Source: Microbacterium horticulturae (GTDB taxonomy: Bacteria > Actinomycetota > Actinomycetes > Actinomycetales > Microbacteriaceae). From it: 64,000 nt of DNA. The notes below the pieces were generated by a model. The model was not told where the DNA came from. It did not search any database and was given only the letters and a program-made list of their open reading frames with translations. The stretch is taken from positions 1,178,001-1,242,000 of the forward strand of contig NZ_CP119108.1 of assembly GCF_029094505.1 (NCBI RefSeq), written 5' to 3'. Below, piece after piece: positions 1 to 64,000 of the stretch. Each line of letters starts with the position of its first letter. The stretch's first letter is position 1. The translations under genes were made by a program, and so were the position numbers.

Positions 1-1178
1 GTGAGGAGTTCAAGCCCGAGTCCGAGATCGTCGACGGTACCGGTCCCTTCGAGGGCCTGAAGGTCTGCGCGATCCACTCGAAGCCGCTTGAGCTGCTGCA
101 GGAGAAGAACTACTTCTTCAAGCTCAGCGAATTCGGCGACAAGCTGCTCGAGCTCTACAAGACCGAGCCCGATTTCGTGCGCCCCGACTCGGCGCGCAAC
201 GAGGTCGTGTCGTTCGTGAAGCAGGGCCTGAAAGACCTGTCGATCTCGCGGTCGACGTTCGACTGGGGCATCAAGGTGCCGTGGGACGACTCACACGTCA
301 TCTACGTATGGGTCGACGCGCTGCTGAACTACGTCACGGCGATCGGCTACGGCACCGACGAAGAGAACTTCCAGCGCCGGTGGCCCGCCTACCACGTGGT
401 CGGCAAAGACATCCTGCGTTTCCACGCCGTCATCTGGCCGGCGCTTCTGATGGCGGCAGGCCTCGAGGTGCCGCGCGGCGTGTTCGCGCACGGCTGGCTG
501 CTCGTGGGCGGCGAGAAGATGTCGAAGTCGAAGCTCACCGGCATCGCGCCCACCGAGATCACCGACGTGTTCGGATCCGACGCGTACCGCTTCTACTTCC
601 TCTCGGCGATCCCGTTCGGCCACGACGGATCGTTTTCGTGGGAAGACCTGTCGGCCCGCTACCAGGCCGAGCTCGCCAACGGCTTCGGCAACCTCGCCTC
701 GCGCACGATCGCGATGGTCGAGCGCTACTTCGAGGGCGTCGTGCCGGCGCCCGGAGAGTATGCCGAGGGCGACCTTGCCGTGCAGAAGACGGTTCGGGAT
801 GCCGCGGCCGCCGCTGATGCGGCGATCGAGCGCTTCCGCATCGACGAGGCGATCACCGCGATCTGGACGATCGTCGACGAGCTGAACGGCTACATCACCG
901 ACAACGAGCCGTGGGCGCTCGCGAAGGACGACGCGCAGCGCGAGCGCCTGGGTACCGTGCTGTACACGGCGGCCGAGGGGCTGCGCGCACTCGCGGTGCT
1001 GCTGTCGCCGGTGATGCCGATCGCGACCGAGAAGCTGTGGGTGGCGCTGGGTGCCGCGGAGTCGCTGGGCCGACTGCAGGACCAGCCGATCCGCGAGGCC
1101 GGCAACTGGAGCATCCTCAAGCCCGGAACCTCGGTGAACGGACTCGCGCCGCTCTTCCCGCGCGTCGAGCAGGCCTGA
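1..1178 (+). CDS. metG: Methionyl-tRNA synthetase, 3' part (5' end outside window)
   Basis: Class I aminoacyl-tRNA synthetase that charges tRNA-Met in the cytoplasm. The reading frame is already open at base 3, so the N-terminal HIGH region lies upstream of the window. The visible part holds the Rossmann-fold segment with YVWVDALLNY, the catalytic loop KMSKS (in GGEKMSKSKLTG) and the alpha-helical anticodon-binding domain up to the stop at 1176-1178. The stop shares one base with the ATG of tatD, so the two are translationally coupled. This is a normal housekeeping locus outside the mobile element. Confidence 0.96.
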   Translation, partial: EEFKPESEIVDGTGPFEGLKVCAIHSKPLELLQEKNYFFKLSEFGDKLLELYKTEPDFVRPDSARNEVVSFVKQGLKDLSISRSTFDWGIKVPWDDSHVIYVWVDALLNYVTAIGYGTDEENFQRRWPAYHVVGKDILRFHAVIWPALLMAAGLEVPRGVFAHGWLLVGGEKMSKSKLTGIAPTEITDVFGSDAYRFYFLSAIPFGHDGSFSWEDLSARYQAELANGFGNLASRTIAMVERYFEGVVPAPGEYAEGDLAVQKTVRDAAAAADAAIERFRIDEAITAIWTIVDELNGYITDNEPWALAKDDAQRERLGTVLYTAAEGLRALAVLLSPVMPIATEKLWVALGAAESLGRLQDQPIREAGNWSILKPGTSVNGLAPLFPRVEQA

Positions 1179-2065
1179 TGCCCGACGATCCGTCGAACTA
1201 CGTCCGGCAGCGCGAGAAGGGCTCGCGTGACGTCTCGTATCCGCCGGCTCCCGAGCCGCTGGCCGTGCCCGTCTACGACAACCACTGCCACCTCGAGATC
1301 GCCGACGGCGATGAGGGCGGGCTCTCGCTCGACGAGCAGCTCGACCGTGCGCTGGCCGTGGGTATCGCGGGCGTGGTGCAGGCCGGCGGCGACATCGATT
1401 CGAGCCGCTGGTCGGCGGATGCGGCATCCCGCCACCCCCGCGTGCTCGCGGCCGTCGCCATCCACCCGAACGAGGCGCCGGAGTACGACGCCGCGGGCCG
1501 GCTCGACGAGGCGATCGGCGTGATCGACGAGCTCGCCGCGCAGCCGCGTGTGCGGGCGATCGGCGAGACCGGGCTGGACTTCTTCCGCACCGGCGAAGAC
1601 GGGCGCGACGCGCAGTTCCGCTCCTTCGAGGCGCACATCGCGCTGGCGCAGAAGCACGGCATCGCGATGCAGATCCACGATCGCGATGCGCACCAGGCGG
1701 TGCTCTCCACTCTCGAGCGGGTGGGAGCGCCCGACAAGACCGTCTTCCACTGCTTCTCGGGCGATGCCGACATGGCGCGGTACGCGACCGAGCGCGGCTA
1801 CTACCTGTCGTTCGCCGGAAACGTCACGTTCAAGAACGCCCAGAACCTGCGTGACGCGCTGGCTGTGGCATCCCTCGATCGCATCATGGTCGAGACCGAC
1901 GCGCCGTTCCTGACGCCGACGCCGCTGCGCGGCCGCCCGAACGCGCCGTACCTGGTGCCGGTGACCGTGCGCTTCATGGCCGCCGAGCTCGGCATGGACG
2001 TCGACGCCCTCTGCGCCCAGCTCGCGTCGAACACCGAGCACGTCTACGGCCCCTTCACGTCCTGA
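1178..2065 (+). CDS. tatD: TatD family metal-dependent hydrolase/DNase
   Basis: Predicted 295-aa TatD-type metallohydrolase of the amidohydrolase superfamily; characterised members are DNA 3'-5' exonucleases. The expected metal ligands are visible: NHCHLE near the N-terminus, the glutamate of IGETGLDF, histidines in IHDRDAH and FHCFSG, and the aspartate of VETDAPFL. The start is the ATG that overlaps the metG stop by one base. The metG-tatD order is common in actinomycetes. The gene ends before an inverted repeat that it shares with the convergent gene. Confidence 0.93.
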   Translation: MPDDPSNYVRQREKGSRDVSYPPAPEPLAVPVYDNHCHLEIADGDEGGLSLDEQLDRALAVGIAGVVQAGGDIDSSRWSADAASRHPRVLAAVAIHPNEAPEYDAAGRLDEAIGVIDELAAQPRVRAIGETGLDFFRTGEDGRDAQFRSFEAHIALAQKHGIAMQIHDRDAHQAVLSTLERVGAPDKTVFHCFSGDADMARYATERGYYLSFAGNVTFKNAQNLRDALAVASLDRIMVETDAPFLTPTPLRGRPNAPYLVPVTVRFMAAELGMDVDALCAQLASNTEHVYGPFTS

Positions 2066-2081
2066 CGCGCCCCCGCCACCC

Positions 2082-2116
2082 CGCGAGGTCGTACCCATTT
2101 TCGCGAGGTCGTACCC
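2082..2116. repeat. Short tandem direct repeat (15 bp, 20-bp period)
   Basis: GCGAGGTCGTACCCA-like sequence occurs at about 2083-2097 and again at 2103-2117, 20 bp apart, in the short gap after tatD. It may be a remnant of sequence repetition or part of a transcription end. No function is assigned. Confidence 0.5.
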
Positions 2117-2142
2117 ACGCCGCCGTTCAGCAGCCCGCTTCG

Positions 2143-2180
2143 GCAGTCAGTTGGCGGGATGCCCCGTCACAACTGACTGC
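2143..2180. terminator. Inverted repeat between convergent genes
   Basis: GCAGTCAGTTG (2143-2153) is the exact complement of CAACTGACTGC (2170-2180), giving an 11-bp stem with a 16-nt loop. An outer pair GTTCAG/CTGAAC extends it imperfectly. It sits between tatD (+) and the next gene (-) and overlaps the last codons of the latter. A bidirectional terminator is the likely role; there is no clear T tract. Confidence 0.5.
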
Positions 2181-2727
2181 TGAACTCCGAGGTGTCGTCC
2201 CACGAGATCACCCGCGCGTTCGCGAGCGGCACCGGCCCCGCGGTCAACACGTGCGGGATCAGGTTGAACCACGCCCAGGAGTGCCCTGCGGCGGCGAGGT
2301 TCTCGAGCCACTCACGGTTCGCCGGCGGCACATCGAGCGCGGTCTCATAGCGTGCCGGATCGAGGGATGCCACGTCCCGCGCGTCGATCGGATCGCCGAC
2401 CAGACTGCGCTGCCGGTCGAAGACGACCGCATCGCCGGGGAGGTCGTCCACCGGAATCGCCCAGAACTCGACCGCAGGCAGCGTGCGCCCGCTCACCTCG
2501 CGCCAGGTCGCGTGCGGGTGCACGGGCAAGAGGAAGACGACCTCGGTCCAGCGCTTCGTGATGAGCGGCACGATCGTGTCGCGCAGGCGCCGCCGCTCGG
2601 GGGTGTCGTCGTACTTCGCGACAGAGCGCGCATACGCAGCCGGGTCGAGCGTGCGCAGCGCGTCGAGCGGCAGCAACGCATCAGTCCCCGAGGCCAGAGG
2701 AGTACGAACGTGGAAGACCTCGCGCAT
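2167..2727 (-). CDS. Conserved hypothetical protein (186 aa)
   Basis: Soluble protein of 186 residues with no signal peptide or membrane segment. It begins MREVFHVRTPLASG and contains a basic region around KRWTEVVFLLPVHPHATW and a Trp-rich end (GHSWAWFNLIPHV). I do not recognise the family. It lies directly after the DUF6176 gene (2 bases between stop and start) and ends in a hairpin, so the two are probably one transcript. Codon use matches the chromosomal neighbours. Confidence 0.75.
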   Translation of the reverse strand: MREVFHVRTPLASGTDALLPLDALRTLDPAAYARSVAKYDDTPERRRLRDTIVPLITKRWTEVVFLLPVHPHATWREVSGRTLPAVEFWAIPVDDLPGDAVVFDRQRSLVGDPIDARDVASLDPARYETALDVPPANREWLENLAAAGHSWAWFNLIPHVLTAGPVPLANARVISWDDTSEFSSQL

Positions 2728-2729
2728 AC

Positions 2730-3086
2730 TCAGCTGCCCAGCGGCCGCATCGACGCTTCGACCCGTTCGGGCATCATCATGACCCGCGGCGTGAGCTCTT
2801 CGGGCGGATACGCGTCGTCGATGCAGTCGCGCCAGTACGCGAGGTGCTTCTCGTCGAGCCAGTGCGTCGAGTCGTGCACGCTCGCAGGGTCGTCGCCCTG
2901 CACGCTGTACCAGTACATGTAGTCGATCCCGTCGATGGTCTCGGCGAAGATCGTCTCGACATACATCTGCTCGGGCTCGAGCGTCTCACGCACGGCCTCC
3001 CGGTTCTCGTTCAAGAACCGCAGCCATTCGTCGACGCGTTCACCGGCACCGGCACGAACGCGGAATCGGGTCAGCTCGATACGCAT
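2730..3086 (-). CDS. DUF6176-like protein
   Basis: A 118-aa soluble protein that matches the DUF6176 pattern as I remember it: an N-terminal strand with RAGAGERVDEW, then LEPEQMYVETIFAE, the aromatic core YMYWYSVQGDD, and HWLDEKHLAYWRDCID. The fold resembles small dimeric alpha/beta barrel proteins (inference). Function is unknown. It is transcribed ahead of the 186-aa hypothetical gene, whose ATG follows almost directly. Confidence 0.75.
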   Translation of the reverse strand: MRIELTRFRVRAGAGERVDEWLRFLNENREAVRETLEPEQMYVETIFAETIDGIDYMYWYSVQGDDPASVHDSTHWLDEKHLAYWRDCIDDAYPPEELTPRVMMMPERVEASMRPLGS

Positions 3087-3098
3087 CCGACCAGTCTC

Positions 3099-3455
3099 TC
3101 ACCGCCCGCGCAGCCGATCGATCTCGCGCCGCTCGCGCTTGGTCGGGCGGCCCGCTCCGCGGTCACGCTCCGCGAATTTCGGTGTCGGCTCGCGCGGGGG
3201 AGTGCGGTCCTCCATCGCGGTCGCGGCGACGGCGGCCCCGACGCGCTTGGCGATCGGCTGCCGCACCACGAGAATCCGGTCGAACCCGGCGATCCGTACC
3301 CGCAGCTCGTCGCCGGGCCGCACAGGCTGCGCAGCCTTGACCCGCTCGCCGTTGACCCGCACATGCCCGGCCCGAACGGCGGTCGTGGCCGCCGACCGCG
3401 TCTTGTACACGCGGACGGCCCAGAGCCAGGCATCCACTCGCACCGATTCAGCCAC
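3099..3455 (-). CDS. S4-domain RNA-binding protein (Hsp15/HslR-like)
   Basis: A 118-aa protein that starts MAESVRVDAWLWAVRVYKTRSAAT, the S4 fold that binds structured RNA, followed by GHVRVNGERVKAAQPVRPGDELRV. The C-terminal third is basic and rich in Arg/Lys. Hsp15 relatives bind the large ribosomal subunit carrying a stalled nascent chain, while others act in RNA modification. The gene overlaps the YhhN-like gene upstream by 8 bases, which suggests co-transcription. Confidence 0.88.
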   Translation of the reverse strand: MAESVRVDAWLWAVRVYKTRSAATTAVRAGHVRVNGERVKAAQPVRPGDELRVRIAGFDRILVVRQPIAKRVGAAVAATAMEDRTPPREPTPKFAERDRGAGRPTKRERREIDRLRGR

Positions 3456-4059
3456 GACGCGCCTTCTTCTCGCTCACGACGCCGGCCGCGATCAGCCCCT
3501 GCCCGAGGCAGTAGGTCAGCATCACCAGCGGGCTGGTCCACCACGGCATCGCGTCGGGAAGGAACAGTCGCAAGGCCAGCACCGTGTCCGAGCATAGGAA
3601 GAAGGCGCCACCCAGCGCCACCATCGGCACGCTGCGGGCGGTGGATGCCGCGGTCCCGCCGAGCACGAGACCATAGACCGCGACCGCCCAGCGCAGATCA
3701 CCGAGGTGCGGCCACAGCACCACCAGCATCCCGACCCACCACGCGACATACACGAGCGCCCACGCCGGCACGCGCTGGACGGCGAGGTGACGCTGGAACA
3801 GCCAGATGTAGGCGAGGTGCGCGATCCCGAAGAACAGGAGCATCATCGGCAGGTTGGGCAGCCAGGGGAAGAACTGTGCCGTGCCGTCACCCAGCCACGA
3901 GAACCCGATCGCCACGAGGAGCAGCACGAGGGGCGCACTGCGCAGGCGTCGTGCCCACAGCACAGCCAGCGCGAGCAGTGGCATCAGCAGCAGCTTGGTG
4001 ACGACCGCGAGACCGTCAACGCCGATCCACAGTGCGACCACCTGCAGAGCGGAGACCAC
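3448..4059 (-). CDS. YhhN family membrane protein (lysoplasmalogenase-like)
   Basis: A 203-aa integral membrane protein with about seven or eight hydrophobic segments, in keeping with the YhhN/TMEM86 family, whose animal member hydrolyses lysoplasmalogen. Conserved-looking acidic residues sit in FSWLGD and FFLCSDTVLA, the usual YhhN positions. The longest frame starts at a GTG at 4057-4059; no strong ribosome-binding site was seen, so the start is uncertain. The substrate in this organism is unknown. Confidence 0.8.
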   Translation of the reverse strand: MVSALQVVALWIGVDGLAVVTKLLLMPLLALAVLWARRLRSAPLVLLLVAIGFSWLGDGTAQFFPWLPNLPMMLLFFGIAHLAYIWLFQRHLAVQRVPAWALVYVAWWVGMLVVLWPHLGDLRWAVAVYGLVLGGTAASTARSVPMVALGGAFFLCSDTVLALRLFLPDAMPWWTSPLVMLTYCLGQGLIAAGVVSEKKARRG

Positions 4060-4135
4060 CGCGTACGGAGGAAGCCCGCCACGCTCGAGGTGGTGGACGT
4101 CCGCGTCGGCATGTCGTCCATCGTATGCTCACTCC

Positions 4136-5293
4136 GTGAGCGAATCGCACGCGGGTCTGCGCCGCATGGTTGCGCGCGATCGCGCCCAGCCGTTCCGGAC
4201 CGCTTCGCCCCTTGAGCTGCTGTTCGACCTCGTGTTCGTCGTCGCTGTGTCGCAAGCCGCCGACAACCTGCACGAGCTCGTGAGCGAGGGGCACGTCGCC
4301 CAAGGCGCTCTGTCGTACCTCATGGTGTTCTTCGCGATCTGGTGGGCGTGGATGAACTTCACCTGGTTCGCTTCCGCGTTCGACACCGACGACTGGGCAT
4401 ATCGCATCATGACGATCGCCCAGATGGGCGGTGTTCTCGTGCTCGCTGCGGGCGTGCATGACGCCATGACCACGTACGACTTCACGCTCGTGACGTGGGG
4501 CTACGTCATCATGCGATTGGCGATGGTCGGGCAGTGGCTGCGGGCCGCTATATCCGACCCGGATTCGCGCCGCACCGCACTGTTCTTCGCTGTCGGCATC
4601 ACGATCGTGCAGGTGCTCTGGGTCGCGCGCCTCTACCTGTTGGACGCTACGTGGCAGCTCGTCACGTTCTTCGTCCTCATGATCGCCGAGGTTGTCGTAC
4701 CGGTCATCGCCGAGCGCCAGGGGAGGACCGCGTGGCATCCCCACCACATCGCCGACCGCTACGGTTGCTTCACCCTGATCGTCCTGGGTGAGAGCGTGCT
4801 GGCGTCGGCGACGGCGATCTTCCAAGCACGCGGGCAGGGCGCCCACGTGCTCGCCCTCGCGGGACTGGCCGCTGCCGGACTCGTCATCGCCGCCGGCATG
4901 TGGTGGCTCTACTTCGAGCGTGAGCAGGGTGCACGTCTGGCCGAGATCGACAGCGGATTCGGCTTCGGCTACGCGCACTACGTCATCTTCGCGACAGCGG
5001 GCGCCGTCTCGGCCGGCATCGGAGCAGGAGTGGATGTCGCGACCGGCCACACCGCATTGTCGGCGTCGATGGCCTCCTTCGTGCTGACCGTTCCGGTCGC
5101 GGCCTTCATGCTGGCGATGTGGTTCGTGATGTTGCGGCCTCACGTGTCGCGCGTGACGTCGGTGATCGTCATCGGCCTGGCGGTGCTCGTGTTCTTCTCG
5201 GCGCTTGTGCCGCCGGCATCCCTCGCCGCAACGGCCGTGTTTCTCGCGTTGGCCGTCGTGGCCGTCGAGTGGGATGCACGACGTCACCCCTGA
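4136..5293 (+). CDS. Low-temperature-requirement A (LtrA) family membrane protein
   Basis: A 385-aa polytopic membrane protein. The LtrA signature TASPLELLFDLVFVVAVSQ is near the N-terminus, followed by about ten hydrophobic segments and the motif RYGCFTLIVLGESVLA. The GTG at 4136 is chosen because the homologous region starts just after it and the upstream frame is low-complexity shadow of the opposite gene. LtrA was named from Listeria cold-growth mutants and its biochemical role is unsettled. It is divergent from the YhhN gene and converges on the GNAT gene, overlapping by 10 bases. Confidence 0.88.
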   Translation: MSESHAGLRRMVARDRAQPFRTASPLELLFDLVFVVAVSQAADNLHELVSEGHVAQGALSYLMVFFAIWWAWMNFTWFASAFDTDDWAYRIMTIAQMGGVLVLAAGVHDAMTTYDFTLVTWGYVIMRLAMVGQWLRAAISDPDSRRTALFFAVGITIVQVLWVARLYLLDATWQLVTFFVLMIAEVVVPVIAERQGRTAWHPHHIADRYGCFTLIVLGESVLASATAIFQARGQGAHVLALAGLAAAGLVIAAGMWWLYFEREQGARLAEIDSGFGFGYAHYVIFATAGAVSAGIGAGVDVATGHTALSASMASFVLTVPVAAFMLAMWFVMLRPHVSRVTSVIVIGLAVLVFFSALVPPASLAATAVFLALAVVAVEWDARRHP

Positions 5294-5871
5294 GTCAGGT
5301 CGAGCTGCACGATGGTGCGGTGCGGCTTCGGTCGGTCGGCGACTTCGTGGAACCCCGCCGCGACGAACGTCGAGAGAGCGCCGACGAACAGATCGTTCGC
5401 CGGGATCTTCTTCGCGCTCGTGTCGCCCGGATACGCCTCGAGCACGCGGGCGCCGTTCTCACGGGCGTGGACGATGGCGGCATCCAACAGCCTTCTGTTC
5501 AACCCTTGGTTGCGGTATTCGCGGCGCACGACGAAGCAGGTGACGGCCCAGACATCGGGCTCGTCCCAGGGGCTCGGCGACCCTTGGAAATTGCGCGTGC
5601 GCGCAAGTCTCGGCTGCTTGATGCGCGGGCCCACGCGTACGAAGCCGGCGGCGACGCCGTCGACATAGGCGATGAGGGCGGGGGAGGGCGTCGTGCCGAG
5701 TTCGATGCGCAGCCGCTCTTCTCTCTCTTCGCGGCTGGTGCTGTCGAACTCGCGGCTCGTCATCAGCCACCACTGGCACTGGCATGAGGCGCCGTCGCCC
5801 CCGCCGGTCAGGGCATGCTCGGTGTCCGCGAAGCGACTTTGCGTTGCGGGTTCGATGGTGATCGTCGACAT
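5284..5871 (-). CDS. GNAT family N-acetyltransferase
   Basis: Predicted cytoplasmic acetyl-CoA-dependent acyltransferase of about 195 aa from the ATG at 5871 (a second ATG at 5901 is possible; neither has a clear ribosome-binding site). The acetyl-CoA loop is seen as REYRNQGLNRRLLDAAI, preceded by the beta strand VWAVTCFVVR. The Cys/Trp-rich start CQCQWWLM is typical of a GNAT subgroup of unknown substrate. It is the last chromosomal gene before the tRNA-Pro integration site. Confidence 0.85.
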   Translation of the reverse strand: MSTITIEPATQSRFADTEHALTGGGDGASCQCQWWLMTSREFDSTSREEREERLRIELGTTPSPALIAYVDGVAAGFVRVGPRIKQPRLARTRNFQGSPSPWDEPDVWAVTCFVVRREYRNQGLNRRLLDAAIVHARENGARVLEAYPGDTSAKKIPANDLFVGALSTFVAAGFHEVADRPKPHRTIVQLDLTQG

Positions 5872-5976
5872 GCGGTCCACGGTAGGGGTGGGGTCCGACA
5901 TCGGCAATGGATGCCGCGGTTCGCGGTGCTCGCTTGGACCGGGTAAGATGGACGAGTTGCCCGCTCCGGTGGGCAT

Positions 5977-6020
5977 CGGGATGTGGCGCAGCTTGGTAGC
6001 GCACCTGACTGGGGGTTAAG
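5977..6020 (+). pseudogene. tRNA-Pro 5' half remnant
   Basis: Bases 5977-6013 repeat the first half of the tRNA-Pro gene 91 bp downstream: acceptor start CGGGATG, the D-arm GGCGCAGCTTGGTAGCGC and the anticodon loop CTGGGGG. From 5982 to about 6013 the two copies differ at a single base. After the anticodon the similarity stops: there is no T-arm, and a small hairpin (AGTGG-TTTA-CCACT, 6019-6032) follows. This looks like a gene cut at the anticodon loop, probably by a recombination event at this site. Confidence 0.75.
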
Positions 6021-6067
6021 TGGTTTACCACTCTTCGGTCGGCCCGAACAACTGAAAAACAATGCCA

Positions 6068-6141
<74 letters not shown>

Positions 6142-6145
6142 CAGA

Positions 6146-6181
6146 AAATCCCTGATGAGAAGCAATTTTCATCAGGGATTT
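6146..6181. terminator. Hairpin after tRNA-Pro
   Basis: AAATCCCTGATGA (6146-6158) pairs perfectly with TCATCAGGGATTT (6169-6181), with a 10-nt loop and T-rich sequence after it. It probably terminates the tRNA transcript and may also lie in the arm-binding region of the attachment site. Confidence 0.75.
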
Positions 6182-6337
6182 GTTGTTTCTGAACGTCGTT
6201 TTCTCTGGTCCCCCTCTGGTCCCCCCGGACAGGTTGGCGTGGTCGACCCGTGGATGACAGAATCCGTCGCGATGCCCTGTCTGTGGATAAGGGGACCAAA
6301 AGGGGACCAGAACGGTGAATACCGGCGACGGAGCGGG

Positions 6338-7570
6338 TCACAGCCCGCGTCCCGTGCCCTGCCGCGGTCGTCGCGATGGGTTCCGAGGAGTGTCTCTGCT
6401 GAGGAAGGCGTTGGCTTGTTCTGCGGCGGAGGCGAGGTGGCGGTCATCGGGGTGGAGGTAGCCGCGAGTGGTCTCGATTGAGGCGTGTCCGAGGATCTCT
6501 TGGAGGACATGGAGGGGGACTCCGGCGTCGGCGAGCCAGGTGGCGCCGGTGTGTCGGAGACCGTGTCGTGTGAGATTGGGCAGGCCGAGGTCAGCAACAA
6601 CCTGGTCCCAGCTGGTGGCGTCGCGAACGGTGGCTGTCGTAAGGAAACCGCCACGCGGACCGACGAGGAGTGGTGCGTCTGATTGCTTGAACGCGCAGAG
6701 TCGTTTCAGGACTGGCCGGAGTGGGTCGAGAATCGGCACGCGACGCTCTTTGCGGCTTTTGGTTGGCTTGGTGATGAGGCCGCCCCTGCCGGGAAAGACC
6801 TGTCGTCTGATGATGACGAGGTTCTTTGTGAAGTCCACGTCTCCGACTTGAAGCCCGGAGACTTCGGAAGAACGAGCTGCCAGTAGAGCGGCGAGCATCA
6901 CGAAGTCTGAATAGGACTGATGGACAGTGCCGCAGGCGGAGGCGAGCTGGTTCAGTTTCTGCAGATCAGGGATCGCGTGCGCGCGCGGGGCAGCATCTTC
7001 GGCGGGTTGGATTCGGAAGGCGTTTCTGTGGAGACTCCGCTTCGCCCGGTGTTTGGCGGGATTGATTGTGATCAGGCCGTCGCGAACGGCTTCGTCGAGT
7101 ACCCGCACGAGTGGGGCGATGGTGTTCTTAATCGTCGATGCGCCGTACTGCTTCTCCCAGTCGTCGATCGTGCGGTCGATCATTCCCGCGGTGATCTGAG
7201 TGACGGGCAGATGGCCAAGCGCCGGGAGCACTCGGAGCCGAAGACCGTACCGGTAGTTGTCTCCGGTGGAGGTCATATCGAGGCCGCGTGCCCATCGATC
7301 CTCGATCGAGGTAAAGAACTCCAGGAGCGTCATCGAGACGTCCATTCCCTTGACCGAAGAGTTCCGGAGCGTTTCGAAGAATGCGCGTGCGGTTGCCTCG
7401 TCTTTTACGATTTCGGTACGGATCACGCGTTGCTTGGTGAGCGGATCGGTCCAGCGTGCCCGCGCTCGAATTCCGTAGGAGCGTCGTTCCATGTCGGTGG
7501 AGATCCTCACCCCGATCGGTGGCACCGGTCGGGGTGAGGACTCTGGCATCGGCTCAACTGGGCGCGCCAT
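6338..7570 (-). CDS. int: Tyrosine integrase of the ICE
   Basis: A 410-aa tyrosine recombinase. It has an N-terminal AP2-like DNA-arm-binding part (YGIRARARWTDPLTKQRV), a SAM-like core-binding domain (about residues 75-180) and a C-terminal catalytic domain. Catalytic residues are visible: Arg in AARSSEVSGL, the HGLRHTGATWL box, the His of LGHASIETTRGY and the nucleophile Tyr in that same stretch. It points towards the adjacent tRNA-Pro and overlaps the excisionase gene by 17 bases. Predicted to integrate and, with Xis, excise the element at the tRNA-Pro gene. Confidence 0.93.
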   Translation of the reverse strand: MARPVEPMPESSPRPVPPIGVRISTDMERRSYGIRARARWTDPLTKQRVIRTEIVKDEATARAFFETLRNSSVKGMDVSMTLLEFFTSIEDRWARGLDMTSTGDNYRYGLRLRVLPALGHLPVTQITAGMIDRTIDDWEKQYGASTIKNTIAPLVRVLDEAVRDGLITINPAKHRAKRSLHRNAFRIQPAEDAAPRAHAIPDLQKLNQLASACGTVHQSYSDFVMLAALLAARSSEVSGLQVGDVDFTKNLVIIRRQVFPGRGGLITKPTKSRKERRVPILDPLRPVLKRLCAFKQSDAPLLVGPRGGFLTTATVRDATSWDQVVADLGLPNLTRHGLRHTGATWLADAGVPLHVLQEILGHASIETTRGYLHPDDRHLASAAEQANAFLSRDTPRNPSRRPRQGTGRGL

Positions 7571-7772
7571 GGTGCGGCTCCAAGTTCTGTAGCCATTGGT
7601 CGATGGCTTCGAGCCGGTATCGGGCGATACCGCCGAGCTTGATGAATGGTGGCCCGGTCTCCGCGGAGCGCCATCGAGACAATGTCGATTCGGAGACCTT
7701 CAGGTACGAGGCGACCTCTCGGCTATCCAGCAATGGTGAGACGGGCGCAGTCGCCTCGACCGCGTTGCTCAT
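7554..7772 (-). CDS. xis: Excisionase-like HTH protein
   Basis: A 72-aa protein with one winged helix-turn-helix of the MerR/excisionase type: SREVASYLKVSESTLSRWR followed by the wing FIKLGGIARYRLEAIDQWL. Such proteins bend DNA at attachment sites and steer the integrase to excision. It sits directly upstream of int and overlaps it, and its start overlaps the stop of the DUF4913 gene, so all three are probably one transcript. Confidence 0.87.
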   Translation of the reverse strand: MSNAVEATAPVSPLLDSREVASYLKVSESTLSRWRSAETGPPFIKLGGIARYRLEAIDQWLQNLEPHHGAPS

Positions 7773-8332
7773 GACTCCTCCAGCGGAGGATCGCCGAGCG
7801 AACGGTAGAACTCGTCCTCAGCCGTTTGACGATGCTGAACATCATCAACGACGAATTCGACAAAGTCGGCTTCCCGGTCGGTGATCATTGACTCTTCAGA
7901 GGGAGTAGGCGGCTCCTCCCCGGGCCAGGTGGCTTGCCGTGTGGGGCGATCACGATCGAGTCGGGTCCCGGAAGTAGCTACCCAGTCCCGGAGGCGGAGG
8001 CGAGCATCCGCAAAATCGCGATGCCACCCCAGTGGTGCGGATCCGTTTTGGTTGGGGTCGTAGGCGCACAGCCAGTGCAGGTGCAGCGCTGACAGCTCCC
8101 ACACGAGTTCGGGGTGACGATGCCAGTAGGGCGGGATCACTGCGGCGGGGAGTCCGTAAGTGCGGCGGAGCCAGTAGACCCAGCGATTCAGCTCCAGCCA
8201 CTCAACCTCCGCGTCGTTCGCGGTGAGGAGATTCCAGTTGATCGGATGCGGTGGTTCAGCGACCAGCGATTCGTCGTCGTCATCCTCGTCGCGCCCTTCG
8301 TGTGCTTCAGCGGTGGGAACGAAGTCACTCAT
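7769..8332 (-). CDS. DUF4913 domain protein
   Basis: A 187-aa acidic soluble protein. The core VEWLELNRWVYWLRRTYGLPAAVIPPYWHRHPELVWELSALHLHW, ending in LGWHRDFADARLRLRDW, is the DUF4913 pattern found on actinobacterial conjugative plasmids and ICEs. It has Asp/Glu-rich tails at both ends. Its function is unknown; the position between ssb and xis suggests a role in element maintenance or transfer. It overlaps xis by 4 bases (ATGA). Confidence 0.82.
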   Translation of the reverse strand: MSDFVPTAEAHEGRDEDDDDESLVAEPPHPINWNLLTANDAEVEWLELNRWVYWLRRTYGLPAAVIPPYWHRHPELVWELSALHLHWLCAYDPNQNGSAPLGWHRDFADARLRLRDWVATSGTRLDRDRPTRQATWPGEEPPTPSEESMITDREADFVEFVVDDVQHRQTAEDEFYRSLGDPPLEES

Positions 8333-8347
8333 GATGACCGCTCCTGC

Positions 8348-8812
8348 TCAGATGCTGACCGCAGGAGCGGCATCTGACTGCGCTCGTGCTCGGGCGGGGG
8401 CTTCAAAAGGGGACGCATCACGACCGGTCGCCTCGCGCATGTTGCTGTCGCGATGGGGTCCGCGATCGACCTCGTATTGGGTGCGTGCGACGTCGTGACC
8501 GAAGCGGGAGACAATGAACTCCTCGGCCGCGACGCTCTGGCCGTCCTTCTCGTAGCTGTACTCGCGCACGCGTCCAGTGGCGATGAACTTGTCGCCCTTG
8601 TGGAATCGCGCGACTCCTTCTTCGGCTGCGCGCCGGAAGGCGCTCATGTCGTGGAAGGACGGGTCGAGCTGCGTGAAACTTCCGTCTGGGGTCTGCTGAG
8701 AATGCTCTATGCCGATCCGCGCGTAGAACCGCGCGGTGCCGTCCTCGGTGTAGGTCAGACGGGGCTCGGTCGCGATGAATCCTGTGATGGCTTGCTGGGT
8801 GTCGATGGACAT
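8348..8812 (-). CDS. ssb: Single-stranded DNA-binding protein-like
   Basis: About 154 aa. It reads as an OB-fold protein: TQQAITGFIATEPRLTYTEDGTARFYARIGIE, then DPSFHDMSAFRRAAEEGVARFHKGDKFIATGRVREYSYEKDGQ, matching the SSB layout. The C-terminus ends in APAVSI rather than the acidic DDDIPF tail of housekeeping SSB, so this is an element-encoded paralogue. The start at 8812 is fixed by AAGGAG five bases upstream. It likely protects transferred single strands during conjugation. Confidence 0.85.
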   Translation of the reverse strand: MSIDTQQAITGFIATEPRLTYTEDGTARFYARIGIEHSQQTPDGSFTQLDPSFHDMSAFRRAAEEGVARFHKGDKFIATGRVREYSYEKDGQSVAAEEFIVSRFGHDVARTQYEVDRGPHRDSNMREATGRDASPFEAPARARAQSDAAPAVSI

Positions 8813-8894
8813 GACGACTCCTTGATTTGTTGGGGCGGCCATCGGATGTGATGGCCGCTGCAACAGACAGGTGCGCGCTGCGCCCCAGCGCGGA

Positions 8895-10676
8895 TCATGG
8901 CGTGGCAGGGCGTCTCAACAGCGACTCAACCGCTGCACGATCCGCTTTGAGCTGTTGACCGTCGGGGCGCTTGGGCCAGGGGTGGAGGTCAGTGACGATC
9001 GGGGGCGCCGACCGGAGCAAGATGACCCCGGTGCCAAACGGCAACGTGCGAATGCGGTCGGGCGGCAGGATCGGTACGCGACGGATGGAACGCTGGTTGG
9101 AACGCGAGCCATGGTCACCGAGCGTGACGGAGTCGGTGAACTCGTCGCGTTCGCCGATCAGCGTGGAGAGGTCTTGAAGGTCTCGTGAGTTCGAGGCGCC
9201 TCCAAGGATGATCTTCGCGATACTGGCGTCCCAGATCGCTGCCGACTTGTTCTCAGACCACTTGTCCCGCGCCTGGGCAAGGGATTGAAGCACCGGCATC
9301 GTTGTGATCCCGGTGCCGCCACCTTCTGCCATGAGTGTGGGCAGTGAGGGTAGCGGCGCAAGGTTTCCGATCTCGTCGAGCGCAAACAGTAGCGGCGGAT
9401 CGAGCCGTGCGCCGGGTGATCGAGCAGCCATTCGGCGGGCGGTCTCGACAAGGTCTTCAACGAGAGCTGCGACGAGAGCTGCGCTGTTCCCGGCCCCAAC
9501 GCCGGTCGCCAGAAGATACAGCGTGCCACGGTCGCGGATGAAACGCTCGGGATCGAACTGCTCGCCTTCTGCCGGGCTGACAGCATCTAGCACTCTGGGG
9601 TCGGCCAGCGCCGACAATGCGAGCGAAACACCCTGCCAGATACTGTCGCGCGTGCGCGGGTCGGCGTCGAGCGTTGCCTCCAGCGAATCCGCCCACCCCG
9701 TGGCTGCCAGCGGTGAGCCCGTCAGGATGGCGACTGCCTCCGCGGCGGCTGATGGGTCGAGGGTCCATCGGAACAGCTCAGCCGGACTTCGATGATCGAG
9801 CGCGGCCGCATGTAGGAGCGCCTGCAGAGCGATGCGGGTCTTTCCTTCCCAGAACCCTCCACCCTCGACGCCGCCAGCGGACAGCTCGGTGGCCGCTGCA
9901 AGACCAGTCGCGCGAATCATCGCGGTCAACGGGTCCTCGCAGCCCCGAATAGGCGACCACCGCAGCCCAGAGGAGACGCCTTCAGCAAGATGCTGAGGAT
10001 CAAAGACGGCGACCGGACCGAACCGTTCGCGTGCGCGCATCGTTGCCGTCAGGTTGTCGGGCCGGGTCGACGTCGTCACCACTGCACCCGGCGCATCGAG
10101 AATCGCTGGGATCACAATGTGCAGGCCCTTACCTGAACGCGGCGGGCCGATGAGAAGGATCGAGTCTTCGACGCTGGCCCACACCTGCTTGCCGTGCGAG
10201 CGCCCGAGCAGGTAGCCCACGTCCGCGGGTTCTGGCTGTTCCAGTGAAGGGCGAAGCGTCGCAGCTCGGCGCAGGAGTGCCTTCGCCGACGCACTGGTTG
10301 CGACCTCGTGACTGCTGGCAGTTCCCGCGAGCCGCCGTGGATCGGTATCGACGTTGTGTGAGTGCCGACGCCAACGGACCCAAGCCCACCCGATAGCGCT
10401 GCCGAGAATGAGGAGCAGCAGTATTGCAATCGACCAGTAGAGAATTGCATTCAGACCGGGCGCCTGCAGCACCTCGGCCGGATTTGTCGGGCTGAACAGC
10501 AGGGTGACTCCGCCAGCAATCCCGACCTGAGGTTGCGCAGTGCCAGCGAGGAATGCCGCAACGGAACCCGCAGCTCGCAAGACGACGGCGACCCCGAAGA
10601 CTGCGATCAACGCGATCATCAGGAAGTTGGTCAACTCATCGCCGAAACCCCGACCCTGACCGTGTGGGGTACTCAC
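8895..10676 (-). CDS. Type IV coupling protein (TraD/VirD4-like ATPase)
   Basis: A 593-aa inner-membrane ATPase that docks DNA substrates to the conjugation channel. There are two N-terminal transmembrane stretches (about residues 18-45 and 76-102), Walker A GPPRSGKG at 177-184, and a Walker B region LLFALDEIGNLAPLPSLPTLMAEGGG followed by TMPVLQSLAQAR, typical of TraG/TraD. Length and layout are normal for actinobacterial ICEs. It overlaps the upstream hypothetical gene by 4 bases (ATGA). Confidence 0.92.
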   Translation of the reverse strand: MSTPHGQGRGFGDELTNFLMIALIAVFGVAVVLRAAGSVAAFLAGTAQPQVGIAGGVTLLFSPTNPAEVLQAPGLNAILYWSIAILLLLILGSAIGWAWVRWRRHSHNVDTDPRRLAGTASSHEVATSASAKALLRRAATLRPSLEQPEPADVGYLLGRSHGKQVWASVEDSILLIGPPRSGKGLHIVIPAILDAPGAVVTTSTRPDNLTATMRARERFGPVAVFDPQHLAEGVSSGLRWSPIRGCEDPLTAMIRATGLAAATELSAGGVEGGGFWEGKTRIALQALLHAAALDHRSPAELFRWTLDPSAAAEAVAILTGSPLAATGWADSLEATLDADPRTRDSIWQGVSLALSALADPRVLDAVSPAEGEQFDPERFIRDRGTLYLLATGVGAGNSAALVAALVEDLVETARRMAARSPGARLDPPLLFALDEIGNLAPLPSLPTLMAEGGGTGITTMPVLQSLAQARDKWSENKSAAIWDASIAKIILGGASNSRDLQDLSTLIGERDEFTDSVTLGDHGSRSNQRSIRRVPILPPDRIRTLPFGTGVILLRSAPPIVTDLHPWPKRPDGQQLKADRAAVESLLRRPATP

Positions 10677-11203
10677 GATGGCAAAGATTCGGTGACGATG
10701 ACGCCGGAGACGCGTCCGATGAGCAATATCTCCGATCGGTGATCCACGAGTTGGCTCATATCGATGACCGCACGAGCGCTCCCGTCAGCGGATCCTTCAG
10801 CACTGGAGACTGACAGCGCGACGGTGACGTCCTCGCCAGGGACGAATCCGGACCCGGTGACCTCGATCAGCTGATCCGTTGGGCGGTGCCGCGCTCGCCG
10901 CATCGTGCTGGGTGACTGAACGTCTGCGATGGCTTGCTCTCGTCGCACCGCATGGACGATGTCGGTGAACACCGAGCCATCGAACTCGTGCACCTCAACT
11001 CGGACGGTGTGGGAGCGGTGTTCGGATATCGCATCAAGAAGATCACCAAACCGTGCGCGGCTCCAAGGCGCGTCCGGCGTTGGAGGCGGGAAGTCGTTTC
11101 CGTTGCAGCTGACGTTTATGGCTCCGCGCTCGCTGACCGTGATGACTGCGAGGGGGAAAGCGATGGGCGATCCGAGTGGCGTTCCTGCAGGGCTATTGCT
11201 CAT
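10673..11203 (-). CDS. Hypothetical ICE backbone protein
   Basis: About 176 aa from the ATG at 11203 (longer in-frame starts exist up to 11245; no strong ribosome-binding site). It is soluble and without recognised motifs; the middle contains VEVHEFDGSVFTDIVHAV and the C-terminal half has a beta-rich segment TGSGFVPGEDVTVALSVSS that resembles an Ig-like or transport-accessory strand pattern. It is coupled to the TraD-like gene by overlapping stop and start, so a transfer role is plausible. Function is not known. Confidence 0.7.
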   Translation of the reverse strand: MSNSPAGTPLGSPIAFPLAVITVSERGAINVSCNGNDFPPPTPDAPWSRARFGDLLDAISEHRSHTVRVEVHEFDGSVFTDIVHAVRREQAIADVQSPSTMRRARHRPTDQLIEVTGSGFVPGEDVTVALSVSSAEGSADGSARAVIDMSQLVDHRSEILLIGRVSGVIVTESLPS

Positions 11204-11239
11204 GCCACAGAGGTGCGCGGGTACCCGCGCCATTGCACA

Positions 11240-11416
11240 ATGCACTCCAGGTACGGGCTGGACGTGACCGTCGACGGCCGGGTCTACAACTTCCGGACCG
11301 AGGATTCTCGTATTTGCTTTGATCGTTCGTCGGGGGTGCCCAGGCTGGACCGTGTGCTATTGCTGCGCGTCAAGGGAGTCAAGCACCGCCCGTGGATCGG
11401 TGACGAGTCGAGCTAG
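11240..11416 (+). CDS. Possible small ORF (58 aa)
   Basis: An ATG at 11240 opens a 58-aa frame that begins MHSRYGLDVTVDGRVYNF and contains a basic stretch LLLRVKGVKHRPW. It lies divergently from the upstream hypothetical gene in an otherwise empty stretch at the end of the first backbone part. No good ribosome-binding site was seen. It could be a genuine small conserved protein or chance. Confidence 0.35.
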   Translation: MHSRYGLDVTVDGRVYNFRTEDSRICFDRSSGVPRLDRVLLLRVKGVKHRPWIGDESS

Positions 11417-11469
11417 TCCGACCGGCTTCGTGAGGAACCCGTTGGGGGTTAGACTCGAAGGCTGCCTCG

Positions 11470-11625
11470 TCGTTCTCCGGCTGGACGAAGACTCTCACTG
11501 ATCCGCGGCTTTGCGCTGCGATCGTGGACCGTCTCACCTTCGGCGGCAACATCATCGAAACCGGCAGCGACTCCTGCCGCCTCGCCCACACGAAGAACAC
11601 CCACGCGTGGGACACGGGAAAGTAA
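11470..11625 (+). pseudogene. istB': IS21-type istB remnant (C-terminus only)
   Basis: Bases 11473-11625 translate to FSGWTKTLTDPRLCAAIVDR, then LTFGGNIIETGSDSCRLAHTK and a stop. This is the characteristic C-terminal end of IstB, the AAA+ helper ATPase of IS21-family transposons. The rest of istB and all of istA are missing. The sequence after the stop (about 11665-11720) may hold the right end of the former IS. It marks the boundary between ICE backbone and metal cargo. Confidence 0.75.
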
Positions 11626-11923
11626 GCAAACTGAGCGGACCCGGCGAGCAGTTCATCACCGGATCCGCTGTAGCGTTTAGCGTCCCCTGACCAGGCATTT
11701 TCTCGGGCGGGTCTTACGGGAATGTCCGCCTGCCGGAACCACACGCGTCGGCACCGGTGTGTCATTCCGGGGCAGGAGTCCCGGTGGGCGTCCAGCTTGC
11801 GAGTCTCGGTGGCCTGTGCTTGGCAGTCTTCGGTAAAGACGCGCTTCCAAGTAATGATCGCCTGATGCAACTGCATAGTCGCTGACGTCGTGGAAGGTGT
11901 CGGAGCGTCCAGGTCCAACGCGG
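11626..11923. other. Non-coding stretch, probably IS21-derived
   Basis: About 300 bases between the istB remnant and the ACR3-like gene. No convincing coding frame. The run GTAGCGTTTAGCGTCCCC near 11668-11690 looks like IS21-family terminal sequence, but the partner end was not found. Confidence 0.35.
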
Positions 11924-12907
11924 TTAGGAGTCCGCACGTTCCGAGGCATGGGCCGGGAGTAGGCGCGGGATGAGTCGGACGAAGAGAACCATGGCGACGA
12001 GCTCGACGAGCGTCTGCGTGACGACGACGAGCGGGGCAAGGTCGAAGATTGCCGGCAGCGCAAGGACGAGCGGGAGGACAACCAGGGAGTTGCGCGTGGC
12101 GCCGCTGAACACGATCGCTCGACGCCCTGCAACGTCAAGTCGAGCGATCCTCCCTGCTGCAGCACCAATGGGGATCATGGCCGCGGCGAACAAAAAGAAA
12201 ACCGGGATGGCCCGGAGCAACGAAGCGAGTTGTTGCCAGACGCCGCCGATTTGTGAGACGACAACTACCGCAAGGGTCAGCATCATCAGTGGCACCATCG
12301 CCCCCAGTACGATCTCCTGCAGGACCTTTCCAGCGCGGGTGCGGACTGCGAGAAACTGGGTCAGCCCGGCGGCGATGAGAGGTAGCGCGATGAGTAGTAG
12401 GAAAGCTTCGACGAACGGGGCAAGGTCGACGGCGCGGACGAACTCATTGCCGACGAACAGCCACAGGTAGACCGGGAGTAGGAGCATCTGCACGAGCATC
12501 AGTAGTGGTGCTGCGGCGAGGAGCCGGTCTCTGGCACCACCGGCGACCCCGGTGAACACGATGACGTAGTCCACGCATGGTGTCAGCAACACGAACAGCA
12601 CACCGACCAGCAGGACTTGATCGTGTGCGACGATGCGCGACAGGAGGAACACGACCACCGGAACGAGGGCGAAGTTCACCACGAGCACCGTGATCAGGAA
12701 GCGCCAGTCGCGGAAAGCCTGGCCTATCTTTGCGAACGGCACTCCGAGGAATGTCGCGTAGAGCAGTGGCCCGAGCACAGGGTTGATCGCGCCCTCGGCC
12801 GGGTGCGCGACACCAGGGACCAGCAGGCCGACTCCCGCTCCGACGAGAAGGGCGATGAGGTAAAGCGCGACCTGGTATCGTTCCAGCCATTCCACCCTTG
12901 AGCGCAT
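11924..12907 (-). CDS. Arsenite/bile-acid symporter superfamily (ACR3-like) exporter
   Basis: About 327 aa with ten hydrophobic segments of the BASS fold. Motifs LLTPCVDYVIVFTG and FSGATRNSLVVLPLVLALP are those of the arsenic-resistance branch of this superfamily. It differs from the canonical ACR3 at 40026, which has the GLARCIAMVVIWNDLA motif. The ATG at 12907 has GGAG ten bases upstream; ATG 12916 and GTG 12946 are alternatives. It is divergent from cmtR with a shared palindrome between them, so control by CmtR is likely. The substrate could be arsenite or another oxyanion. Confidence 0.8.
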   Translation of the reverse strand: MRSRVEWLERYQVALYLIALLVGAGVGLLVPGVAHPAEGAINPVLGPLLYATFLGVPFAKIGQAFRDWRFLITVLVVNFALVPVVVFLLSRIVAHDQVLLVGVLFVLLTPCVDYVIVFTGVAGGARDRLLAAAPLLMLVQMLLLPVYLWLFVGNEFVRAVDLAPFVEAFLLLIALPLIAAGLTQFLAVRTRAGKVLQEIVLGAMVPLMMLTLAVVVVSQIGGVWQQLASLLRAIPVFFLFAAAMIPIGAAAGRIARLDVAGRRAIVFSGATRNSLVVLPLVLALPAIFDLAPLVVVTQTLVELVAMVLFVRLIPRLLPAHASERADS

Positions 12908-12948
12908 GTCGTTCATTCTCCAAGCTTCCAATTGGTCATTGCTCACTG

Positions 12949-12972
12949 TATAGTCATCAAATGCTGACTATA
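12949..12972. promoter_or_regulatory. CmtR/ArsR-type operator
   Basis: TATAGTCA (12949-12956) and TGACTATA (12965-12972) form a perfect 8-bp inverted repeat with an 8-bp spacer. The ATG of cmtR (12961) lies inside the spacer. A dimeric ArsR-family repressor bound here would block cmtR and probably the divergent exporter. Confidence 0.75.
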
Positions 12973-13320
12973 GCTTCTCGTATCGATGTGATGAACCGTC
13001 TCGGTCGAGCGATGGCCGATCCGACCCGCTCTCGAATCCTGATGACGCTGCTCGGCGGGTCGAGCTACCCGGCCGTGCTCTCGCGATCGTTGGATCTATC
13101 CCGGTCGAATGTCTCTAACCACCTGACCTGTCTGCGGGACTGCGGGATTGTCGTGGCAGAGCCGGAGGGCCGGCAGACGCGATACGAAATCGCCGACCCT
13201 CACTTGGCGGCCGCTCTCACCGCTCTCGTGGATGTGACGCTATCTGTTGACGAGAACGCCCCGTGCGTCGATGAATCGTGCAGCGTCCCTGGATGCTGCG
13301 GAACGGCAGTGAACGCATGA
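12961..13320 (+). CDS. cmtR: CmtR-like ArsR/SmtB metal sensor
   Basis: A 119-aa winged-helix repressor close in pattern to mycobacterial CmtR: MNRLGRAMADPTRSRILMTLL, then LDLSRSNVSNHLTCLRDCGIVV (recognition helix with a Cys in DCG), EGRQTRYEIADPHLAAAL and a C-terminal cysteine cluster APCVDESCSVPGCC. In CmtR, Cd(II)/Pb(II) bind cysteines of the recognition-helix loop plus a C-terminal Cys. Here both sites are present, with extra C-terminal Cys. The start sits inside its own operator. The stop overlaps the next ATG. Confidence 0.88.
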   Translation: MLTIASRIDVMNRLGRAMADPTRSRILMTLLGGSSYPAVLSRSLDLSRSNVSNHLTCLRDCGIVVAEPEGRQTRYEIADPHLAAALTALVDVTLSVDENAPCVDESCSVPGCCGTAVNA

Positions 13321-13982
13321 GCACATCCCTGACCGCTGAACGTCGCTCTAGGCTGCACCGTCGCGTCCGTTTCATCGTGGGGTTTACGATCACGTACAAC
13401 GTGATCGAAGCCATCGTGGCGGTGTGGGCAGGTACTGTCGCATCCTCCGCGGCCCTGATCGGGTTTGGCCTTGATTCCATCGTGGAAGTGCTGTCTGCGG
13501 CCGCGATCGCATGGCAGTTCACGCGGAAAGATCCGGAGCGCTGGGAGAAAGTTACGGTGCGGGTGATCGGCCTCGCTTTCTTCGCCCTCGCCGCCTACGT
13601 CTCAATCGATGCTGTCCTGAGCCTTATTCGGGTGGAGGGGCCCGCGCACAGCCCATTCGGGCTCGGGATCACGGCACTCAGCCTGGTCATCATGCCGCTG
13701 CTTGCCTGGTTCGAGGTGCGCACCGGTCGAGAGCTGGATTCCAAGAGCGTCATGGCTGACGCTAGGCAGCTCATCCTCTGCGTCTACCTCTCAGGGGCAG
13801 TCTTCATCGGCCTCGCCCTCAACAGCCTGTTCGGTTGGTGGTGGGCCGACTCCGTTGCCGCCCTCGTCGTGGCGGTACTCGCAATCCGTGAAGGCATCGA
13901 GGCGTGGCGCGGCGATGTGGAGTCCCCGTTCGAAGTCCTCGAGGACCTCGACAACGAAGAGGTAGAGGCGACGGTTCGATGA
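13317..13982 (+). CDS. CDF-like cation efflux membrane protein
   Basis: A 221-aa protein with about six transmembrane helices. It resembles the membrane domain of cation diffusion facilitators: FTITYNVIEAIVAVWAG, ALIGFGLDSIVEVLSAA (aspartate of the metal site) and WWADSVAALVVAVLAIREG (second site aspartate). It lacks the cytoplasmic C-terminal metal-sensing domain of full-size CDF proteins. It starts within the cmtR stop (ATGA), which indicates co-transcription and Cd/Pb/Zn export as a working role. Confidence 0.82.
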   Translation: MSTSLTAERRSRLHRRVRFIVGFTITYNVIEAIVAVWAGTVASSAALIGFGLDSIVEVLSAAAIAWQFTRKDPERWEKVTVRVIGLAFFALAAYVSIDAVLSLIRVEGPAHSPFGLGITALSLVIMPLLAWFEVRTGRELDSKSVMADARQLILCVYLSGAVFIGLALNSLFGWWWADSVAALVVAVLAIREGIEAWRGDVESPFEVLEDLDNEEVEATVR

Positions 13983-14296
13983 CACACAACGGCCCCTTCA
14001 ACGAAGCTCCGATCGCGTGCACTCTGCCCACCATCGCCGAGGCCAAGGCGCAGGTTGAGAAGTGGCAGGCCTTCGACGCCGACTACGCGCAGTCCTCCGA
14101 ACGCACCGACACACAACTCACCGTTCACTACGCGAAAGTCGAGGACTCAATCTTGCGCCTGCGAGACCTCGTCGCGGTCGAACGGCGCTGCTGCGCGTTC
14201 GTGGATTGGAGCACCGAGGAAAGCGATGAGGAATTGCGCCTAATCGCGCGCGGCACCTCCGACCAACTCGCCGCGCTCAACATCGGCCACGGCTGA
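13979..14296 (+). CDS. Small Cys-motif protein linked to metal resistance
   Basis: A 105-aa soluble protein with IACTLPTIAEAKAQVEKW at the start and LRDLVAVERRCCAFVDWSTEE in the middle. The ERxCCxF motif occurs in unnamed small proteins in metal and mercury operons, as far as I recall. The first Cys and the CC pair could make a thiol metal site. Its ATG overlaps the stop of the CDF-like gene, so it is the third gene of the cmtR operon. Function unknown; metal binding or delivery is inference. Confidence 0.7.
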   Translation: MTHNGPFNEAPIACTLPTIAEAKAQVEKWQAFDADYAQSSERTDTQLTVHYAKVEDSILRLRDLVAVERRCCAFVDWSTEESDEELRLIARGTSDQLAALNIGHG

Positions 14297-14579
14297 CGCA
14301 CCGCCAAACGCTCCTGTATGTGACCCCTCGCCGCGCTTGCGGGTACACGATCTGGGTCGAATCGCGGTCTCTGGTGCATGTCCGCAACCACTGAATATGC
14401 CGCCCGCTGATCGTCCCACCAGCGATGTGGCGGGTTCTCTAGCCAATTCCGTCGGCAGCCGACTCTTCTATGACCGCCTTGACTGCTGCGCAGTAGATGC
14501 CCTACGTCCTTGGCGGAGAGGAAGCCGGCGGTAGATCTCAGTGGAAGCCACCGCGGCCATCGCGCGTTTCGTGGGTTCT
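14297..14579. other. Intergenic stretch without recognisable gene
   Basis: About 280 bases between the cmtR operon and the convergent MFS gene. Frames present are short and unconvincing. I see no clear terminator or repeat. Confidence 0.4.
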
Positions 14580-15821
14580 TCAGGTCGTTGTCGTGAGGTG
14601 ATCGATGTCTGCGGGCGGGGTTTGGCGGCGGTGGAGGAGGAGCGCAGCGATTGTGCCGAGGACGCCGACGCCCGCAAGGGCTTCGGCGGCGGCGGGAAGG
14701 CTTGTGGCGCCCAGCCATCCGGCGAGCGGGTAGGTGATGAGGAAGCAGGCGTGGGATAGCGCGAATTGGGCGGTGTAGACGAGGTTCCGGTTCGTTGGCG
14801 TGGAGGCTTCCGCGAGCAGCCTTGAGGAGGGCGTGTTGATCAGTGAGGTTCCGGCGCCGAGTATCAGCCAGACGATCAGCAGTGCCCACCACCCGGTACC
14901 TGTGTCGACGGCGATGATCGTGACACCGATCGCCGCAACAAGCCCGCTTGCCACCACGGCCGTGCCGGTAAGCATGGTGCGGGTCACTCCGATCCGCTCG
15001 ACGACCCAGGGTATGTTCAACGCCACTACCAGTGAGCCGACGCCGTAAGCGCCGAGGGCGACGGCGAGGGCTGCGTCGTCGAAACCGAACACGCCCTTGG
15101 CGTAGACGACGGAGTTCACCAGAACGAGCGCGGTGCCGGCCGCGACGACGATGTTGGTGAGCATCAGAAACCGCAGGCTGGGCGAGCGGGCGAATACCCG
15201 CATCCCGGTCGATAGGCGCTGCCAGAACGAGGATGCCGGCTGATCGTGTGACAGCGCCGGGAGTCTGGTCGTCACTACTAGCGCGGCTGATGCGGCGAAG
15301 CCGACGGCAGTGCCCAGGAACAGGTTGTTGTAGCTGATCACGGTCAAGAGGACCGCGGCGAGGAGAGGGCTCAGCAATGCTTCGAGGTCGTACGCGAGGC
15401 GGGAGAGGGCCAGCGCTCGAGTGTAGTCGCGTGGTTCGGGGAGCACTGAAGGGATCAGCGACTGAAACGCGGGCGTGAATGTCGCGGATGCGGACTGCAG
15501 CACGAACACCAGCACATAGATCTGCCATGTCTCTGTCACGAACGGCAGCATCGCTGCGATCAACAGCCGGATCGCGTCGGCACTGACGAGGACGGCCTTC
15601 TTCGGGAGCCGGTCCACGACCGCGCCGATCAGCGGTGCGACGCCCACGTACGCGACCATCTTGATCGTCAACGCGGTCCCCAACACCGATCCCGCTGCCG
15701 CGCCGGCCAGATCGAACGCCAGCAAACCAAGTGCGACGGTGAGCAGCCCCGTGCCGACCAGTGCGATCACCTGCGCGGAAAACAGCGACCGGTACGTCCG
15801 GTTGCGAAGAACCTGGATCAT
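14580..15821 (-). CDS. MFS transporter
   Basis: A 413-aa major facilitator with about twelve hydrophobic segments. It begins MIQVLRNRTYRSLFSAQVIALVGTGLLTVALGLLA and carries the loop GAVVDRLPKKAVLVSADAIR between helices 2 and 3, the MFS motif A position. Its ATG overlaps the stop of the ArsR-family repressor (ATGA), so the two form an operon: sensor first, pump second. Substrate is unknown; ArsR control suggests a metal or metalloid. Confidence 0.86.
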   Translation of the reverse strand: MIQVLRNRTYRSLFSAQVIALVGTGLLTVALGLLAFDLAGAAAGSVLGTALTIKMVAYVGVAPLIGAVVDRLPKKAVLVSADAIRLLIAAMLPFVTETWQIYVLVFVLQSASATFTPAFQSLIPSVLPEPRDYTRALALSRLAYDLEALLSPLLAAVLLTVISYNNLFLGTAVGFAASAALVVTTRLPALSHDQPASSFWQRLSTGMRVFARSPSLRFLMLTNIVVAAGTALVLVNSVVYAKGVFGFDDAALAVALGAYGVGSLVVALNIPWVVERIGVTRTMLTGTAVVASGLVAAIGVTIIAVDTGTGWWALLIVWLILGAGTSLINTPSSRLLAEASTPTNRNLVYTAQFALSHACFLITYPLAGWLGATSLPAAAEALAGVGVLGTIAALLLHRRQTPPADIDHLTTTT

Positions 15822-16162
15822 GAGTGGTGCCGAGGGGTGTCTTCGACAGCATGTTCCGCTTGCAGAATCGCTTCGGTGACCAGGCGCTGCGCGTGCTCGT
15901 CCGTGAGCCGGTAGAACATCCGGTTGCCGTCCTGGCGAACCCGCACGATCTTCCCCCACCGCAACTTCGCGAGATGCTGCGACACGGCCGCAGGGCTGCG
16001 GTCCACGAGCTCGGCGAGAGCGCTCACCGACAGTTCCCCCTCTTGGAGGGCGAGGACGATGCGAATCCGTGTCGCATCTGCGAGCAACCGGAACACCTCC
16101 ACCGCCACCTCAACGAACGGGCCATCCGACTGCAACCGATCTATATTAGTATCTGCATGCAT
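15818..16162 (-). CDS. ArsR/SmtB family metalloregulator
   Basis: A 114-aa winged-helix repressor: EVFRLLADATRIRIVLALQEG, recognition helix VDRSPAAVSQHLAKLR, wing RVRQDGNRMFYRLTDEHAQRLV, and a C-terminal HAVEDTPRHHS tail with possible alpha5 His/Asp metal ligands. The layout matches the Zn/Ni/Co-sensing (CzrA/NmtR-like) branch rather than Cys-based arsenic sensors. A paralogue with the same tail is found at 21416. It begins inside a palindrome and is coupled to the MFS gene. Confidence 0.88.
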   Translation of the reverse strand: MHADTNIDRLQSDGPFVEVAVEVFRLLADATRIRIVLALQEGELSVSALAELVDRSPAAVSQHLAKLRWGKIVRVRQDGNRMFYRLTDEHAQRLVTEAILQAEHAVEDTPRHHS

Positions 16163-16175
16163 GCTTACATACTAA
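16146..16175. promoter_or_regulatory. ArsR-type operator over repressor start
   Basis: TTAGTAT (16146-16152) and ATACTAA (16169-16175) are exact complements; between them lies a second palindrome GCATGCATGC. The repressor ATG (complement of 16160-16162) is inside. It shares ATCTGCAT and CATGC with the site at 21811. Confidence 0.7.
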
Positions 16176-16300
16176 GATAGGTCTTGGTTCGGATGTCCCC
16201 GTTCTCTATTGCGGTGGAGCGATGCCGGGTCACCCAGTCGGTTGCCATGGGCACGCCGTTGCGTAAGGTTCCTAGTCGAAGTCGAGTTGGAGGAGGCACC

Positions 16301-17311
16301 GTGATCGTCGCACCGCTAAGTATCCCGAGCCCGGATCCCTCGTGGGCGAGCTTCCAGATCGGCCCGCTCACCGTGCATGTCTATGCGCTGTGCATCATCG
16401 CCGGGATCATCACCGCGGTGCTGATCACCGACCGCCGGCTTCGCGCACGCGGAGTTGCCGCGTGGACCGTCATCGACGTCGCGTTGTGGGCGGTACCGCT
16501 GGGGATCGTCGTCGCGCGTTTCTATCACGTGTTCACCCATGTCACGGACTATTTCTATCCCGACGCGAACCTGTGGAACGTGTTCGCGATCTGGGACGGC
16601 GGCAACGCGATCTACGGGGCCCTTCTCGGCGGTGCGCTCGGCGTCTATATCGGGTGCCGTCGCGCCGGGCTCCGGTTCTGGGTCTTCGCTGACGCGCTGG
16701 CTCCCGCTCTGCTCGTTGCGCAGGCCATCGGCCGGCTCGGGAACTATTTCAACCAGGAACTTTTCGGCCTCCCCACCACGCTGCCCTGGGGATTGGAGAT
16801 CCTGCCGACTGCACCGATGTTCCCCGACGGTGCACCGGCGGGCACCCTGTTTCATCCACTGTTCTTGTACGAGCTGATCTGGAACCTGCTCGGTGCGGCC
16901 CTCATCGTTGCGCTGGAGCGGCGTTTCGTTCGGGGCTGGGGGCGCAGCCTCGCGCTCTACCTGGTCTGGTACGGCCTCGGTCGCAGCGGGCTGGAAGCGA
17001 TCCGCATCGATCCCACCAGTGATGCGCCCCTCGGCATCCCCGCCAACATCTGGGCATCCTTCGCCGTCGTCCTCGTCGGCATCGGCCTGCTCGTCATCCA
17101 GAGCATCCGCCACTCCGATCCGGAACTCTCGCCCTACCGCCCCGGGAGGACTCCCCCTCCTGCTGATTCCGCCGCCGGGGAGGACTCCAGCGGCGACGAT
17201 CACGCACGCGAGCAGTCGCACGAACACACGGATGGCACGGGTGCGGTGTCGCCTCGCGGAGGGGTGTCCGATCCGGGAGTCCCGGGTCGCGGGCGATCCC
17301 CGGTGAGCTGA
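16301..17311 (+). CDS. lgt: Prolipoprotein diacylglyceryl transferase (second-copy type)
   Basis: A 336-aa membrane enzyme that adds a diacylglyceryl group to the lipobox Cys of preprolipoproteins. The Lgt signature is visible as GRLGNYFNQELFGLPT, preceded by the catalytic-region YHVFTHVTDYF and GGNAIYGALLGG, and followed by FLYELIWNL. The GTG start at 16301 follows GGAGGAGG. The C-terminal 60 residues are hydrophilic and low-complexity. Chromosomes already carry a housekeeping lgt, so this cargo copy probably serves the lipoproteins of the island. Confidence 0.92.
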   Translation: MIVAPLSIPSPDPSWASFQIGPLTVHVYALCIIAGIITAVLITDRRLRARGVAAWTVIDVALWAVPLGIVVARFYHVFTHVTDYFYPDANLWNVFAIWDGGNAIYGALLGGALGVYIGCRRAGLRFWVFADALAPALLVAQAIGRLGNYFNQELFGLPTTLPWGLEILPTAPMFPDGAPAGTLFHPLFLYELIWNLLGAALIVALERRFVRGWGRSLALYLVWYGLGRSGLEAIRIDPTSDAPLGIPANIWASFAVVLVGIGLLVIQSIRHSDPELSPYRPGRTPPPADSAAGEDSSGDDHAREQSHEHTDGTGAVSPRGGVSDPGVPGRGRSPVS

Positions 17312-17322
17312 GGTCCGCACGC

Positions 17323-17739
17323 ATGCCGTTCTGGTTGCAGATTCTTCTCAGTGTCCTCGGTGGTATCGCGCTTTTGTGGGGTGCGTTGATTGTTGCGCTG
17401 CTTGTTCACTACCGGCGAGCTGACCGCTCCATCGATTGGCGGGAAATGGCCCGTCTGGCCCCCGACGCCGTCCGGCTCATCAAACGTCTGGCCTTCGACA
17501 AGGGTGTGCCGCGCCCTACCCGGTGGTGGCTGGGTGGCCTTCTCGTCTATCTGCTGTTACCGATCGACCTGGTCCCCGACTTCATCCCGGTACTCGGATA
17601 CCTCGACGACGCGATCCTCGTCGCGATCGGGTTGCGCTTCGCCATCACACACGCCGGCATGGACGCCCTTGAGCGAAACTGGCCAGGAACACCCGACGGG
17701 CTTGCCGCGCTCCTCGCGATCGCCAAAACGCGCGAGTAG
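17323..17739 (+). CDS. YkvA family (DUF1232) membrane protein
   Basis: A 138-aa protein with an N-terminal transmembrane helix (PFWLQILLSVLGGIALLWGALIVALLVHY begins it) and the DUF1232 core: RWWLGGLLVYLLLPIDLVPDFIPVLGYLDDAILVAIGLR. The PIDLVPDFIP stretch is the hallmark. The gene starts 12 bases after lgt, so it is probably in the same transcript. The biochemical role of the family is unknown. Confidence 0.85.
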   Translation: MPFWLQILLSVLGGIALLWGALIVALLVHYRRADRSIDWREMARLAPDAVRLIKRLAFDKGVPRPTRWWLGGLLVYLLLPIDLVPDFIPVLGYLDDAILVAIGLRFAITHAGMDALERNWPGTPDGLAALLAIAKTRE

Positions 17740-17777
17740 CGCCAGCGGAGGTCGGCGTCGCTGCCAGCATTGGTCGG

Positions 17778-17795
17778 CTACCCCACGGGGATACG
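17778..17795. promoter_or_regulatory. Possible CsoR-like box before the Csp gene
   Basis: TACCCC-AC-GGGGATA at 17779-17793 is an almost perfect GC-rich inverted repeat about 80 bases before the copper-storage gene. It resembles the G-tract palindromes bound by CsoR. No csoR gene is in the window. Confidence 0.4.
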
Positions 17796-17875
17796 GCATA
17801 CAACCCCCTTGCAGTCGCGCTGAGGCGCGCGAACCGTAGTAATCGTCGAACGATCAACGACGGAAGGAAACAGCC

Positions 17876-18280
17876 ATGTCCACCACCGCAGAAATGCTGC
17901 GAACGTATCCAAAGGATCTCGGCGGTATCGACCAAGAAGCGCTCTCCACCTGCATTGACGCGTGTGTGGAGTGCGCACAGGCCTGCACCGCATGCGCCGA
18001 CGCCTGCCTCAGCGAAGACATGGTCGCGGATCTCATCAAATGCATCCGCACGAACCTCGACTGCGCCGACCTGTGCGATGCAACAGCACGCATACTGTCC
18101 CGCCATACCGGCTACGACGCCAACCTCACCCGAGCAACGCTCGAGGCCTGCCGCACTGCATGCGCCAGCTGCGCCAGCGAATGCGAGCTACACGAAGACA
18201 TGCACGAGCACTGCCGCATCTGTGCCGAAGCGTGCCGACGCTGCGAGCGAGCGTGCACCGAACTGCTCCAAGCCCTCTGA
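17876..18280 (+). CDS. csp: Four-helix-bundle copper-storage protein (Csp-like)
   Basis: A 134-aa protein with 19 cysteines by my count, in CxxC and CxxxC spacing along amphipathic helices: CIDACVECAQACTACADACL, then CIRTNLDCADLCD, CRTACASCASECELHEDMHEHC and CAEACRRCERACTE. This is the four-helix bundle Csp/DUF326 design, which stores many Cu(I) ions inside the bundle. No signal peptide, so it is the cytosolic Csp3-like form. It has a good ribosome-binding site (GGAAGGAAA). The downstream DUF305 protein may be co-expressed. Confidence 0.9.
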   Translation: MSTTAEMLRTYPKDLGGIDQEALSTCIDACVECAQACTACADACLSEDMVADLIKCIRTNLDCADLCDATARILSRHTGYDANLTRATLEACRTACASCASECELHEDMHEHCRICAEACRRCERACTELLQAL

Positions 18281-18341
18281 CCACGGTTCGACACCTCCGG
18301 CCCCGGCCGAAACACCGAAACGAAAAGGAGGGCCGACCTTC

Positions 18342-18932
18342 ATGCCGACAGACAAGAAAACCGGCACCGATCAGGGACAGCACAAGCCCCGCAAGCAGAT
18401 GAACATGTACATCCGATTCGCGGCGATGATACTCACCGCGATGGTGGTGATGTACTGGGTGATGTTCGTTGGCTCCTGGGAATGGGCTCACGTCCGTTTC
18501 AGTGAAAGCCGGGTGTTCATGACGCTCACCATGGGTGGCACGATGGTGCTCATCATGCTCGGCTGGATGCTGAGCATGTACAAGAACACCAAAGCCAACA
18601 TCGCCATCATCACCGCGGGCGTGCTGCTGATCGGAGGCGGCGTCGTCCTCGACCGCAGTCAGATCACTGTTGACGACACGGCCTTCATGCGCGCCATGAT
18701 TCCCCACCACTCCATGGCGATCACCCGGGCCGAACGCGCTCAAATCCAGGACGTCCGCGTCTGCGAGCTCGCTGTCGAGATCAGCGAAGCGCAACGCCGC
18801 GAGATTCTCGAGATGGACTGGCTCATCCAAGACATCGAACGCAATGGCGTCGCGGCAACAGCTGAGCAAGCACAGACCCGACCCGTGCCGGTGTTCGAGG
18901 AATCAGCGGAGCGTGCATGCCCCACTGAATAG
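18342..18932 (+). CDS. DUF305 membrane protein
   Basis: A 196-aa protein. After a basic N-terminus there are three hydrophobic segments (about residues 24-105), then a DUF305 domain with DDTAFMRAMIPHHSMAITRAERAQI and EISEAQRREILEMDWLI. The HH-Met pattern is found in periplasmic or surface metal-responsive proteins, often beside copper genes. The start follows AAGGAGGG. It lies 62 bases after csp. A role in copper binding or export outside the membrane is inference. Confidence 0.83.
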   Translation: MPTDKKTGTDQGQHKPRKQMNMYIRFAAMILTAMVVMYWVMFVGSWEWAHVRFSESRVFMTLTMGGTMVLIMLGWMLSMYKNTKANIAIITAGVLLIGGGVVLDRSQITVDDTAFMRAMIPHHSMAITRAERAQIQDVRVCELAVEISEAQRREILEMDWLIQDIERNGVAATAEQAQTRPVPVFEESAERACPTE

Positions 18933-19021
18933 CGCTCACCATGGGACCACGACGCACCCCGCCTTTGCGCTCCCCTCACCGGACGTCCTTGAAAGATCGG
19001 GGTCACGACCAGTTGTCGGGC

Positions 19022-19480
19022 CTATCTCTTCCGGCCGCGACGGGTAGGGCGCGCTGCGGGCACCGTGTCCGGATCTTCCAGTTCGTGGCGGCTGCGGCGG
19101 GTGGGGGTGAAGGTGTGGATGTCGACGAGCGTGGGCGGCTGCACTGACCAAGGTGTGGGAGAGGTGACCCAGTCGATCAGATCGGCGGTGACGTCGGGGT
19201 CATTGACCTCGCCCAGCCAGACCGGCTCGGCTCCCCGGGTGCGATCTTCCTGTCCTGGGACGACGACGATGACGTTGGAGTGCTCGCACGCGTCGAGACA
19301 CTTGCTGACCAACACCTCGGCCGCGCCGCCGACGCGGGTACGGATGGTCGTGAGCTGCGCGGCATGATCGACGGCGGGGTGCTTTCGCCGGCTCCCACAG
19401 TCACCGCCGCGACAGACGATGACCAGCGCGTTCTCGGAATCCAACGCGGACGCGGCCGCGGCGGGACGTTTGGGTGTCAT
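19022..19480 (-). CDS. Thioredoxin-like [2Fe-2S] ferredoxin-domain protein
   Basis: A 152-aa protein. The region ALVIVCRGGDCGSRRKH, followed by TRVGGAAEVLVSKCLDACEHSNVIVVVPG, has the four-cysteine pattern (C-x4-C then C-x3-C) of thioredoxin-fold [2Fe-2S] ferredoxins such as the NuoE-like family. The C-terminal part after VTADLIDWV is basic and unstructured. It follows the P1B-4 ATPase gene with about 40 bases between. An electron-transfer or sensing role in the metal locus is inference. Confidence 0.72.
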   Translation of the reverse strand: MTPKRPAAAASALDSENALVIVCRGGDCGSRRKHPAVDHAAQLTTIRTRVGGAAEVLVSKCLDACEHSNVIVVVPGQEDRTRGAEPVWLGEVNDPDVTADLIDWVTSPTPWSVQPPTLVDIHTFTPTRRSRHELEDPDTVPAARPTRRGRKR

Positions 19481-19520
19481 GATCGGCCTCCGATAGACAG
19501 GGCTGGGCGGCAAGTGGTTC

Positions 19521-21419
19521 TCATGTCCAGGCGCTCTTACGTAGCAGTCGCAGCCCATTGAGGGCGACGATGACGGTAGATCCTTCGTGTCCGGCCACCG
19601 CGAGCGGCAACGGTAATGTGGCGATCAGGTCCCATGTCACCAGCACGGTGATGAAGGTCGCGGCGATGATCAGGTTCGCCACCACATACCGGTGCGCTTT
19701 GCGAGACAGGTTGATCACCGCCGGCACCGCCGACAGCTCGTCGCGGATGATCACCGCATCTGCAGTATCCAGGGCCAGGTCGGAGCCGTGCCGACCCATC
19801 GCGACGCCGATACTGGCCGCAGCCAGAGCGGGGGCGTCGTTGACCCCGTCGCCGACGACCATCACGGTGGCGCCGTCATCCTCGAGTCGTTTCACCGCGT
19901 CAGCCTTGTCAGCGGGGAGCAGCCGGGCGTGGACGACACGAATCCCGGTGCGTGCGGCGATGTCTGTGGCGGTGCGGTCGTTGTCCCCGGTGAGCAGGTG
20001 CACCGGCGATGCGGTGAGGGCTTCGGTTCGTGCGACCGAGGAGGCTGCGTCCGGGCGGAGTGCGTCATCGAGGGTGAGCGTTCCGACAGGTTCATTATCG
20101 ACCAGGACGTCCACGATCGTGCCGACCGTGCCCGATTCGTCAACCGTCTGCACGACGCGGACCAGGCGCCCGTCGACGACCCCTTCGACCCCGTGGCCGG
20201 GGATCGCCCGAAAGTTCGTAGCAGGGGTGGTGCCCTCCGGGACGGCGCGGACGATGGCCCGCCCGATCGGGTGCTCGCTGTGCTGCTCTACAGCGGCCGC
20301 CCACGCCAGCACCGACTGGCGGGTGTGCCCGGGCCGTGCGGTGACGTCTCTCACTACGGGGGCGCCGTGGGTGAGCGTTCCGGTCTTATCGAACGCGACC
20401 AGCGAGGTCCGGCCGAGGCGTTCCATCACGGTCGCGGATTTGACCAGCACCCCGTGCCGTCCCGCGTTCGCGATCGACGCGAGCAACGGCGGCATGGTGG
20501 AGAGGACCACCGCACACGGAGATGCCACGATCATGAAGGTGATCGCGCGCAGCAGCGCCTCCCGGAAGTCGGTACCGAACATCAACGGGACGAAGAACAC
20601 CAGCAGGGTCGCCGCGACCACACCGAGGGAATATCGTTGCTCGACCTTCTCGATGAACATCTGCCGTTGGGACTTCGTCTCCGAGGCCTCGGACACCATC
20701 GTCACCACCCGGGCGATGACGGACTCGCTGGCGGGGCGGGTGACCCGGACGGTGAGAGCGCCGGTGCCGTTCACGGTTCCGGAGAGCACGTCCTGCCCTT
20801 CGCCGCGTCGGACCGGCATCGACTCCCCGGTCATCGCTGCCTGGTCGACTTCGCTGACCCCGTCGACCACGATCCCGTCCGCGCCGATGCGCTCACCGGG
20901 GCGCACCAGGATCAGATCCCCGACCTCCAGAGCGGATGTCGGAACCTCCGCCAGGTCCTCACGGTCCCGGCGGCGGGTGAGGCGTGTGGCGTGTTCTGGT
21001 GCGAGCGTCAAGAGGCTGCTCACGGAGTCCGCGGTGCGCTGAGTGACGAGAGCTTCAAGGGCGCCGCTGGTGGCGAAGATGACGATCAGAAGCGCGCCAT
21101 CGAACACCTGTCCGATCGCGGCGGCGGCGATCGCGGCGACGATCATCAACAGATCCACGTCGAGAACCTTGTTCCGAAGCGCCGTCAGACCCGCCCAGGC
21201 CGGCTCCCACCCGCCCGCAACGTACCCGACAAGATACAGCGTCCACCACACCGGCTCCGGGGCACCGGCCACCTGCAGCGGCCACGCGACCAGAAACAGC
21301 AACAGAGCAAGAGCCGCCCACCGCACCTCGGGCAAACGTGCCCCGGTGACGAAGATCGATGGTGGCTTCGGCAGTGCCCGGCCCCCAGGGCGCAGCCCCG
21401 GTTCGGTGAGGATGCTCAT
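19521..21419 (-). CDS. P1B-4-type heavy-metal ATPase (CtpD/CoaT-like)
   Basis: A 632-aa P-type ATPase. The phosphorylation site is FDKTGTLTHG, the actuator loop has MTGES, and the hinge is MVVGDGVNDAPALA. The metal-site motifs are SPC in helix 4 (MIVASPCAVVLSTMPP) and HEGST near the C-terminus, which identify the P1B-4 class (Co, with Zn/Cd/Ni/Fe in some). There is no N-terminal HMA domain, as usual for this class. Its ATG overlaps the stop of the ArsR repressor gene, so the pump is controlled by it. Confidence 0.93.
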   Translation of the reverse strand: MSILTEPGLRPGGRALPKPPSIFVTGARLPEVRWAALALLLFLVAWPLQVAGAPEPVWWTLYLVGYVAGGWEPAWAGLTALRNKVLDVDLLMIVAAIAAAAIGQVFDGALLIVIFATSGALEALVTQRTADSVSSLLTLAPEHATRLTRRRDREDLAEVPTSALEVGDLILVRPGERIGADGIVVDGVSEVDQAAMTGESMPVRRGEGQDVLSGTVNGTGALTVRVTRPASESVIARVVTMVSEASETKSQRQMFIEKVEQRYSLGVVAATLLVFFVPLMFGTDFREALLRAITFMIVASPCAVVLSTMPPLLASIANAGRHGVLVKSATVMERLGRTSLVAFDKTGTLTHGAPVVRDVTARPGHTRQSVLAWAAAVEQHSEHPIGRAIVRAVPEGTTPATNFRAIPGHGVEGVVDGRLVRVVQTVDESGTVGTIVDVLVDNEPVGTLTLDDALRPDAASSVARTEALTASPVHLLTGDNDRTATDIAARTGIRVVHARLLPADKADAVKRLEDDGATVMVVGDGVNDAPALAAASIGVAMGRHGSDLALDTADAVIIRDELSAVPAVINLSRKAHRYVVANLIIAATFITVLVTWDLIATLPLPLAVAGHEGSTVIVALNGLRLLRKSAWT

Positions 21420-21823
21420 ACGTCCGCGCTCTGAAGGCGCGGTTCTGCGGAGGCGGTTTCTACCGTGGCCGCCTCCGGGTGGTGGTGGCGGGGGGTGCCG
21501 CCCAGGGAGTGCTCGGCCTGGAAGATCGCATCTCGGACCAGCTGCGACGCGTGCTCATTCTCCAGCCGGTAAAACACCCGGGTCCCGTCCTGCCGGGTCG
21601 AGACGATACGCGCCAGCCGGAGCTTGGCAAGATGCTGCGACACCGACGGCGGGGCCTTATCCACCATCTCCGCCAGGTCGTTCACGGACAGCTCCCCGGC
21701 CTCACGCAACGCCAGAATCAACCGCACGCGCGTCGCATCGGCAAGCATCCCGAAGATCTCAACCGCCAGCTCGACGAAGTCGCTCTCGGGCATCCGACCA
21801 CAAACCTTACTATCTGCATTCAT
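21416..21823 (-). CDS. ArsR/SmtB family metalloregulator of the P1B-4 ATPase
   Basis: A 135-aa repressor: MLADATRVRLILALREAGELSV, recognition helix VDKAPPSVSQHLAKLRLARIV, wing STRQDGTRVFYRLENEHASQL, and a C-terminal tail EHSLGGTPRHHHPEAATVE with four His. C-terminal His clusters occur in Ni/Co sensors such as NmtR, which fits the P1B-4 ATPase it precedes. It is a close paralogue of the repressor at 15818. A palindrome overlaps its start. Confidence 0.88.
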   Translation of the reverse strand: MNADSKVCGRMPESDFVELAVEIFGMLADATRVRLILALREAGELSVNDLAEMVDKAPPSVSQHLAKLRLARIVSTRQDGTRVFYRLENEHASQLVRDAIFQAEHSLGGTPRHHHPEAATVETASAEPRLQSADV

Positions 21824-21832
21824 GCGTAGATA
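21811..21832. promoter_or_regulatory. ArsR-type operator
   Basis: TATCT (21811-21815) with AGATA (21828-21832) and the inner pair GCAT/ATGC (21816-21819, 21822-21825) form an imperfect palindrome covering the repressor start codon (21821-21823). It shares TATCTGCAT.CATGC with the operator at 16150. Confidence 0.65.
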
Positions 21833-21870
21833 ATAACATCTTCGTTGGATCGACGGGGTACCGTCGAAGG

Positions 21871-22071
21871 ATGACCATCAAGACGTACGTTGCGGTATTG
21901 CACGATGGACCGACACCCACCGATGCGGGGCAGCCCGTTCTGTGCCCGTTTCAGCCGGACGGCATGCCCAAGCCCGTTATCGATCACGAGGGCGTGATCT
22001 ATCGCCTGAGCGACACACAGAATGCACCGGGCACATTCGACTACCTGAAGACACCGGCGCAGCCGCGCTGA
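21871..22071 (+). CDS. Small hypothetical protein (66 aa)
   Basis: A 66-aa soluble protein that begins MTIKTYVAVLHDGPTPTDAG and continues with QPVLCPFQPDGMPKPVIDHEGVIYRLS. It is divergent from the ArsR gene; only 40 bases separate the starts, so the operator there could also act on it. The spacing of GAAGG to the ATG is too short for a normal ribosome-binding site, so a leaderless transcript is possible. Function unknown. Confidence 0.55.
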   Translation: MTIKTYVAVLHDGPTPTDAGQPVLCPFQPDGMPKPVIDHEGVIYRLSDTQNAPGTFDYLKTPAQPR

Positions 22072-22273
22072 AGATCCTCGGCCTTCGCGAGGGTCCGTAG
22101 TCAGCTGAGTCCCTCAACCGGCTGTGGCCTTATCGCCAGGCAACGCGAGCGGTTGCACGTGGAGAATCCTGTCCGTGAAGACGATGAACGAGCCTCGAGA
22201 TCGCATGTGAGACCGTTTGGAGCCGATGAGGCGGGCGATGTCCTCAGTGGTTTTTTCGATCGTGCCGTCGGCG

Positions 22274-23143
22274 TCACCTTCTCCGCTGCGTCCGATGCGC
22301 GCCTGGAACCAGGGAGGGGCTTGGACGAGACCCGTCGGGATCTTGTTGCTCGTGCAGGACGCGAGCGGTGAGGTAGAGCTGGTGTGCGGTGATGACCAGA
22401 GCGAGCCAGGCAGCGCCGAGCATCCAGGCACCGAGGACGTCGGTTGCCCAGTGGTGTCCGAGGTAGATCCGATCGATGCCTGTGGTGAAGGCGAAGAGTG
22501 CGGCGGTGGCGATCGTGACGGTCTTGGCCCGGAAGGTCGTCTGACGCAGGATGAGCAGGTAGGCGATCACCCCTATGACTGTCACCGCGTTCAATGTGTG
22601 CCCGCTCGGGAAGGATGCCGAGTGTTCATACGGGGGCACCGCATCGGCGAGAGGAGGCCGGTCGCGTCCGAACAGTTGTTTTCCTACGACCGTCATGAGG
22701 AGCGACCCGCCGCCGCTGGCGACGATCAGGATCACTGGCGTCCAGGATCGGCGATGGATCGAGAGAATCGCCATCGCAGCGATGGCGATGATGGGCATGC
22801 CAACGGGACCGGCGATATGGGTGTATCCGGTGAGGATCACGTCGAGAAATGGCGATCGGAGGGAAAGAACGAAGTCGAGCAGGGGGCGGTCGAGACCGGC
22901 TACCCCATCTGCGTCGGTGATGTTGTCGTACACCTGGGCGGCAGCGACGCTAAGCACGAGAACGAGAATCAGCCCAAACGCCAGGATTAGGATCAATGCA
23001 CCGTTCGGTCCGAGTCGTTCGCTGACCGTGCGCACACCATGGGCGAGGCGACGCCACACTGAGTTACTCCGCCGTGGAGAGATCCGGCTATCGTGTGCGA
23101 TCTCACCGGGATCTCCGTGATCAGGCTTTTCGGCTCGAATCAT
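22274..23143 (-). CDS. PAP2 family phosphatase
   Basis: A 289-aa membrane phosphatase of the PAP2 superfamily (lipid or pyrophosphate phosphatase). The three motifs are present: KQLFGRDRPP, SFPSGHT and GIDRIYLGHHWATDVL. There is an N-terminal helix and five more hydrophobic segments. The ATG at 23143 has GGAG six bases ahead. The C-terminus, rich in Arg/Ser/Pro, may have shifted frame: the next frame stays open to 22114 and reads plausibly (GTIEKTTEDIARLIGSKR). Its link to metal resistance is unclear. Confidence 0.88.
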   Translation of the reverse strand: MIRAEKPDHGDPGEIAHDSRISPRRSNSVWRRLAHGVRTVSERLGPNGALILILAFGLILVLVLSVAAAQVYDNITDADGVAGLDRPLLDFVLSLRSPFLDVILTGYTHIAGPVGMPIIAIAAMAILSIHRRSWTPVILIVASGGGSLLMTVVGKQLFGRDRPPLADAVPPYEHSASFPSGHTLNAVTVIGVIAYLLILRQTTFRAKTVTIATAALFAFTTGIDRIYLGHHWATDVLGAWMLGAAWLALVITAHQLYLTARVLHEQQDPDGSRPSPSLVPGAHRTQRRR

Positions 23144-23385
23144 GCCGGGCTCCAATCGATAAGGGCCTTAATCCTGTGATACGTTCTCACGATCGGCCAA
23201 GAGCCTGCGGCGAGGCTCCCGCAGACCAACCTCCGACCTCCGGCCGACAACCTTCCCGGATCGGCAATCGTATACCGGGTACGGCGGCTCTCTGGCAACA
23301 CTGTCCTGCCGCTCCATCACATGACGACTTCACGGAGGTGCCGCGCGATCGCAGACCAGATGCAGCCGGGCGGCGTCAACGACTC

Positions 23386-23424
23386 GAGGGTCTGCGCCGG
23401 CGCAAATGCCGGGCGCAGACCCTC
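23386..23424 (-). terminator. Strong hairpin after the PepSY gene
   Basis: GAGGGTCTGCGCC (23386-23398) pairs perfectly with GGCGCAGACCCTC (23412-23424), 13-bp stem and 13-nt loop. It lies 20 bases after the stop of the PepSY gene, in its direction. No T tract, as usual in high-GC genomes. The rest of the 300-base gap to the PAP2 gene holds no recognisable gene. Confidence 0.75.
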
Positions 23425-23443
23425 ACGGTCGCAGGCGACGCAA

Positions 23444-23959
23444 TCAGTCCGAGGTCTCCGAGTCTGCGGTGTCTTGTGCGAGAACTGTTCCGTCGCCGGC
23501 ATCGATCTTGACATCGATGACGGTGCCGTCGGCGGTGGTGACCTCGATGCCGTAGACGACGAACCCGTTCTCGTTCTCGAGCTGTGCGGCGGCGGCCGTC
23601 CCGGAGACCGCCTTCAGTGCGACCGCAGTGGCCTCCTCTGGCGTGACTTTCGCGAGGCTTTCCAGGGCGGTCGACTGTGCAGCTTCGGCAGCGGAGTCAT
23701 CCGCCCCTTCTGCGCCTTCCGTCCCTTCCGCAGCTTCTGCGCCTTCGGCGCCCTTGGCGCCGTCGGCTTCCTCGGTGTCGGCTGTGCCGTCGTTTGGAGC
23801 GGGGATGGTTCCGACGTAGCCGGGGTCCTGCTCGCTGTTGGTGGTATTTGCCGGGGCGCTTGCCGCGCCGGTAGTGGCGACGGCCACTCCGGTGCCGCCC
23901 AGGGCGAGTGCGGTGACGAGTGCGCCGGTGGCGATCGCCCGCTTGGCTGTTGTCTTCAT
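23444..23959 (-). CDS. Exported PepSY-domain protein
   Basis: A 171-aa protein with an N-terminal signal peptide (KTTAKRAIATGALVTALAL), a low-complexity acidic linker of Gly-Ala-Glu units (about residues 65-90), and a C-terminal PepSY-like domain: KVTPEEATAVALKAVSG then FVVYGIEVTTADGTVIDVKIDAGDG. The start follows GAAGGAG. PepSY proteins are exported and often sit next to two-component systems, as here (HK and RR genes lie just upstream on the same strand). It may be their target or a ligand-binding partner (inference). Confidence 0.83.
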   Translation of the reverse strand: MKTTAKRAIATGALVTALALGGTGVAVATTGAASAPANTTNSEQDPGYVGTIPAPNDGTADTEEADGAKGAEGAEAAEGTEGAEGADDSAAEAAQSTALESLAKVTPEEATAVALKAVSGTAAAAQLENENGFVVYGIEVTTADGTVIDVKIDAGDGTVLAQDTADSETSD

Positions 23960-24145
23960 GCTGTTCTCCTTCGCGGTGTCGTTCACCGCCGCAGTGGCGG
24001 TTGCGGACTGCCTTTCGTTGAAGATCGAGTGAGTTCTCGACTGTGAATACAGGCTAAGAAGAAGGCGATGAGATGAACGTGAGAGCGCCAGAATTGCCTC
24101 CGGACCGTCGCCCGTTGGCTCTGTCGGTGGACCATCCGTTCGCGG

Positions 24146-25099
24146 TCAGCGCGTGGCGGTCGGTATTTTGAAGGTGACCGTGCTCCCGCGCCCGGGCCAG
24201 GATTCGAGAGCGATGGAGCCGTCATGGGCCTGCATGATCTGCTTTGTCAACGCCAACCCCAATCCGTGCCCCGGGGTGGTTCGTGATGTTTCGGCACGCC
24301 AGAACCGGTCGAAAGCATGGACGAGTTCTGCGGGAGTCATTCCGATACCGTCGTCGTCAATCCGGATCACGGCTGCACCCCCGTCGCCGCGGGTGGTACT
24401 GAGGGTGACAGCGCCGCCCGGGCCGCTGAACTTCACTGCGTTGTCGAGGACGTTCCCGATCGCGCGCGAGAGGAGTTCGGCTGATCCACGCACCGGTAGC
24501 GGGGGCCCAGTGTCGACGGCGATGTGAACATCGTCGCGGCGGCCCGCAGCAGCGACGACCAGCTCCGGAAGGATCTCATTCAGATCGATCAGGGTGAAGC
24601 TGTCGGAGAGTTCCGCCTTGCTCGTGCGGGACAGTTTCAGCAGGTCCTCGGTAAGCCGGATGAGCCCACCCGTGGCCGTAAGTGCGACAGTGATCGCTTC
24701 CTGATACTCGGCGGGTGAACGGGAGCGACTCAGAGCCAGTTCGAGTTCCCCCTGGATGACGCTGAGCGGGGTGCGCATCTCGTGGGAAGCACCATCGACG
24801 AACTGCTGTTGTCGTTCGAAGCTGACCCGGATCGGTTTCAGCGCCGAACGTGCCATCAGCCAGCTGAACAGCGGGATGACGACGAGGAGGCAGGCATAGA
24901 ACACGATCAGCGCAGTGCGCAGCAACGCGAATCCTTGCTCCGCGGCATTAACTGCGCCTTCGCCATCGCTCTCGGCGGCGTCGAAGTCGAACGTTCCGGT
25001 GACGAACGTGTACACGCCGATCGCGAAGATCGCGAAGATCGCCAGCTGGATGACCGTGTACGCGACGGTGAGGCGGATCGTCGCACGGCGGAAGATCAT
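24146..25099 (-). CDS. Sensor histidine kinase
   Basis: A 317-aa membrane kinase. Two transmembrane helices (about residues 10-35 and 60-85) enclose a short extracellular loop rich in Asp/Glu. Then come the H-box GASHEMRTPLSVIQGE, N-box AIGNVLDNAVKFSG, G1 box DDDGIGM, F-box FDRFWRAE and G2 box GHGLGLALTKQ. The ATG overlaps the regulator stop (ATGA). With the short periplasmic part, it probably senses a membrane or metal signal. It forms a pair with the OmpR-type regulator. Confidence 0.93.
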   Translation of the reverse strand: MIFRRATIRLTVAYTVIQLAIFAIFAIGVYTFVTGTFDFDAAESDGEGAVNAAEQGFALLRTALIVFYACLLVVIPLFSWLMARSALKPIRVSFERQQQFVDGASHEMRTPLSVIQGELELALSRSRSPAEYQEAITVALTATGGLIRLTEDLLKLSRTSKAELSDSFTLIDLNEILPELVVAAAGRRDDVHIAVDTGPPLPVRGSAELLSRAIGNVLDNAVKFSGPGGAVTLSTTRGDGGAAVIRIDDDGIGMTPAELVHAFDRFWRAETSRTTPGHGLGLALTKQIMQAHDGSIALESWPGRGSTVTFKIPTATR

Positions 25100-25776
25100 T
25101 CGTCTGCCGCGATCAGATAACCGGCGCCCCGGCGAGTCTGGATGATGTCGGATTCACCGGGCGTGGACAGCTTTTGGCGAAGGTAGCGGATGTACGTTTG
25201 CACGACGTTGCTGAACCCCTCGTAGTTGCTGTCCCAGGCATGGTCGATCAGTTCGGTGGAACTGATGATCGTACCTGCGTTGCGCATCAGGTACTCCAGG
25301 ACCGCATACTCCTTGGGGGTGAGGTCGATGGTACGCCCATCGCGGATCGCCGTCTGTGTGGAGGGAATCAGGGTGACGCCCTGGGCGGTGAGCACCGGCG
25401 GCTGTGCGCGCGGCGCGCGGCGCAGCAGCGCCCGGGTACGGGCCAACAACTCGACCAGGTGGAACGGTTTGACGATGTAATCATCGGCGCCCGCGTCCAG
25501 CCCCGCGACCTTGGAGCGCATCGAGTCCAGCGCGGTCAGCATCAGCACCGGCGTGTCGTGGTTGATCTCGCGGATGCGCCGACAGACGCCCATGCCGCCG
25601 TCCGGCAGTCCGGGGAGCATCAGATCCAGGACGACCAGGTCGTACGTGTCGATCTCGAATGCTTCGATCCCGCCCGGAGCGGTTCCGGCGATGGTGACGG
25701 CATACCCGGTCTCAGCGAGGGCGCGGCGGATGACGTCGCCGAGCGCGACGTCATCCTCGACGACGAGAATCCTCAC
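25096..25776 (-). CDS. OmpR/PhoB-type response regulator
   Basis: A 226-aa regulator: receiver domain with acidic pair VEDD (residues 6-9), phospho-acceptor Asp in LVVLDLMLPG, and VKPFH lysine; then the winged-helix output domain with IDLTPKEYAVLEYLMRN and VVQTYIRYLRQKL. It is the fifth gene of the operon ABC ATPase-permease-permease-lipoprotein-RR-HK. Confidence 0.94.
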   Translation of the reverse strand: MRILVVEDDVALGDVIRRALAETGYAVTIAGTAPGGIEAFEIDTYDLVVLDLMLPGLPDGGMGVCRRIREINHDTPVLMLTALDSMRSKVAGLDAGADDYIVKPFHLVELLARTRALLRRAPRAQPPVLTAQGVTLIPSTQTAIRDGRTIDLTPKEYAVLEYLMRNAGTIISSTELIDHAWDSNYEGFSNVVQTYIRYLRQKLSTPGESDIIQTRRGAGYLIAADE

Positions 25777-25809
25777 CGGGCACCCGCCTGCCGCAGGCCG
25801 GGGCGTCGG

Positions 25810-26385
25810 TCAGTCGGGCTGTTCACCGGTACCGGCCCCTTTCGATGCGTTCGCGGTAGCGACCTGAACGCCGTCGGCGCTGGCCTGGATGACGAAATCG
25901 ACCTGGTTGGTGGACGTGCGGTACAGGCTGAAGGTGTTCTCGGGGAAGTGCCCGGGCTCGGTGCCGTTGTCGAAGTACACGGTCGTCTCGTCCTGGGCAG
26001 GAATTGTCACGTCATCAAGTGCCATGTAGTACCCCTCAGACTGTTGGGTGGTGACATCGGTCATCTGATAGTAGATCTCGACGTTGGTCAAGGGTGTGCT
26101 GGTGCTGTTGGTCAACGTGATCTGCAGCCGGTCATCCATCGCCTTCCCGGTGGCCGGGTCGACGAGGTCCTCCACGGCCGCCGAGGCGATACTCAGACCT
26201 GGTGCCGTGCTGGTGTTGCTGATCGGGTTGGACGCGACCGGCAGCACGGAGTTGGAGCCCGGTGTCGCGCTGGCAGAGGCACCGGGGGTCGCCAGGGCGG
26301 TGCCGGTGGCAGCTTGGCAGCCGGTGAGGACGCCGGCGGTCAGGACCATTGCGGCGACGAAAGGGATCAGGTTTTTGGTGTTCAT
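25810..26385 (-). CDS. Lipoprotein of an ABC/two-component operon
   Basis: A 191-aa lipoprotein with lipobox LTGC at the end of the signal peptide (FVAAMVLTAGVLTGC). The mature part has a Ser/Thr/Pro-rich linker and a beta-sandwich-like domain: DDRLQITLTNSTSTPLTNVEIYYQMTDVTT, later TIPAQDETTVYFDNGTEPGHF. It looks like a DUF4352/FxLYD-type domain that often serves as an extracellular partner. Its ATG follows AAAGGAAA and overlaps the stop of the permease gene. It may be the sensory or substrate partner of the system. Confidence 0.75.
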   Translation of the reverse strand: MNTKNLIPFVAAMVLTAGVLTGCQAATGTALATPGASASATPGSNSVLPVASNPISNTSTAPGLSIASAAVEDLVDPATGKAMDDRLQITLTNSTSTPLTNVEIYYQMTDVTTQQSEGYYMALDDVTIPAQDETTVYFDNGTEPGHFPENTFSLYRTSTNQVDFVIQASADGVQVATANASKGAGTGEQPD

Positions 26386-27353
26386 GATTGTTTCCTTTGC
26401 AGAGCGCGCCGGGTGGTGACGGCGCTGGCGATAGTGATGGAGGCGACGGTCGCGGCGGTGAGCGTGAGGATGTAGGGCAGCATCGCCATCCACACCACGG
26501 GCAGTGGTTGTTGGTTGTACTGGCCCTTGATCCCCAGAAACGCGAACGCGATCCGTTCGAAGTGCTTGGTAACCGAGGACACTTCCAGTCCGTTGCGGAT
26601 GCTGTCGAAGCGTGCGAACTGGGCGAGCACGGCCAGCTCATCCGGTTTCTGAATCTGCAACGCGGCGAACAGCCCGCCCGGGACCTGATTGTCCGGGTCC
26701 ATCGTGTCGCCGATCTGGGGTATGAGCAGCACGAAGGTCAGCCAGACCAGCAGGCTGATGATCAGTCCGGCGCTGAGCTGCCTAGTGAGCACAGTGACAG
26801 CGATCGCGATGGCCGACCAGAACACCAGGTACAACCAGGCGAAGCCGCAACTGACTGCGAGCCGGGCCAGGTCGGTTCCGGTCAGGGTTCCCCCGCCGAT
26901 GGTGGTGACCGCGATGGCGGAGACGATCGCCAGGCCCAGCACGACCAGTCCCCATATCGTCGCAAGGGCTGCGATCTTGCCGCCGGCCAGCGCGAAGCGC
27001 TGCACGGGGCGGCTGAGCAGCAGCGGCAACGTCCCGCGATGCTTCTCTTTCGCAATGGTGGCGTAACCCAACACGATCGCGAACAGCGCCCCGAGGATCT
27101 CGAGGTACTCCATCCCACCTCGCAGTAGTTGCAGGGGGAACAGCTGCGGGGCGGCGGGCGTCACACCGGAGCCGCTGGCAGTGACGTCTGCGACGTACAG
27201 GGTGTAGGCGTCCAGCTGCGCCCGGAAGTCGGCGGCGCCCACCGCGACCGAGATCACGGTGACGACGGCGAGGAAGCCGATCAGGATGAGGAAAAGGCGG
27301 TCGCGGCGCAGTTCCAGGATCTCTTTGCGGGCCACCGTGGCGATGTCAGTCAT
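26382..27353 (-). CDS. ABC transporter permease
   Basis: A 323-aa permease of the ABC-2/NosY group with six hydrophobic segments. After MTDIATVARKEILELRRDRLFLILIG there is a large loop, then GYATIAKEKHRGTLPLLLSRPVQRFALAGGK, the typical coupling region. The ATG at 27353 has GGAG eight bases upstream; a GTG at 27362 is less likely. It overlaps the preceding permease gene by 8 bases and pairs with it as a heterodimer (inference). Confidence 0.85.
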   Translation of the reverse strand: MTDIATVARKEILELRRDRLFLILIGFLAVVTVISVAVGAADFRAQLDAYTLYVADVTASGSGVTPAAPQLFPLQLLRGGMEYLEILGALFAIVLGYATIAKEKHRGTLPLLLSRPVQRFALAGGKIAALATIWGLVVLGLAIVSAIAVTTIGGGTLTGTDLARLAVSCGFAWLYLVFWSAIAIAVTVLTRQLSAGLIISLLVWLTFVLLIPQIGDTMDPDNQVPGGLFAALQIQKPDELAVLAQFARFDSIRNGLEVSSVTKHFERIAFAFLGIKGQYNQQPLPVVWMAMLPYILTLTAATVASITIASAVTTRRALQRKQS

Positions 27354-28245
27354 GAAGGGCACTCCGGATCTTTCGTCGAGGGATCACGGTGATCGCGATC
27401 AGGCCCGCGAGCAGGAATATCGCCAGGACGAGGACACCGGCCCCGGCGCTGCCGACCACCAGGTCGTTCTGGAGCAGCACGCTCGCGGTCGTCTTGAACT
27501 GTTCAGTGATCGCGAGCGGGCCGGTCAACGCGGACAGGACCGAGAACGAGTCCCCCGCGACGGGAACAGCCGGCACGGGGTTCAGCAGTGCCACAGGCCG
27601 GGCGGCGGAGCCCAACTGGGGCAGCACGAATGTGATTCCGCTCCACACCACGAACGGCACAAGGAAGGCGGTGCTCTCGCGGCGGGCGAACAGGCCGGAG
27701 ATCATCCCGATGATCGCGAAGACCATCAGCAGCAACCACGACGTGCCCGCGAAGCCCACCAGCCGGGCGGTGAGGTCCCCGCCGAGGGGGGTTCCGGTGA
27801 TGATCGCGATCGAGACCCAGCTGATCAGGGTGCTCACCAGTGACACCGTGGCAAGGACCAGCCCGATCCCGGCCAGCTGCCCGAGCAGACGCGCCTGGAT
27901 GGCGAGAGGGCGGGTGAGCACCAGGATGGAGGTGCCCTGCTTGCGGTCGCGGAGCGTGGCCTGCGCGCCGAGGACGATCGCCATGAGGCACCCGATCAAG
28001 ACAACGTAGATCGCCGAGTTACGTGCGTAGTACAGCGGGGCCACGTCAGTGAACGGGTTGGGCGCGGCGGTCAGACCCGCCGCGAGGATGCCCTCATACA
28101 CGGAGGTGACGGTACGCGTGGTGATCCATCCGATAATCGCAGACACGGACACCATGCCGACGAACACCATCAGTAGCAATAGTGCGATGCGTGCGCGGGT
28201 GATGCTGAGCACCTCATGCCGGGCGCTCGTCCAGAAGCCATTCAC
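27346..28245 (-). CDS. ABC transporter permease
   Basis: A 299-aa NosY/ABC-2-type permease: MNGFWTSARHEVLSITRARIALLLLMVF starts the first helix; then VLGAQATLRDRKQGTSILVLTRPLAIQARLLG is the coupling loop. About six transmembrane segments. It lies between the ATPase (4-base overlap) and the second permease (8-base overlap). The pair resembles NosFY-like exporters, but I see no NosD/NosL. Confidence 0.86.
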   Translation of the reverse strand: MNGFWTSARHEVLSITRARIALLLLMVFVGMVSVSAIIGWITTRTVTSVYEGILAAGLTAAPNPFTDVAPLYYARNSAIYVVLIGCLMAIVLGAQATLRDRKQGTSILVLTRPLAIQARLLGQLAGIGLVLATVSLVSTLISWVSIAIITGTPLGGDLTARLVGFAGTSWLLLMVFAIIGMISGLFARRESTAFLVPFVVWSGITFVLPQLGSAARPVALLNPVPAVPVAGDSFSVLSALTGPLAITEQFKTTASVLLQNDLVVGSAGAGVLVLAIFLLAGLIAITVIPRRKIRSALHD

Positions 28246-28979
28246 GGTGTCCCGGCCCGCTCCAGCTGGAAGAAGATCTCCTCCAACGACTGCTCTTCGG
28301 GATACGCCGCCAGAGTGCTCGCGACCGTGTCATGGTGCACCAGGCGTCCTTGATTGAGGATGCCGATGCTGGTGCACGTGCGGGTGACCTCTGAGAGCAG
28401 ATGCGTGTTCATGAACACTGTCAGCCCGAGTTCCTTGTTCAGTCGCACGATCGTCTCGCGCAGGGTTCGGACGCCCTCCGGGTCCAGGCCAGACGTCGGC
28501 TCGTCCAGAAAGAGAACGGCCGGGGCGTGCAGGATCGCCTGTGCGATCCCTACCCGCTGACGCATACCCTTGCTGAACGTGCCCAGCCGTTGGCTGTCGT
28601 GCCCCGTGAAGTCCAGGAACCGCAGAACATCCGCGATCCGTGCATCCGGGCGGCGCAACCCCGACAGTCGACCGAAGAACTGCAGATTCTCCACCAGCGT
28701 CAGATTGTCGTAGAACTGCACGTTCTCCGGCAGATAGCCGATCAGACTGCGCACCGCCGCAGCATCCGCGATGATGCTCTTCCCTCCGACCACCGCGTCT
28801 CCCGACGTCGGCGGAAGCAGGGTGGTCAGCATGTTGACCGTCGTCGTCTTGCCCGCCCCGTTGTGGCCGAGCAGGCCGAAGATCTCGCCCGCCGGGATCT
28901 CGACACTCACATCGGTGACCGCGGGTGTGGCCCCGAACCTGCGGCTGAGCCGCGTCAGGACGATCGCTGAATCTCTCAT
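28242..28979 (-). CDS. ABC transporter ATP-binding protein
   Basis: A 245-aa ATPase: Walker A GHNGAGKTT, Q-loop YLPENVQFYD, signature TFSKGMRQRVGIAQAIL, Walker B AVLFLDEPTSGLDPEG, and switch His in MNTHLLSEV. It heads the six-gene operon and, with the two permeases, would form an ABC-2-type exporter. Likely regulated by the RR/HK pair in the same operon. Substrate unknown. Confidence 0.92.
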   Translation of the reverse strand: MRDSAIVLTRLSRRFGATPAVTDVSVEIPAGEIFGLLGHNGAGKTTTVNMLTTLLPPTSGDAVVGGKSIIADAAAVRSLIGYLPENVQFYDNLTLVENLQFFGRLSGLRRPDARIADVLRFLDFTGHDSQRLGTFSKGMRQRVGIAQAILHAPAVLFLDEPTSGLDPEGVRTLRETIVRLNKELGLTVFMNTHLLSEVTRTCTSIGILNQGRLVHHDTVASTLAAYPEEQSLEEIFFQLERAGTP

Positions 28980-29260
28980 GACAGTGACGTTAGAACCCCG
29001 ATCATGAGACCAGAATGAGAGACGATCGGCGAGCAGATGTCAGCTGCTTCGTCCACGAGCCGTCTCCGACCGCGACGTGCCGATGGGTGCGATGTCCGCA
29101 GCATGGTGGTGCTCTGCATTCGTCGCGGCGGGGCGGCGGATGAGTAGCTGCCTCCTTGGATCGAATATGGGCTGATCTGATCATCGGCGTTGGCCTGCTC
29201 GACAGGGACCTCCATCGAAGAGAATGCCCGAGATCCGTCCGCATACAGACGGACCGTCAC
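28976..29260 (-). CDS. Possible hypothetical ORF upstream of ABC operon
   Basis: A 94-aa frame that overlaps the ABC ATPase start by four bases and starts at a GTG (29258-29260). Its first 40 residues (VRLYADGSRAFSSMEVPVEQ) look protein-like while the rest is basic. Directly before it, a 40-aa frame (ATG at 29376, MSFGLVGGRHQKAEMNAQEA) ends at a TGA overlapping this GTG, so the pair could be one gene with a frameshift. Not recognised. The rest of the 28980-29443 gap shows nothing else. Confidence 0.35.
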   Translation of the reverse strand: MTVRLYADGSRAFSSMEVPVEQANADDQISPYSIQGGSYSSAAPPRRMQSTTMLRTSHPSARRGRRRLVDEAADICSPIVSHSGLMIGVLTSLS

Positions 29261-29443
29261 CCGTCCGGGCGGGGTATCGGATGCGGCGCGACCAAACGCC
29301 TCTGTCTCTCAACAGTTGCAGCCTCTTGTGCGTTCATTTCGGCCTTCTGGTGACGCCCGCCCACGAGGCCGAACGACATGACTACGAGCCTCAGCCCGCG
29401 ACGGCCGACGGCGTACAGTGAACCGAAATTTGGAGGAGAGCCT

Positions 29444-29605
29444 ATGGACCCCTTGTCATTGCTCGCCCTGACCGCCGTCACCATTGGGGTGTTGGCTTAC
29501 GCCGTCTACGGTGCCGTCCGCAAGGGTGTGCGCGATGGTCTAAAGGACGATCGTGAGAGACTCCGTGCGGAAGAGCACGCCGATCAGAACGGCGAGATGA
29601 AGTAG
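29444..29605 (+). CDS. Small membrane protein (53 aa)
   Basis: ATG at 29444 follows GGAGGAG at the right distance. The 53-aa product has one transmembrane helix (LSLLALTAVTIGVLAYAVYGAV) and a charged tail (RKGVRDGLKDDRERLRAEEH). It is convergent with the copper ATPase locus. Function unknown. Confidence 0.65.
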   Translation: MDPLSLLALTAVTIGVLAYAVYGAVRKGVRDGLKDDRERLRAEEHADQNGEMK

Positions 29606-29649
29606 TCCTCACGCCAGTCCTCACCGGTTGGCGAACAGAATGCGAGTTG

Positions 29650-29802
29650 TTAGGGTCTTGCGAAGAGGTCAGGGAGGACCTCACGAATAAGGGGGGCGAG
29701 GTAGCGGACGTTGTCGCTGCTGTAGCCGTTTTCACCGTGGTCGCAGGCCGTTGCGGGTTCAATGGCGTCGGCCATCACGTCCTCCGGGTTCGTCATGGTC
29801 AT
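29650..29802 (-). CDS. Small protein after CopB-like ATPase (50 aa)
   Basis: Its ATG overlaps the stop of the copper ATPase (ATGA, 29799-29802). The product begins MTMTNPEDVMADAIEPATACDH and ends VRYLAPLIREVLPDLFARP, without membrane segment. One Cys-Asp-His cluster could bind metal. Coupling to the ATPase suggests a linked role. Function unknown. Confidence 0.6.
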   Translation of the reverse strand: MTMTNPEDVMADAIEPATACDHGENGYSSDNVRYLAPLIREVLPDLFARP

Positions 29803-31931
29803 CGGTCGAGGATGGTCCGGGTCGTGGTCTCCGGCCTGAGGTCGAGGCGTCGCAGCAGCTGGGCGTTGAGGGCGACGACGATCGTGGACAGCGACATTAG
29901 GATCGCGCCGACCGACATCGGCAGGATGAACCCGATGGGTGCGAGGACGCCGGCGGCGAGGGGGACGGAGATGAGGTTGTAGGCCGCGGCCCACCAGAGG
30001 TTCTGCTTCATCTTCCGATACGCCGCACGGGACAGCTCGATCACGGAGAGCACAGAGCGGGGGTCGTCGCTGGCGAGGATGACCCCAGCCGAGGCGATCG
30101 CCACATCCGTGCCCGCTCCGATGGCGAGCCCGACGTCGGCCTGCGCGAGGGCGGGGGCGTCATTGACGCCGTCGCCGACCATCGCGACCTTCCGGCCCTC
30201 TTTCTGCAGCTCTTGGACCTTCGCGGCCTTGTCTTCGGGGCGCACGCCGGCGAAGACCCGGTCGATGCCGAGATCCTGCGCGACGGCATGTGCGACGGCC
30301 TCGGCGTCTCCGGTGATCATGACCACCTGCACGCCCAAGACGTGCAGCGCGTCGACCGCTTCGCGCGACTCCGAACGCACCTCGTCGGCGAGCTTCAGCG
30401 CACCGATGACGTCCCCATCCTGAACGACATGGAGGATGATCGCGCCATCGGCACGCCACTGGTCTACGACGGGAAGCTCATCTGCGTTCTCTTCGGTGAG
30501 GAGGTGCGGTCCACCCACCCGGACGGTGGTGCCGTCCACGGTTGCGGTGACGCCAACGGCGGGAGACGAGGTGAAGTCACGGCTTCCGGGCACCGTGAGC
30601 TTCTTGTCGGCAGCGGCACGGACAATGGCCTTCGCCAGAGGGTGCTCACTGTCTACCTCGGCGGCGGCAGCGAGGGCGAGCACCTGGTCTGCGTCACGAC
30701 CGTCGGTGACTGACACTTCGGAGACGCGGGGCTCGCCCTTCGTGAGGGTCCCGGTCTTGTCGAACAGCACCGTGTCAACGGTGCGCATGCTCTCCAACGC
30801 CAGACGGTCCTTGACGAGCACCCCGCCGCGCGCGGCGCGCTCGGTCGCGATCGACACGACCAGAGGGATGGCAAGACCGAGCGCGTGGGGGCAGGCAATC
30901 ACCAAGACGGTGATCGTGCGGATGACCGCGGCATCCGGGAAGCCCACCAATATCCACACGATCGCGGTGATGGCCGCAGATCCCAGCGCGAACCAGAACA
31001 GCCACCCCGCGGCGGTGTCGGCGAGACGCTGGGCGCGAGAGGACGAGCTCTGCGCTTCGGTCACCAGCCGCTGAATGCCCGCGAGGGTGGTGTCGTCACC
31101 GGTCGCGGTGATCTCGACACGCAACCCGGAATCGGTGGCGACAGTGCCCGCCGTGACCGTGTCGCCCGTGCCGCGAGTGACCGTACGGGATTCGCCCGTG
31201 ACCATGGATTCATCCATCGACGCGCGACCATCAATAATGCGCCCATCCGCGGGAACGCTGCCACCAGGCCGAACGACGACAACATCGCCAACGACGAGCT
31301 CAGTGGGTGAGACGACGACGACCTCGCCGTTCTCGACACGTTCCGCCTCATCCGGCAGAAGGGCGGCCAGGGAGTCGAGGGCGGAGGTGGTCTGGGCGAG
31401 GGAGCGCATCTCGATCCAGTGGCCGAGCAGCATGATCACAATCAGGAGTGCCAGCTCCCACCAGAAGTCCAGATCGTGATGCAGCAGCCCCACGCTCGCA
31501 CCCCAGGATGCGAGGAATGCGACCGTGATCGCGAGGCCAATCAGGAGCATCATCCCGGGCTTGCGGGAGCGGATTTCGCTGACGGCGCCGACGAGGAACG
31601 GTTTCCCGCCCCAGACATACATCACCGTTCCGAGCACTGGCGACACCCAGGCGATCCCGGGGATGTCGGGGAGGGTGTAGCCGAGGATCATCGAGAACAT
31701 GCCCGACAGGGCAACGGTCGGGACCGCCAGGATGAGCATGATCCAGAACAACCGCCGGAACTGTCCGACGTGATCCCCATGGCCACCATGACCCTCGTGA
31801 CTGTCGTGACTGGCGCCCTCGTTTCCGTGGACGCCGTGGGCACTGTGCGTCTCGTGCCCGGCCGGGCTGGGGGAAGCGGGATGCGCGTGCGTATGTTCGA
31901 CCTCGTCGTTGTGCGAGTGGCTCATGGTCAT
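29799..31931 (-). CDS. copB: P1B-3-type copper ATPase (CopB-like)
   Basis: A 710-aa P-type ATPase with a His-rich N-terminus (about residues 4-55; SHDSHEGHGGHGDHVG and similar) in place of an HMA domain. Helix-4 metal motif is CPH (VIACPHALGLAIPLV), the P1B-3 marker for Cu(II)/Ag export. Phosphorylation site LFDKTGTLTKGEP, TGES in the actuator loop, hinge MVGDGVNDAPALAQAD. It is followed by a 50-aa gene and preceded on the same strand by the YHS protein gene. A CsoR-like box lies before that gene. Confidence 0.94.
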   Translation of the reverse strand: MTMSHSHNDEVEHTHAHPASPSPAGHETHSAHGVHGNEGASHDSHEGHGGHGDHVGQFRRLFWIMLILAVPTVALSGMFSMILGYTLPDIPGIAWVSPVLGTVMYVWGGKPFLVGAVSEIRSRKPGMMLLIGLAITVAFLASWGASVGLLHHDLDFWWELALLIVIMLLGHWIEMRSLAQTTSALDSLAALLPDEAERVENGEVVVVSPTELVVGDVVVVRPGGSVPADGRIIDGRASMDESMVTGESRTVTRGTGDTVTAGTVATDSGLRVEITATGDDTTLAGIQRLVTEAQSSSSRAQRLADTAAGWLFWFALGSAAITAIVWILVGFPDAAVIRTITVLVIACPHALGLAIPLVVSIATERAARGGVLVKDRLALESMRTVDTVLFDKTGTLTKGEPRVSEVSVTDGRDADQVLALAAAAEVDSEHPLAKAIVRAAADKKLTVPGSRDFTSSPAVGVTATVDGTTVRVGGPHLLTEENADELPVVDQWRADGAIILHVVQDGDVIGALKLADEVRSESREAVDALHVLGVQVVMITGDAEAVAHAVAQDLGIDRVFAGVRPEDKAAKVQELQKEGRKVAMVGDGVNDAPALAQADVGLAIGAGTDVAIASAGVILASDDPRSVLSVIELSRAAYRKMKQNLWWAAAYNLISVPLAAGVLAPIGFILPMSVGAILMSLSTIVVALNAQLLRRLDLRPETTTRTILDR

Positions 31932-31993
31932 ATCCTCCTCGGAGTAATGAACCTGTGGGGCTGCCAGGGCGGCGGACCCCGCGAGTGAAGTAG

Positions 31994-32254
31994 TCAGGCT
32001 GCGGCCGCGTATTTTGCGGGGTCAGCGTCGAAGCGGGGGCCGCATGCGGCGCAGCAGAAGTAGTAGCGGGTGCCCTCGTAGTCGCGGAACAGTCCCGCGG
32101 ACTCGGCATCCGCCTTGACGACAACACTGCCGGCCATCACGGGGCATTGTGCGAGTTCCTCCGCGGATGGGGCGAGGAGATCTGTGCGTCCTTCGGCGGC
32201 GACCGCACCGTGATTGTTATGGCTGCAGCAAGATCCAGTGGGGGAATCGGACAT
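31994..32254 (-). CDS. YHS-domain metal-binding protein
   Basis: An 86-aa soluble protein. The N-terminus has SPTGSCCSHNNH, a CC-H metal-binding motif, and the rest is a YHS domain: CPVMAGSVVVKADAESAGLF then YEGTRYYFCCAACGPRFDADPAKY. YHS domains are found in copper ATPases and related metallochaperones. It stands 62 bases before copB on the same strand and behind a palindromic box, so it is probably in the copB operon. Confidence 0.86.
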   Translation of the reverse strand: MSDSPTGSCCSHNNHGAVAAEGRTDLLAPSAEELAQCPVMAGSVVVKADAESAGLFRDYEGTRYYFCCAACGPRFDADPAKYAAAA

Positions 32255-32307
32255 GTGGGTGTTCCTCTTTCACGTTCGAGTGGTTCGTCTCTGACGCGGA
32301 CAACCAT

Positions 32308-32324
32308 ATACCCACCGGGGGTAT
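32308..32324. promoter_or_regulatory. CsoR-like operator
   Basis: ATACCC (32308-32313) and GGGTAT (32319-32324) flank ACCGG in a perfect 6-bp inverted repeat, matching the GC-box palindromes bound by CsoR copper sensors. It lies 54 bases before the YHS gene start and could also act on the plus-strand copper genes. Confidence 0.7.
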
Positions 32325-32493
32325 TCCTGTAGAGTGTGCGGAGCGGCATGAACTCGCTCAAATAGACGTCTACTGAAGCAGATTCGCGCACTGGTCCAGG
32401 AACTCGTCACTCGGCTGTGGGCGGTGAATCAGTTCCCCGAGGGTGCGCAAAGTCGACGGTGCTAGCGTGTGTCGCGGGAGGGGAGAGACAAGC

Positions 32494-32946
32494 ATGCAGA
32501 TCGCATCACGCATTCAGCGTCAGCAACTGTCGCTGCGCGTCCTTCTCCCGCTCGTCGGTGCGGCTGTCTTGATCATCGTCGGCCTGCTTGGCATGCATAC
32601 CTTCAGTGCGGATCCAGCCGGCCACGGCACCGTCACCGCACACCACTCCGCGACGACGATGGCCGCGGATACCGGCCACGACGCACTGACACCGGCAGCC
32701 TCCGAGGCTGCCTCCGTTCCCTGTGATGACGCCTGCCTCTCGGGGACAGGGCAAGGCCATCCGGACATGACCACGGCCTGCATCCTCGCGCTGCTTGCCG
32801 GACTACTCCTCCTACTGCGCCCAATCCTCGTGGCCCGTCGTCTCGGGCCGCCTCTGCAGATCGTTGCGTCCTCAGTGCGCCTGCAGGCTGTGAGTATCCT
32901 GCCGCGCACACCCTCGCCCTTAGCCCTCTCGATCAGTCGTACCTGA
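32494..32946 (+). CDS. DUF6153 family membrane protein
   Basis: A 150-aa protein: MQIASRIQRQQLSLRVLLPLVGAAV, a first transmembrane helix with GLLGMHTF, a hydrophilic His-containing loop, the CDDACLSGTGQGHPDMTTACILALLAGLLLLL stretch, and a final hydrophilic end. The layout GMH-loop-CxxxC-H-M-C-LALL is that of actinobacterial DUF6153 proteins, which typically sit beside copper-resistance and DUF305 genes. The Cys/His/Met residues suggest a copper site facing outside (inference). Confidence 0.8.
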   Translation: MQIASRIQRQQLSLRVLLPLVGAAVLIIVGLLGMHTFSADPAGHGTVTAHHSATTMAADTGHDALTPAASEAASVPCDDACLSGTGQGHPDMTTACILALLAGLLLLLRPILVARRLGPPLQIVASSVRLQAVSILPRTPSPLALSISRT

Positions 32947-33043
32947 TAGGTCGCAACCGGCATCTCGCCGGCATCATCGCGTCCCCTCTGCGTGGCGCGC
33001 TACTCCCGACCCCTCACACACGACCCCATCGAAGGAATTACTC

Positions 33044-33649
33044 ATGAAGAAGCTTCCCCTTGCCTTCGGCACTGGCATGCTCAGCCTCGCTCTCGTTCTC
33101 ACGGGCTGCGCTGACGCATCAGCACCGACAGGCGAAACCACCACATCGTCCGATACCTCGTCCACCGCCACGGCGAACGACGCCGACGAGATGTTCGTGA
33201 CCATGATGATCCCGCACCACCAGCAGGCCATCAAGATGGCCGACATCGTGCTCACCAAGGACGGACTCGACCCACGTGTCGCGGAGCTCGCCCAACAGAT
33301 CAAGGACGCCCAAGGCCCAGAGATGGACCTGATGCTCGGCTGGCTCGAGAACTGGGGCGTCGAGTACGACCCCGACGCCATGGGCGGCATGGACCACGGA
33401 TCAATGGACGACTCCGGCGACGGCATGATGTCCGACGAAGACATGACGGCCCTGGAAGAGGCAGACGCCACGCAAGCGAGCCGCCTCTTCCTCGAACAGA
33501 TGATCATGCACCACGAGGGCGCCGTGGACATGGCGCGCACCGCGCTCGACGACGGTCAGAACCAGGACGTCCTCGACCTCGCCCAACAGGTGATCGACGA
33601 CCAAACCGCCGAAATCTCAACCATGCAGGACCTCCTCAACGAGCTGTGA
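33044..33649 (+). CDS. DUF305 lipoprotein
   Basis: A 201-aa lipoprotein with lipobox LTGC (ALVLTGCADAS). Two DUF305 repeats are seen: DEMFVTMMIPHHQQAIKMADIVL and SRLFLEQMIMHHEGAVDMARTAL, each with the HH pair. Between them is a Met/Asp/His-rich loop (DAMGGMDHGSMDDSGDGMMS), a likely copper-binding stretch. Start has GAAGGAA upstream. Typical extracellular copper-resistance partner of copB, probably lipidated by the lgt copy at 16301. Confidence 0.92.
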   Translation: MKKLPLAFGTGMLSLALVLTGCADASAPTGETTTSSDTSSTATANDADEMFVTMMIPHHQQAIKMADIVLTKDGLDPRVAELAQQIKDAQGPEMDLMLGWLENWGVEYDPDAMGGMDHGSMDDSGDGMMSDEDMTALEEADATQASRLFLEQMIMHHEGAVDMARTALDDGQNQDVLDLAQQVIDDQTAEISTMQDLLNEL

Positions 33650-33778
33650 AACTTCCGGGCGGGTCGACACCCGAAACGGCCCGCCCGGCCTCACCAGGTC
33701 ACAACACCCCCAGCTCCCGCACCCCCGCCCGCGATCTGTCGCCCGGTGCGGAAACCTTTTACTACTACCGGAGACCCT

Positions 33779-34618
33779 ATGAACCGCCTCCTGCCCCTGA
33801 CCGTTCTCACCACGCTGGCCCTCACGATCACCGGGTGTGCCAGCACACAGACAACCGCAACAGACATCGCCCCGCCGCGCATAGAGCATGTCCACGGCAT
33901 CGCCGAAGACCCACGCGGGAGCGACCTACTCGTCGCCACCCACAACGGCATCTTCACCGTCACCCCCACCGGTGACGTCTCCGGCCCCATCGGCGGCCAC
34001 GACTTCGACGCCATGGGATTCACCGTCACCGACAACACACTCTTCGCCTCCGGGCACCCCGGGCCCGACACCGCGGCAGAGCTCGGCGCGCCCAACCTCG
34101 GAATCATCCAAAGCGATGACTACGGCCAGACATGGTCCCCGGTTGCGTTGAACGGCAGCACGGACTTCCATGTCCTCACCGCCGGCCCCGACGGCACCCT
34201 CTACGGGATCGCCTCCAGCGGGGTCGACCTCCTCCGCAGCACCGACAGCGGCGGCGAATGGACCCGAGGAGCATCCATCGCCGCAGCGGACCTCGTCGTC
34301 ACGGACGACGGCCTCTACGCCGCAGCAGAAGAAGGACTACTTCACAGCACCGACCAAGGCGTGACATTCTCCCGCGACGAAAGCGCCCCACTGCTCTACA
34401 CGCTCGACGCACGCCCCGATGGCACCCTCCTGGGCGTAGGTACCGACGGCGCGATCTGGACACAGAACCCGGACAACACCTGGCAGAGCCTGGAAGCACT
34501 CGAAGGTGCCGTTCAAGCTTTCAGCGTCATCGACGCCAACCGCATCGTTCTCGTCGATGATCGCGGCATCGTCGAGATCACCCCCGACGGAACCACCATC
34601 CTCAGCCCACCTCGATAG
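33779..34618 (+). CDS. Lipoprotein of the BNR/F510_1955 glycosylhydrolase-like family
   Basis: A 279-aa lipoprotein with lipobox ITGC. After RIEHVHGIAEDPRGSDLLVATHNGIF it has repeated beta-propeller blades with Asp-box-like motifs: SDDYGQTWSPVA, STDSGGEWTRG, STDQGVTFSRD. These are BNR/sialidase-type blades. This family commonly follows DUF305 genes in copper islands. Enzymatic activity has not been shown; a binding role is equally possible. Confidence 0.82.
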   Translation: MNRLLPLTVLTTLALTITGCASTQTTATDIAPPRIEHVHGIAEDPRGSDLLVATHNGIFTVTPTGDVSGPIGGHDFDAMGFTVTDNTLFASGHPGPDTAAELGAPNLGIIQSDDYGQTWSPVALNGSTDFHVLTAGPDGTLYGIASSGVDLLRSTDSGGEWTRGASIAAADLVVTDDGLYAAAEEGLLHSTDQGVTFSRDESAPLLYTLDARPDGTLLGVGTDGAIWTQNPDNTWQSLEALEGAVQAFSVIDANRIVLVDDRGIVEITPDGTTILSPPR

Positions 34619-34630
34619 CCGGAACTCACC

Positions 34631-34828
34631 ATGAACAGATTCAAGACATCGCTCCAAAGCCCCGCCGACTTCATCGCCGCCGGGACCATCTTCGTCATCC
34701 TGCTCACAATCGTCAGCTACTCCTCATCATCTGGGCCCTCCGGTGAAGCACGCGCATCAGGCGCCGTACCCGCATCACCTCCGGCACCTTCCCACCCACC
34801 CCGGACGAGCGACTACTCCACGGCATGA
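34631..34828 (+). CDS. Small membrane protein, possibly truncated
   Basis: 65 aa, starting [30 protein letters not shown] (one transmembrane helix), then a Ser/Pro-rich end. It starts 12 bases after the BNR lipoprotein gene and is probably co-transcribed. The homologous-looking part stops soon after the helix and the tail looks like out-of-frame sequence, so this may be a gene cut short where the downstream trxB fragment was joined. Confidence 0.5.
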
Positions 34829-34862
34829 ACGCGTACATCGCAGGCTTGTGCAACTCGGACAG

Positions 34863-35036
34863 CTGCTACAGATCCCGTTTGTCGCCATCGGCCACGACCC
34901 ACGCAACGAGCTCGTGCGCGGCCAAGTTGAACTCAACGAAGACGGTTACGTGTGTGTGCAGCATCCCACCACCGCGGCAGGAACCGGCTGCGGAGCTGCG
35001 CTCGACGCGCAGCATTACCTCGCTGGGCTTGTCGAA
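34863..35036 (+). pseudogene. trxB': Thioredoxin reductase fragment
   Basis: The frame here reads [20 protein letters not shown], then [13 protein letters not shown] and [18 protein letters not shown], matching the C-terminal end of the intact trxB at 38738 ([20 protein letters not shown]...). The segment carrying the GVFAAGD motif (about 23 residues) is missing between HPTTA and GTGC. The fragment lacks the FAD and NADPH domains and cannot be functional. It is a scar of an older arsenic cluster or of the insertion of the recombinase module. Confidence 0.85.
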
Positions 35037-35491
35037 GCAGCCCTAGGTCTGGACGAAGTTGGCGTCGCATACGGCGTTCGGCTTGCGGGACGCCTGATAC
35101 GCGAACCTGCGCACCAATCCTGCTCAGGTTCATCCCCAACGAGCGCTCACTTGGCTTGCGCCGTTGGCGAGCACAATTAAGAACGGAGGTGGGGCCAGAT
35201 GTGGCCGTCGCGGTAGGGTCACTTCAGGTTGACAAAGCCACAGTCTGCGGACGGTGGAGTCATCGTGCGACGGATCGTTCGGTTCTGCACAGTTGCCGCC
35301 GACATGGCAATAGAAATGATTCATGTCTCTATTCCCGCGTCTTCGTGAGTTGCTTCCATGTGATTCAGGTGCGTCCTGCCCGCTGTATCAACGAAGCCAC
35401 GCCGGATCAAGATTCCTGACAAACCATCACGATTCCTGACGATTCGGGCGTATTCTTGATGCATGGTCAGGATTGCTGAAGTAGCGGGCTG
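35037..35491. other. Region before the recombinase trio, no gene
   Basis: About 450 bases with no convincing coding frame. It holds the direct repeat GATTCCTGAC (35409-35418 and about 35430-35439), just before the recombinase gene, and the sequence CATGTCTCTAT discussed as an inverted repeat. It may contain the left end of the recombinase module. Confidence 0.45.
35322..35332 (-). repeat. Left copy of 11-bp inverted repeat around the recombinase trio
   Basis: CATGTCTCTAT here is the exact complement of ATAGAGACATG at 38730-38740. On the minus strand it reads ATAGAGACATG followed by a small frame (ATG 35324), just as the right copy precedes trxB. It may be a duplicated ArsR operator half or a module boundary. 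Confidence 0.5.
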
Positions 35492-36571
35492 ATGAGCCTC
35501 GCTGTCGTTCGGAGTATCGGGACCGCTCGCGGGTGGCGGTCCGAGGAAGATGCTGCGGACTTTGAGCAGGAGATCATCGACCAGTACGCGCTCGCGATGG
35601 CCGCAGCTGGGCTCAGCGACGCTTACATCTCGCACTCACGAACAGCGATCTTCGAGCTCCGTTCGCACGTGAATATCCCGCTGTGGCAGGTCAAGCCCGC
35701 CGACGCGGACGCGTTTCTTGCCGGGCTTCGCCGAGCGGGTCTTGCGGCTTCGACGCGTGCGGGCAAAGCGGGCGTGATCGCCCAGTTCTTCGACTTTGCG
35801 ATCAGTCGGTATCAGGCCGACATCAACGCGCTTACCGGGTGGGTGATCGAGCAGCCCATCGATGAGTACAACCGGCAATCGGGTTCGTCGCTCGGCAAAG
35901 TCCGCGTCCCGCCCTCGGACGCGGAGGTCGACCGACTCTTCGGCGGCTGGGCGGCTTCGTTGCAGGATGAGCGGCGATTTCTCCCGGCGGCGCGGAACTA
36001 CTTCGCGGCGTCGTTGTGGCGGCGAGTCGGGCTGCGGATCACGGAGAGCACGAAACTCGATCTTCGCGACTGGCGGCCCGATCTCGGCACGCTCGGGAAA
36101 CTGCATGTCCGATTTGGGAAAGGCTCGCGCGGGCGCGGCTCGAAGCAGCGCCTGGTTCCCGCGATCAACGGTGCCGACAAGCTCATGGATTGGTGGCTCG
36201 GCGACGTGCGGCACAGGTTCGGCCCGGATTGGGATGACCCGGATGCGCCGCTGATCCCGTCGGAACGGTTCGATCATGAGCTCGGCCGCACGGGGAGGGC
36301 CAGCGACGATGTGCTCCGGCGCGGGCTGGTGCGTGCGACCGAGCGGTTTCTGCCTGCGTGGTCGGGTGATCTGACTCCGCACGTGCTGCGGCACTATTGC
36401 GCGTCGTCGCTGTATCTGGCGGGTATGGACTTGAAAGCCCTCCAAGAACTGCTCGGGCATCAGTGGCTGTCGACGACGACGCAGTACATCCACGTCTCGA
36501 GCCAGCACATCGAGGATGCGTGGGCGCACGCGAACAAGAGCGTTGAGGAACGATTCGAAGGGATGGCGTGA
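35492..36571 (+). CDS. Tyrosine recombinase (first gene of a three-gene module)
   Basis: A 359-aa tyrosine recombinase/transposase. An N-terminal SAM-like core-binding domain (about residues 25-115) precedes the catalytic domain with Arg182 in GLRITES, HVLRH (His297, Arg300, His301), His323 in LLGHQW and the nucleophile Tyr332 in TTQYIHV. All catalytic residues are present, so it should be active. It is followed after 3 bases by an XRE gene and that by an inactive-looking recombinase relative. Different from the element integrase at 6338. Confidence 0.92.
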   Translation: MSLAVVRSIGTARGWRSEEDAADFEQEIIDQYALAMAAAGLSDAYISHSRTAIFELRSHVNIPLWQVKPADADAFLAGLRRAGLAASTRAGKAGVIAQFFDFAISRYQADINALTGWVIEQPIDEYNRQSGSSLGKVRVPPSDAEVDRLFGGWAASLQDERRFLPAARNYFAASLWRRVGLRITESTKLDLRDWRPDLGTLGKLHVRFGKGSRGRGSKQRLVPAINGADKLMDWWLGDVRHRFGPDWDDPDAPLIPSERFDHELGRTGRASDDVLRRGLVRATERFLPAWSGDLTPHVLRHYCASSLYLAGMDLKALQELLGHQWLSTTTQYIHVSSQHIEDAWAHANKSVEERFEGMA

Positions 36572-36574
36572 CTG

Positions 36575-36904
36575 ATGAAGTGGAACCTGAGAGTCCAGGC
36601 CGCTGAGCGCGGCATCTGGAAGTCTGCGGAGTTGCGGCGCATGCTCGCCGCCGCTGGGTTGGAGATGAGCCAGGGCAAGATGTCGGGGCTGTGGACGGGC
36701 ACTCCGACGACGATCCGCCTCGATGATCTCGACGTGATCTGCCACGTCCTGGACTGCCAGCCGACAGACCTCCTCGTGCCCGAACCGGAAAAGGTCAGCG
36801 CGCGCACGCGACGGCTCGAGCAGCACAGCGAGGCCAACGGTTCGACACCGCGAGTGACGCCACGGTTGGGCGCGAAGGATGACCGGCCCGCCCCGCCGCT
36901 ATGA
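36575..36904 (+). CDS. Small XRE-type HTH protein of the recombinase module
   Basis: A 109-aa protein with one XRE/Cro-type HTH in an unusual short form: GIWKSAELRRMLAAAGLEMSQGKMSGLW then TIRLDDLDVICHVLDCQPTDLLVPEPEK. The last part (after residue 75) is basic and disordered. It is coupled to the next gene by an ATGA overlap. Possible roles are operon repression or accessory DNA binding at the module ends. Confidence 0.85.
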   Translation: MKWNLRVQAAERGIWKSAELRRMLAAAGLEMSQGKMSGLWTGTPTTIRLDDLDVICHVLDCQPTDLLVPEPEKVSARTRRLEQHSEANGSTPRVTPRLGAKDDRPAPPL

Positions 36905-38664
36905 GTCCGGCACGCGGTCCGAACGGGCCGCTGAGCCCGCCGCTGCCCTGCACGGGGTGCGGCGTGAAACCGGCCGCGTGGCTCCAGCCTCGCGTCGACT
37001 ACTGCTACGACTGCATCCCCGGCGGCCCCTTCGCTCCGCCGCTATGCCGCAGATGCGGATCGAGCGAGTACTACAGCCAAGGATTGTGCGCGCATTGCCA
37101 TCCGGGAAGTCCCGGCTTCATAGGGTCCTGTCGTGATTGCCTGGCCTGGGGCGTCTACCGGAATCGCAACTGGCGGTGCCCGAAGTGCCGCTGGTGGTTC
37201 AAGCACTACCCGCAAGGCGAATGCGTCTCGTGCCATCGCGACGTCACCATCGGTGAGCAGGGCTACTGCCGCCTCTGCCTGGAGACCGCCCGGATGCTGC
37301 AAGTACTCGGCGAACCGCTCGACCTCGACGCACCGCGAAAGTTCGGGGCGCAACTGTTCTTCGCCGTGATGAACGATCCCCGCAGGCCTGCCGAGAAGCA
37401 CCGGCCGATGGCGATGAGCCTGCGCGAAGCGATCCGGCTCGTCGCCGCGCCGCCGCCGGTCGCCGAGAGCACCCAGCCGGTGCTGTTCGATCTGGATCCC
37501 GACCCGGAACGGGTGCGGCAGCGCTCGAACGAGATCCGGCGGCGCGACATCACCTCCCGCACCGATCACTTCCTGTACGCCCGCGCCGCCGAGTATGCGT
37601 GGAGCAAACGGCAGACGAACCAGGTGCGGCGCACGTTGAAGATTCTCCAGCTCGTGTTCCCCGGCGCGAATCTGCACTTCCGTGCTTCCGACATTCTCGC
37701 GATGCGCCGCTACGACGATGACGGCAACATCCGCTCCACGATCGAAGTCCTGGGCGACGCCGACCTCCTCATCGACGACCGAGTGCCGACGTTCGAGCAG
37801 CTCTTCGACCGTAAGACCAGGCATCTGCCCGAGCCGATGCGCTCCCAGCTCGAACTCTGGCGCGACATCATGGCCGACGGATCGAAGACCACGCCGCGCC
37901 GTCAACCCCGCGACACGATGACCGTGAAAGGGCAGATGTACGGCATCCTCCCCGCGATCACCCGCTGGGTCGAGGAAGGCCGCACCAGCCTGACCGGGAT
38001 CAGCACTGAAGACATCCTCGACGCGCTCCCGGATGATCCGAGCCGCCAGCACACGATGATGCTCGGCTTCCGCACCCTGTTCACGATCCTGCGCGGCCGC
38101 AAGATCGTCTTCGCCGACCCGACGAAACCGATTCCGCTGCGCGGCCCCAAACGCACGATCCCGCTCCCGATGGAGAAGTCCGCGATCCGTGACGCGCTCA
38201 CCAGCCCTGACCCCGCAATCGCTCTGGCCGTCGCCCTCGTCGCTTTCCACGCCCTCACCACACAACAGGTGCAGCACGTCCAGCTCACCGATATCATCGA
38301 CGGCAGACTCCGCATGCCCGACGGCCGTACGATCCCGCTCGCCGAACCCGTGCGGGTGCGCCTGGCCGCCTGGCTCGACCATCGCGCCACGCGTTGGCCC
38401 GAGACGAAGAACCCGTACCTGCTCGTCACGATCCAGACCGCGCCGCGCCTGTCGCCACCGGGCCGGAACTTCCCCTGGAAGAAGGCCGGAGTCACCGCTC
38501 AGGCGCTGCGCACTGACCGCATCCTCTACGAGGTCGAACAGACCGGCGGCGATGTGCGACGCATCTGCGACCTGTTCGGCATCGGCATCGACACCGCCCT
38601 CCGCTATGCGCATCCCGCCCGAGTCGACCGTCCTGTAGATGACGGCGGCGACTCCGCCGGGTGA
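36901..38664 (+). CDS. Zinc-ribbon protein with degenerate tyrosine-recombinase fold
   Basis: A 587-aa protein. Residues 17-126 carry eight CxxC motifs (17-20, 35-38, 49-52, 63-66, 77-80, 93-96, 108-111, 123-126), so up to four zinc ribbons. The C-terminal half (about 225-575) follows a tyrosine recombinase layout: a core-binding-like helical part, then LVAFHALTTQQVQHVQLTDI where box I would be and QALRTDRILYEVEQTGGDVR through IGIDTALRYAHP where box II would be. The first Arg and HxxR are lost; the Tyr is kept. A non-catalytic partner of the active recombinase is the best reading. Confidence 0.8.
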   Translation: MSPARGPNGPLSPPLPCTGCGVKPAAWLQPRVDYCYDCIPGGPFAPPLCRRCGSSEYYSQGLCAHCHPGSPGFIGSCRDCLAWGVYRNRNWRCPKCRWWFKHYPQGECVSCHRDVTIGEQGYCRLCLETARMLQVLGEPLDLDAPRKFGAQLFFAVMNDPRRPAEKHRPMAMSLREAIRLVAAPPPVAESTQPVLFDLDPDPERVRQRSNEIRRRDITSRTDHFLYARAAEYAWSKRQTNQVRRTLKILQLVFPGANLHFRASDILAMRRYDDDGNIRSTIEVLGDADLLIDDRVPTFEQLFDRKTRHLPEPMRSQLELWRDIMADGSKTTPRRQPRDTMTVKGQMYGILPAITRWVEEGRTSLTGISTEDILDALPDDPSRQHTMMLGFRTLFTILRGRKIVFADPTKPIPLRGPKRTIPLPMEKSAIRDALTSPDPAIALAVALVAFHALTTQQVQHVQLTDIIDGRLRMPDGRTIPLAEPVRVRLAAWLDHRATRWPETKNPYLLVTIQTAPRLSPPGRNFPWKKAGVTAQALRTDRILYEVEQTGGDVRRICDLFGIGIDTALRYAHPARVDRPVDDGGDSAG

Positions 38665-38721
38665 ACACTCGGCGAACAACCTCCCGAACGCACCTACCCG
38701 ACTTGCCGCTTGGTTCGATGA

Positions 38722-38739
38722 ATGTCAATATAGAGACAT
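38722..38739. promoter_or_regulatory. ArsR-type operator of the arsenic operon
   Basis: ATGTC (38722-38726) and GACAT (38735-38739) form an inverted repeat with spacer AATATAGA, over the trxB start codon (38738). Likely target of the ArsR domain encoded at 41126. Confidence 0.6.
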
Positions 38740-38740
38740 G
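38730..38740 (+). repeat. Right copy of 11-bp inverted repeat
   Basis: ATAGAGACATG, exact complement of 35322-35332. It contains the trxB ATG. Confidence 0.5.
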
Positions 38741-39706
38741 TCGATGCAACAGGTGGTGATCGTCGGGTCTGGTCCGGCGGGGTATACGGCCGCGGTCTAC
38801 GCGGCCAGGGCGGGACTTTCTCCCGTCGTGGTCGCTGGCTCGGTGACCGCCGGCGGTTCGCTCATGACGACCACCGAGGTCGAGAACTTCCCGGGCTTCA
38901 CCGACGGGGTGCAGGGCCCGGACCTGATGGACGCGATGCGTGCGCAGGCCGAGCGCTTCGGGGCGCGTATCGTCTACGACGACGCGACCCGGCTCGACCT
39001 CGCAGGCGAGGTCAAGACGATCGAGACCGGCTCGGGCGAAACGTTCGAGGCGCGTAGCGTGATCCTCACCACCGGTTCCGCTTACCGCAAGCTCGGCCTC
39101 GCCGAGGAAGCTCGGCTCTCCGGTCACGGCCTGTCATGGTGCGCGACCTGCGACGGCTTCTTCTTCCGCGAGAAGGAGATCGCCGTCGTCGGCGGCGGGG
39201 ACTCCGCGATGGAAGAGGCACTGTTCCTCACGCGCTTCGCGTCGAAGGTCACGATCGTGCACCGGCGTGATGACTTCCGGGCGTCGAAGATCATGGCCGA
39301 GCGGGTGCGCGCCGATCCGAAGATCGAGGTCGCCTGGAACAGTGAAGTCGCCGAGCTCGTCGGTGAGAACGCCGTCGAAGCGCTCCGCCTGCGCGACACC
39401 GTCACCGGTGACGAGCGTGCCCTTCCGATCTCTGGCGTGTTCGTTGCGATCGGGCACGACCCGCGCTCGGAGCTGCTGACCGGGCAGGTCGATCTCGACG
39501 ACGACGGCTACGTGCTCGTCGACCATCCGTCGACCGCGACGAACCTGCCTGGCGTGTTCGCCGCGGGTGATCTCGTCGACCGCCGTTACCGGCAGGCGAT
39601 CACGGCATCGGGCACGGGCTGTGCCGCGGCCCTTGACGCGCAGCATTTCCTCGCCGGCCTGCCTGCCGACGAGACCGAGACCGAACTTCTGGAGGTGTCC
39701 GCATGA
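38738..39706 (+). CDS. trxB: Thioredoxin reductase
   Basis: A 322-aa flavoprotein that reduces thioredoxin with NADPH. FAD site VIVGSGPAGYTAAVYAARAG, redox pair CATC in WCATCDGFFF, NADPH site VVGGGDSAMEEALFL with HRRDDFRASK, and the second FAD motif GVFAAGDLVD. ATG at 38738 is in frame with a second ATG two codons on. It heads a seven-gene arsenic operon; with trxA it supplies electrons to the arsenate reductases. A truncated relative is found at 34863. Confidence 0.94.
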   Translation: MSMQQVVIVGSGPAGYTAAVYAARAGLSPVVVAGSVTAGGSLMTTTEVENFPGFTDGVQGPDLMDAMRAQAERFGARIVYDDATRLDLAGEVKTIETGSGETFEARSVILTTGSAYRKLGLAEEARLSGHGLSWCATCDGFFFREKEIAVVGGGDSAMEEALFLTRFASKVTIVHRRDDFRASKIMAERVRADPKIEVAWNSEVAELVGENAVEALRLRDTVTGDERALPISGVFVAIGHDPRSELLTGQVDLDDDGYVLVDHPSTATNLPGVFAAGDLVDRRYRQAITASGTGCAAALDAQHFLAGLPADETETELLEVSA

Positions 39707-40029
39707 GCGCGACCATCACCGTCACCGATGCCACGTTCGAGGCCGAGGTGCTGCAGTCCGACATCCCCGTCGTGGTCGACATCTGGGCGACCTGGTGCGG
39801 GCCGTGCAAGGCGATCGCACCGATCCTCGACGATCTCGCCGGCGAGTACGACGGCCGCGTGAAGATCGTGAAGCTCGACGCGGATGCCAACCCGCAGACC
39901 GCGATGGCTGCTGATGTCACGTCGATCCCGACTCTCGGGTTCTACCGGGGCGGTGAGCGCGTCGACGTGCTCATCGGCGCACACCCGAAGCCGATCATCG
40001 CGGGCAAGATTGACGAGCTGATCGTATGA
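39703..40029 (+). CDS. trxA: Thioredoxin
   Basis: A 108-aa thioredoxin with active site WCGPCK in VVVDIWATWCGPCKAIAPIL and the cis-Pro loop VTSIPTLGFYRGG. It overlaps trxB by four bases and the ACR3 gene by four bases (ATGA both), so the three are translationally coupled. It is a dedicated electron carrier for the cluster. Confidence 0.94.
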   Translation: MSATITVTDATFEAEVLQSDIPVVVDIWATWCGPCKAIAPILDDLAGEYDGRVKIVKLDADANPQTAMAADVTSIPTLGFYRGGERVDVLIGAHPKPIIAGKIDELIV

Positions 40030-41129
40030 GCACCGCAACCCAGACCCGCGCGATGCCGGCGAAGCTGTCCACCCTTGACCGGTGGCTGCCGCTGTGGATC
40101 GGGCTCGCCATGGTCGCGGGCCTCCTCCTCGGCCGCTTCATCCCCGCACTGTCCGACCTGCTCGCGCATATGGAGGTCGGTGGTATCTCGGTGCCGATCG
40201 GTCTCGGACTGCTGGTGATGATGTATCCGGTGCTGGCGAAGGTCCGCTACGACAAGGTCGCCGCTGTCACGGGAGACAAAAAGCTCCTCGTCTCATCGCT
40301 GATCCTGAACTGGATCGCAGGGCCTGCCGTGATGTTCGCCCTCGCGTGGCTCTTCCTGCCCGATCTGCCCGAGTACCGCACCGGTCTCATCATCGTGGGG
40401 CTCGCGCGTTGCATCGCGATGGTGGTGATCTGGAACGACCTCGCTTGCGGCGACCGTGAAGCGACCGCGGTGCTGGTGTTCATCAACTCCGTGTTCCAGG
40501 TCGTCGCGTTCTCGCTGCTCGGCTGGTTCTACCTCACCGTGCTGCCGGGCTGGCTCGGCCTCGACTCCCAAGGCCTGGATGTCTCGATCGGGCAGATCGC
40601 GATCAACGTGCTCGTATTCCTTGGCGTCCCGCTCGCGGCTGGGTTCCTCACTCGCTTCTTCGGTGAGAAGGCGAAGGGCCGCGACTGGTACGAGGCGAAG
40701 TTCATCCCCTTTATCGGCCCGTTCGCGCTCTACGGCCTCCTGTTCACGATCGTGCTGCTATTCGCGCTGCAGGGTGAGGCGATCACGTCGCAGCCGTGGG
40801 ACGTCGCCCGGATCGCGCTGCCGCTGTTGGCGTACTTCGCGATCATGTGGTTCGCAGGCCTCCTGCTCGGGAAGGGCATCGGCCTCAACTACGCCCGCTC
40901 GACGACCCTCGCGTTCACGGCGGCAGGCAACAACTTCGAGCTCGCCATCGCCGTCGCGATCGGCACCTTCGGCGCGACCAGCGGCCAGGCCCTCGCAGGC
41001 GTCGTCGGCCCGCTCATCGAGGTGCCCGTGCTCGTGGGTCTGGTCTATGTCTCGCTCTGGGCCGCCCGCACGTGGTTCCACACCGACCCGTATGCGGTTC
41101 CCGCCGTCACCAAATCGAGGGCATCATGA
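40026..41129 (+). CDS. acr3: Arsenite efflux transporter ACR3
   Basis: A 367-aa membrane protein with ten hydrophobic segments. Characteristic motifs: GLGLLVMMYPVLAKVRYDK, GLARCIAMVVIWNDLACGD with the essential Cys, and LAFTAAGNNFELAIAVAIG. These are typical of bacterial ACR3, which exports arsenite by proton antiport. It is coupled to trxA before and to the arsR::arsC fusion after by ATGA overlaps. Confidence 0.94.
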   Translation: MSTATQTRAMPAKLSTLDRWLPLWIGLAMVAGLLLGRFIPALSDLLAHMEVGGISVPIGLGLLVMMYPVLAKVRYDKVAAVTGDKKLLVSSLILNWIAGPAVMFALAWLFLPDLPEYRTGLIIVGLARCIAMVVIWNDLACGDREATAVLVFINSVFQVVAFSLLGWFYLTVLPGWLGLDSQGLDVSIGQIAINVLVFLGVPLAAGFLTRFFGEKAKGRDWYEAKFIPFIGPFALYGLLFTIVLLFALQGEAITSQPWDVARIALPLLAYFAIMWFAGLLLGKGIGLNYARSTTLAFTAAGNNFELAIAVAIGTFGATSGQALAGVVGPLIEVPVLVGLVYVSLWAARTWFHTDPYAVPAVTKSRAS

Positions 41130-42130
41130 CCACCACCGAGCTCTGCACACCGACCCCGACGCACGTCATCGGCGAAGACGCCGCCGATGCTGTCGCTTCA
41201 ACGCTCAAGGCGCTGGCCGATCCGTTCCGGCTGCGGATGCTGTCGGCGATCGCGACGGACCCGCGCGGCGAGGCCTGCGTGTGCGACCTCGCCGAGCTCG
41301 CCGACGTCTCCCAGCCCACCGTCTCGCATCACTTGAAGAAGCTCAAGGACACCGGGCTGCTGGCCTCCGAGCGGCGCGGCACCTGGGTGTACTACAGCAT
41401 CCTGCCGGCGCGGAAGCAGGCCGTGACCGCGCTGCTGGACGCGTTCGCGCCCGCCGCGATCGCCGACGCGCAGGCCGAGCAGGAAGACCGCGCGACGGCA
41501 CTGGCCGCCCTCGACGCGAAGGTCGAGCACCTCGCCGCCGAGCTCGCCGACGAGATGACGCACCTGAACCGCAACCTCGTCGTCACGATCGTGCGCGAGT
41601 CGTTCGCGGGTCTCGTCCGCTCGGCGAAGCTCACCCAGCATATGATCCCGCTCACCGAACGTTTCGCCCGTCAGCGTCTCGCCGACCTCACACGGGATCG
41701 CGAAACGGGGATGCCGCAGGTGCTGTTCGTGTGCGTCGCAAACGCGGGCCGTTCTCAGCTCGCCGCCGCCCTCGTCAATCAGCTCTCCGGCGGTGCGGTT
41801 GTTGCCCGGTCGGCCGGGTCGACGCCAGCGGCCGAGGTGCACCCGCACGTGCGCTCGATCCTCGCCGACATCGAAGGCGAGCAGGACGCCGCGGCCGCGT
41901 TCCCGAAGCCGCTCACCGACGACGCCGTCCGCGCCGCGGACGTCGTGGTCACGATGGGCTGCGGGGACGTGTGCCCGATCATCCCCGGCGTCCGCTACGA
42001 AGATTGGGCTGTCGGTGACCCCGCCCTCGCCTCCGAAGACGGCGTTGCGGCGATCGCCGCTGACATCGAGGCCCGCGTCCGTGGCCTGCTCGCCGAGCTG
42101 TGCGTTCCCGTCGACGGTGACGGCGCATGA
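41126..42130 (+). CDS. ArsR::ArsC fusion (repressor-arsenate reductase)
   Basis: A 334-aa two-part protein. Residues about 15-110 are an ArsR winged helix with ACVCDLAELADVSQPTVSHH, the CxC arsenite site in the recognition helix. Then comes a three-helix linker domain (about 150-200) with LNRNLVVTIVRESFAGLV, seen before ArsC in actinobacteria, and a LMW-phosphatase-like ArsC domain (about 205-330) with VCVANAGRSQLAAA (CX5R-type P-loop) and VVTMGCGDVCPIIPG. One polypeptide both senses As(III) and reduces As(V). Coupled to both neighbours. Confidence 0.9.
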   Translation: MTTTELCTPTPTHVIGEDAADAVASTLKALADPFRLRMLSAIATDPRGEACVCDLAELADVSQPTVSHHLKKLKDTGLLASERRGTWVYYSILPARKQAVTALLDAFAPAAIADAQAEQEDRATALAALDAKVEHLAAELADEMTHLNRNLVVTIVRESFAGLVRSAKLTQHMIPLTERFARQRLADLTRDRETGMPQVLFVCVANAGRSQLAAALVNQLSGGAVVARSAGSTPAAEVHPHVRSILADIEGEQDAAAAFPKPLTDDAVRAADVVVTMGCGDVCPIIPGVRYEDWAVGDPALASEDGVAAIAADIEARVRGLLAELCVPVDGDGA

Positions 42131-43341
42131 CAAGCGAGACGCGACGTGCGCCGGTGCGCGGGTCGGCGTGGGAAGTGTTCCGGGTGTTCCTGCGCCTCGG
42201 GGTGACCTCGTTCGGCGGGCCGATCGCGCACCTGGGCTACTTCCGCACCGAGATCGTGGAACGCCGACGCTGGATGGACGACCGCGCCTACGCCGACCTG
42301 GTCGCGCTGTGCCAGTTCCTTCCCGGCCCGGCCTCGAGCCAGGTCGGGTTCGGCATCGGCCTGCACCGCGCCGGATACCGGGGCGCGCTGGCCGCATTCA
42401 TCGCCTTCACGCTCCCGTCCGCGGCCCTCATGCTCGCCTTCGCCTCCGGCGCCGCCCTGTTCACCGGCACCATCGGGGAAGGCATCCTCGCCGGGCTGAA
42501 GATCGTGGCGGTCGCGATCGTCGCGCAGGCCGTCCTCGGCATGGCGAAGACACTCACCCCGGACCGGCAGCGCGCCGCGATCGCAGCCGTCGCAGCCCTC
42601 GCCGCGCTGCTGCTGGCCGGATCGCTCGGCCAAATCATGGCGATCGTCCTCGGCGGGATCGCCGGATACTTCGTCTGCCGCGCACCCGCCGCGAACACGG
42701 CGACAGCGGTGCGGTTCCCGGTGACCCGGGCCGCGGGGATCGCCGCGCTCACCCTGTTCGTCGCAATCCTGGCCGGGATGCCGATCCTCGCCGCCGTCAC
42801 CGGCAACGACAGCGTCGCCCTGTTCGATGCGTTCGCGCGGGCCGGAGCGCTCGTATTCGGCGGCGGGCACGTCGTGCTCCCGCTCCTGCAATCCGGCGTC
42901 GTCGATCCCGGCTGGGTCACGAACGCGGACTTCCTCGCCGGATACGGTGCAGCCCAGGCCGTGCCTGGCCCGCTGTTCACCCTCGCCGCTTTCCTCGGCG
43001 GCGCCGCTGACGTCGGCCCGGGCGGGGCGGCGGGGGCGGGCATCGCGCTGGCCGGGATCTTCCTGCCCGGCTTCCTCCTCCTCATCGGCGTGCTGCCGTT
43101 CTGGAACCGCCTGCAGCACCACGAGCGGGTTCAGGCCATCATGCGGGGCGCGAACGCGGCCGTCGTCGGCATCCTCGCCGCCGCCCTCTACACACCCGTG
43201 TTCACCACCGCGATCCTCACCCCGCCCGCCTTCGCACTCGCGCTGGTCTGCTTCGTGCTGCTCGTCGCGTGGAAGCTCCCGCCCTGGATCGTCGTGATCA
43301 TCGGAGCCGCAGGCGGCATCCTCGCCACCACCCTCACCTGA
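42127..43341 (+). CDS. chrA: ChrA-type chromate transporter
   Basis: A 404-aa membrane protein with the CHR family duplication: EVFRVFLRLGVTSFGGPIAHLGYFR in the N-terminal half, then VALCQFLPGPASSQVGFGIGLHRAG; the C-terminal half repeats as FARAGALVFGGGHVVLPLLQ and GYGAAQAVPGPLFTLAAFLG. This is the long bidomain ChrA form. It overlaps the arsR::arsC fusion (ATGA). Finding it in the middle of an arsenic operon suggests either arsenic-linked anion efflux or joint chromate resistance. Confidence 0.9.
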   Translation: MTSETRRAPVRGSAWEVFRVFLRLGVTSFGGPIAHLGYFRTEIVERRRWMDDRAYADLVALCQFLPGPASSQVGFGIGLHRAGYRGALAAFIAFTLPSAALMLAFASGAALFTGTIGEGILAGLKIVAVAIVAQAVLGMAKTLTPDRQRAAIAAVAALAALLLAGSLGQIMAIVLGGIAGYFVCRAPAANTATAVRFPVTRAAGIAALTLFVAILAGMPILAAVTGNDSVALFDAFARAGALVFGGGHVVLPLLQSGVVDPGWVTNADFLAGYGAAQAVPGPLFTLAAFLGGAADVGPGGAAGAGIALAGIFLPGFLLLIGVLPFWNRLQHHERVQAIMRGANAAVVGILAAALYTPVFTTAILTPPAFALALVCFVLLVAWKLPPWIVVIIGAAGGILATTLT

Positions 43342-43368
43342 CCGACCCGATCGGAAACGAGAACCCTC

Positions 43369-43791
43369 ATGTCTACTCCCACCGTCCTGTTCGTCTGCGT
43401 CCACAACGCCGGCCGTTCCCAGATGGCCGCAGGCTACCTCCGCCACCTCGCGGGCGACCGCATCGAGGTCCGTTCGGCAGGCTCGATCCCCGCGGACCAA
43501 ATCAATCCCGTCGCCGTCGAGGCGATGCTCGAAGAGGGCATCGACATCCGCGGCGAGGCCCCGAAGATCCTCACCACCGACGCCGTGCAGGACTCCGATG
43601 TCGTCATCACGATGGGCTGCGGCGACGCCTGCCCGTTCTTCCCCGGCAAGCGCTACGAGGATTGGAAGCTCGATGACCCCGCGGGCCAGGGCATCGACGC
43701 TGTCCGTCCGATCCGCGACGACATCAAACGCCGCATCCAGGAACTCATCGCCTCCCTCGAGCCCGCGAGCACCGAGGCGGCCAGCGCATGA
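43369..43791 (+). CDS. arsC: Arsenate reductase, mycothiol/thioredoxin type
   Basis: A 140-aa LMW-phosphatase-fold ArsC: P-loop FVCVHNAGRSQMAA with nucleophile Cys and invariant Arg, then RSAGSIPADQINPVAVEAM, DVVITMGCGDACPFFPGKRYEDW with the redox Cys pair and DPAG aspartate. It is the complete form of the reductase. The start follows 27 bases of gap after chrA. It overlaps the next gene by four bases. Confidence 0.92.
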   Translation: MSTPTVLFVCVHNAGRSQMAAGYLRHLAGDRIEVRSAGSIPADQINPVAVEAMLEEGIDIRGEAPKILTTDAVQDSDVVITMGCGDACPFFPGKRYEDWKLDDPAGQGIDAVRPIRDDIKRRIQELIASLEPASTEAASA

Positions 43792-44207
43792 GCGCGTCGG
43801 TGCTGTTCGTCTGCAAGAAGAACGGCGGCAAATCGCAGATGGCCGCCGCGCTCATGCGGCAGCACGCCGGCGACGCCATCACCGTCTATTCGGCCGGTAC
43901 TGCGCCGGGCGATACGCTTAGTGCCCTCGCCGAGGAAGCGATCGTCGAGGTCGGTGCGTCGATGGAGGGCGAGTATCCGAAGCCCATCGATCCCGAGATC
44001 CTCCGCAGCGTGGATCGGGTCATCGTGCTCGGCGACGAGGCGAAGGTCGCCCCGGTCGACGGCATGGCCGGAACGATCGAGACCTGGACCTTCGAAGACC
44101 AGGCTGCATCCGACGTCGGCGGCGGCGACCGCACGCGGGCGATCCGGGATCAGATCGCCGAACGCGTCCTGCGCCTCGCCAGCGAGCTCAGCGCCGCGAT
44201 GTCGTAA
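43788..44207 (+). CDS. ArsC-like LMW phosphatase with altered P-loop
   Basis: A 139-aa protein with the same fold: VLFVCKKNGGKSQMAAALMR. The catalytic arginine of CX5R is replaced by lysine (NGGKS for NAGRS). The acidic loop at WTFEDQAASD is retained. The other Cys pair of mycothiol ArsC is missing. It has the expected length and is coupled to arsC, so it is not simply decaying. It could be a reductase variant, or a regulatory or As-binding relative. Confidence 0.8.
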   Translation: MSASVLFVCKKNGGKSQMAAALMRQHAGDAITVYSAGTAPGDTLSALAEEAIVEVGASMEGEYPKPIDPEILRSVDRVIVLGDEAKVAPVDGMAGTIETWTFEDQAASDVGGGDRTRAIRDQIAERVLRLASELSAAMS

Positions 44208-44299
44208 CTCTGAACGGGAGGGCAGGAGTAGTCGCTGGCCCTCCCGTCCAGCGCGGCGGACGGCCGATGAGCCTTGCATGAGCCGAGCACGCAGTCGGG

Positions 44300-45805
44300 T
44301 CAGTGTGAGGGCAGGTTCCCGCTCAATCGTGCGTGGAAGGTTCCGCTCGCCTCGTTCAAGCCGATGATCTCGACCTCGATGTCGTGTTCGCGGTACTTCT
44401 GCTCGATTCCATCGAGCGCTGCGACGGTCGAGGCGTCCCACACGTGCGACTTCGACATGTCGATCACGACACGCTTCGGGTCGTCGGCGTACTCGAACTG
44501 GGTGGTCAGGTCGTTCGAGGACGCGAAGAACAGCTCGCCATCGACCTCATAGTGCGCCGTGTCTTCGTTAGCGCTGAAGGTGCGGGTGACGGTGGTGAAG
44601 TGGGCGACGCGGCGCACGAACAGGATCGCGGCGACGAACACGCCGATGATGACCCCGACGGAGAGGTTGTGGGTGATGAGCACCGGGATGACGGTGACGA
44701 GCATCACGATCGTCTCGCTCTTGGGCATCCGCTTCAGCGTGGAGGGTGCGATGGAGTGCCAGTCGAAGGTGAGGAACGCGACCATGAACATGATCGCCAC
44801 CAGTGCCCCGATGGGGATCAGGTTCATTATCGGGCCGAGGAACCACACCAGGATCAGGAGGAACACGCCGGCGGCGAACGTGGAGACGCGGGTGCGGGCG
44901 CCGGAGGCGCGCACGTTGATCATGGTCTGCCCGATCATCGCGCAGCCACCCATGCCACCGAAGAGGCCAGAGAGGATGTTCGCGCCGCCTTGCCCCATCG
45001 CCTCGCGGGTCTTGTTCGAGTGCGTGTCGGTGATGTCGTCCACGAGCTTCGCGGTCATCAGTGACTCCATGAGCCCCACCGCGGCCATGCCGAGGGCATA
45101 CGGGGCAATGATTTGCAGTGTCTCGAAGGTGAGCGGTACATCGGGGAAGAACGGCATCGGCGGGCCGCCGGGCAGTTCGCCGAGACCGCCGACGGTCTTC
45201 ACATCGAGGTTCAGCAGCCACACCGCGAGGGTCATCACGATCACGACCACCAGAGGCGCGGGCACAGCCTTCGTGAGCTTCGGGAAGAGCCATAGGATCA
45301 GGATGCTGACGATGATCATCGGGTACATCAGCCAGGACGCGCCGGTGAAATGCTCCAATTGGGCGACAGCGATGAGGATCGCGAGGGCGTTGACGAACCC
45401 GACCATCACGCTGCGCGGGATGAACCGCATGAGCTTGCCGACACCGAGCAGGCCGAGAACGATCTGGAAGATGCCGCCGAGGATCACGGTCGCGATGAGG
45501 TAGTCGAGGCCGTACTCGTCGGCGACCGGCCGGATGACGAGCGCGATCGCTGCGGTCGCCGCGGTAATCATCGCGGGCCGCCCACCGAGGAACGCGATCG
45601 AGATTGCCATCACGATCGAGGAGAACAAGCCCACCTCGGCCGGCACGCCTGCGGCGATCGCGAACGCGATGGCCTCCGGGATGAGCGCGAGGCCGACCAC
45701 CATACCCGCGAGGACTTCCTTCGTCAACAGCTTCGGCGAACGGAACACATCCATCACGGTCGGCCGAGGCCAGTAGCGTTCCTTGTCGCGTGCGGGCGCG
45801 CTCAT
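44300..45805 (-). CDS. SulP family anion transporter
   Basis: A 501-aa transporter with about eleven membrane segments and a C-terminal STAS domain (KRVVIDMSKSHVWDASTVAALDGIEQKYREHD). N-terminal motifs: GMVVGLALIPEAIAFAIAAGVPAEVGLFSS and GGRPAMITAATAAIALV. Substrate may be sulfate, bicarbonate or a related anion. It is divergent from a MerR gene with an operator between, and convergent with the arsenic operon. A role in oxyanion balance under arsenate stress is inference. Confidence 0.9.
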   Translation of the reverse strand: MSAPARDKERYWPRPTVMDVFRSPKLLTKEVLAGMVVGLALIPEAIAFAIAAGVPAEVGLFSSIVMAISIAFLGGRPAMITAATAAIALVIRPVADEYGLDYLIATVILGGIFQIVLGLLGVGKLMRFIPRSVMVGFVNALAILIAVAQLEHFTGASWLMYPMIIVSILILWLFPKLTKAVPAPLVVVIVMTLAVWLLNLDVKTVGGLGELPGGPPMPFFPDVPLTFETLQIIAPYALGMAAVGLMESLMTAKLVDDITDTHSNKTREAMGQGGANILSGLFGGMGGCAMIGQTMINVRASGARTRVSTFAAGVFLLILVWFLGPIMNLIPIGALVAIMFMVAFLTFDWHSIAPSTLKRMPKSETIVMLVTVIPVLITHNLSVGVIIGVFVAAILFVRRVAHFTTVTRTFSANEDTAHYEVDGELFFASSNDLTTQFEYADDPKRVVIDMSKSHVWDASTVAALDGIEQKYREHDIEVEIIGLNEASGTFHARLSGNLPSH

Positions 45806-45866
45806 TCTGCCTCCCAGAGAGGTGCGGGAAAATAGGGTGACGGCGGTCGAGGTCGGAGCCCGCCAA

Positions 45867-45897
45867 ACCCAACTCTACCGTTACGTGAGGGTTGGGT
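45867..45897. promoter_or_regulatory. MerR-family operator
   Basis: ACCCAAC (45867-45873) and GTTGGGT (45891-45897) are exact complements, separated by 17 bp with further inner symmetry. The layout, a palindrome centred in a long spacer, fits MerR-family activator sites. It stands 26 bases before the merR ATG and 61 bases from the sulP start. Confidence 0.65.
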
Positions 45898-45923
45898 GCC
45901 AAATCGAGGCAGAGGAGTACCCG

Positions 45924-46289
45924 ATGGCAGGAACGATCCATATCGGCGAGGTCGCTGAGCGCACCAGCCTGTCGCTGCGCACCCTCCGCCACTACGACGA
46001 GATCGGGCTCGTCTCCCCGAGCGACCGCACCAGTGGCGGGTTCCGCCTCTACACCGACGCCGACGTCGAGCGGCTCCTCCTGATCCGCCGGATGAAGCCG
46101 CTCGGGTTCTCCCTCGACCAGATGGGCGAAGTCCTCGCCGCTGCTGACGCACTGGCGGATGATCCGTCAGACAGCGCCGCGCGCGCAGCGCTGGATACGT
46201 TCGTGACCGACGCAGAGGAGCGTCGCGAGAAACTCGCGAAACAACTGGACGCCGCCGACGAACTCATCGCGCGCCTCCGCGACGTATAA
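45924..46289 (+). CDS. MerR family transcriptional regulator
   Basis: A 121-aa regulator: IHIGEVAERTSLSLRTLRHYDEIGLVSPSDRTSGGFRLYTDADVERLLLIRRMKPLGFSLDQMGE (N-terminal winged HTH), then a long coiled-coil helix with EERREKLAKQLDAADELIARLRDV. There is no C-terminal Cys/His loop, so it is not a mercury or copper MerR and is closer to small-molecule sensors. It is probably the regulator of the divergent sulP gene. Confidence 0.88.
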   Translation: MAGTIHIGEVAERTSLSLRTLRHYDEIGLVSPSDRTSGGFRLYTDADVERLLLIRRMKPLGFSLDQMGEVLAAADALADDPSDSAARAALDTFVTDAEERREKLAKQLDAADELIARLRDV

Positions 46290-46327
46290 GCCTGCGGCAG
46301 ATGCACGCCCGGCCCAAGTGTTCACCG

Positions 46328-46362
46328 GTGGGGTTGCATGTTCGCGGAACATGCAACCCCAC
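46328..46362. terminator. Perfect 16-bp hairpin at the cargo/backbone border
   Basis: GTGGGGTTGCATGTTC (46328-46343) pairs with GAACATGCAACCCCAC (46347-46362) with only 3 bases between. It sits between two genes that face it from opposite sides (merR and the VirB4-like ATPase), so it can terminate both. It also marks the edge of the metal cargo. Confidence 0.75.
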
Positions 46363-46402
46363 ACCTCAGAAACCATGGCCTGAACCCGCTTCTTCCGGCG
46401 AT

Positions 46403-47917
46403 TTAGTCTTCAGGAATCGTGAACTTGCGGGTTTCGCTCGTCATTCGGCTGGTGGTATCGAAAAGTTCCAGCTCTCCGGGGTGTAACTGGTGTTGGCAAA
46501 CGAAGGAACGGTCCTTGATGCGCCAGAGTCCTTGGCCCACGCCGAGCCCGGGCAGCAACCTCTGCTCGGTGCCGGTAAGCCCGAGCGCTCTCGCAGTGGC
46601 TCCGAGCTGATCGGATTCCTGCCGGTAGATGATTCGCGTCTCGGCGTTAGCGAGAAGGCTGCTTGCCAGCGCTCGCATCGCGGAGCCCTGGTCACCGACA
46701 TTCTCCAAGTCGGTCAGCTTGTGGAAGATCAACATGTTCGCGATCCCGTAGTGGCGGGCGAGCCGCCAGTGCGCATCCATCCGACGCAACAACGCCGGAT
46801 GAGACATGAGGCGCCATGCCTCGTCGTAGATGCACCAGCGCTGACCACCGTTGGGGTCGAGTAGGGCGGATTCCATCCAAGCCGACGAACAGGTCATGAG
46901 GACCGAGGTCAGAGTCGAGTTCTCTGTGACTCTCGATAGGTCAAGAGAGATCATCGGTAGTGACGGATCGAAACGCACTGTCGACGGACCATCGAAGAGT
47001 CCGGCGAGGTCACCGGCGACAAGACGCCGAAGTGCATGCCCGACGAGACGCCCGTCTTCAGCGAGGCGCCCATCCGGATCGGCCTGCTCTGTCGGGGTGA
47101 GGATGTGTTCGACAATCATTGGCAGGATCGGTACATCGTTGCTGCGAACGACCCCGGTCAGAGCAGTGTCGATCGCAGTGTGTTCCAAAGGCGTGAGGGG
47201 GCGCGTCAGAACCGTTTCGGCGAGTGCGCCGATCAAGTCGCGTCGTCGAGCGGCGACCGTGGATGCCCAGGTCTCCTCGCTCATTCCGGCGGGTCGGTAG
47301 CCTTCGTCGAGAGGATTGAGCCGAGCGGCAAGCCCATGACCGAGCACGATCGCCCGCCCACCCACAGCTTCAGCGATCGCAGTGTGCTCGCCCTTCGGAT
47401 CGCCGGGGACGTAGACGCGACGACCGAACGGGATCGAACGTGTGTAGAGGCTCTTAGCCAAGCTGGATTTTCCGGAGCCGACAATGCCTGCGAGCACGAG
47501 GTTCGGGGCGGTGATGAGGCCGCGCGCGTAGAGCACCCAGGGGTCGTAGACGAAAGATCCCCCGGAGTACAGATCCTGACCAACGAAGACCCCGTCGGAT
47601 CCGAGCCCACCTTCAGCCAAGAATGGGTACGCACCCGCAAGGGTTGCCGAGGTGTCTTGATGCCGTGGCAGACGAAGCCTTCCGGGCGAACGCAGCTGAG
47701 CTGGTCCCGGTTCACCAGTAGGCGAAATGTATGTGGTTGCCCGACGCTCAGCCAGATCCGCGGCGTACTTTGCGCGGGATGCCTGATGCTCAGCCCTCAG
47801 TTGCTCCGCTTGCAACTTCGCGGCAGCCTGCCTGCGCTGCTTGCGTATGCGCCGCTTCTCGGATGCTGGAGCGACGAGGACCGCAGTGTGCAGGCGCTCG
47901 GCATTGTTGCGGCTCAC
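46403..47917 (-). CDS. VirB4/TraE-like conjugation ATPase
   Basis: A 504-aa ATPase that powers type IV secretion. A coiled-coil-like basic start, then Walker A GIVGSGKSS at 144-152, Walker B RWCIYDEAWRLMSHPALLRR with the following VirB4 signature, and RLARHYGIANMLIFHKLTDL. It lacks the N-terminal half of classical VirB4, which may be supplied by SCO6880 at 49610. It restarts the ICE backbone after the cargo. Confidence 0.9.
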   Translation of the reverse strand: MSRNNAERLHTAVLVAPASEKRRIRKQRRQAAAKLQAEQLRAEHQASRAKYAADLAERRATTYISPTGEPGPAQLRSPGRLRLPRHQDTSATLAGAYPFLAEGGLGSDGVFVGQDLYSGGSFVYDPWVLYARGLITAPNLVLAGIVGSGKSSLAKSLYTRSIPFGRRVYVPGDPKGEHTAIAEAVGGRAIVLGHGLAARLNPLDEGYRPAGMSEETWASTVAARRRDLIGALAETVLTRPLTPLEHTAIDTALTGVVRSNDVPILPMIVEHILTPTEQADPDGRLAEDGRLVGHALRRLVAGDLAGLFDGPSTVRFDPSLPMISLDLSRVTENSTLTSVLMTCSSAWMESALLDPNGGQRWCIYDEAWRLMSHPALLRRMDAHWRLARHYGIANMLIFHKLTDLENVGDQGSAMRALASSLLANAETRIIYRQESDQLGATARALGLTGTEQRLLPGLGVGQGLWRIKDRSFVCQHQLHPGELELFDTTSRMTSETRKFTIPED

Positions 47918-48696
47918 AGTCCCAGACCTCGCTGCTGCCTGACCGCCGTGATGCTGGCGGGCTCAAACCAAGAAACTCTCTGAGACTCGCGAGCCCGGCT
48001 CGGTGCCGACGGAGCAGCAAGGCTTCGAGCGTCATCTGGCAGTTGATCTACCATGTCCACCGCGTGGATTCGGTAGAGCGCGACGTGCGCGAACGCGTGA
48101 CTGTAGGCGAGGTGGTAATCACCGTCGTGCAGTTCATGCTCAAGCGGCCCGCTCGGCGGCGCGTCGTAGACGTATCCATTCTCCATCGCTGCGCTGGTGG
48201 TCTCGTCGCCGTAATCCCAGTACTTCAGATGGTTGAGCCCGGCGAGAGCACCGTCGGCGTCGATTATGTCCAGCACCTCTCCCGCCTCTTGACCTTGCAT
48301 GAAGACGACATTGATCCAACGAGCGACAGCCGGTGCTTCGCTGGCTGGAACTTCGTGCCAAGCAACGCGACTCGCCGCACCCGCTGCGGCGTCGAGTCGT
48401 TCCTCGGCCTGGTCGATCAGGGTCGCGGCTTGGTGTAGTTCGTCGGCGGCTGCCAGGGCATCCTTGGATCCGATGGAGTGGTCACCTTGGTCGTCGAACG
48501 CGCGAGGGCGATTCTTGACGTGGGCGGAGGCGAGCTGATCGAGAATCTGCTTGAGCGATTGCACGCCTGAAAGCAGGTCACCGAGAACGCCGTAGAGATT
48601 CTGAGGACTCTCGAACGTTCGTGTCGCGTGGGCGAGACCGCGCAACGCTTCGGATGCTTCCCCGGCGTCAGCGCCGGGATCGTAGAACGTGGGCAT
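47914..48696 (-). CDS. Hypothetical backbone protein
   Basis: 260 aa from the ATG at 48696 (GGGAGG five bases upstream). Mainly alpha-helical and acidic: EALRGLAHATRTFESPQNLYGVLGDLLSGVQSLKQIL, later AATLIDQAEERLDAAAG, with a Trp/Tyr-rich middle (VARWINVVFMQGQEAGEVLD, HLKYWDYGDET). No known motif. It overlaps the VirB4-like gene by 4 bases, so a conjugation role is likely. Confidence 0.72.
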   Translation of the reverse strand: MPTFYDPGADAGEASEALRGLAHATRTFESPQNLYGVLGDLLSGVQSLKQILDQLASAHVKNRPRAFDDQGDHSIGSKDALAAADELHQAATLIDQAEERLDAAAGAASRVAWHEVPASEAPAVARWINVVFMQGQEAGEVLDIIDADGALAGLNHLKYWDYGDETTSAAMENGYVYDAPPSGPLEHELHDGDYHLAYSHAFAHVALYRIHAVDMVDQLPDDARSLAAPSAPSRARESQRVSWFEPASITAVRQQRGLGL

Positions 48697-49609
48697 GGCG
48701 ACCTCCCAAGGTAGTTGCGTGACATCCAGGAGGTGCACGCAACGATCCTCTACGTCGAAGGCCCCAGTGGTGGGTCAATCGGACGCCACGTGAACAAGCA
48801 ACATGAGGCTGAGGGCATGTATTCGTGCGCTTGCGCCGACGGGTCACCATGATGTTGCTCGCTCGCCAACTTGGCTCTCACTGCAACACTGTGCGGGCAG
48901 AGCCGCGCTAGGACGCCACGATTCGCCATTCTGTCCGGGGATCGTCGCTTGCGAACAGGATCTAGGTTCTATGACCTTTCCACTCTTTAGAGACTCCTGG
49001 ACGACGAGGGCCGGGCTCTTCAGATCCTTAAACGTGCTTGTCTGAGCCAGTTCCGTGATCGTGGCAAGTAGCTCAGATACCTGCGCGTGTCGATGTCCCA
49101 AGTCATCGGCACTTCTGCCCGAAGCCCTCAACACTCGTGGCGTCAGCCGATCCCACGGATAGGCAGCTGTCGTGCATCCCATGGGATGCGCGACAGCCAT
49201 TGCGGCCTATAAACCAAGGTCGGAAGGCTGGACGTTCTCCCGATTCTCGCGATCAAATGCCAGCAATGCTTCTGGCGGTTCGCGTCTATCAGAACGGCCC
49301 GCGCGACTCGCCGAAAACGATCGTTTTTGACGGGCTTCCGCGCCCAGAGCAAGGCGCATGGGGTGCGCCAGTAAAGTGCCCGCCGAAACTTCCCGCCGAA
49401 ACGTAGGAGCGCCGAAATAGACTGCCACCGTTTTCGGTGGACAGGAGGCGCCAGATCGGAACGTAACTGTTGACATATTTCGCGACGTAGGGCGCTGTCG
49501 TGACGCAGCATGGATCGCCGGGCACACCATATCGATCGATGCCTAGACACCTGATTCATCGTTGCCAGGCGCGGTAGTGGACCGGCTCCGTGCACGCGCT
49601 GTGTATGGC
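48697..49609. other. 0.9-kb gap in the transfer operon, no gene found
   Basis: The longest gene-poor stretch in the backbone. Short frames exist on both strands but none looks like a protein and none has a good ribosome-binding site. It carries a near-perfect palindrome (49167-49196) and a repeat CCGAAA near 49383-49420. It is a candidate for a regulatory or origin-of-transfer region. Confidence 0.5.
49167..49196. repeat. Long near-perfect palindrome
   Basis: CTGTCGTGCATCCC (49167-49180) and GGGATGCGCGACAG (49183-49196) pair at 13 of 14 positions with a 2-base loop, so it could form a cruciform or a dimer-binding site. It is placed in the middle of the 0.9-kb gap. Confidence 0.7.
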
Positions 49610-51076
49610 TCACACCACGCGACAAAGTGGCAGAGCCGCGGCGGTGAATGCTTGGGCCTGCTGTCCGACGAGGAGGCGCGTCTCGCAGGATGCTTGAATG
49701 GCGGCTTGCTCGATCGCGGCGACGGCGGCGTCGAGGTCTTCGGCTGTTCGTGCTGAGACCGAGATGAGTCCGGTGTAGCGCAGGACGCCGTGCCCAGCCG
49801 TGAGGTCAGCTTCCTGCTGGAGAACGTCCTGAAACTCAGCCGTCTGCGAGGCATCCTCTATCTGGCCGATGCGTTGACGCTGAGCTGCGTCTGAGATGTA
49901 CTCCGTCTTCTTTTTTCGGATGTCACGTGCTGCCTGGTCGGACCGCATCGGTGTGCAGAGCAGCGAGAAGGACCGCTGTATCCCGGTCGACAGAAGCACG
50001 GGTGCCAAGAAGCCCGGGTAGACCATCGACCGCGGCCACTCTGAGATCCATAACACCGCGTGGAAGGCCGAGTCTGTGCGTAGCCGGGACCAGGATTCGT
50101 TCACTGCGACCGGACCTGCGGTGGCGAGCGACTGGCCGAGTTCGCCGTGCCGTTCAAGTGTCGCGGCGACTGCCGGGTCGTATGCCGAACGCAGGATGAC
50201 GGCGATCTCGCCGCACGTCAACCACGATGAGGGTGCGAGGTCGGCTGAGCGCAGCGCGGCGATGAGCGTGGACATCTCTTGGCGAAGGACAGCAGCAGCG
50301 CCACGGATGCCACCACCGGCAGTGCGGATCTGTCGTGCCGCTGTCTGCATGTCGAGCGAGAGGGAGAGCGTGGTGGCGTGGCGTTCTCCAGCGGGTGCTG
50401 CGCGGTCGATGAGTTCGGCGTACGTCGTCGAGGCCCAGGAGTCATCTGCGTTGCCGTGCGATGCCCACCATTCAGCGAGTCCTGTCCCGGAGTCTGGGAG
50501 GGTGCGCTCAAGCACTTGCATCATTGAGAGGCGCCCGGACCTGCAGACGGTCGCGAGCACACGCCCCCAGGAGGAGACACGCCGTTCCTGCTCACCGGGA
50601 TCGAGGAGCGCGAATGCTGGGTGCGAGACTGCAATGATGGCCGTGAGAGTGCTGGCGGTGGGGTCATGAACCATTCCGGCGCCAGTGATCGGGTCGTCGT
50701 ACTCGCGCAGCCGTGCCATGTCGCCGGGTAGTGCGAGCGAGCCCGCAGGCCGCGGCTTCACAACGCGTCGCCGGTAGAGCAGCTGTCCACCGGTGGTTTT
50801 CCACATCCACCAGAAGGCAACGGGAATCCATTCGACGATCGGACGCCCAGCGATCCGGATCCACACCACGGATGCGGCACAGAGCCATACGGGTGCCGAC
50901 AACGCGATGAGCATGCCGCCGCCGGCATAGAAGGCCCACACAAGCGTGGTCACACCAATTCCGAGCGCCACCAGCTGTGAGAGGGATAGACCGAGCAGGA
51001 TGCCCCTTCGTGTCAGTCGGGAGAATTTCACCGGAATGAGGTCCCCGGCTCGTTGATTGTCGTAGTCCTTTGACAT
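49610..51076 (-). CDS. SCO6880-like type IV secretion protein
   Basis: A 488-aa protein. Two transmembrane helices near the N-terminus (about 25-75: GILLGLSLSQLVALGIGVTTLVWAF), then a large cytoplasmic part with VLERTLPDSGTGLAEWWASHG. Actinobacterial SCO6880 family members join a VirB3-like N-terminus to a VirB4-N-terminal-like domain. It follows the TrbL gene by 6 bases. Together with the 46403 ATPase it would make a complete VirB3/B4 unit. Confidence 0.83.
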   Translation of the reverse strand: MSKDYDNQRAGDLIPVKFSRLTRRGILLGLSLSQLVALGIGVTTLVWAFYAGGGMLIALSAPVWLCAASVVWIRIAGRPIVEWIPVAFWWMWKTTGGQLLYRRRVVKPRPAGSLALPGDMARLREYDDPITGAGMVHDPTASTLTAIIAVSHPAFALLDPGEQERRVSSWGRVLATVCRSGRLSMMQVLERTLPDSGTGLAEWWASHGNADDSWASTTYAELIDRAAPAGERHATTLSLSLDMQTAARQIRTAGGGIRGAAAVLRQEMSTLIAALRSADLAPSSWLTCGEIAVILRSAYDPAVAATLERHGELGQSLATAGPVAVNESWSRLRTDSAFHAVLWISEWPRSMVYPGFLAPVLLSTGIQRSFSLLCTPMRSDQAARDIRKKKTEYISDAAQRQRIGQIEDASQTAEFQDVLQQEADLTAGHGVLRYTGLISVSARTAEDLDAAVAAIEQAAIQASCETRLLVGQQAQAFTAAALPLCRVV

Positions 51077-51082
51077 GGTCAG

Positions 51083-52426
51083 CTATTCCTTCCCAGATCG
51101 TGGCTGCTGGGTTCTGGGTGGTGCTGGATCTGATCGCGGTGCAGGAGGCTGAGGCGTGGAATGAGGAGCGGGTGCAGCCGCACCCGAACCACCTGCACCG
51201 GCAGCCGCAGTTTCGGCTGTGCTGCCAACAGCGCCTCCGAGCTGGGGTCCGGCAGTAGCGGCAGCTTTGATGACCTTCGCGCCAATGACCGCTGCCGCTG
51301 CGGGGCCGGCAGCTGCGGCAGCGCCACCGGCACCGGCACTGGCTCCCGCCCCCGCTCCGGCAGCTGATCCGCCGGACGTCGCCCCACCCGAAGCAGACGC
51401 GCTGGGTGAAGCGGTTGCTGCTGGAGCGGCGTTGGATGTCCCGCCACCACCGGAGCCACCGTCGAGAACTTTCTTCACTCCGTCGCTCTGAAGCTTCGAC
51501 GGCACAGGCACCGGTCGGTTCACGGCGCTCTTCGCTTCCTGCTCGCTTCCCATCGCGTGGTAAAGATCGAAGCCGAGGAAAGAGATGAACCGGTAGACCA
51601 TGTACGGCGCAAAGGCTGCGATGAACAGCAGCACGATGCCTGAGATCGGTTCAGTCACTGCCGACAAGTCAGCCTCGATCGGGGTCGAGACCTGCGTGAT
51701 CGCAATGAGGAACACGACGACGAGTACGAGCTTGGAGATGATGAGCGCGACCACGAACGCGGCCCATTTGCCGATCCATCCGCGGGTGACATCCCATGCC
51801 GCTCCACCGAATGCGATCGGCGCGAGCACTATTGCGACGAGCAGCAGCGCCTTGCGGATCAGGAGCGAGAACCACACGATAGCGACAGCACAGATCATGA
51901 GCCCGGCGAGGAAGATTGTGACGATCGCACCGACCCCGGGAGCAGCGATATTGATTGTCGTGAGTCCCGCGGTCAGGAGCGCGATCTTGTCGCCCATGGT
52001 GGCGGTGGTTTCTCCCGCGGCCTGAACAACCCCGATGCACAGCTGATCCACGATCTCCAAGGCCGTCGCCGTCAACGTGATGACGACGAACGATCCCAGG
52101 ACCGCCTTGGCTGCGCCGAGGGCCGCGCGGGAAAGTGCGGCGGGTTCGCGCCGGATCAGGCCGAGAATCAGCTGGAAGCAGAAGAACAGGAGAACGATGA
52201 AGACACCGATGCCGAAGAGCAGGTTGTAGACGTTCAGGTAGCCCGGGGATTGGACGTCCACGAGGGTTGTGCTGTCGAAGACGGTCCACATGGCTTCGAT
52301 GAGCCATCCGGCAGCTTGCCCCATCGTGGAGGCGAGCCAGTCGAATGGCGCTGACACGAGTGTTGCGGCCCCCTCACCGACGGCATCACACACGTTGGAG
52401 ATGACAGGAATATCGCAGACACTCAT
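51083..52426 (-). CDS. TrbL/VirB6-like membrane protein
   Basis: A 447-aa protein with a first hydrophobic part after VISNVCDAVGEG, then six to seven transmembrane segments to about residue 290 (including LVVVFLIAITQVSTPI), and a Gly/Ala/Ser/Pro-rich C-terminal tail (about 330-447). The layout is typical of the TrbL/VirB6 channel component in gram-positive conjugation systems. Same operon as SCO6880. Confidence 0.83.
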   Translation of the reverse strand: MSVCDIPVISNVCDAVGEGAATLVSAPFDWLASTMGQAAGWLIEAMWTVFDSTTLVDVQSPGYLNVYNLLFGIGVFIVLLFFCFQLILGLIRREPAALSRAALGAAKAVLGSFVVITLTATALEIVDQLCIGVVQAAGETTATMGDKIALLTAGLTTINIAAPGVGAIVTIFLAGLMICAVAIVWFSLLIRKALLLVAIVLAPIAFGGAAWDVTRGWIGKWAAFVVALIISKLVLVVVFLIAITQVSTPIEADLSAVTEPISGIVLLFIAAFAPYMVYRFISFLGFDLYHAMGSEQEAKSAVNRPVPVPSKLQSDGVKKVLDGGSGGGGTSNAAPAATASPSASASGGATSGGSAAGAGAGASAGAGGAAAAAGPAAAAVIGAKVIKAAATAGPQLGGAVGSTAETAAAGAGGSGAAAPAPHSTPQPPAPRSDPAPPRTQQPRSGKE

Positions 52427-52460
52427 CGCAGGCCTCCAGGAAGTGATGGATGGGTGGGTC

Positions 52461-52772
52461 TCAGACCTGCTGTCCGACGTTCCAGAAGAAGTTGATGAGG
52501 GTCACCGATGCGCCGCAAATGACGGCGGCACCACAGGAGATGAGTACGCCGAGCTTGCCGCGAGACGCGAGGTGCGGGTTGGACGAGTTCGATCCGAATC
52601 CCCAGACGATCGCCGAGATGATGAGCGCGAGCACGGAGAGAATCAAGCCGATCGTCATGACGGCGCCGACGATGGTGCGCAGTTGCGCAATCCCCGGCAA
52701 CCCCGAATCATTCGGGGTGATGTCGATGTCCATCGGCAGGGCTGAGGCGATGGTCGTGACGAGTTCAAACAC
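52461..52772 (-). CDS. Small two-helix membrane protein (VirB2/pilin-like)
   Basis: 103 aa from a GTG at 52772 (GGAG six bases upstream). Two hydrophobic helices: VGAVMTIGLILSVLALIISAIVW and LGVLISCGAAVICGASVTLINFF. It is a paralogue of the 52871 protein. Small two-helix proteins in this operon position are TrbC/VirB2-like in other actinobacterial T4SS. Confidence 0.75.
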   Translation of the reverse strand: MFELVTTIASALPMDIDITPNDSGLPGIAQLRTIVGAVMTIGLILSVLALIISAIVWGFGSNSSNPHLASRGKLGVLISCGAAVICGASVTLINFFWNVGQQV

Positions 52773-52870
52773 AGTGGCTCCTTGGCGTGAACACCGCCGA
52801 AGCGGTAGGCGGTACATGGTCGAGAACCAGGTACGCTGGCCGTTCCCTTCGGCCAGAATGACCAAGCGAG

Positions 52871-53137
52871 CTACAGCTGCTCACCCAACTGAATGAGCCA
52901 GTTCATCCACGTCACGCCACCGCCAGCGAGGACCGCGGCACCCAGCGCGACGAAGACCCCGGCGCGTGCCTTCGCGACGGCCCCAGGATTGCCAGTGGAG
53001 GTGGCGATGGCCCAGATGATTGCGCTCACGATGATCATCAGGACGGCAACGATCAGGATGATCGTGAGCATCGCTCCGATGACAACCTTGAGATCACCGA
53101 TGCCGCTCAGACTGCCGAAGTCTGGGAACACGTTCAT
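52871..53137 (-). CDS. Small two-helix membrane protein (VirB2/pilin-like), paralogue
   Basis: 88 aa (ATG 53137 after GAGAGGTGG). Helices IGAMLTIILIVAVLMIIVSAIIWAI and VFVALGAAVLAGGGVTWMNWL align with those of the 52461 protein, including the SAI-W and GAAV-G-VT-N positions. The start overlaps the stop of the M23 gene. Likely a second pilin-like or channel subunit. Confidence 0.75.
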   Translation of the reverse strand: MNVFPDFGSLSGIGDLKVVIGAMLTIILIVAVLMIIVSAIIWAIATSTGNPGAVAKARAGVFVALGAAVLAGGGVTWMNWLIQLGEQL

Positions 53138-54318
53138 CAGTGGCCACCTCTCATCGCTGAGCATCCGGCTCCTACGGTGGCTTCCGGAAGGTCAGCGGCA
53201 TCGTGATCGTTGAGCCACTTGGCCGCATCGACTGCCTCAGCATTCGTGCCACCCGGTCGGACTTCGAAGTGAAGGTGCGGACCGGTGGAGTGTCCAGACG
53301 AGCCGACATCACCGATGTGTTGACCAGCGATGACGTGTTCTCCGACGGTGGCGTGGATGCCGTTCTCCCACATATGCGCGTAGGCGGTCGCGATGGTCTC
53401 GCCATCGATGCGGTGCTCAATCACGACGAGTCCGCCATAGCCGCCAGAGAACTCCGCGACTGTCACGACACCATCCGCTGCTGCGAGGATGGGTGTTCCG
53501 TCAGCGGCAGCAAGATCGGTGCCCGAGTGGAAGGCCCTCTCTCCGGTGATGGGGTCAAAGCGGGGCCCGAAGTCACCAGTGAGCACCCAGGTGCCTTCCG
53601 GCAACGGGAACACGACGTGCGAGGATCCGGCCACCGCGTCAGCCGGAGACGGGGCAGTCGTCGAAGAAGTCGATGTGCCGCTCGTGAGGGTCGTGAGGAT
53701 CATCTCGGCGACGGGCTCGTAGTTGTTGTACCGGTCAGGATAGGCAGACACCTCGACCGCCTGAGCGGCTTCGCCTTTACCCATGCTCTGCCATCCAGGA
53801 ATGTCGAGGAGGCCCCGGGGCGAGGGGTAGTTGGGGCCGGACGGTCCGCCGAAGAATGCAGCAGCTTGATACTCGGGATCCATCAGTTCAGCTACGGATC
53901 CCCAGCCTGATTGTGGGCGCATCTGAAACAGGCCGAGCGAGTCGTGGTCGGACCCGTTCCCATCGTTCGGATAGCCCCCGGATTCCGGGTAGGTGCCCGT
54001 GTTTGCGAGCTGGCGCAGTGTCGACTCGGTGAGCGCGGCCATGATCGCGATCTGGACGCCATCCCGGGTGATGCCCTCGATGCGTGAGCCCACGGTGATG
54101 ATCGTTGCCGCGTGGGTCAGCTGCCGTTTATTGAGCGTGAACGTCTCGCCGTTCGCTGTTGTCACAACGAGAGAATCCGGCACGTTTCCGATGGTGAGTC
54201 CGGAAGAGGACAGACACGCAACGACAGCGGGATTCATCACGAGGCCGACGGTGACGAGCCCAAGGGTCGGTGCCAAGAACATCAGGGCGACGACTGCGAT
54301 CGCGAGCTTCTTCATCAT
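53137..54318 (-). CDS. Bifunctional cell-wall hydrolase (lysozyme-like + M23)
   Basis: A 393-aa exported protein with an N-terminal transmembrane anchor (KKLAIAVVALMFLAPTLGLVTVGLVM). The middle part IAIMAALTESTLRQLANTG, later SDHDSLGLFQMRPQSGWGS, is a lytic transglycosylase/lysozyme-like fold. The C-terminal part is an M23 peptidase: FHSGTDLAAADGTPILAAADG and GHSTGPHLHFEV (HxxxD and HxH Zn ligands). Such enzymes open the peptidoglycan for the conjugation machine. Confidence 0.9.
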   Translation of the reverse strand: MMKKLAIAVVALMFLAPTLGLVTVGLVMNPAVVACLSSSGLTIGNVPDSLVVTTANGETFTLNKRQLTHAATIITVGSRIEGITRDGVQIAIMAALTESTLRQLANTGTYPESGGYPNDGNGSDHDSLGLFQMRPQSGWGSVAELMDPEYQAAAFFGGPSGPNYPSPRGLLDIPGWQSMGKGEAAQAVEVSAYPDRYNNYEPVAEMILTTLTSGTSTSSTTAPSPADAVAGSSHVVFPLPEGTWVLTGDFGPRFDPITGERAFHSGTDLAAADGTPILAAADGVVTVAEFSGGYGGLVVIEHRIDGETIATAYAHMWENGIHATVGEHVIAGQHIGDVGSSGHSTGPHLHFEVRPGGTNAEAVDAAKWLNDHDAADLPEATVGAGCSAMRGGH

Positions 54319-54330
54319 GGGTTGGTCTTC

Positions 54331-55014
54331 CTAACGCAGCGGATTGTTCAGCTGTGAGAGCCGCAAGACGTAGCAACTGTCTTTGGGTGGGCAGGCAATG
54401 AAGACCGTGAACGCGACCTCTTGCTCAGCGCTGACTTGGTCGCCGTTCCAGAGACCGGAGCGATGACGGATTCCCGCGATCGTGAATGCGGTGGCGCCTG
54501 CGGGGAGCTGGCCAGGGCGAGCCTGAGCGAGCGCGTTGGCCCAGGTATCCGGCACGTGCGCAGACGTGATTTCCAAGCGTTGGCTCGTCGCGTACTGTCG
54601 CAGCTGTGCCCACGCGCCCTGGGTGGGCAAGTATGTTGCAATGTCGGCTGCGAGCCCCGGCTGCTCGGTGCCGGTGGGGTCGGCGACATCGAGGATCACT
54701 TCGGTGTAGTCCAGCGGCAGGAACCCGCTGCCGGTGTCCCAGGTGAACAGCGCCGTCGCGACGCTGCGCGAGAAGCCCTCCGCATCGGTGCTGTGAGGGA
54801 TGGCCGTAATCCGAGACGGCCGGAACGGTGACTCACGCGACGGTTGCGCTGCTGGTTCAGTGCTCGACGGTGACGGAGCGATTGGAGCCGTGGTTTCGCG
54901 GGAGCCGATGATGATCCCGTAGATGCCAACACCTGTGACGAGAATCACCGCTATCGACGCAGCGATGAGAGCGACGAGCGTGCGTCGTGAGCGGAGCGCG
55001 GTGGGGAGCTTCAT
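54331..55014 (-). CDS. Single-pass membrane protein of the transfer operon
   Basis: A 227-aa protein: one N-terminal transmembrane helix (LVALIAASIAVILVTGVGIYGIIIG), a Ser/Pro linker and an extracellular domain with FSRSVATALFTWDTGSGFLPLDYTEVILDVADP. The layout (TM anchor plus NTF2-like exterior) resembles VirB8/TcpC-type proteins, but no clear motif was seen. Located directly upstream of the M23 gene. Confidence 0.65.
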   Translation of the reverse strand: MKLPTALRSRRTLVALIAASIAVILVTGVGIYGIIIGSRETTAPIAPSPSSTEPAAQPSRESPFRPSRITAIPHSTDAEGFSRSVATALFTWDTGSGFLPLDYTEVILDVADPTGTEQPGLAADIATYLPTQGAWAQLRQYATSQRLEITSAHVPDTWANALAQARPGQLPAGATAFTIAGIRHRSGLWNGDQVSAEQEVAFTVFIACPPKDSCYVLRLSQLNNPLR

Positions 55015-55047
55015 GTCGGCCAGGTGCGCAGCGCCAGCCCGTCATCA

Positions 55048-56064
55048 TCAGATCGCGCGAAGGTTGCCCATTGATGCTGATGAGTCGGAACTTGCATCCT
55101 CGGCATCGAGCACACTTCGGAGTCGTTCGGCAAAGTGTGAAGTCGCGTCAACGACACGGAGGAACATCTCGACTTCTGCATCGCTGAGCTGGCGGACGAG
55201 GTCGTCGACCTCGAAGTGTCGCCACCATCCATCGAGTTCATTCCACGTCACCACGAACGCCCGAACTGGCCAGGGCTCGTCGGCGTCGATGGGCGCCGTT
55301 CTGGGGCTCGGCGAGGGACGACGCTTCTGACGCGGCATGCTCTTGATGCGCGCCAGCGCGGCCTCCGCCAGCTGCGCTACGTCCTCGGCCGGTGCGTCTG
55401 ACTGAGCCCCCAACACGAGCTGCCGTGCGCGTTCATAACTGGGATGCACGGGCGCGCCGGACCCGATGAGTTCAAGCTCAGCTGCGACACCCTCTCGCAC
55501 CGACTCTGTCTGGTTCTCATCGTCAGCGAGCTGTTGCAGGTAGTTGATCTTCTCCAGCGTGGTGTGTGACGCGCCATCCGGGATCATCGCGGCGGCCTGC
55601 GCACGGGAATCTCCGAGCAACTCTGACGGTGCCGCAAAATTTGCGTCACCGTCAGTTCCCGGTTGATTTTCGCGGCTGAACCGTGACGCTTCCTGACGGC
55701 GAGCGGCATCCTCAGCCATCAGCGTCTTGATCTCTCGATAGAGCGCGGCGCTCTCCAACTGGGTGAGCGGCTTGTGTAGCACGTTGTCGTCCTGCTCGGC
55801 AAGGAGGTGCGCGAGATCCCCCGAGATGCCGGACCGCACCCAGACCTTGACGTGCTGCCATCCGAGCTGCTTTATCGCAGCCAATCGTCGCGCACCGCAG
55901 ACCAGGATCCCGTCAGGGGTGACCGTGATCGGTTGCAGCAGGCCATCGCGCTCGATCGACGCGGAGAGCGATCCGAGGTCGCCGAGCCCAGTGCGGTGAC
56001 GGCGTCCGACCTGGATCGAGTCAACTGCCCGGTCCAGCTCGATATGGCCGTCACGTGCATTCAT
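55048..56064 (-). CDS. ParB/RepB-like nuclease-domain protein
   Basis: A 338-aa protein with a ParB N-terminal domain: HIELDRAVDSIQVGRRHR, then LSASIERDGLLQPITVTPDGILVCGARRLAAIKQLGW with the GARR box. The next part LLAEQDDNVLHKPLTQLESAALYREI is the ParB-type HTH linker. It may serve partition or CTP-dependent DNA spreading, or the fold may be used as a nuclease. It overlaps the next gene by 4 bases. Confidence 0.83.
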   Translation of the reverse strand: MNARDGHIELDRAVDSIQVGRRHRTGLGDLGSLSASIERDGLLQPITVTPDGILVCGARRLAAIKQLGWQHVKVWVRSGISGDLAHLLAEQDDNVLHKPLTQLESAALYREIKTLMAEDAARRQEASRFSRENQPGTDGDANFAAPSELLGDSRAQAAAMIPDGASHTTLEKINYLQQLADDENQTESVREGVAAELELIGSGAPVHPSYERARQLVLGAQSDAPAEDVAQLAEAALARIKSMPRQKRRPSPSPRTAPIDADEPWPVRAFVVTWNELDGWWRHFEVDDLVRQLSDAEVEMFLRVVDATSHFAERLRSVLDAEDASSDSSASMGNLRAI

Positions 56065-56918
56065 CGTGCGTTCCCGTGAGTGGGCGCCGACATCGCAACA
56101 ACCATTACCAGGTCGTCGTCACTGAGAAGCGTCGGGAGTGTCTCGCCGACGAGTAGGCGGAGCAGGATGCCACGACCGGTACTTGTCGCTCGGTAGGCAG
56201 GGTGCGGATGCCCAAGCAGCACGTGCAGAAGCGACGACCAGGAGGCGGCGGGTAAGTCGAGAAGCGCGCGTGCGTGCTTGTCCCGACGCAGCAGCTCGTA
56301 AGCGCTTTGCCGAGACCCGATTCGTGCCACCGCGCTGCACACATGTTCGATCGCTTCGCGGGCGGTGCTTTCAGGCCACCCCAAGGTCGTGAACAGGGTG
56401 ATCGCGCGGTCGATCGCGCGTCGGGCTGTATCGGTGTCGCGCGCAGTGTTGGGGTCGTCGTCTTCAATGATGGGATACCGATCGACGACGTGGAATGCCG
56501 GGTGATAGTCGGCCAGTGGATTTTCCCGGTCGGCAAAACGCTCAGGGTCGTGGAACGCAGATATGTGCGGACGACGTGCTTGATGCGTCGCACAGAGCAA
56601 CCCCTGCCCGCGTTCCTCGGCGATGCAGGTCACCTGAACACCACGGGTGACCACAGCCCAAGGATCAATGGCCTCGCGAGCGGATCGAGTCCTCATGACG
56701 TCGAATGCTGCCGACGCTGCCTCCCATGGATCGAGGCCATGCTTGCGAGCCAACGCCGCATATTTCTCCGCGGCGAAAGCTGCGAGTTCGGCAGCGACGC
56801 GGTCGTGCTCCCACGCGCGAGCACCTGCGTGGTGCAATCGATGAAGTAAGGCGCGAAGCCCCTCGCTCGTCGTGTAATCCTCACGTGGTTGCCGGGTCGA
56901 GCTGTTGGTATCGATCAT
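56061..56918 (-). CDS. Hypothetical protein with helical DNA-binding character
   Basis: 285 aa from the ATG at 56918 (AGGAGG ten bases ahead). An alpha-helical start with EDYTTSEGLRALLHRLHHAGARAWEHDRVAAELAAF, then DPWEAASAAFDVMRTRSAREAIDPWAVVTRGVQVTC. The C-terminal helical part contains TAREAIEHVCSAVARIGSRQSAYELLRRDKHARALL. No recognised motif; it resembles SMC-adjacent or replication-associated helical proteins of actinobacterial ICEs. Function unknown. Confidence 0.68.
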   Translation of the reverse strand: MIDTNSSTRQPREDYTTSEGLRALLHRLHHAGARAWEHDRVAAELAAFAAEKYAALARKHGLDPWEAASAAFDVMRTRSAREAIDPWAVVTRGVQVTCIAEERGQGLLCATHQARRPHISAFHDPERFADRENPLADYHPAFHVVDRYPIIEDDDPNTARDTDTARRAIDRAITLFTTLGWPESTAREAIEHVCSAVARIGSRQSAYELLRRDKHARALLDLPAASWSSLLHVLLGHPHPAYRATSTGRGILLRLLVGETLPTLLSDDDLVMVVAMSAPTHGNAR

Positions 56919-57011
56919 GGTGTGGGCACCTCCTGGCAAGCAGGTGCACGCCCGCTCCCTAGCGGGGTCCTGGATGTCAGCGAAGTGCCCATGAGATGCC
57001 GTGCCCGACGA

Positions 57012-57383
57012 TCAGGGTGTCCCGATCGCGCCGCGTTCGGCCCTTCGTCGCGAGCTGCCATGTCCGAACGCGGACAACGGCGGGAGGTGTCGGGCTCGCT
57101 CCGCGATGCCGCGGGCGCTGGTCGCGGTCGCCTGGTACGTGCGACGTCGAAGCTCGGCCTGGAAATTGATCCCTGCCCCGGCAACGCGCGAACCACCGCG
57201 CACCATCAGATCAGTCGGGCGCACCCACTCGACTCCACGACCGCGGTAGAACGCGGGGTCGATTCCAGTTCTACGACTATGACCTTGAACGCTCGCTGCC
57301 TCAACTGCTTCCGGAGCGCTCGTCGTCCTTGCGGAATTCTCGCTGGCAGCGACAGCGGCGCCGTCCTGTTCTTCTTCGCTCAT
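57012..57383 (-). CDS. Hypothetical basic protein (123 aa)
   Basis: The N-terminal third is acidic and Ala/Ser-rich (MSEEEQDGAAVAASENSART), the rest basic: WVRPTDLMVRGGSRVAGAGINFQAELRRRTYQ. It overlaps the DUF2637 gene by 4 bases (ATGA), which supports it as a real gene. Function unknown. Confidence 0.6.
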   Translation of the reverse strand: MSEEEQDGAAVAASENSARTTSAPEAVEAASVQGHSRRTGIDPAFYRGRGVEWVRPTDLMVRGGSRVAGAGINFQAELRRRTYQATATSARGIAERARHLPPLSAFGHGSSRRRAERGAIGTP

Positions 57384-57994
57384 TTCAGTTCCTCCTTGTG
57401 CAGCGTTGCGAATGCGGGCACATTGCGCTCCTGATCGAGCGGGTTGTTTGCGAACCAGCGGCCCACAGTCGAAGGGTGCACACTCAGCTCACGCGCGATC
57501 CTCCTGTTCGACCACCCGTCCGCGCGCAAAGCCATCGCAGACTCCTGGGGCGTGGTCTGCGTCATGGTCTTGCGGGCAGCTTCGGGTCGCTCGGGAATAC
57601 GGATGAGGAGCACTGTGAGGTGAGTGATCGCCAGTAAGACCAGCGGTGGCACCGCCGCCACCGCCGCGGCGAGAAAGCTCGGCACATCGGCGTCCGCCGT
57701 GACAACCGCGTGAATCGAATTGGCTGTCACCGACACGGCCGCGGCGCCAGCCAGCAGAGTCCAGGGGTACCAGGCCGCTCGGGCTCCGGCCAGCGCGACG
57801 ACGGCGACGGTCGATACGACGATGACGCCGTCGACAATGAGCGGCCACGCCCACGCTTGCCCGGCACCAATCCCTGAACGGGCGGCAAGGTCCGCAAGCG
57901 AGGTGAATGACAGCCAGAAAGCTCCCGCGGCGATGAAGACGGTGCCCGCGACGGCCGTCATGACAGCCCATCGTCGCGCGTTGAAATCACTCAT
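57380..57994 (-). CDS. DUF2637 membrane protein with C-terminal HTH
   Basis: A 204-aa protein. Residues about 8-130 have four transmembrane helices of DUF2637 type (AAGAFWLSFTSLADLAARSGI, AWAWPLIVDGVIVVSTVAVVAL). The C-terminal part is an HTH: QESAMALRADGWSNRRIARELSVHPSTVGRWFA. DUF2637 (Spd/SpdB-like) proteins serve intramycelial plasmid spread in Streptomyces; joined to an HTH they probably tether DNA to the membrane. Confidence 0.83.
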   Translation of the reverse strand: MSDFNARRWAVMTAVAGTVFIAAGAFWLSFTSLADLAARSGIGAGQAWAWPLIVDGVIVVSTVAVVALAGARAAWYPWTLLAGAAAVSVTANSIHAVVTADADVPSFLAAAVAAVPPLVLLAITHLTVLLIRIPERPEAARKTMTQTTPQESAMALRADGWSNRRIARELSVHPSTVGRWFANNPLDQERNVPAFATLHKEELK

Positions 57995-58914
57995 GCCAGT
58001 GCCCGTGGGTGTGACGCGGGTGGTGGGCGATCACACGACGTTTTTGTGTTGGCGCGTATCGATCGCTGCGGAAGTGCACCCTGCACTGCCCGGTATGCAG
58101 ACCGGACGGTAGTCGCGGCTTCTCGCTGGCTGAGACCGGCCTGTTCGGCGGCAGCGCGGAGGGCGTCGAGCGCCTCGCTGTTCGGCACCATCTGCTCCGC
58201 CATCTTGCACGCGGCCCAGAAGAGCCCATGGTTGCGTTCGCCTTCTTGGAGTCGCGCAACCCAATCGGCCAGCCGTTGCACGTCAACGGGCTGTTGCGCC
58301 GACCGCGGACTCCGACCTGCCTCGTTACGTTGCGGCGGATCGAGGTAGTCGTGGAGCTGCTGTGAGTCGAGCGGACGACCTGGTGCACCCGCCAACTGGA
58401 GGATCTCGTATCGGTGCGTCGATCCGGCGAGGGTGCGCTCAGACGGTGGGACGATGACATAGCCTCCGTCGCCACGGAAGTCGATTCCGTTCCGCGCGGA
58501 TTGCCATGAGCGCTGCTCGCTATTCCTGTCTGCTGGGAAGAAGAGGTGCAGCCCGCCGGACGGAGTCCTGACGGCGGCTTCCCAACCTTCAAGCAGTCCG
58601 GCACGCTGGGCGCCATCGAGTGCGTCGTAACCGTTGACCGAGCTGTGCACGTCGACGTCCACCACGACAAGGCCCGTGGCAGCGCCAGTCGGCATCCCGA
58701 TATTTGCTGACGGCATCGCGGACCACCAGCGATGAACCACCTCGGGCTCACTGCTGGCCGAATGAAACCCTCCCGCAACGGCAGGGCGTTTCCCGCCCGC
58801 GGTGCAGGGAAACACGGGGACACCGGAAGCTGCGAACGCGAGCGCGCTCTGACGGAGGGAGACCCCGCGACCAATATGATCCAGCGTCGTCACGAATGAT
58901 TCCGGCGCACTCAT
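57991..58914 (-). CDS. Bifunctional primase/polymerase (Prim-Pol) protein
   Basis: A 307-aa protein: N-terminal AEP-type prim-pol domain FAASGVPVFPCTAGGKRPAVAGGFHSAS, metal site VVVDVDVHSS, then TPSGGLHLFFPADRN and GIDFRGDGGYVIVPPSE. The C-terminal half is helical and resembles the D5-N/PriCT-type region. It likely starts DNA synthesis during ICE replication. Overlaps ardC by 4 bases. Confidence 0.87.
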   Translation of the reverse strand: MSAPESFVTTLDHIGRGVSLRQSALAFAASGVPVFPCTAGGKRPAVAGGFHSASSEPEVVHRWWSAMPSANIGMPTGAATGLVVVDVDVHSSVNGYDALDGAQRAGLLEGWEAAVRTPSGGLHLFFPADRNSEQRSWQSARNGIDFRGDGGYVIVPPSERTLAGSTHRYEILQLAGAPGRPLDSQQLHDYLDPPQRNEAGRSPRSAQQPVDVQRLADWVARLQEGERNHGLFWAACKMAEQMVPNSEALDALRAAAEQAGLSQREAATTVRSAYRAVQGALPQRSIRANTKTSCDRPPPASHPRALA

Positions 58915-60002
58915 CGCAGCCCTCGCACGTCCGCCAACGCAAGCTGTTGTGACGCCGCGGTGGTCCTGGTTGAGGGTGAGGCGCCCGTGCGTTCGACTGC
59001 CTTGGAGTCTTGACGAGGCGAGTCCCGCTCAAGCCCCGGAGGTGTGCCGTCACCGGTCATTTGCGTGTCGAGCTGATCGAGAATCTTCATCGCCGTCGCA
59101 CGGACTCGCTCGCCCGTTGCCCGAACGACTTTCGACGGTTCCTCCCCATCGACTTGAGCCGCCCACGTCGAGACATAGGGAATCGTGTAGCCGGTGGTGT
59201 CCATGCCGTGCGCCGCGCCCACCATGAGCGCTACCGACTCAGCCTCGACTTCACCAATACCCCGGTGCTGACGTGCATCTCCCTGGTCGGGGCCGTGCAT
59301 GAGTACATGTGCGAGCTCGTGAGCCAGCGTCTTCACCTGGGCGGCCGGGTCCATGTCATCGCGGACGCTCACGGTTTTCTCCCCGTAGTTGGTCACGCCG
59401 TTCGCACCATAGATCGCGCCTGCATTGGCCACGGCGTGCAGCTGGAATCCGGCTGCTTCGATCTGCCGAGTGATTCCAGCTCTGAGTCCCGAAGGAGCCT
59501 CACCACGCAGCAGCTTCGGAGTAGGCGGTGCCGGGATCGGATCGCCCGAGGTCTGTGCGGCATCCCAGACGTACGCGGGGCGGACGCCGACCATCTTCGA
59601 CCGAACTTGCTCGCCGGGGCGAGGCTTCTCGTTTCGGTTGAGTCGTCGCCATGAAGTCTGGTCTGATGGGGTCGACGAGGCGAAGCGGCCAGTAACGGGA
59701 GCAAGGATTTGGTAACCCGGCTGGCCCTTCTCCACCTGATGCCCGAGCTGCTGCCACTGTTTGTACCCGGCCACGTACGAAGGCATCGGGTCGGGCACCA
59801 GGCCTGCCTCATGCGCGGCGGTGTGCTGCATCCAGATCAGAAGCGTGTTGTTGAACGAACGGCTTCGGAACTGGGCTGCGAAGGCAAGTGCCTTGGCCCA
59901 GTCTTCGCCAGACACCAGCTGATCGACAGCCTCGGTCAGCTTCTCGTGCAACTCATCGAGCTTCGCTTCGCGCGCTTCGCGGCGATCGTCAATCGAAGTC
60001 AT
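58911..60002 (-). CDS. ardC: ArdC-like antirestriction/ssDNA-binding metalloprotease
   Basis: A 363-aa protein: N-terminal ssDNA-binding domain (DWAKALAFAAQFRSRSFNNTLLIWMQ, then YKQWQQLGHQVEKGQPGYQILAPV) and C-terminal zincin with HELAHVLMHG and downstream EVEAESVALMVGAAHGMDT (third ligand Glu). ArdC proteins protect incoming ICE or plasmid DNA from host restriction. The start is fixed by GAGGAGG. It heads the minus-strand operon from the divergent control region. Confidence 0.9.
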   Translation of the reverse strand: MTSIDDRREAREAKLDELHEKLTEAVDQLVSGEDWAKALAFAAQFRSRSFNNTLLIWMQHTAAHEAGLVPDPMPSYVAGYKQWQQLGHQVEKGQPGYQILAPVTGRFASSTPSDQTSWRRLNRNEKPRPGEQVRSKMVGVRPAYVWDAAQTSGDPIPAPPTPKLLRGEAPSGLRAGITRQIEAAGFQLHAVANAGAIYGANGVTNYGEKTVSVRDDMDPAAQVKTLAHELAHVLMHGPDQGDARQHRGIGEVEAESVALMVGAAHGMDTTGYTIPYVSTWAAQVDGEEPSKVVRATGERVRATAMKILDQLDTQMTGDGTPPGLERDSPRQDSKAVERTGASPSTRTTAASQQLALADVRGLR

Positions 60003-60256
60003 CGGTCGGCCTCCTCTCAGGCGTGCCACGTCGTGGAAGCGTGTGGCGATGCACCTGTGAGGTGAGCGGGGATGCCCAAGTCGCGATAGCGGGGAAAGGC
60101 ATGATCGCCGAGGTGTCGTGAGCAAGCTGCGACCACGCGCGATCGACTGAACGCGCATCATCGCCTCGAATTTGGCATGGTTCACCTCTCTTTGAGCAGT
60201 GGTGCGGTCACGTCAAACCGCACTCGTTGATCATGCTCAAATGGCTTAGGTCTCCC

Positions 60257-60285
60257 GTTCTAGCATGGCAATTGAGCATGCGCAA
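60257..60285 (-). promoter_or_regulatory. Candidate promoter of the ardC operon
   Basis: On the minus strand, -35-like TTGCGC (60280-60285) and -10-like TAGAAC (60257-60262) with 17-bp spacing. The -35 lies inside the second operator. Confidence 0.4.
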
Positions 60286-60288
60286 CCC

Positions 60289-60317
60289 TTGATTTGTGCA
60301 TGCTCAACGGCTATATT
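60289..60317 (+). promoter_or_regulatory. Candidate sigma-70-type promoter of the XRE cluster
   Basis: TTGATT (60289-60294), 17-bp spacer, TATATT (60312-60317). The spacer contains the third operator and the -10 abuts the fourth, so repression is expected. Confidence 0.65.
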
Positions 60318-60389
60318 GAGCATGCGCAACACCCCGCCGGGGTGGCCGGCGCCGATACCTACCCGTCCCGACGGAAGGGGTCAGCACCA

Positions 60390-60821
60390 ATGACCGAGAA
60401 CGAGAGCAAAGCCGCCGCTGCGGATCTCGCGAAACGCCTGCGCCTACTGCTCGATGTTGCGATCGCTGAGTCCGGTATCGAACCGACGTATTCGCAGATC
60501 GCCGCTTACCTAGGCGAACGCGGTACCAATCTGTCGAGATCGCGGTGGACCTACATGGTGAACGGGCACCGGTACGTGCAAGATCCCGAGGTATTCGAAG
60601 GGCTGGCATCGTTCTTCGATGTCGACGCTGACTTCCTTATCGGTTCTGATGGGGCCGAGGTCCCGGCGAGAGTGAGTGCACAGCTTGATCTTGTGCGCTC
60701 AATGCGGGCGGCGAAGGTCAAGTCCTACGCAGCCCGCACCCTTGGAGATATTTCACCGAAAGCTCTCCAAGCCATCAGCAGGTTCCTAGACGAGGAAATG
60801 GCACACACAATCGAGCAGTGA
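60390..60821 (+). CDS. XRE family regulator
   Basis: A 143-aa regulator (ATG 60390 after AGGGG). HTH: EPTYSQIAAYLGERGTNLSRSRWTYMVNGHRYVQDPEVFEGLASFFDVDADFLIGSDG, a long form reminiscent of EspR-type actinobacterial regulators. The C-terminal helix SMRAAKVKSYAARTLGDISPKALQAISRFLDEE is probably for dimerisation. Divergent from ardC with a palindrome array between. It heads a cluster XRE-ImmA-DUF6545-hydrolase. Confidence 0.88.
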   Translation: MTENESKAAAADLAKRLRLLLDVAIAESGIEPTYSQIAAYLGERGTNLSRSRWTYMVNGHRYVQDPEVFEGLASFFDVDADFLIGSDGAEVPARVSAQLDLVRSMRAAKVKSYAARTLGDISPKALQAISRFLDEEMAHTIEQ

Positions 60822-60879
60822 CGGTGCCCCCGGCGCGGAGTAACGCCGGTAGATGCTCTCGAAGGAGGGTGAGCAGAGC

Positions 60880-61344
60880 ATGAATGTCGAAATGACCGTG
60901 TCTACGGCTGTCGCGGATCTTGCTCTGGGCGGAGCCTTCACCTTCGACGCCTTGTTCGACGCTGTGCGGCAGCGCAGACAACGGAAGCTGCGCGTCGTTG
61001 AGCTTGCCGAGCTTGGTGACCACGATGGCATCTGCGCCGTCTGGCTGACTACCGATACTGAGGATCTGATCCTTCATGCCCACAGCGACTCGGTTCTACA
61101 CCGCCAACAGTTCGTTCTGCATGAGTTCGCTCACATGATTCTTGGGCACTGTGACGGCGACGAGTGCTCCGAGGTGGATGCCCTGCTGCCCGATATCCCA
61201 CCTCACACTCGGGGACGTTTGCTCAGGCGTCAGGACCTCGACACAGACACCGAGATCGCTGCAGAGTCATTGGCCGACCGGCTCGCCGCAGGCATCCGCG
61301 GTTCGGCCTTCGCGGAGTCTCGCTACTCGGAGATATTCGCATGA
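60880..61344 (+). CDS. ImmA/IrrE family metallopeptidase
   Basis: A 154-aa zincin: HRQQFVLHEFAHMILGHCDGDE is the HExxH motif (HEFAH) with third ligand region DTEIAAESLADRLAAG. ATG 60880 follows AAGGAGG by about 11 bases. In ICEBs1, ImmA cleaves the XRE-type repressor ImmR to derepress transfer. Here XRE and ImmA are adjacent with overlapping gene ends, so the same logic is likely. Confidence 0.87.
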   Translation: MNVEMTVSTAVADLALGGAFTFDALFDAVRQRRQRKLRVVELAELGDHDGICAVWLTTDTEDLILHAHSDSVLHRQQFVLHEFAHMILGHCDGDECSEVDALLPDIPPHTRGRLLRRQDLDTDTEIAAESLADRLAAGIRGSAFAESRYSEIFA

Positions 61345-62357
61345 TCCAGACGCTCGTCGCGGCACTCATGTGGGCGCTGGTGGCGAGCCTGCTGATCCTG
61401 CGGCGCGGGCGCACGGACCGCAATATCACGTACTCTGCGCTCACCATCGCTATCGCCATGACACTCAACGTCGATGCGATCTACGTCGTCGTCGATCGAG
61501 TCCTTGGTGCAACCAACCTGGCCACGCTGCTCTCAGATGGCCTCCTCATGATCGGCCTCTTCTTCCTTGGCCGGGCAGCAATGAAAGCGGGGGAGTATCG
61601 CCCTCGGTTGGTGCGCGCAGCCGTTGGCCCGTCGGCACTGTTCATTGCGCTCCTTGGCGCCTCAGTGACCTTCATGTTCATCGATCGAGGGTCAACGACG
61701 GTCAACTTCATGATTGATCTCGGCGCCCAACCATGGGCCGCGACGTACTCGATCATCGCCTTCACGTATTGCGGGATCGTCGTTGCCGCGATGCTCGCGC
61801 TGGCGACACGCGAGTTCCGGCTTGGTGATGGCATCCAGCGCATTCCGCCAGCGCTCCTGTTTATCGGCTCCGCTTCAGGTGTCGCACTCTGCGCGGTGGT
61901 GATAATTATGGATGTTGCGCACATCTCGGGCTACCTCGAACTCATGAGCGCGGTCAGCGCAACGTATGGGCCGCTATCTCTACTCGCGTTTGTCTTTCTG
62001 TGCGCCGGATTCGTAGGGCAACCAATGGTCCGATACTTGCGTGATCGCGCCCGACGCGCGCACACAGCTGAGATGGTGAGAGAGCTGGAGCCGCTCTGGC
62101 GTCGAGCAACGCTCGTGCGGCCGGGGCTCAGCGGCACGAACTCGCTCGGGTCGAGCCTGGATGACCCAGAGGTGCGCCTCCACCGCGAGATCGTCGAGAT
62201 CCGTGACGCCATGATCGATCCACGCGTCTCTTTCGAAGTCACTGGACCCGATCGTGCATTGCTGGAGCGAGCCGAGGCTCACCTCTTGGGGGCTGATGCG
62301 CGCGGTGCACGTGAACCTGTGCCTGGTCGCCCGGCACGCGAACGAGGACAGGTATGA
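61341..62357 (+). CDS. DUF6545/MAB_1171c-like seven-helix membrane protein
   Basis: A 338-aa protein with about seven transmembrane helices (MIQTLVAALMWALVASLLIL, ALTIAIAMTLNVDAIYVVVD, and so on to GPLSLLAFVFLCAGFVGQP), then a cytoplasmic part PLWRRATLVRPGLSG with REIVEIRDAMIDPR. This order, seven helices followed by a WRRATLVRP-type tail, is DUF6545. Coupled to ImmA by ATGA overlap. It is often found beside ImmA-like and XRE genes; a signal receptor is a hypothesis. Confidence 0.78.
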   Translation: MIQTLVAALMWALVASLLILRRGRTDRNITYSALTIAIAMTLNVDAIYVVVDRVLGATNLATLLSDGLLMIGLFFLGRAAMKAGEYRPRLVRAAVGPSALFIALLGASVTFMFIDRGSTTVNFMIDLGAQPWAATYSIIAFTYCGIVVAAMLALATREFRLGDGIQRIPPALLFIGSASGVALCAVVIIMDVAHISGYLELMSAVSATYGPLSLLAFVFLCAGFVGQPMVRYLRDRARRAHTAEMVRELEPLWRRATLVRPGLSGTNSLGSSLDDPEVRLHREIVEIRDAMIDPRVSFEVTGPDRALLERAEAHLLGADARGAREPVPGRPARERGQV

Positions 62358-63496
62358 GACGGATCATCGCTGCGGGCGCGGCGCTACTTACCGCGGGAAG
62401 TCTGAGTCTCGGATGGACTATCGCCCGGAGGCTGACCGCACCAGTGGGCCCAAGGAACTTCGACCTGACCATCCGCGACGTGGAAGTTGATGGAGATCGG
62501 CGACTACTGGTCCTCGACCGCACACGCGAGACTGCCGCGCGTGGTGTCTACAACCTGTGGTTCGAGACGGGCGATTGGGTGCGAGTATCCGACGAAGTGC
62601 TCGACCGAGGCTCTGATCAGATCGCCCGGGTTGTGACGGATATGGCAAACGACTTCCGAGCTTCCGCTTGCGACCGCTTCTCATGGAGCGGGATCTACTT
62701 CGCAAACCCAGCTGATGCAGGCCTCAGTGCCACGGACGTCTCGATCGACACAGGTGCGGGCGTAGCCCCGGCCTGGCTCATTGAGGGCGAAGAGAACTGT
62801 TCGACCTGGGCGATCCACATCCACGGTCTTGGGAGTAGTCGGGCCGGAACCTTGCGCGGTGCGCAGGTCGCCACGGAGTTGGGCTACACGTCGGTCATCG
62901 TCAGCTACCGCAACGACGGCGAAGGCCTCCGACTTGATACCGGACGCTCAACGCTTGGCCTCACCGAGAGCGAGGACGCCGAAGCCGCAGTGGCGTACGC
63001 GATCCAGAACGGCGCGGAACGGATCGTGCTGTTTGGTTGGTCGATGGGTGCCGCGATCGCGCTACGAGTTGCCAGCCGCGCACGAGAGCGCGGTGTTTTC
63101 GCCGGACTCGTCTTGGACTCTCCAGTTCTCAACTGGATCGACGTGATCAAAGCGAACTGCGCGCGCAGCGGTTTGCCCGCAGCCGCAGGCAATCTCGCCA
63201 CCCCGTGGTTGACGTTCGGCCCGTTCGCTCGAATGGTTGGGCTGCCGAGCGCAATCCCACTTCCGGAGTTTGATTGGGTGCAGCGTGCCGAGGAGCTCAC
63301 CGTGCCCATGCTGATCCTTCACGGCGCCAGGGACGACTCAGCTCCCATCAGCGTGTCGAAAGCACTGCGCGCGCGACGTCCTGACCTTGTTCAACTGGAA
63401 TCCTTTGGCGCAGGGCACACGCTTGCTTGGAACTCCGACCCGGCGCGATGGCGTTCTACGGTCAGCGCCTGGCTCGCGAAGCACCTGGTTTCTTAA
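62354..63496 (+). CDS. Alpha/beta hydrolase, membrane-anchored
   Basis: A 380-aa hydrolase: N-terminal anchor (MRRIIAAGAALLTAGSLSLGWTIARRL), oxyanion region IHIHGLGSSRAG, nucleophile elbow FGWSMGAAIAL (Gly-x-Ser-x-Gly), acid near LILHGARDDSAPIS, and catalytic His in SFGAGHTLAW. It is coupled to the DUF6545 gene by ATGA overlap. It faces outward, so the substrate is likely a lipid or a signal at the membrane or wall. Confidence 0.86.
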   Translation: MRRIIAAGAALLTAGSLSLGWTIARRLTAPVGPRNFDLTIRDVEVDGDRRLLVLDRTRETAARGVYNLWFETGDWVRVSDEVLDRGSDQIARVVTDMANDFRASACDRFSWSGIYFANPADAGLSATDVSIDTGAGVAPAWLIEGEENCSTWAIHIHGLGSSRAGTLRGAQVATELGYTSVIVSYRNDGEGLRLDTGRSTLGLTESEDAEAAVAYAIQNGAERIVLFGWSMGAAIALRVASRARERGVFAGLVLDSPVLNWIDVIKANCARSGLPAAAGNLATPWLTFGPFARMVGLPSAIPLPEFDWVQRAEELTVPMLILHGARDDSAPISVSKALRARRPDLVQLESFGAGHTLAWNSDPARWRSTVSAWLAKHLVS

Positions 63497-63537
63497 TCCG
63501 CAACGTGATGCGACCGCGATCTCGCGAGGGGCAGTAA

Positions 63538-63573
63538 GCCGGTTCACACCGGGAAAAACCCTACTCAACCGGC
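63538..63573 (+). terminator. Inverted repeat after the hydrolase gene
   Basis: GCCGGTT (63538-63544) and AACCGGC (63567-63573) are exact complements with a 22-nt loop. It lies 42 bases after the hydrolase stop, so it may end that transcript. Confidence 0.4.
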
Positions 63574-63630
63574 TGTCACTCCGATATCATCGGGAATGTC
63601 GGTCCGAGCGGGTCGAGATGGAGGACTTAC

Positions 63631-63831
63631 GTGACCGAGCCGTGGCTGTCAGCCGACGACATTGCCGTTCATCTCGGCGTCACGAAGGACACCATCTACA
63701 CCTGGATCGCTGAGAAGGGCATGCCCGCCCACAAGATCGGTCGACTGTGGAAGTTCCAGGCCAGCGAGATTGACGACTGGGTTCGAGGCGGCGGCGCGGC
63801 CGGAAACGTGTCTGACGGGGCGGAGGGCTAA
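63631..63831 (+). CDS. Excisionase-like small HTH protein
   Basis: A 66-aa protein from a GTG at 63631: VTEPWLSADDIAVHLGVTKDTIYTWIAEKGMPAHKIGRLWKFQASEIDDWVRGG, a MerR/excisionase-type winged HTH. Only 3 bases separate its stop from the next start, so it is coupled to the following gene. In defence loci such a gene commonly precedes a helicase/PLD protein. Confidence 0.82.
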   Translation: MTEPWLSADDIAVHLGVTKDTIYTWIAEKGMPAHKIGRLWKFQASEIDDWVRGGGAAGNVSDGAEG

Positions 63832-63834
63832 CGC

Positions 63835-64000
63835 TTGCGCATCATCAATAACGTCACAGACCTCCTCGGAGATGATCTCAAGAACGAGATCACCCCGGGC
63901 TCCAAAGTCCGTATCGCTGCATCGACGTTTTCGATCTTCGCGTTCGAGGCGCTCCGTAAGGAGCTGGAGCAGGTTTCTGAGCTGGAGTTCATTTTTACGA
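63835..64000 (+). CDS. N-terminus of a PLD/helicase-type defence protein (cut by the window edge)
   Basis: A TTG at 63835 with GGAGGG seven bases upstream opens a frame to the end of the window: LRIINNVTDLLGDDLKNEIT, then SKVRIAASTFSIFAFEALRK and ELEQVSELEFIFT. This matches the start of large proteins with a phospholipase-D-like domain followed by an SNF2-type helicase, as far as I remember. The full protein is missing, so the function is inference from the first 55 residues and the HTH neighbour. Confidence 0.65.
   Translation, partial: MRIINNVTDLLGDDLKNEITPGSKVRIAASTFSIFAFEALRKELEQVSELEFIFT

Follow-up and report, generated by a model that had tools for sequence, protein, structure and literature searches.

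A putative site-specific transposon with a three-protein tyrosine-recombinase module at the 3' end of a conjugation ATPase gene in actinobacteria

A three-gene recombinase module in Microbacterium horticulturae forms, together with the cargo genes that follow it, a discrete element that, as shown by comparison of related loci, appears to move as a site-specific transposon in actinobacteria. The element lies in the window, the whole stretch of 64,000 nt analysed here (GCF_029094505.1, NZ_CP119108.1, 1,178,001 to 1,242,000, forward strand), where it takes up 11,112 bp (window positions 35324..46435, no strand assigned), with the module as its left part and an ars-type cargo inside. An earlier sequence-only reading had the module moving next to the ars operon; instead, that operon is cargo within the same 11,112-bp element. 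We consider it highly probable that the whole is explained by a site-specific transposon at the 3' end of a conjugation-ATPase gene, with roles for the products of genes 1, 2 and 3, and with its cargo carried by the conjugative element.

Copies of the element with >99.3% identity are found in Microlunatus parietis (L007) and in a Homoserinimonas MAG (L008), with differing left flanks. The left boundary is sharp: the identity of the three begins at 35323/35324 and runs rightwards at >99.3%, and the M. parietis element is as long as that of the window. The left end (35324..35345, plus strand) has the form TGTCTCTATTCCCGCGTCTTCG in the window and the common form TGTCTCTAGACCCGCATCTTCC in its relatives, and is conserved against 11 distinct left flanks. 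The right end (46403..46435, minus strand) holds a fixed place in 15 distinct junctions and gives the ATPase gene its last 10 codons (ETRKFTIPED) and stop. The near-palindromic 13-mer pattern TCANGAWTCNTGA is restricted to three places in the 3.65-Mb genome, each within the element: site 1 (35407..35419, plus strand; TCAAGATTCCTGA), site 2, 20 bp after site 1 (35427..35439, plus strand; TCACGATTCCTGA), and a third and last place at the right end (46410..46422, minus strand). An imperfect site 3 (35467..35479, plus strand; TCAGGATTGCTGA), 60 bp after site 1, has one mismatch to the pattern. The exact 13-mer was missing at the left end of 2 of the 11 elements compared (L017 and L022), and none was seen in the Arthrobacter-type left ends examined. 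An inverted TGTCTCTAT copy 3' of gene 3 (38730-38738) was first taken as the right end of a 3.4-kb unit, which was rejected because the >99.3% copies run on through the cargo up to the ATPase gene. Module-only units do occur in other loci (L003, L050 and L052), the stretch that L020 has in common with L016, or with L019, is only ~3.3 kb in each case, and a single Streptomyces plasmid holds a pair of differently flanked copies that are 99.7% identical over 3,826 bp.

The target gene encodes a VirB4-like conjugation ATPase, whose native part lies outside the element (46436..47917, minus strand) and whose homologues adjoin a coupling-protein gene. The window gene has no Pfam match at E <= 0.01; its positional counterparts in L003, L004 and L053 score weakly, and under the cut-off, against DUF87, TraG P-loop or AAA_10. 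A T4SS coupling protein, likewise outside the element, is encoded at the opposite side of the insertion hotspot (8895..10676, minus strand; PF02534 and PF12696). As comparison of the loci shows, insertion appears to occur in one orientation, 27 nt after the start of TTYGAYAC, at the 3' end of the VirB4-like ATPase gene of actinobacterial ICEs, and apparently also at the end of the corresponding ATPase gene of conjugative plasmids. The right end was located 27 nt from the TTYGAYAC start in 15 of 15 distinct junctions having right-end sequence, a count for which this sequence was sought solely in the 34 nt beyond the 27-nt point, duplicate junctions were excluded, and three sites without an element (L072, L073 and L086) and six loci without TTYGAYAC were left out. 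Module and ATPase gene lie on one contig for nine of these junctions (the window, L007, L008, L010, L011, L013, L014, L020, and L069 with L099); the L022/L127 junction is tied to the module by coordinates, and the others are assigned by right-end sequence only. In the window, the final codons and stop of the ATPase gene come from the element; in other targets, the native stop precedes the junction. The conserved part of the target is the ATPase side only, and no core repeated at the two junctions was seen. A resemblance between the target CCCGCATGACC and the left-end arm was dropped, as the two are oriented differently with respect to the cut and the coding sequence accounts for the similarity.

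Comparison of filled with empty sites, as envisaged in the sequence-only reading, did yield empty sites, L074 and L076. When the two flanks of L007 are joined, they align with an unoccupied relative, L074, over 2,010 bp at 99.75% and with 0 gaps, making L074 an exact empty site. L010 carries a second element, about 80% identical, in this same ICE and at the identical base; its joined flanks match L074 at 99.72% over 1,810 bp, again with 0 gaps. With L076 as empty site, the L022 junction is spanned at 91.8%, and the alignment has 9 gaps. For sites that have an exact empty counterpart, these comparisons indicate insertion with no net loss or gain of bases. Among the loci compared, a close empty match was missing for 7 of 10 filled sites (the window, L008, L011, L013, L014, L019 and L020); L011 was spanned by a candidate solely at about 73% and with many gaps, and the other six were not spanned. 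The position of the window's own empty site is deduced.

The association with the target extends beyond these junctions. Among the sampled genomes of the order, the ATPase gene is present in 7 of the 8 genomes with gene 3 versus 58 of the 383 others (Fisher p = 1.8e-5); gene 3 lies away from its ATPase gene in one genome (G218), and another with gene 3 (G352) is absent from those listed with the ATPase gene. Unoccupied ATPase loci also occur, and a coupling-protein gene falls inside the examined flank at 19 of the 29 best ATPase loci besides the window's. The same neighbourhood is found on distant conjugative plasmids of Arthrobacter, Pseudonocardia, Streptomyces and Paenarthrobacter. Two observations are unexplained by the model: the ATPase loci L072, L073 and L086 have a right-end-like sequence and no element, yet the coupling-protein gene follows, and plasmid pNOCA01 has a similar right-end-like sequence at the ATPase gene, with the module about 14 kb off.

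The cargo comprises nine genes, all on the plus strand except one. A thioredoxin reductase ORF (trxB, 38639..39706; Pyr_redox_2) and a thioredoxin gene (trxA, 39703..40029; WCGPC in the translation), whose homologues in L001 are annotated trxB and trxA, are followed by a probable Acr3-type arsenite transporter (40026..41129; PF01758 SBF, E = 2e-54). Next come a fused ArsR regulator and LMWP-type arsenate reductase (41126..42130; PF01022 and PF01451), a chromate transporter (42127..43341; PF02417, E = 5e-76), an LMWP-type arsenate reductase (43369..43791; PF01451; L001 homologue annotated ArsC) and a second LMWP-type protein (43788..44207; PF01451). A SulP-type anion transporter on the minus strand (44300..45805; PF00916 and STAS) and a MerR-family regulator (45783..46289; PF13411) complete the set.

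Much of the sequence-only description of the module was borne out. Gene 1 (35492..36571, plus strand; 359 aa; PF00589, E = 4e-17) encodes a tyrosine recombinase with the complete active site ascribed to it: R182, K210, H297, R300 and Y332 do not vary among the 23 module loci compared, and H323 is shared by 22 of the 23. Gene 2 (36575..36904, plus strand) encodes, as had been read, a short XRE-type helix-turn-helix protein (109 aa; PF13443, HTH_26, E = 2e-15), and the close packing on one strand also held, with 3 bases between genes 1 and 2 and a 4-base overlap between genes 2 and 3. In NCBIfam, gene 1 matched GmtZ of the gamma-mobile-trio only at E = 0.11 (10.4 bits, cut-off 600), genes 2 and 3 matched no family at E <= 1, and so none of the three genes matches a gamma-mobile-trio family model above the cut-off. 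The sequence-only reading asked whether gene 3 always accompanies a recombinase, and full-length gene 3 does not occur alone. Taking a match over 400 residues as full length and counting identical loci separately (L001 = L009, L017 = L018, L006 = L098), both partner genes are matched upstream of gene 3 and on its own strand at 36 of 37 loci, the exception having a deletion; within the 36, the gene-1 match is partial in L057 (two pieces) and L090 (contig end). The module is thus not a chance grouping. Gene 1 and gene 3 show correlated pairwise identities (r = 0.97 over 23 loci, from pairs that are not independent), and P0227, a predicted relative, reads as an XRE::gene 3 fusion. Elsewhere the module stands alone or with different genes beside it. 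Since relatives at 35-38% identity adjoin pilus-type (Tad) genes (L005 and L054) and the modules of the Streptomyces clade are located elsewhere than the conjugation target, this target is characteristic of one clade rather than of the module family as a whole.

Gene 3 (36901..38664, plus strand; 587 aa) has no Pfam, NCBIfam or PHROG family match at E <= 1. Its eight CxxC motifs, already recognised in the sequence-only reading, are strongly conserved: among 73 close relatives picked for diversity, 15 of the 16 Cys columns hold Cys in 73/73, and the remaining one in 72/73. These N-terminal arrays look zinc-binding; in the Streptomyces-type clade, which is more distant, the CxxC motifs number four. 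The N-terminal part, modelled by itself from 12 close sequences, reached a pLDDT of 39.7, too low for a usable fold. Residues 306-586 are confidently predicted to adopt a tyrosine-recombinase fold with a core-binding and a catalytic domain, in agreement with the fold suspected earlier for the C-terminal half; the VIA-align rows of gene 3 cover mainly residues 307-586, and a sequence profile search of the PDB gave weak lambda integrase matches (E about 0.002) alongside chance matches to designed proteins. The earlier statement that gene 3 lacks the active-site Arg and HxxR needs some amendment. The first catalytic Arg is indeed replaced, by Thr453 in the register of the alignment, and HxxR reads Q534-A-L-R537, with the His lost; the second Arg (R537) and Y569, at the position of the nucleophile, are kept. 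In viral contigs, the gene-3 alignment gave 30 pattern matches, and none of these was confirmed as a relative.

We propose that the three-gene module would be the recombination apparatus of a site-specific tyrosine-recombinase transposon, in which gene 1 would carry out strand cutting and exchange. The XRE protein, to judge from the anatomy of the element, may bind the near-palindromic 13-mers before gene 1 and at the right end, and would therefore control expression and help to pair the ends. Gene 3 would recognise the target beside the right end and complete a synaptic complex with gene 1, a role as target selector that its anatomy suggests. The transposon would thereby enter, without breaking it, a conjugation gene that conjugative elements need, so that transposon and cargo would travel with the conjugative element. 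Tn7 (TnsD) inserts beside the 3' end of a conserved gene, chromosomal glmS, by a one-sided reading that leaves the gene unbroken, and uses DDE chemistry. The module resembles it in insertion next to a conserved gene's 3' end, in reading from one side and in an intact gene, and differs in its tyrosine-recombinase chemistry and in a target gene on conjugative elements. It is plausible, if tentative, that gene 3 is a recombinase-derived selector that has largely lost catalysis, gained zinc-binding arrays and steers the active recombinase to the 3' end of the conjugation gene, a TnsD-like one-sided targeting on tyrosine-recombinase chemistry.

Gene 3 may instead be no target selector and act as a second, unconventional recombinase subunit that cleaves one strand in a heterotetramer with gene 1, by analogy with the pairs of cooperating recombinases of Tn554 and SEs; we regard this as rather unlikely. 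Y569 is invariant in 124/124 aligned gene-3 sequences, R537 is kept in 73/73 sequences of the window's clade and 45/51 of the Streptomyces clade, the first position is Arg in 48/51 of the latter, and some gene-3 relatives carry the source names recombinase or integrase, all of which fit such a subunit; however, the HxxR His is missing in all 124 (Gln in 64/73, Glu in 48/51), and the first Arg is replaced by Thr in 63/73 of the window's clade. Unlikely, too, is a conventional integration by gene 1 alone at a short attB at the ATPase 3' end, with genes 2 and 3 as a mere repressor and an excision or accessory factor. Gene 1 does possess all catalytic residues, and gene 3' ends, for instance those of tRNA genes or mnmE, are where tyrosine integrases usually integrate, but the lack of a visible repeated core at the junctions and the one-sided conservation of the target speak against it, as does a gene 3 that is larger than gene 1, is predicted to adopt a recombinase fold and has diverged in parallel with gene 1. 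That the module is a fixed part of conjugative elements, such as a dimer-resolution or regulatory unit beside which the ars genes were inserted by other means, agrees with its position between ATPase and coupling-protein genes in several plasmids, but is very improbable: the exact junctions of the empty sites contradict it, as do unoccupied relatives, near-identical copies in differing contexts and different elements at one base of one ICE.

On the transposon interpretation, the module defines a new family of tyrosine-recombinase transposons with several proteins, to be set beside Tn554, SEs and GInts, whose available descriptions differ in make-up and target; searches of the open literature found no description of the three-gene module. 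This agrees with the sequence-only view of a new mobile system distinct from Tn554 and RIT elements, which the empty sites and the different make-up support. Like Tn554 and the actinobacterial Tn554-like elements, as far as these are set out in PMC3414803, the element is a site-specific tyrosine-recombinase transposon that encodes several proteins, of which one has about 350 aa and another is far longer, and insertion is without target duplication (0 gaps over 2,010 bp for the joined L007 flanks); Tn554-like elements, too, occur on actinobacterial plasmids (PMC3414803). Tn554 has two RHRY-motif recombinases plus TnpC (PMC10214605), whereas the module has one complete active site, in gene 1, its long partner is degenerate, with CxxC arrays and without the first Arg and the HxxR His, its small gene codes for a PF13443 XRE-type HTH, and it inserts at a conjugation ATPase gene. 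Where a Tn554-like pair is listed for pNOCA01, the entry most likely refers to two recombinase genes at 110-113 kb and not to the module at 24-27 kb.

SEs (strand-biased circularizing integrative elements) likewise have an operon at one end with several tyrosine-recombinase-related proteins, imperfect terminal inverted repeats and few target sites, and their Tfp, with a core-binding domain and without RHRY, can be likened to the degenerate partner. Unlike SEs (IntA, Tfp, IntB and Srap), which have two RHRY enzymes (IntA and IntB), the three-gene module has a single one, together with an XRE protein. GInts, as described in PMC5385486, share an operon at one end after which the cargo begins, gene-end targets and a degenerate partner, GinC, without the first Arg, as in gene 3; in contrast to the module, they have four genes (ginABCD, three integrases plus GinD) against its three, one of which is XRE, and the targets named there are chromosomal genes. 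The main text of that paper never uses the word zinc (PMC5385486). RIT elements (recombinase in trio) resemble the module in three adjacent overlapping genes and terminal repeats; their archetype keeps the catalytic Tyr in all three proteins, of 315-410 aa (PMC3414803, PMC10214605, PMC8138268), and the second gene of the module encodes an XRE protein rather than one of three adjacent tyrosine recombinases.

A conserved conjugation gene that serves as a docking site for a transposon would favour transfer and leave the vehicle unharmed, and such docking would explain how an arsenic- and chromate-type resistance cargo moves between actinobacterial families. A new tyrosine-recombinase system of three proteins, with a degenerate partner and a target chosen from one side, would open target selection in Tn554-, SE- and GInt-like elements to direct tests, and the end and target sequences allow genomes to be scanned for further elements of this kind by pattern. 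If gene 3 is truly the target selector, this would be a transposon family specialised in homing to the conjugation machinery itself.

The module and its neighbouring ars-type genes are more than 99.3% identical between the window and the loci L007 (Microlunatus parietis) and L008 (a Homoserinimonas MAG) from position 35323/35324 rightwards; to the left of this point the DNA of the three is unrelated, and on the right the near-identity runs as far as the final codons of a VirB4-like conjugation ATPase gene. The element spans 35324-46435 (11,112 bp, the same length as in L007). Besides the module, it encodes thioredoxin and thioredoxin reductase, one transporter each of the SBF/Acr3, chromate and SulP types, two LMWP-type reductases, a MerR regulator and a protein in which ArsR and ArsC are fused. 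Similar ars-type cargo is found in 77-82% identical elements of Leucobacter, Cellulosimicrobium, Agrococcus, Propioniciclava and others, and the left-end sequence, commonly TGTCTCTAGACCCGCATCTTCC, is kept against 11 distinct left flanks. A thioredoxin reductase gene remnant (residues 268-341; 53% identity to the cargo trxB) lies at window 34878-35030, immediately beyond the left end, and may be a trace of a previous insertion. In a related locus, L020, similarity to L016 and L019 breaks off near locus position 9731 (L020 numbering), shortly past the codon of gene 3's invariant Tyr. A different C-terminal tail of gene 3 thus goes with a different cargo, and this point may be where cargo is exchanged.

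Unoccupied sites define the insertion. The joined flanks of the L007 element match the empty locus L074 at 99.75% over 2,010 bp without a gap, and L010 carries a different element (~80% identical to that of the window over 6.8 kb) in the same ICE as L007, inserted at exactly the base used there (99.72% over 1,810 bp, 0 gaps). A further empty locus, L076, spans the junction of L022 at 91.8% with 9 gaps; for seven of the ten filled sites tested, a close empty match was absent among the compared loci. The gap-free comparisons indicate that, where this can be judged exactly, the element is added with target bases neither deleted nor duplicated.

The conjugative backbone runs from the ATPase gene through ~0.6 kb, which seems to hold a short gene, to a coupling-protein gene. 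This order is unbroken in L041, L044 and L047, and for 19 of the 29 best-matching ATPase loci, the window's excluded, the available flank includes the coupling-protein gene. Filled loci, where readable, have the right end of the element at the ATPase gene, and conservation among targets is limited to the ATPase side. The right-end sequence, which begins R-AAA or R-TTC followed by CCCGC, starts exactly 27 nt from the start of TTYGAYAC in all 15 distinct junctions that carry it, when looked for only in the 34 nt after the 27-nt point. The spacing holds with the native stop codon either before or beyond the junction; in the window, the last ten codons and the stop of the ATPase gene come from the element.

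Two different ATPase genes of one Leucobacter genome (L118 and L126, G789) bear the same right-end sequence, as expected from two insertions of one element. Three loci (L072, L073 and L086) lack an element and continue with the coupling-protein gene, having ~25 bp of right-end-like sequence (TCCCCGCAGGGTCACGAATCCTGA and similar) at the ATPase 3' end, at the target point or at most 2 bp off; this may be an excision scar, a partial site or the site of a different element. Other sequences at the same position in L042, L065, L119 and L124 look like the right ends of additional element types (AAAACCTAGATGTTC, shared by L065 and L124, is one example), and more distant modules adjoin that position in L042 and in the genome of L065. 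On pNOCA01 (L112), a right-end-like sequence of pTC1-type elements follows the ATPase gene, and the module lies ~14 kb away in a Tad-type cluster.

Near-palindromic 13-mers (TCANGAWTCNTGA) occur upstream of gene 1 and again at the right end. Their pattern is found at three places in the 3.65-Mb genome, all inside the element (control pattern, 0). In nine of 11 left ends of related elements, between one and three exact copies start within 150 bp; the other two have none. A palindromic site both ahead of the operon and at the opposite end would suit a dimeric XRE protein.

Gene 3 has at least 654 relatives in one protein search, and a second search, queried with a Streptomyces member, gave at least 1,573; it matches 90 of 72,556 plasmid records. 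Among sampled genomes it is rare, with 9 of 392 positive in the order and 7 of 396 in the phylum, the window's own included and fragments counted. Within the order, with two samples of 396 and 392 genomes treated as one, the ATPase gene is present in 7 of 8 genomes with gene 3 versus 58 of 383 others (Fisher p = 1.8e-5). In four of the eight (G117, G247, G261 and G392) a whole or fragmentary gene 3 lies within 4 kb of the ATPase gene on one contig; in G218 it does not. Matches to genes 1 and 2 stand ahead of full-length gene 3 in 36 of 37 loci, whereas L012 has lost gene 1 through deletion, and the identities of genes 1 and 3 co-vary (r = 0.97, 23 loci). Plasmids of Arthrobacter, Pseudonocardia and Streptomyces sp. 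NBC_00334 carry module-only units at the same place, and pTC1 and Pimelobacter carry modules with other genes; more distant members (35-38%) adjoin Tad-type genes. One plasmid of Streptomyces sp. NBC_01201 has two copies that share 99.7% identity over 3,826 bp and have different flanks, yet a similar right-side sequence. The right is the conserved target side in both clades, the ATPase-targeting one and that of the NBC_01201 copies.

The vehicle in the window appears to be an ICE in tRNA-Pro (6068-6142), since an integrase gene (6338-7570) adjoins the tRNA and a one-mismatch copy of the tRNA 3' end, probably the other end of the ICE, lies 80 kb further on (G000:C1:1264346). Between the coupling-protein gene and the element are ~24 kb of further DNA (~10.7-35.3 kb), including genes for a P-type metal ATPase (29799-31931) and a DUF305 protein (33044-33649), and the hotspot may therefore have collected several insertions.

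The precision and place of insertion are shown by locus comparisons; for the division of labour among the three genes, we infer the following. Gene 1, its catalytic residues conserved, would probably exchange strands. The XRE protein would likely bind the 13-mers, regulate the operon and bring the ends together. Gene 3 would likely complete the synapse and read the target beside the right end, a role that its CxxC arrays and degenerate recombinase domain suit. P0227, a predicted XRE::gene 3 fusion, points to joint action of the two unless it is a reading artefact. The proposal in the sequence-only reading that gene 3 selects the target is reasonable, though unproven.

Multi-recombinase elements of other make-up have been described, as far as the portions available of these sources go, for SEs (PMC10214605), GInts (PMC5385486), Tn554-like and RIT elements (PMC3414803) and across recombinase classes (PMC8138268). 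On the same partial basis, the module falls outside Tn554, SE, GInt and RIT by its composition, a similar mechanism remains plausible, and the nearest functional parallels to gene 3 are GinC of GInts and Tfp of SEs, which are recombinase-like and lack the full motif. The pNOCA01 pair listed in PMC3414803 most likely corresponds to frames at 110-113 kb rather than to the module, which is at 24-27 kb. The accessible part of PMC3218068, on actinobacterial ICEs, does not mention an element of this kind.

The element in the window is real, discrete and recently mobile. The suspected new mobile system is borne out; the ars operon, beside which the module was thought to have moved, is instead its own cargo. 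It is a new variant among multi-protein tyrosine-recombinase transposons, with an unusual and well-supported target: by docking at a conjugation gene that stays intact, the transposon gains the ICE or plasmid as its vehicle.
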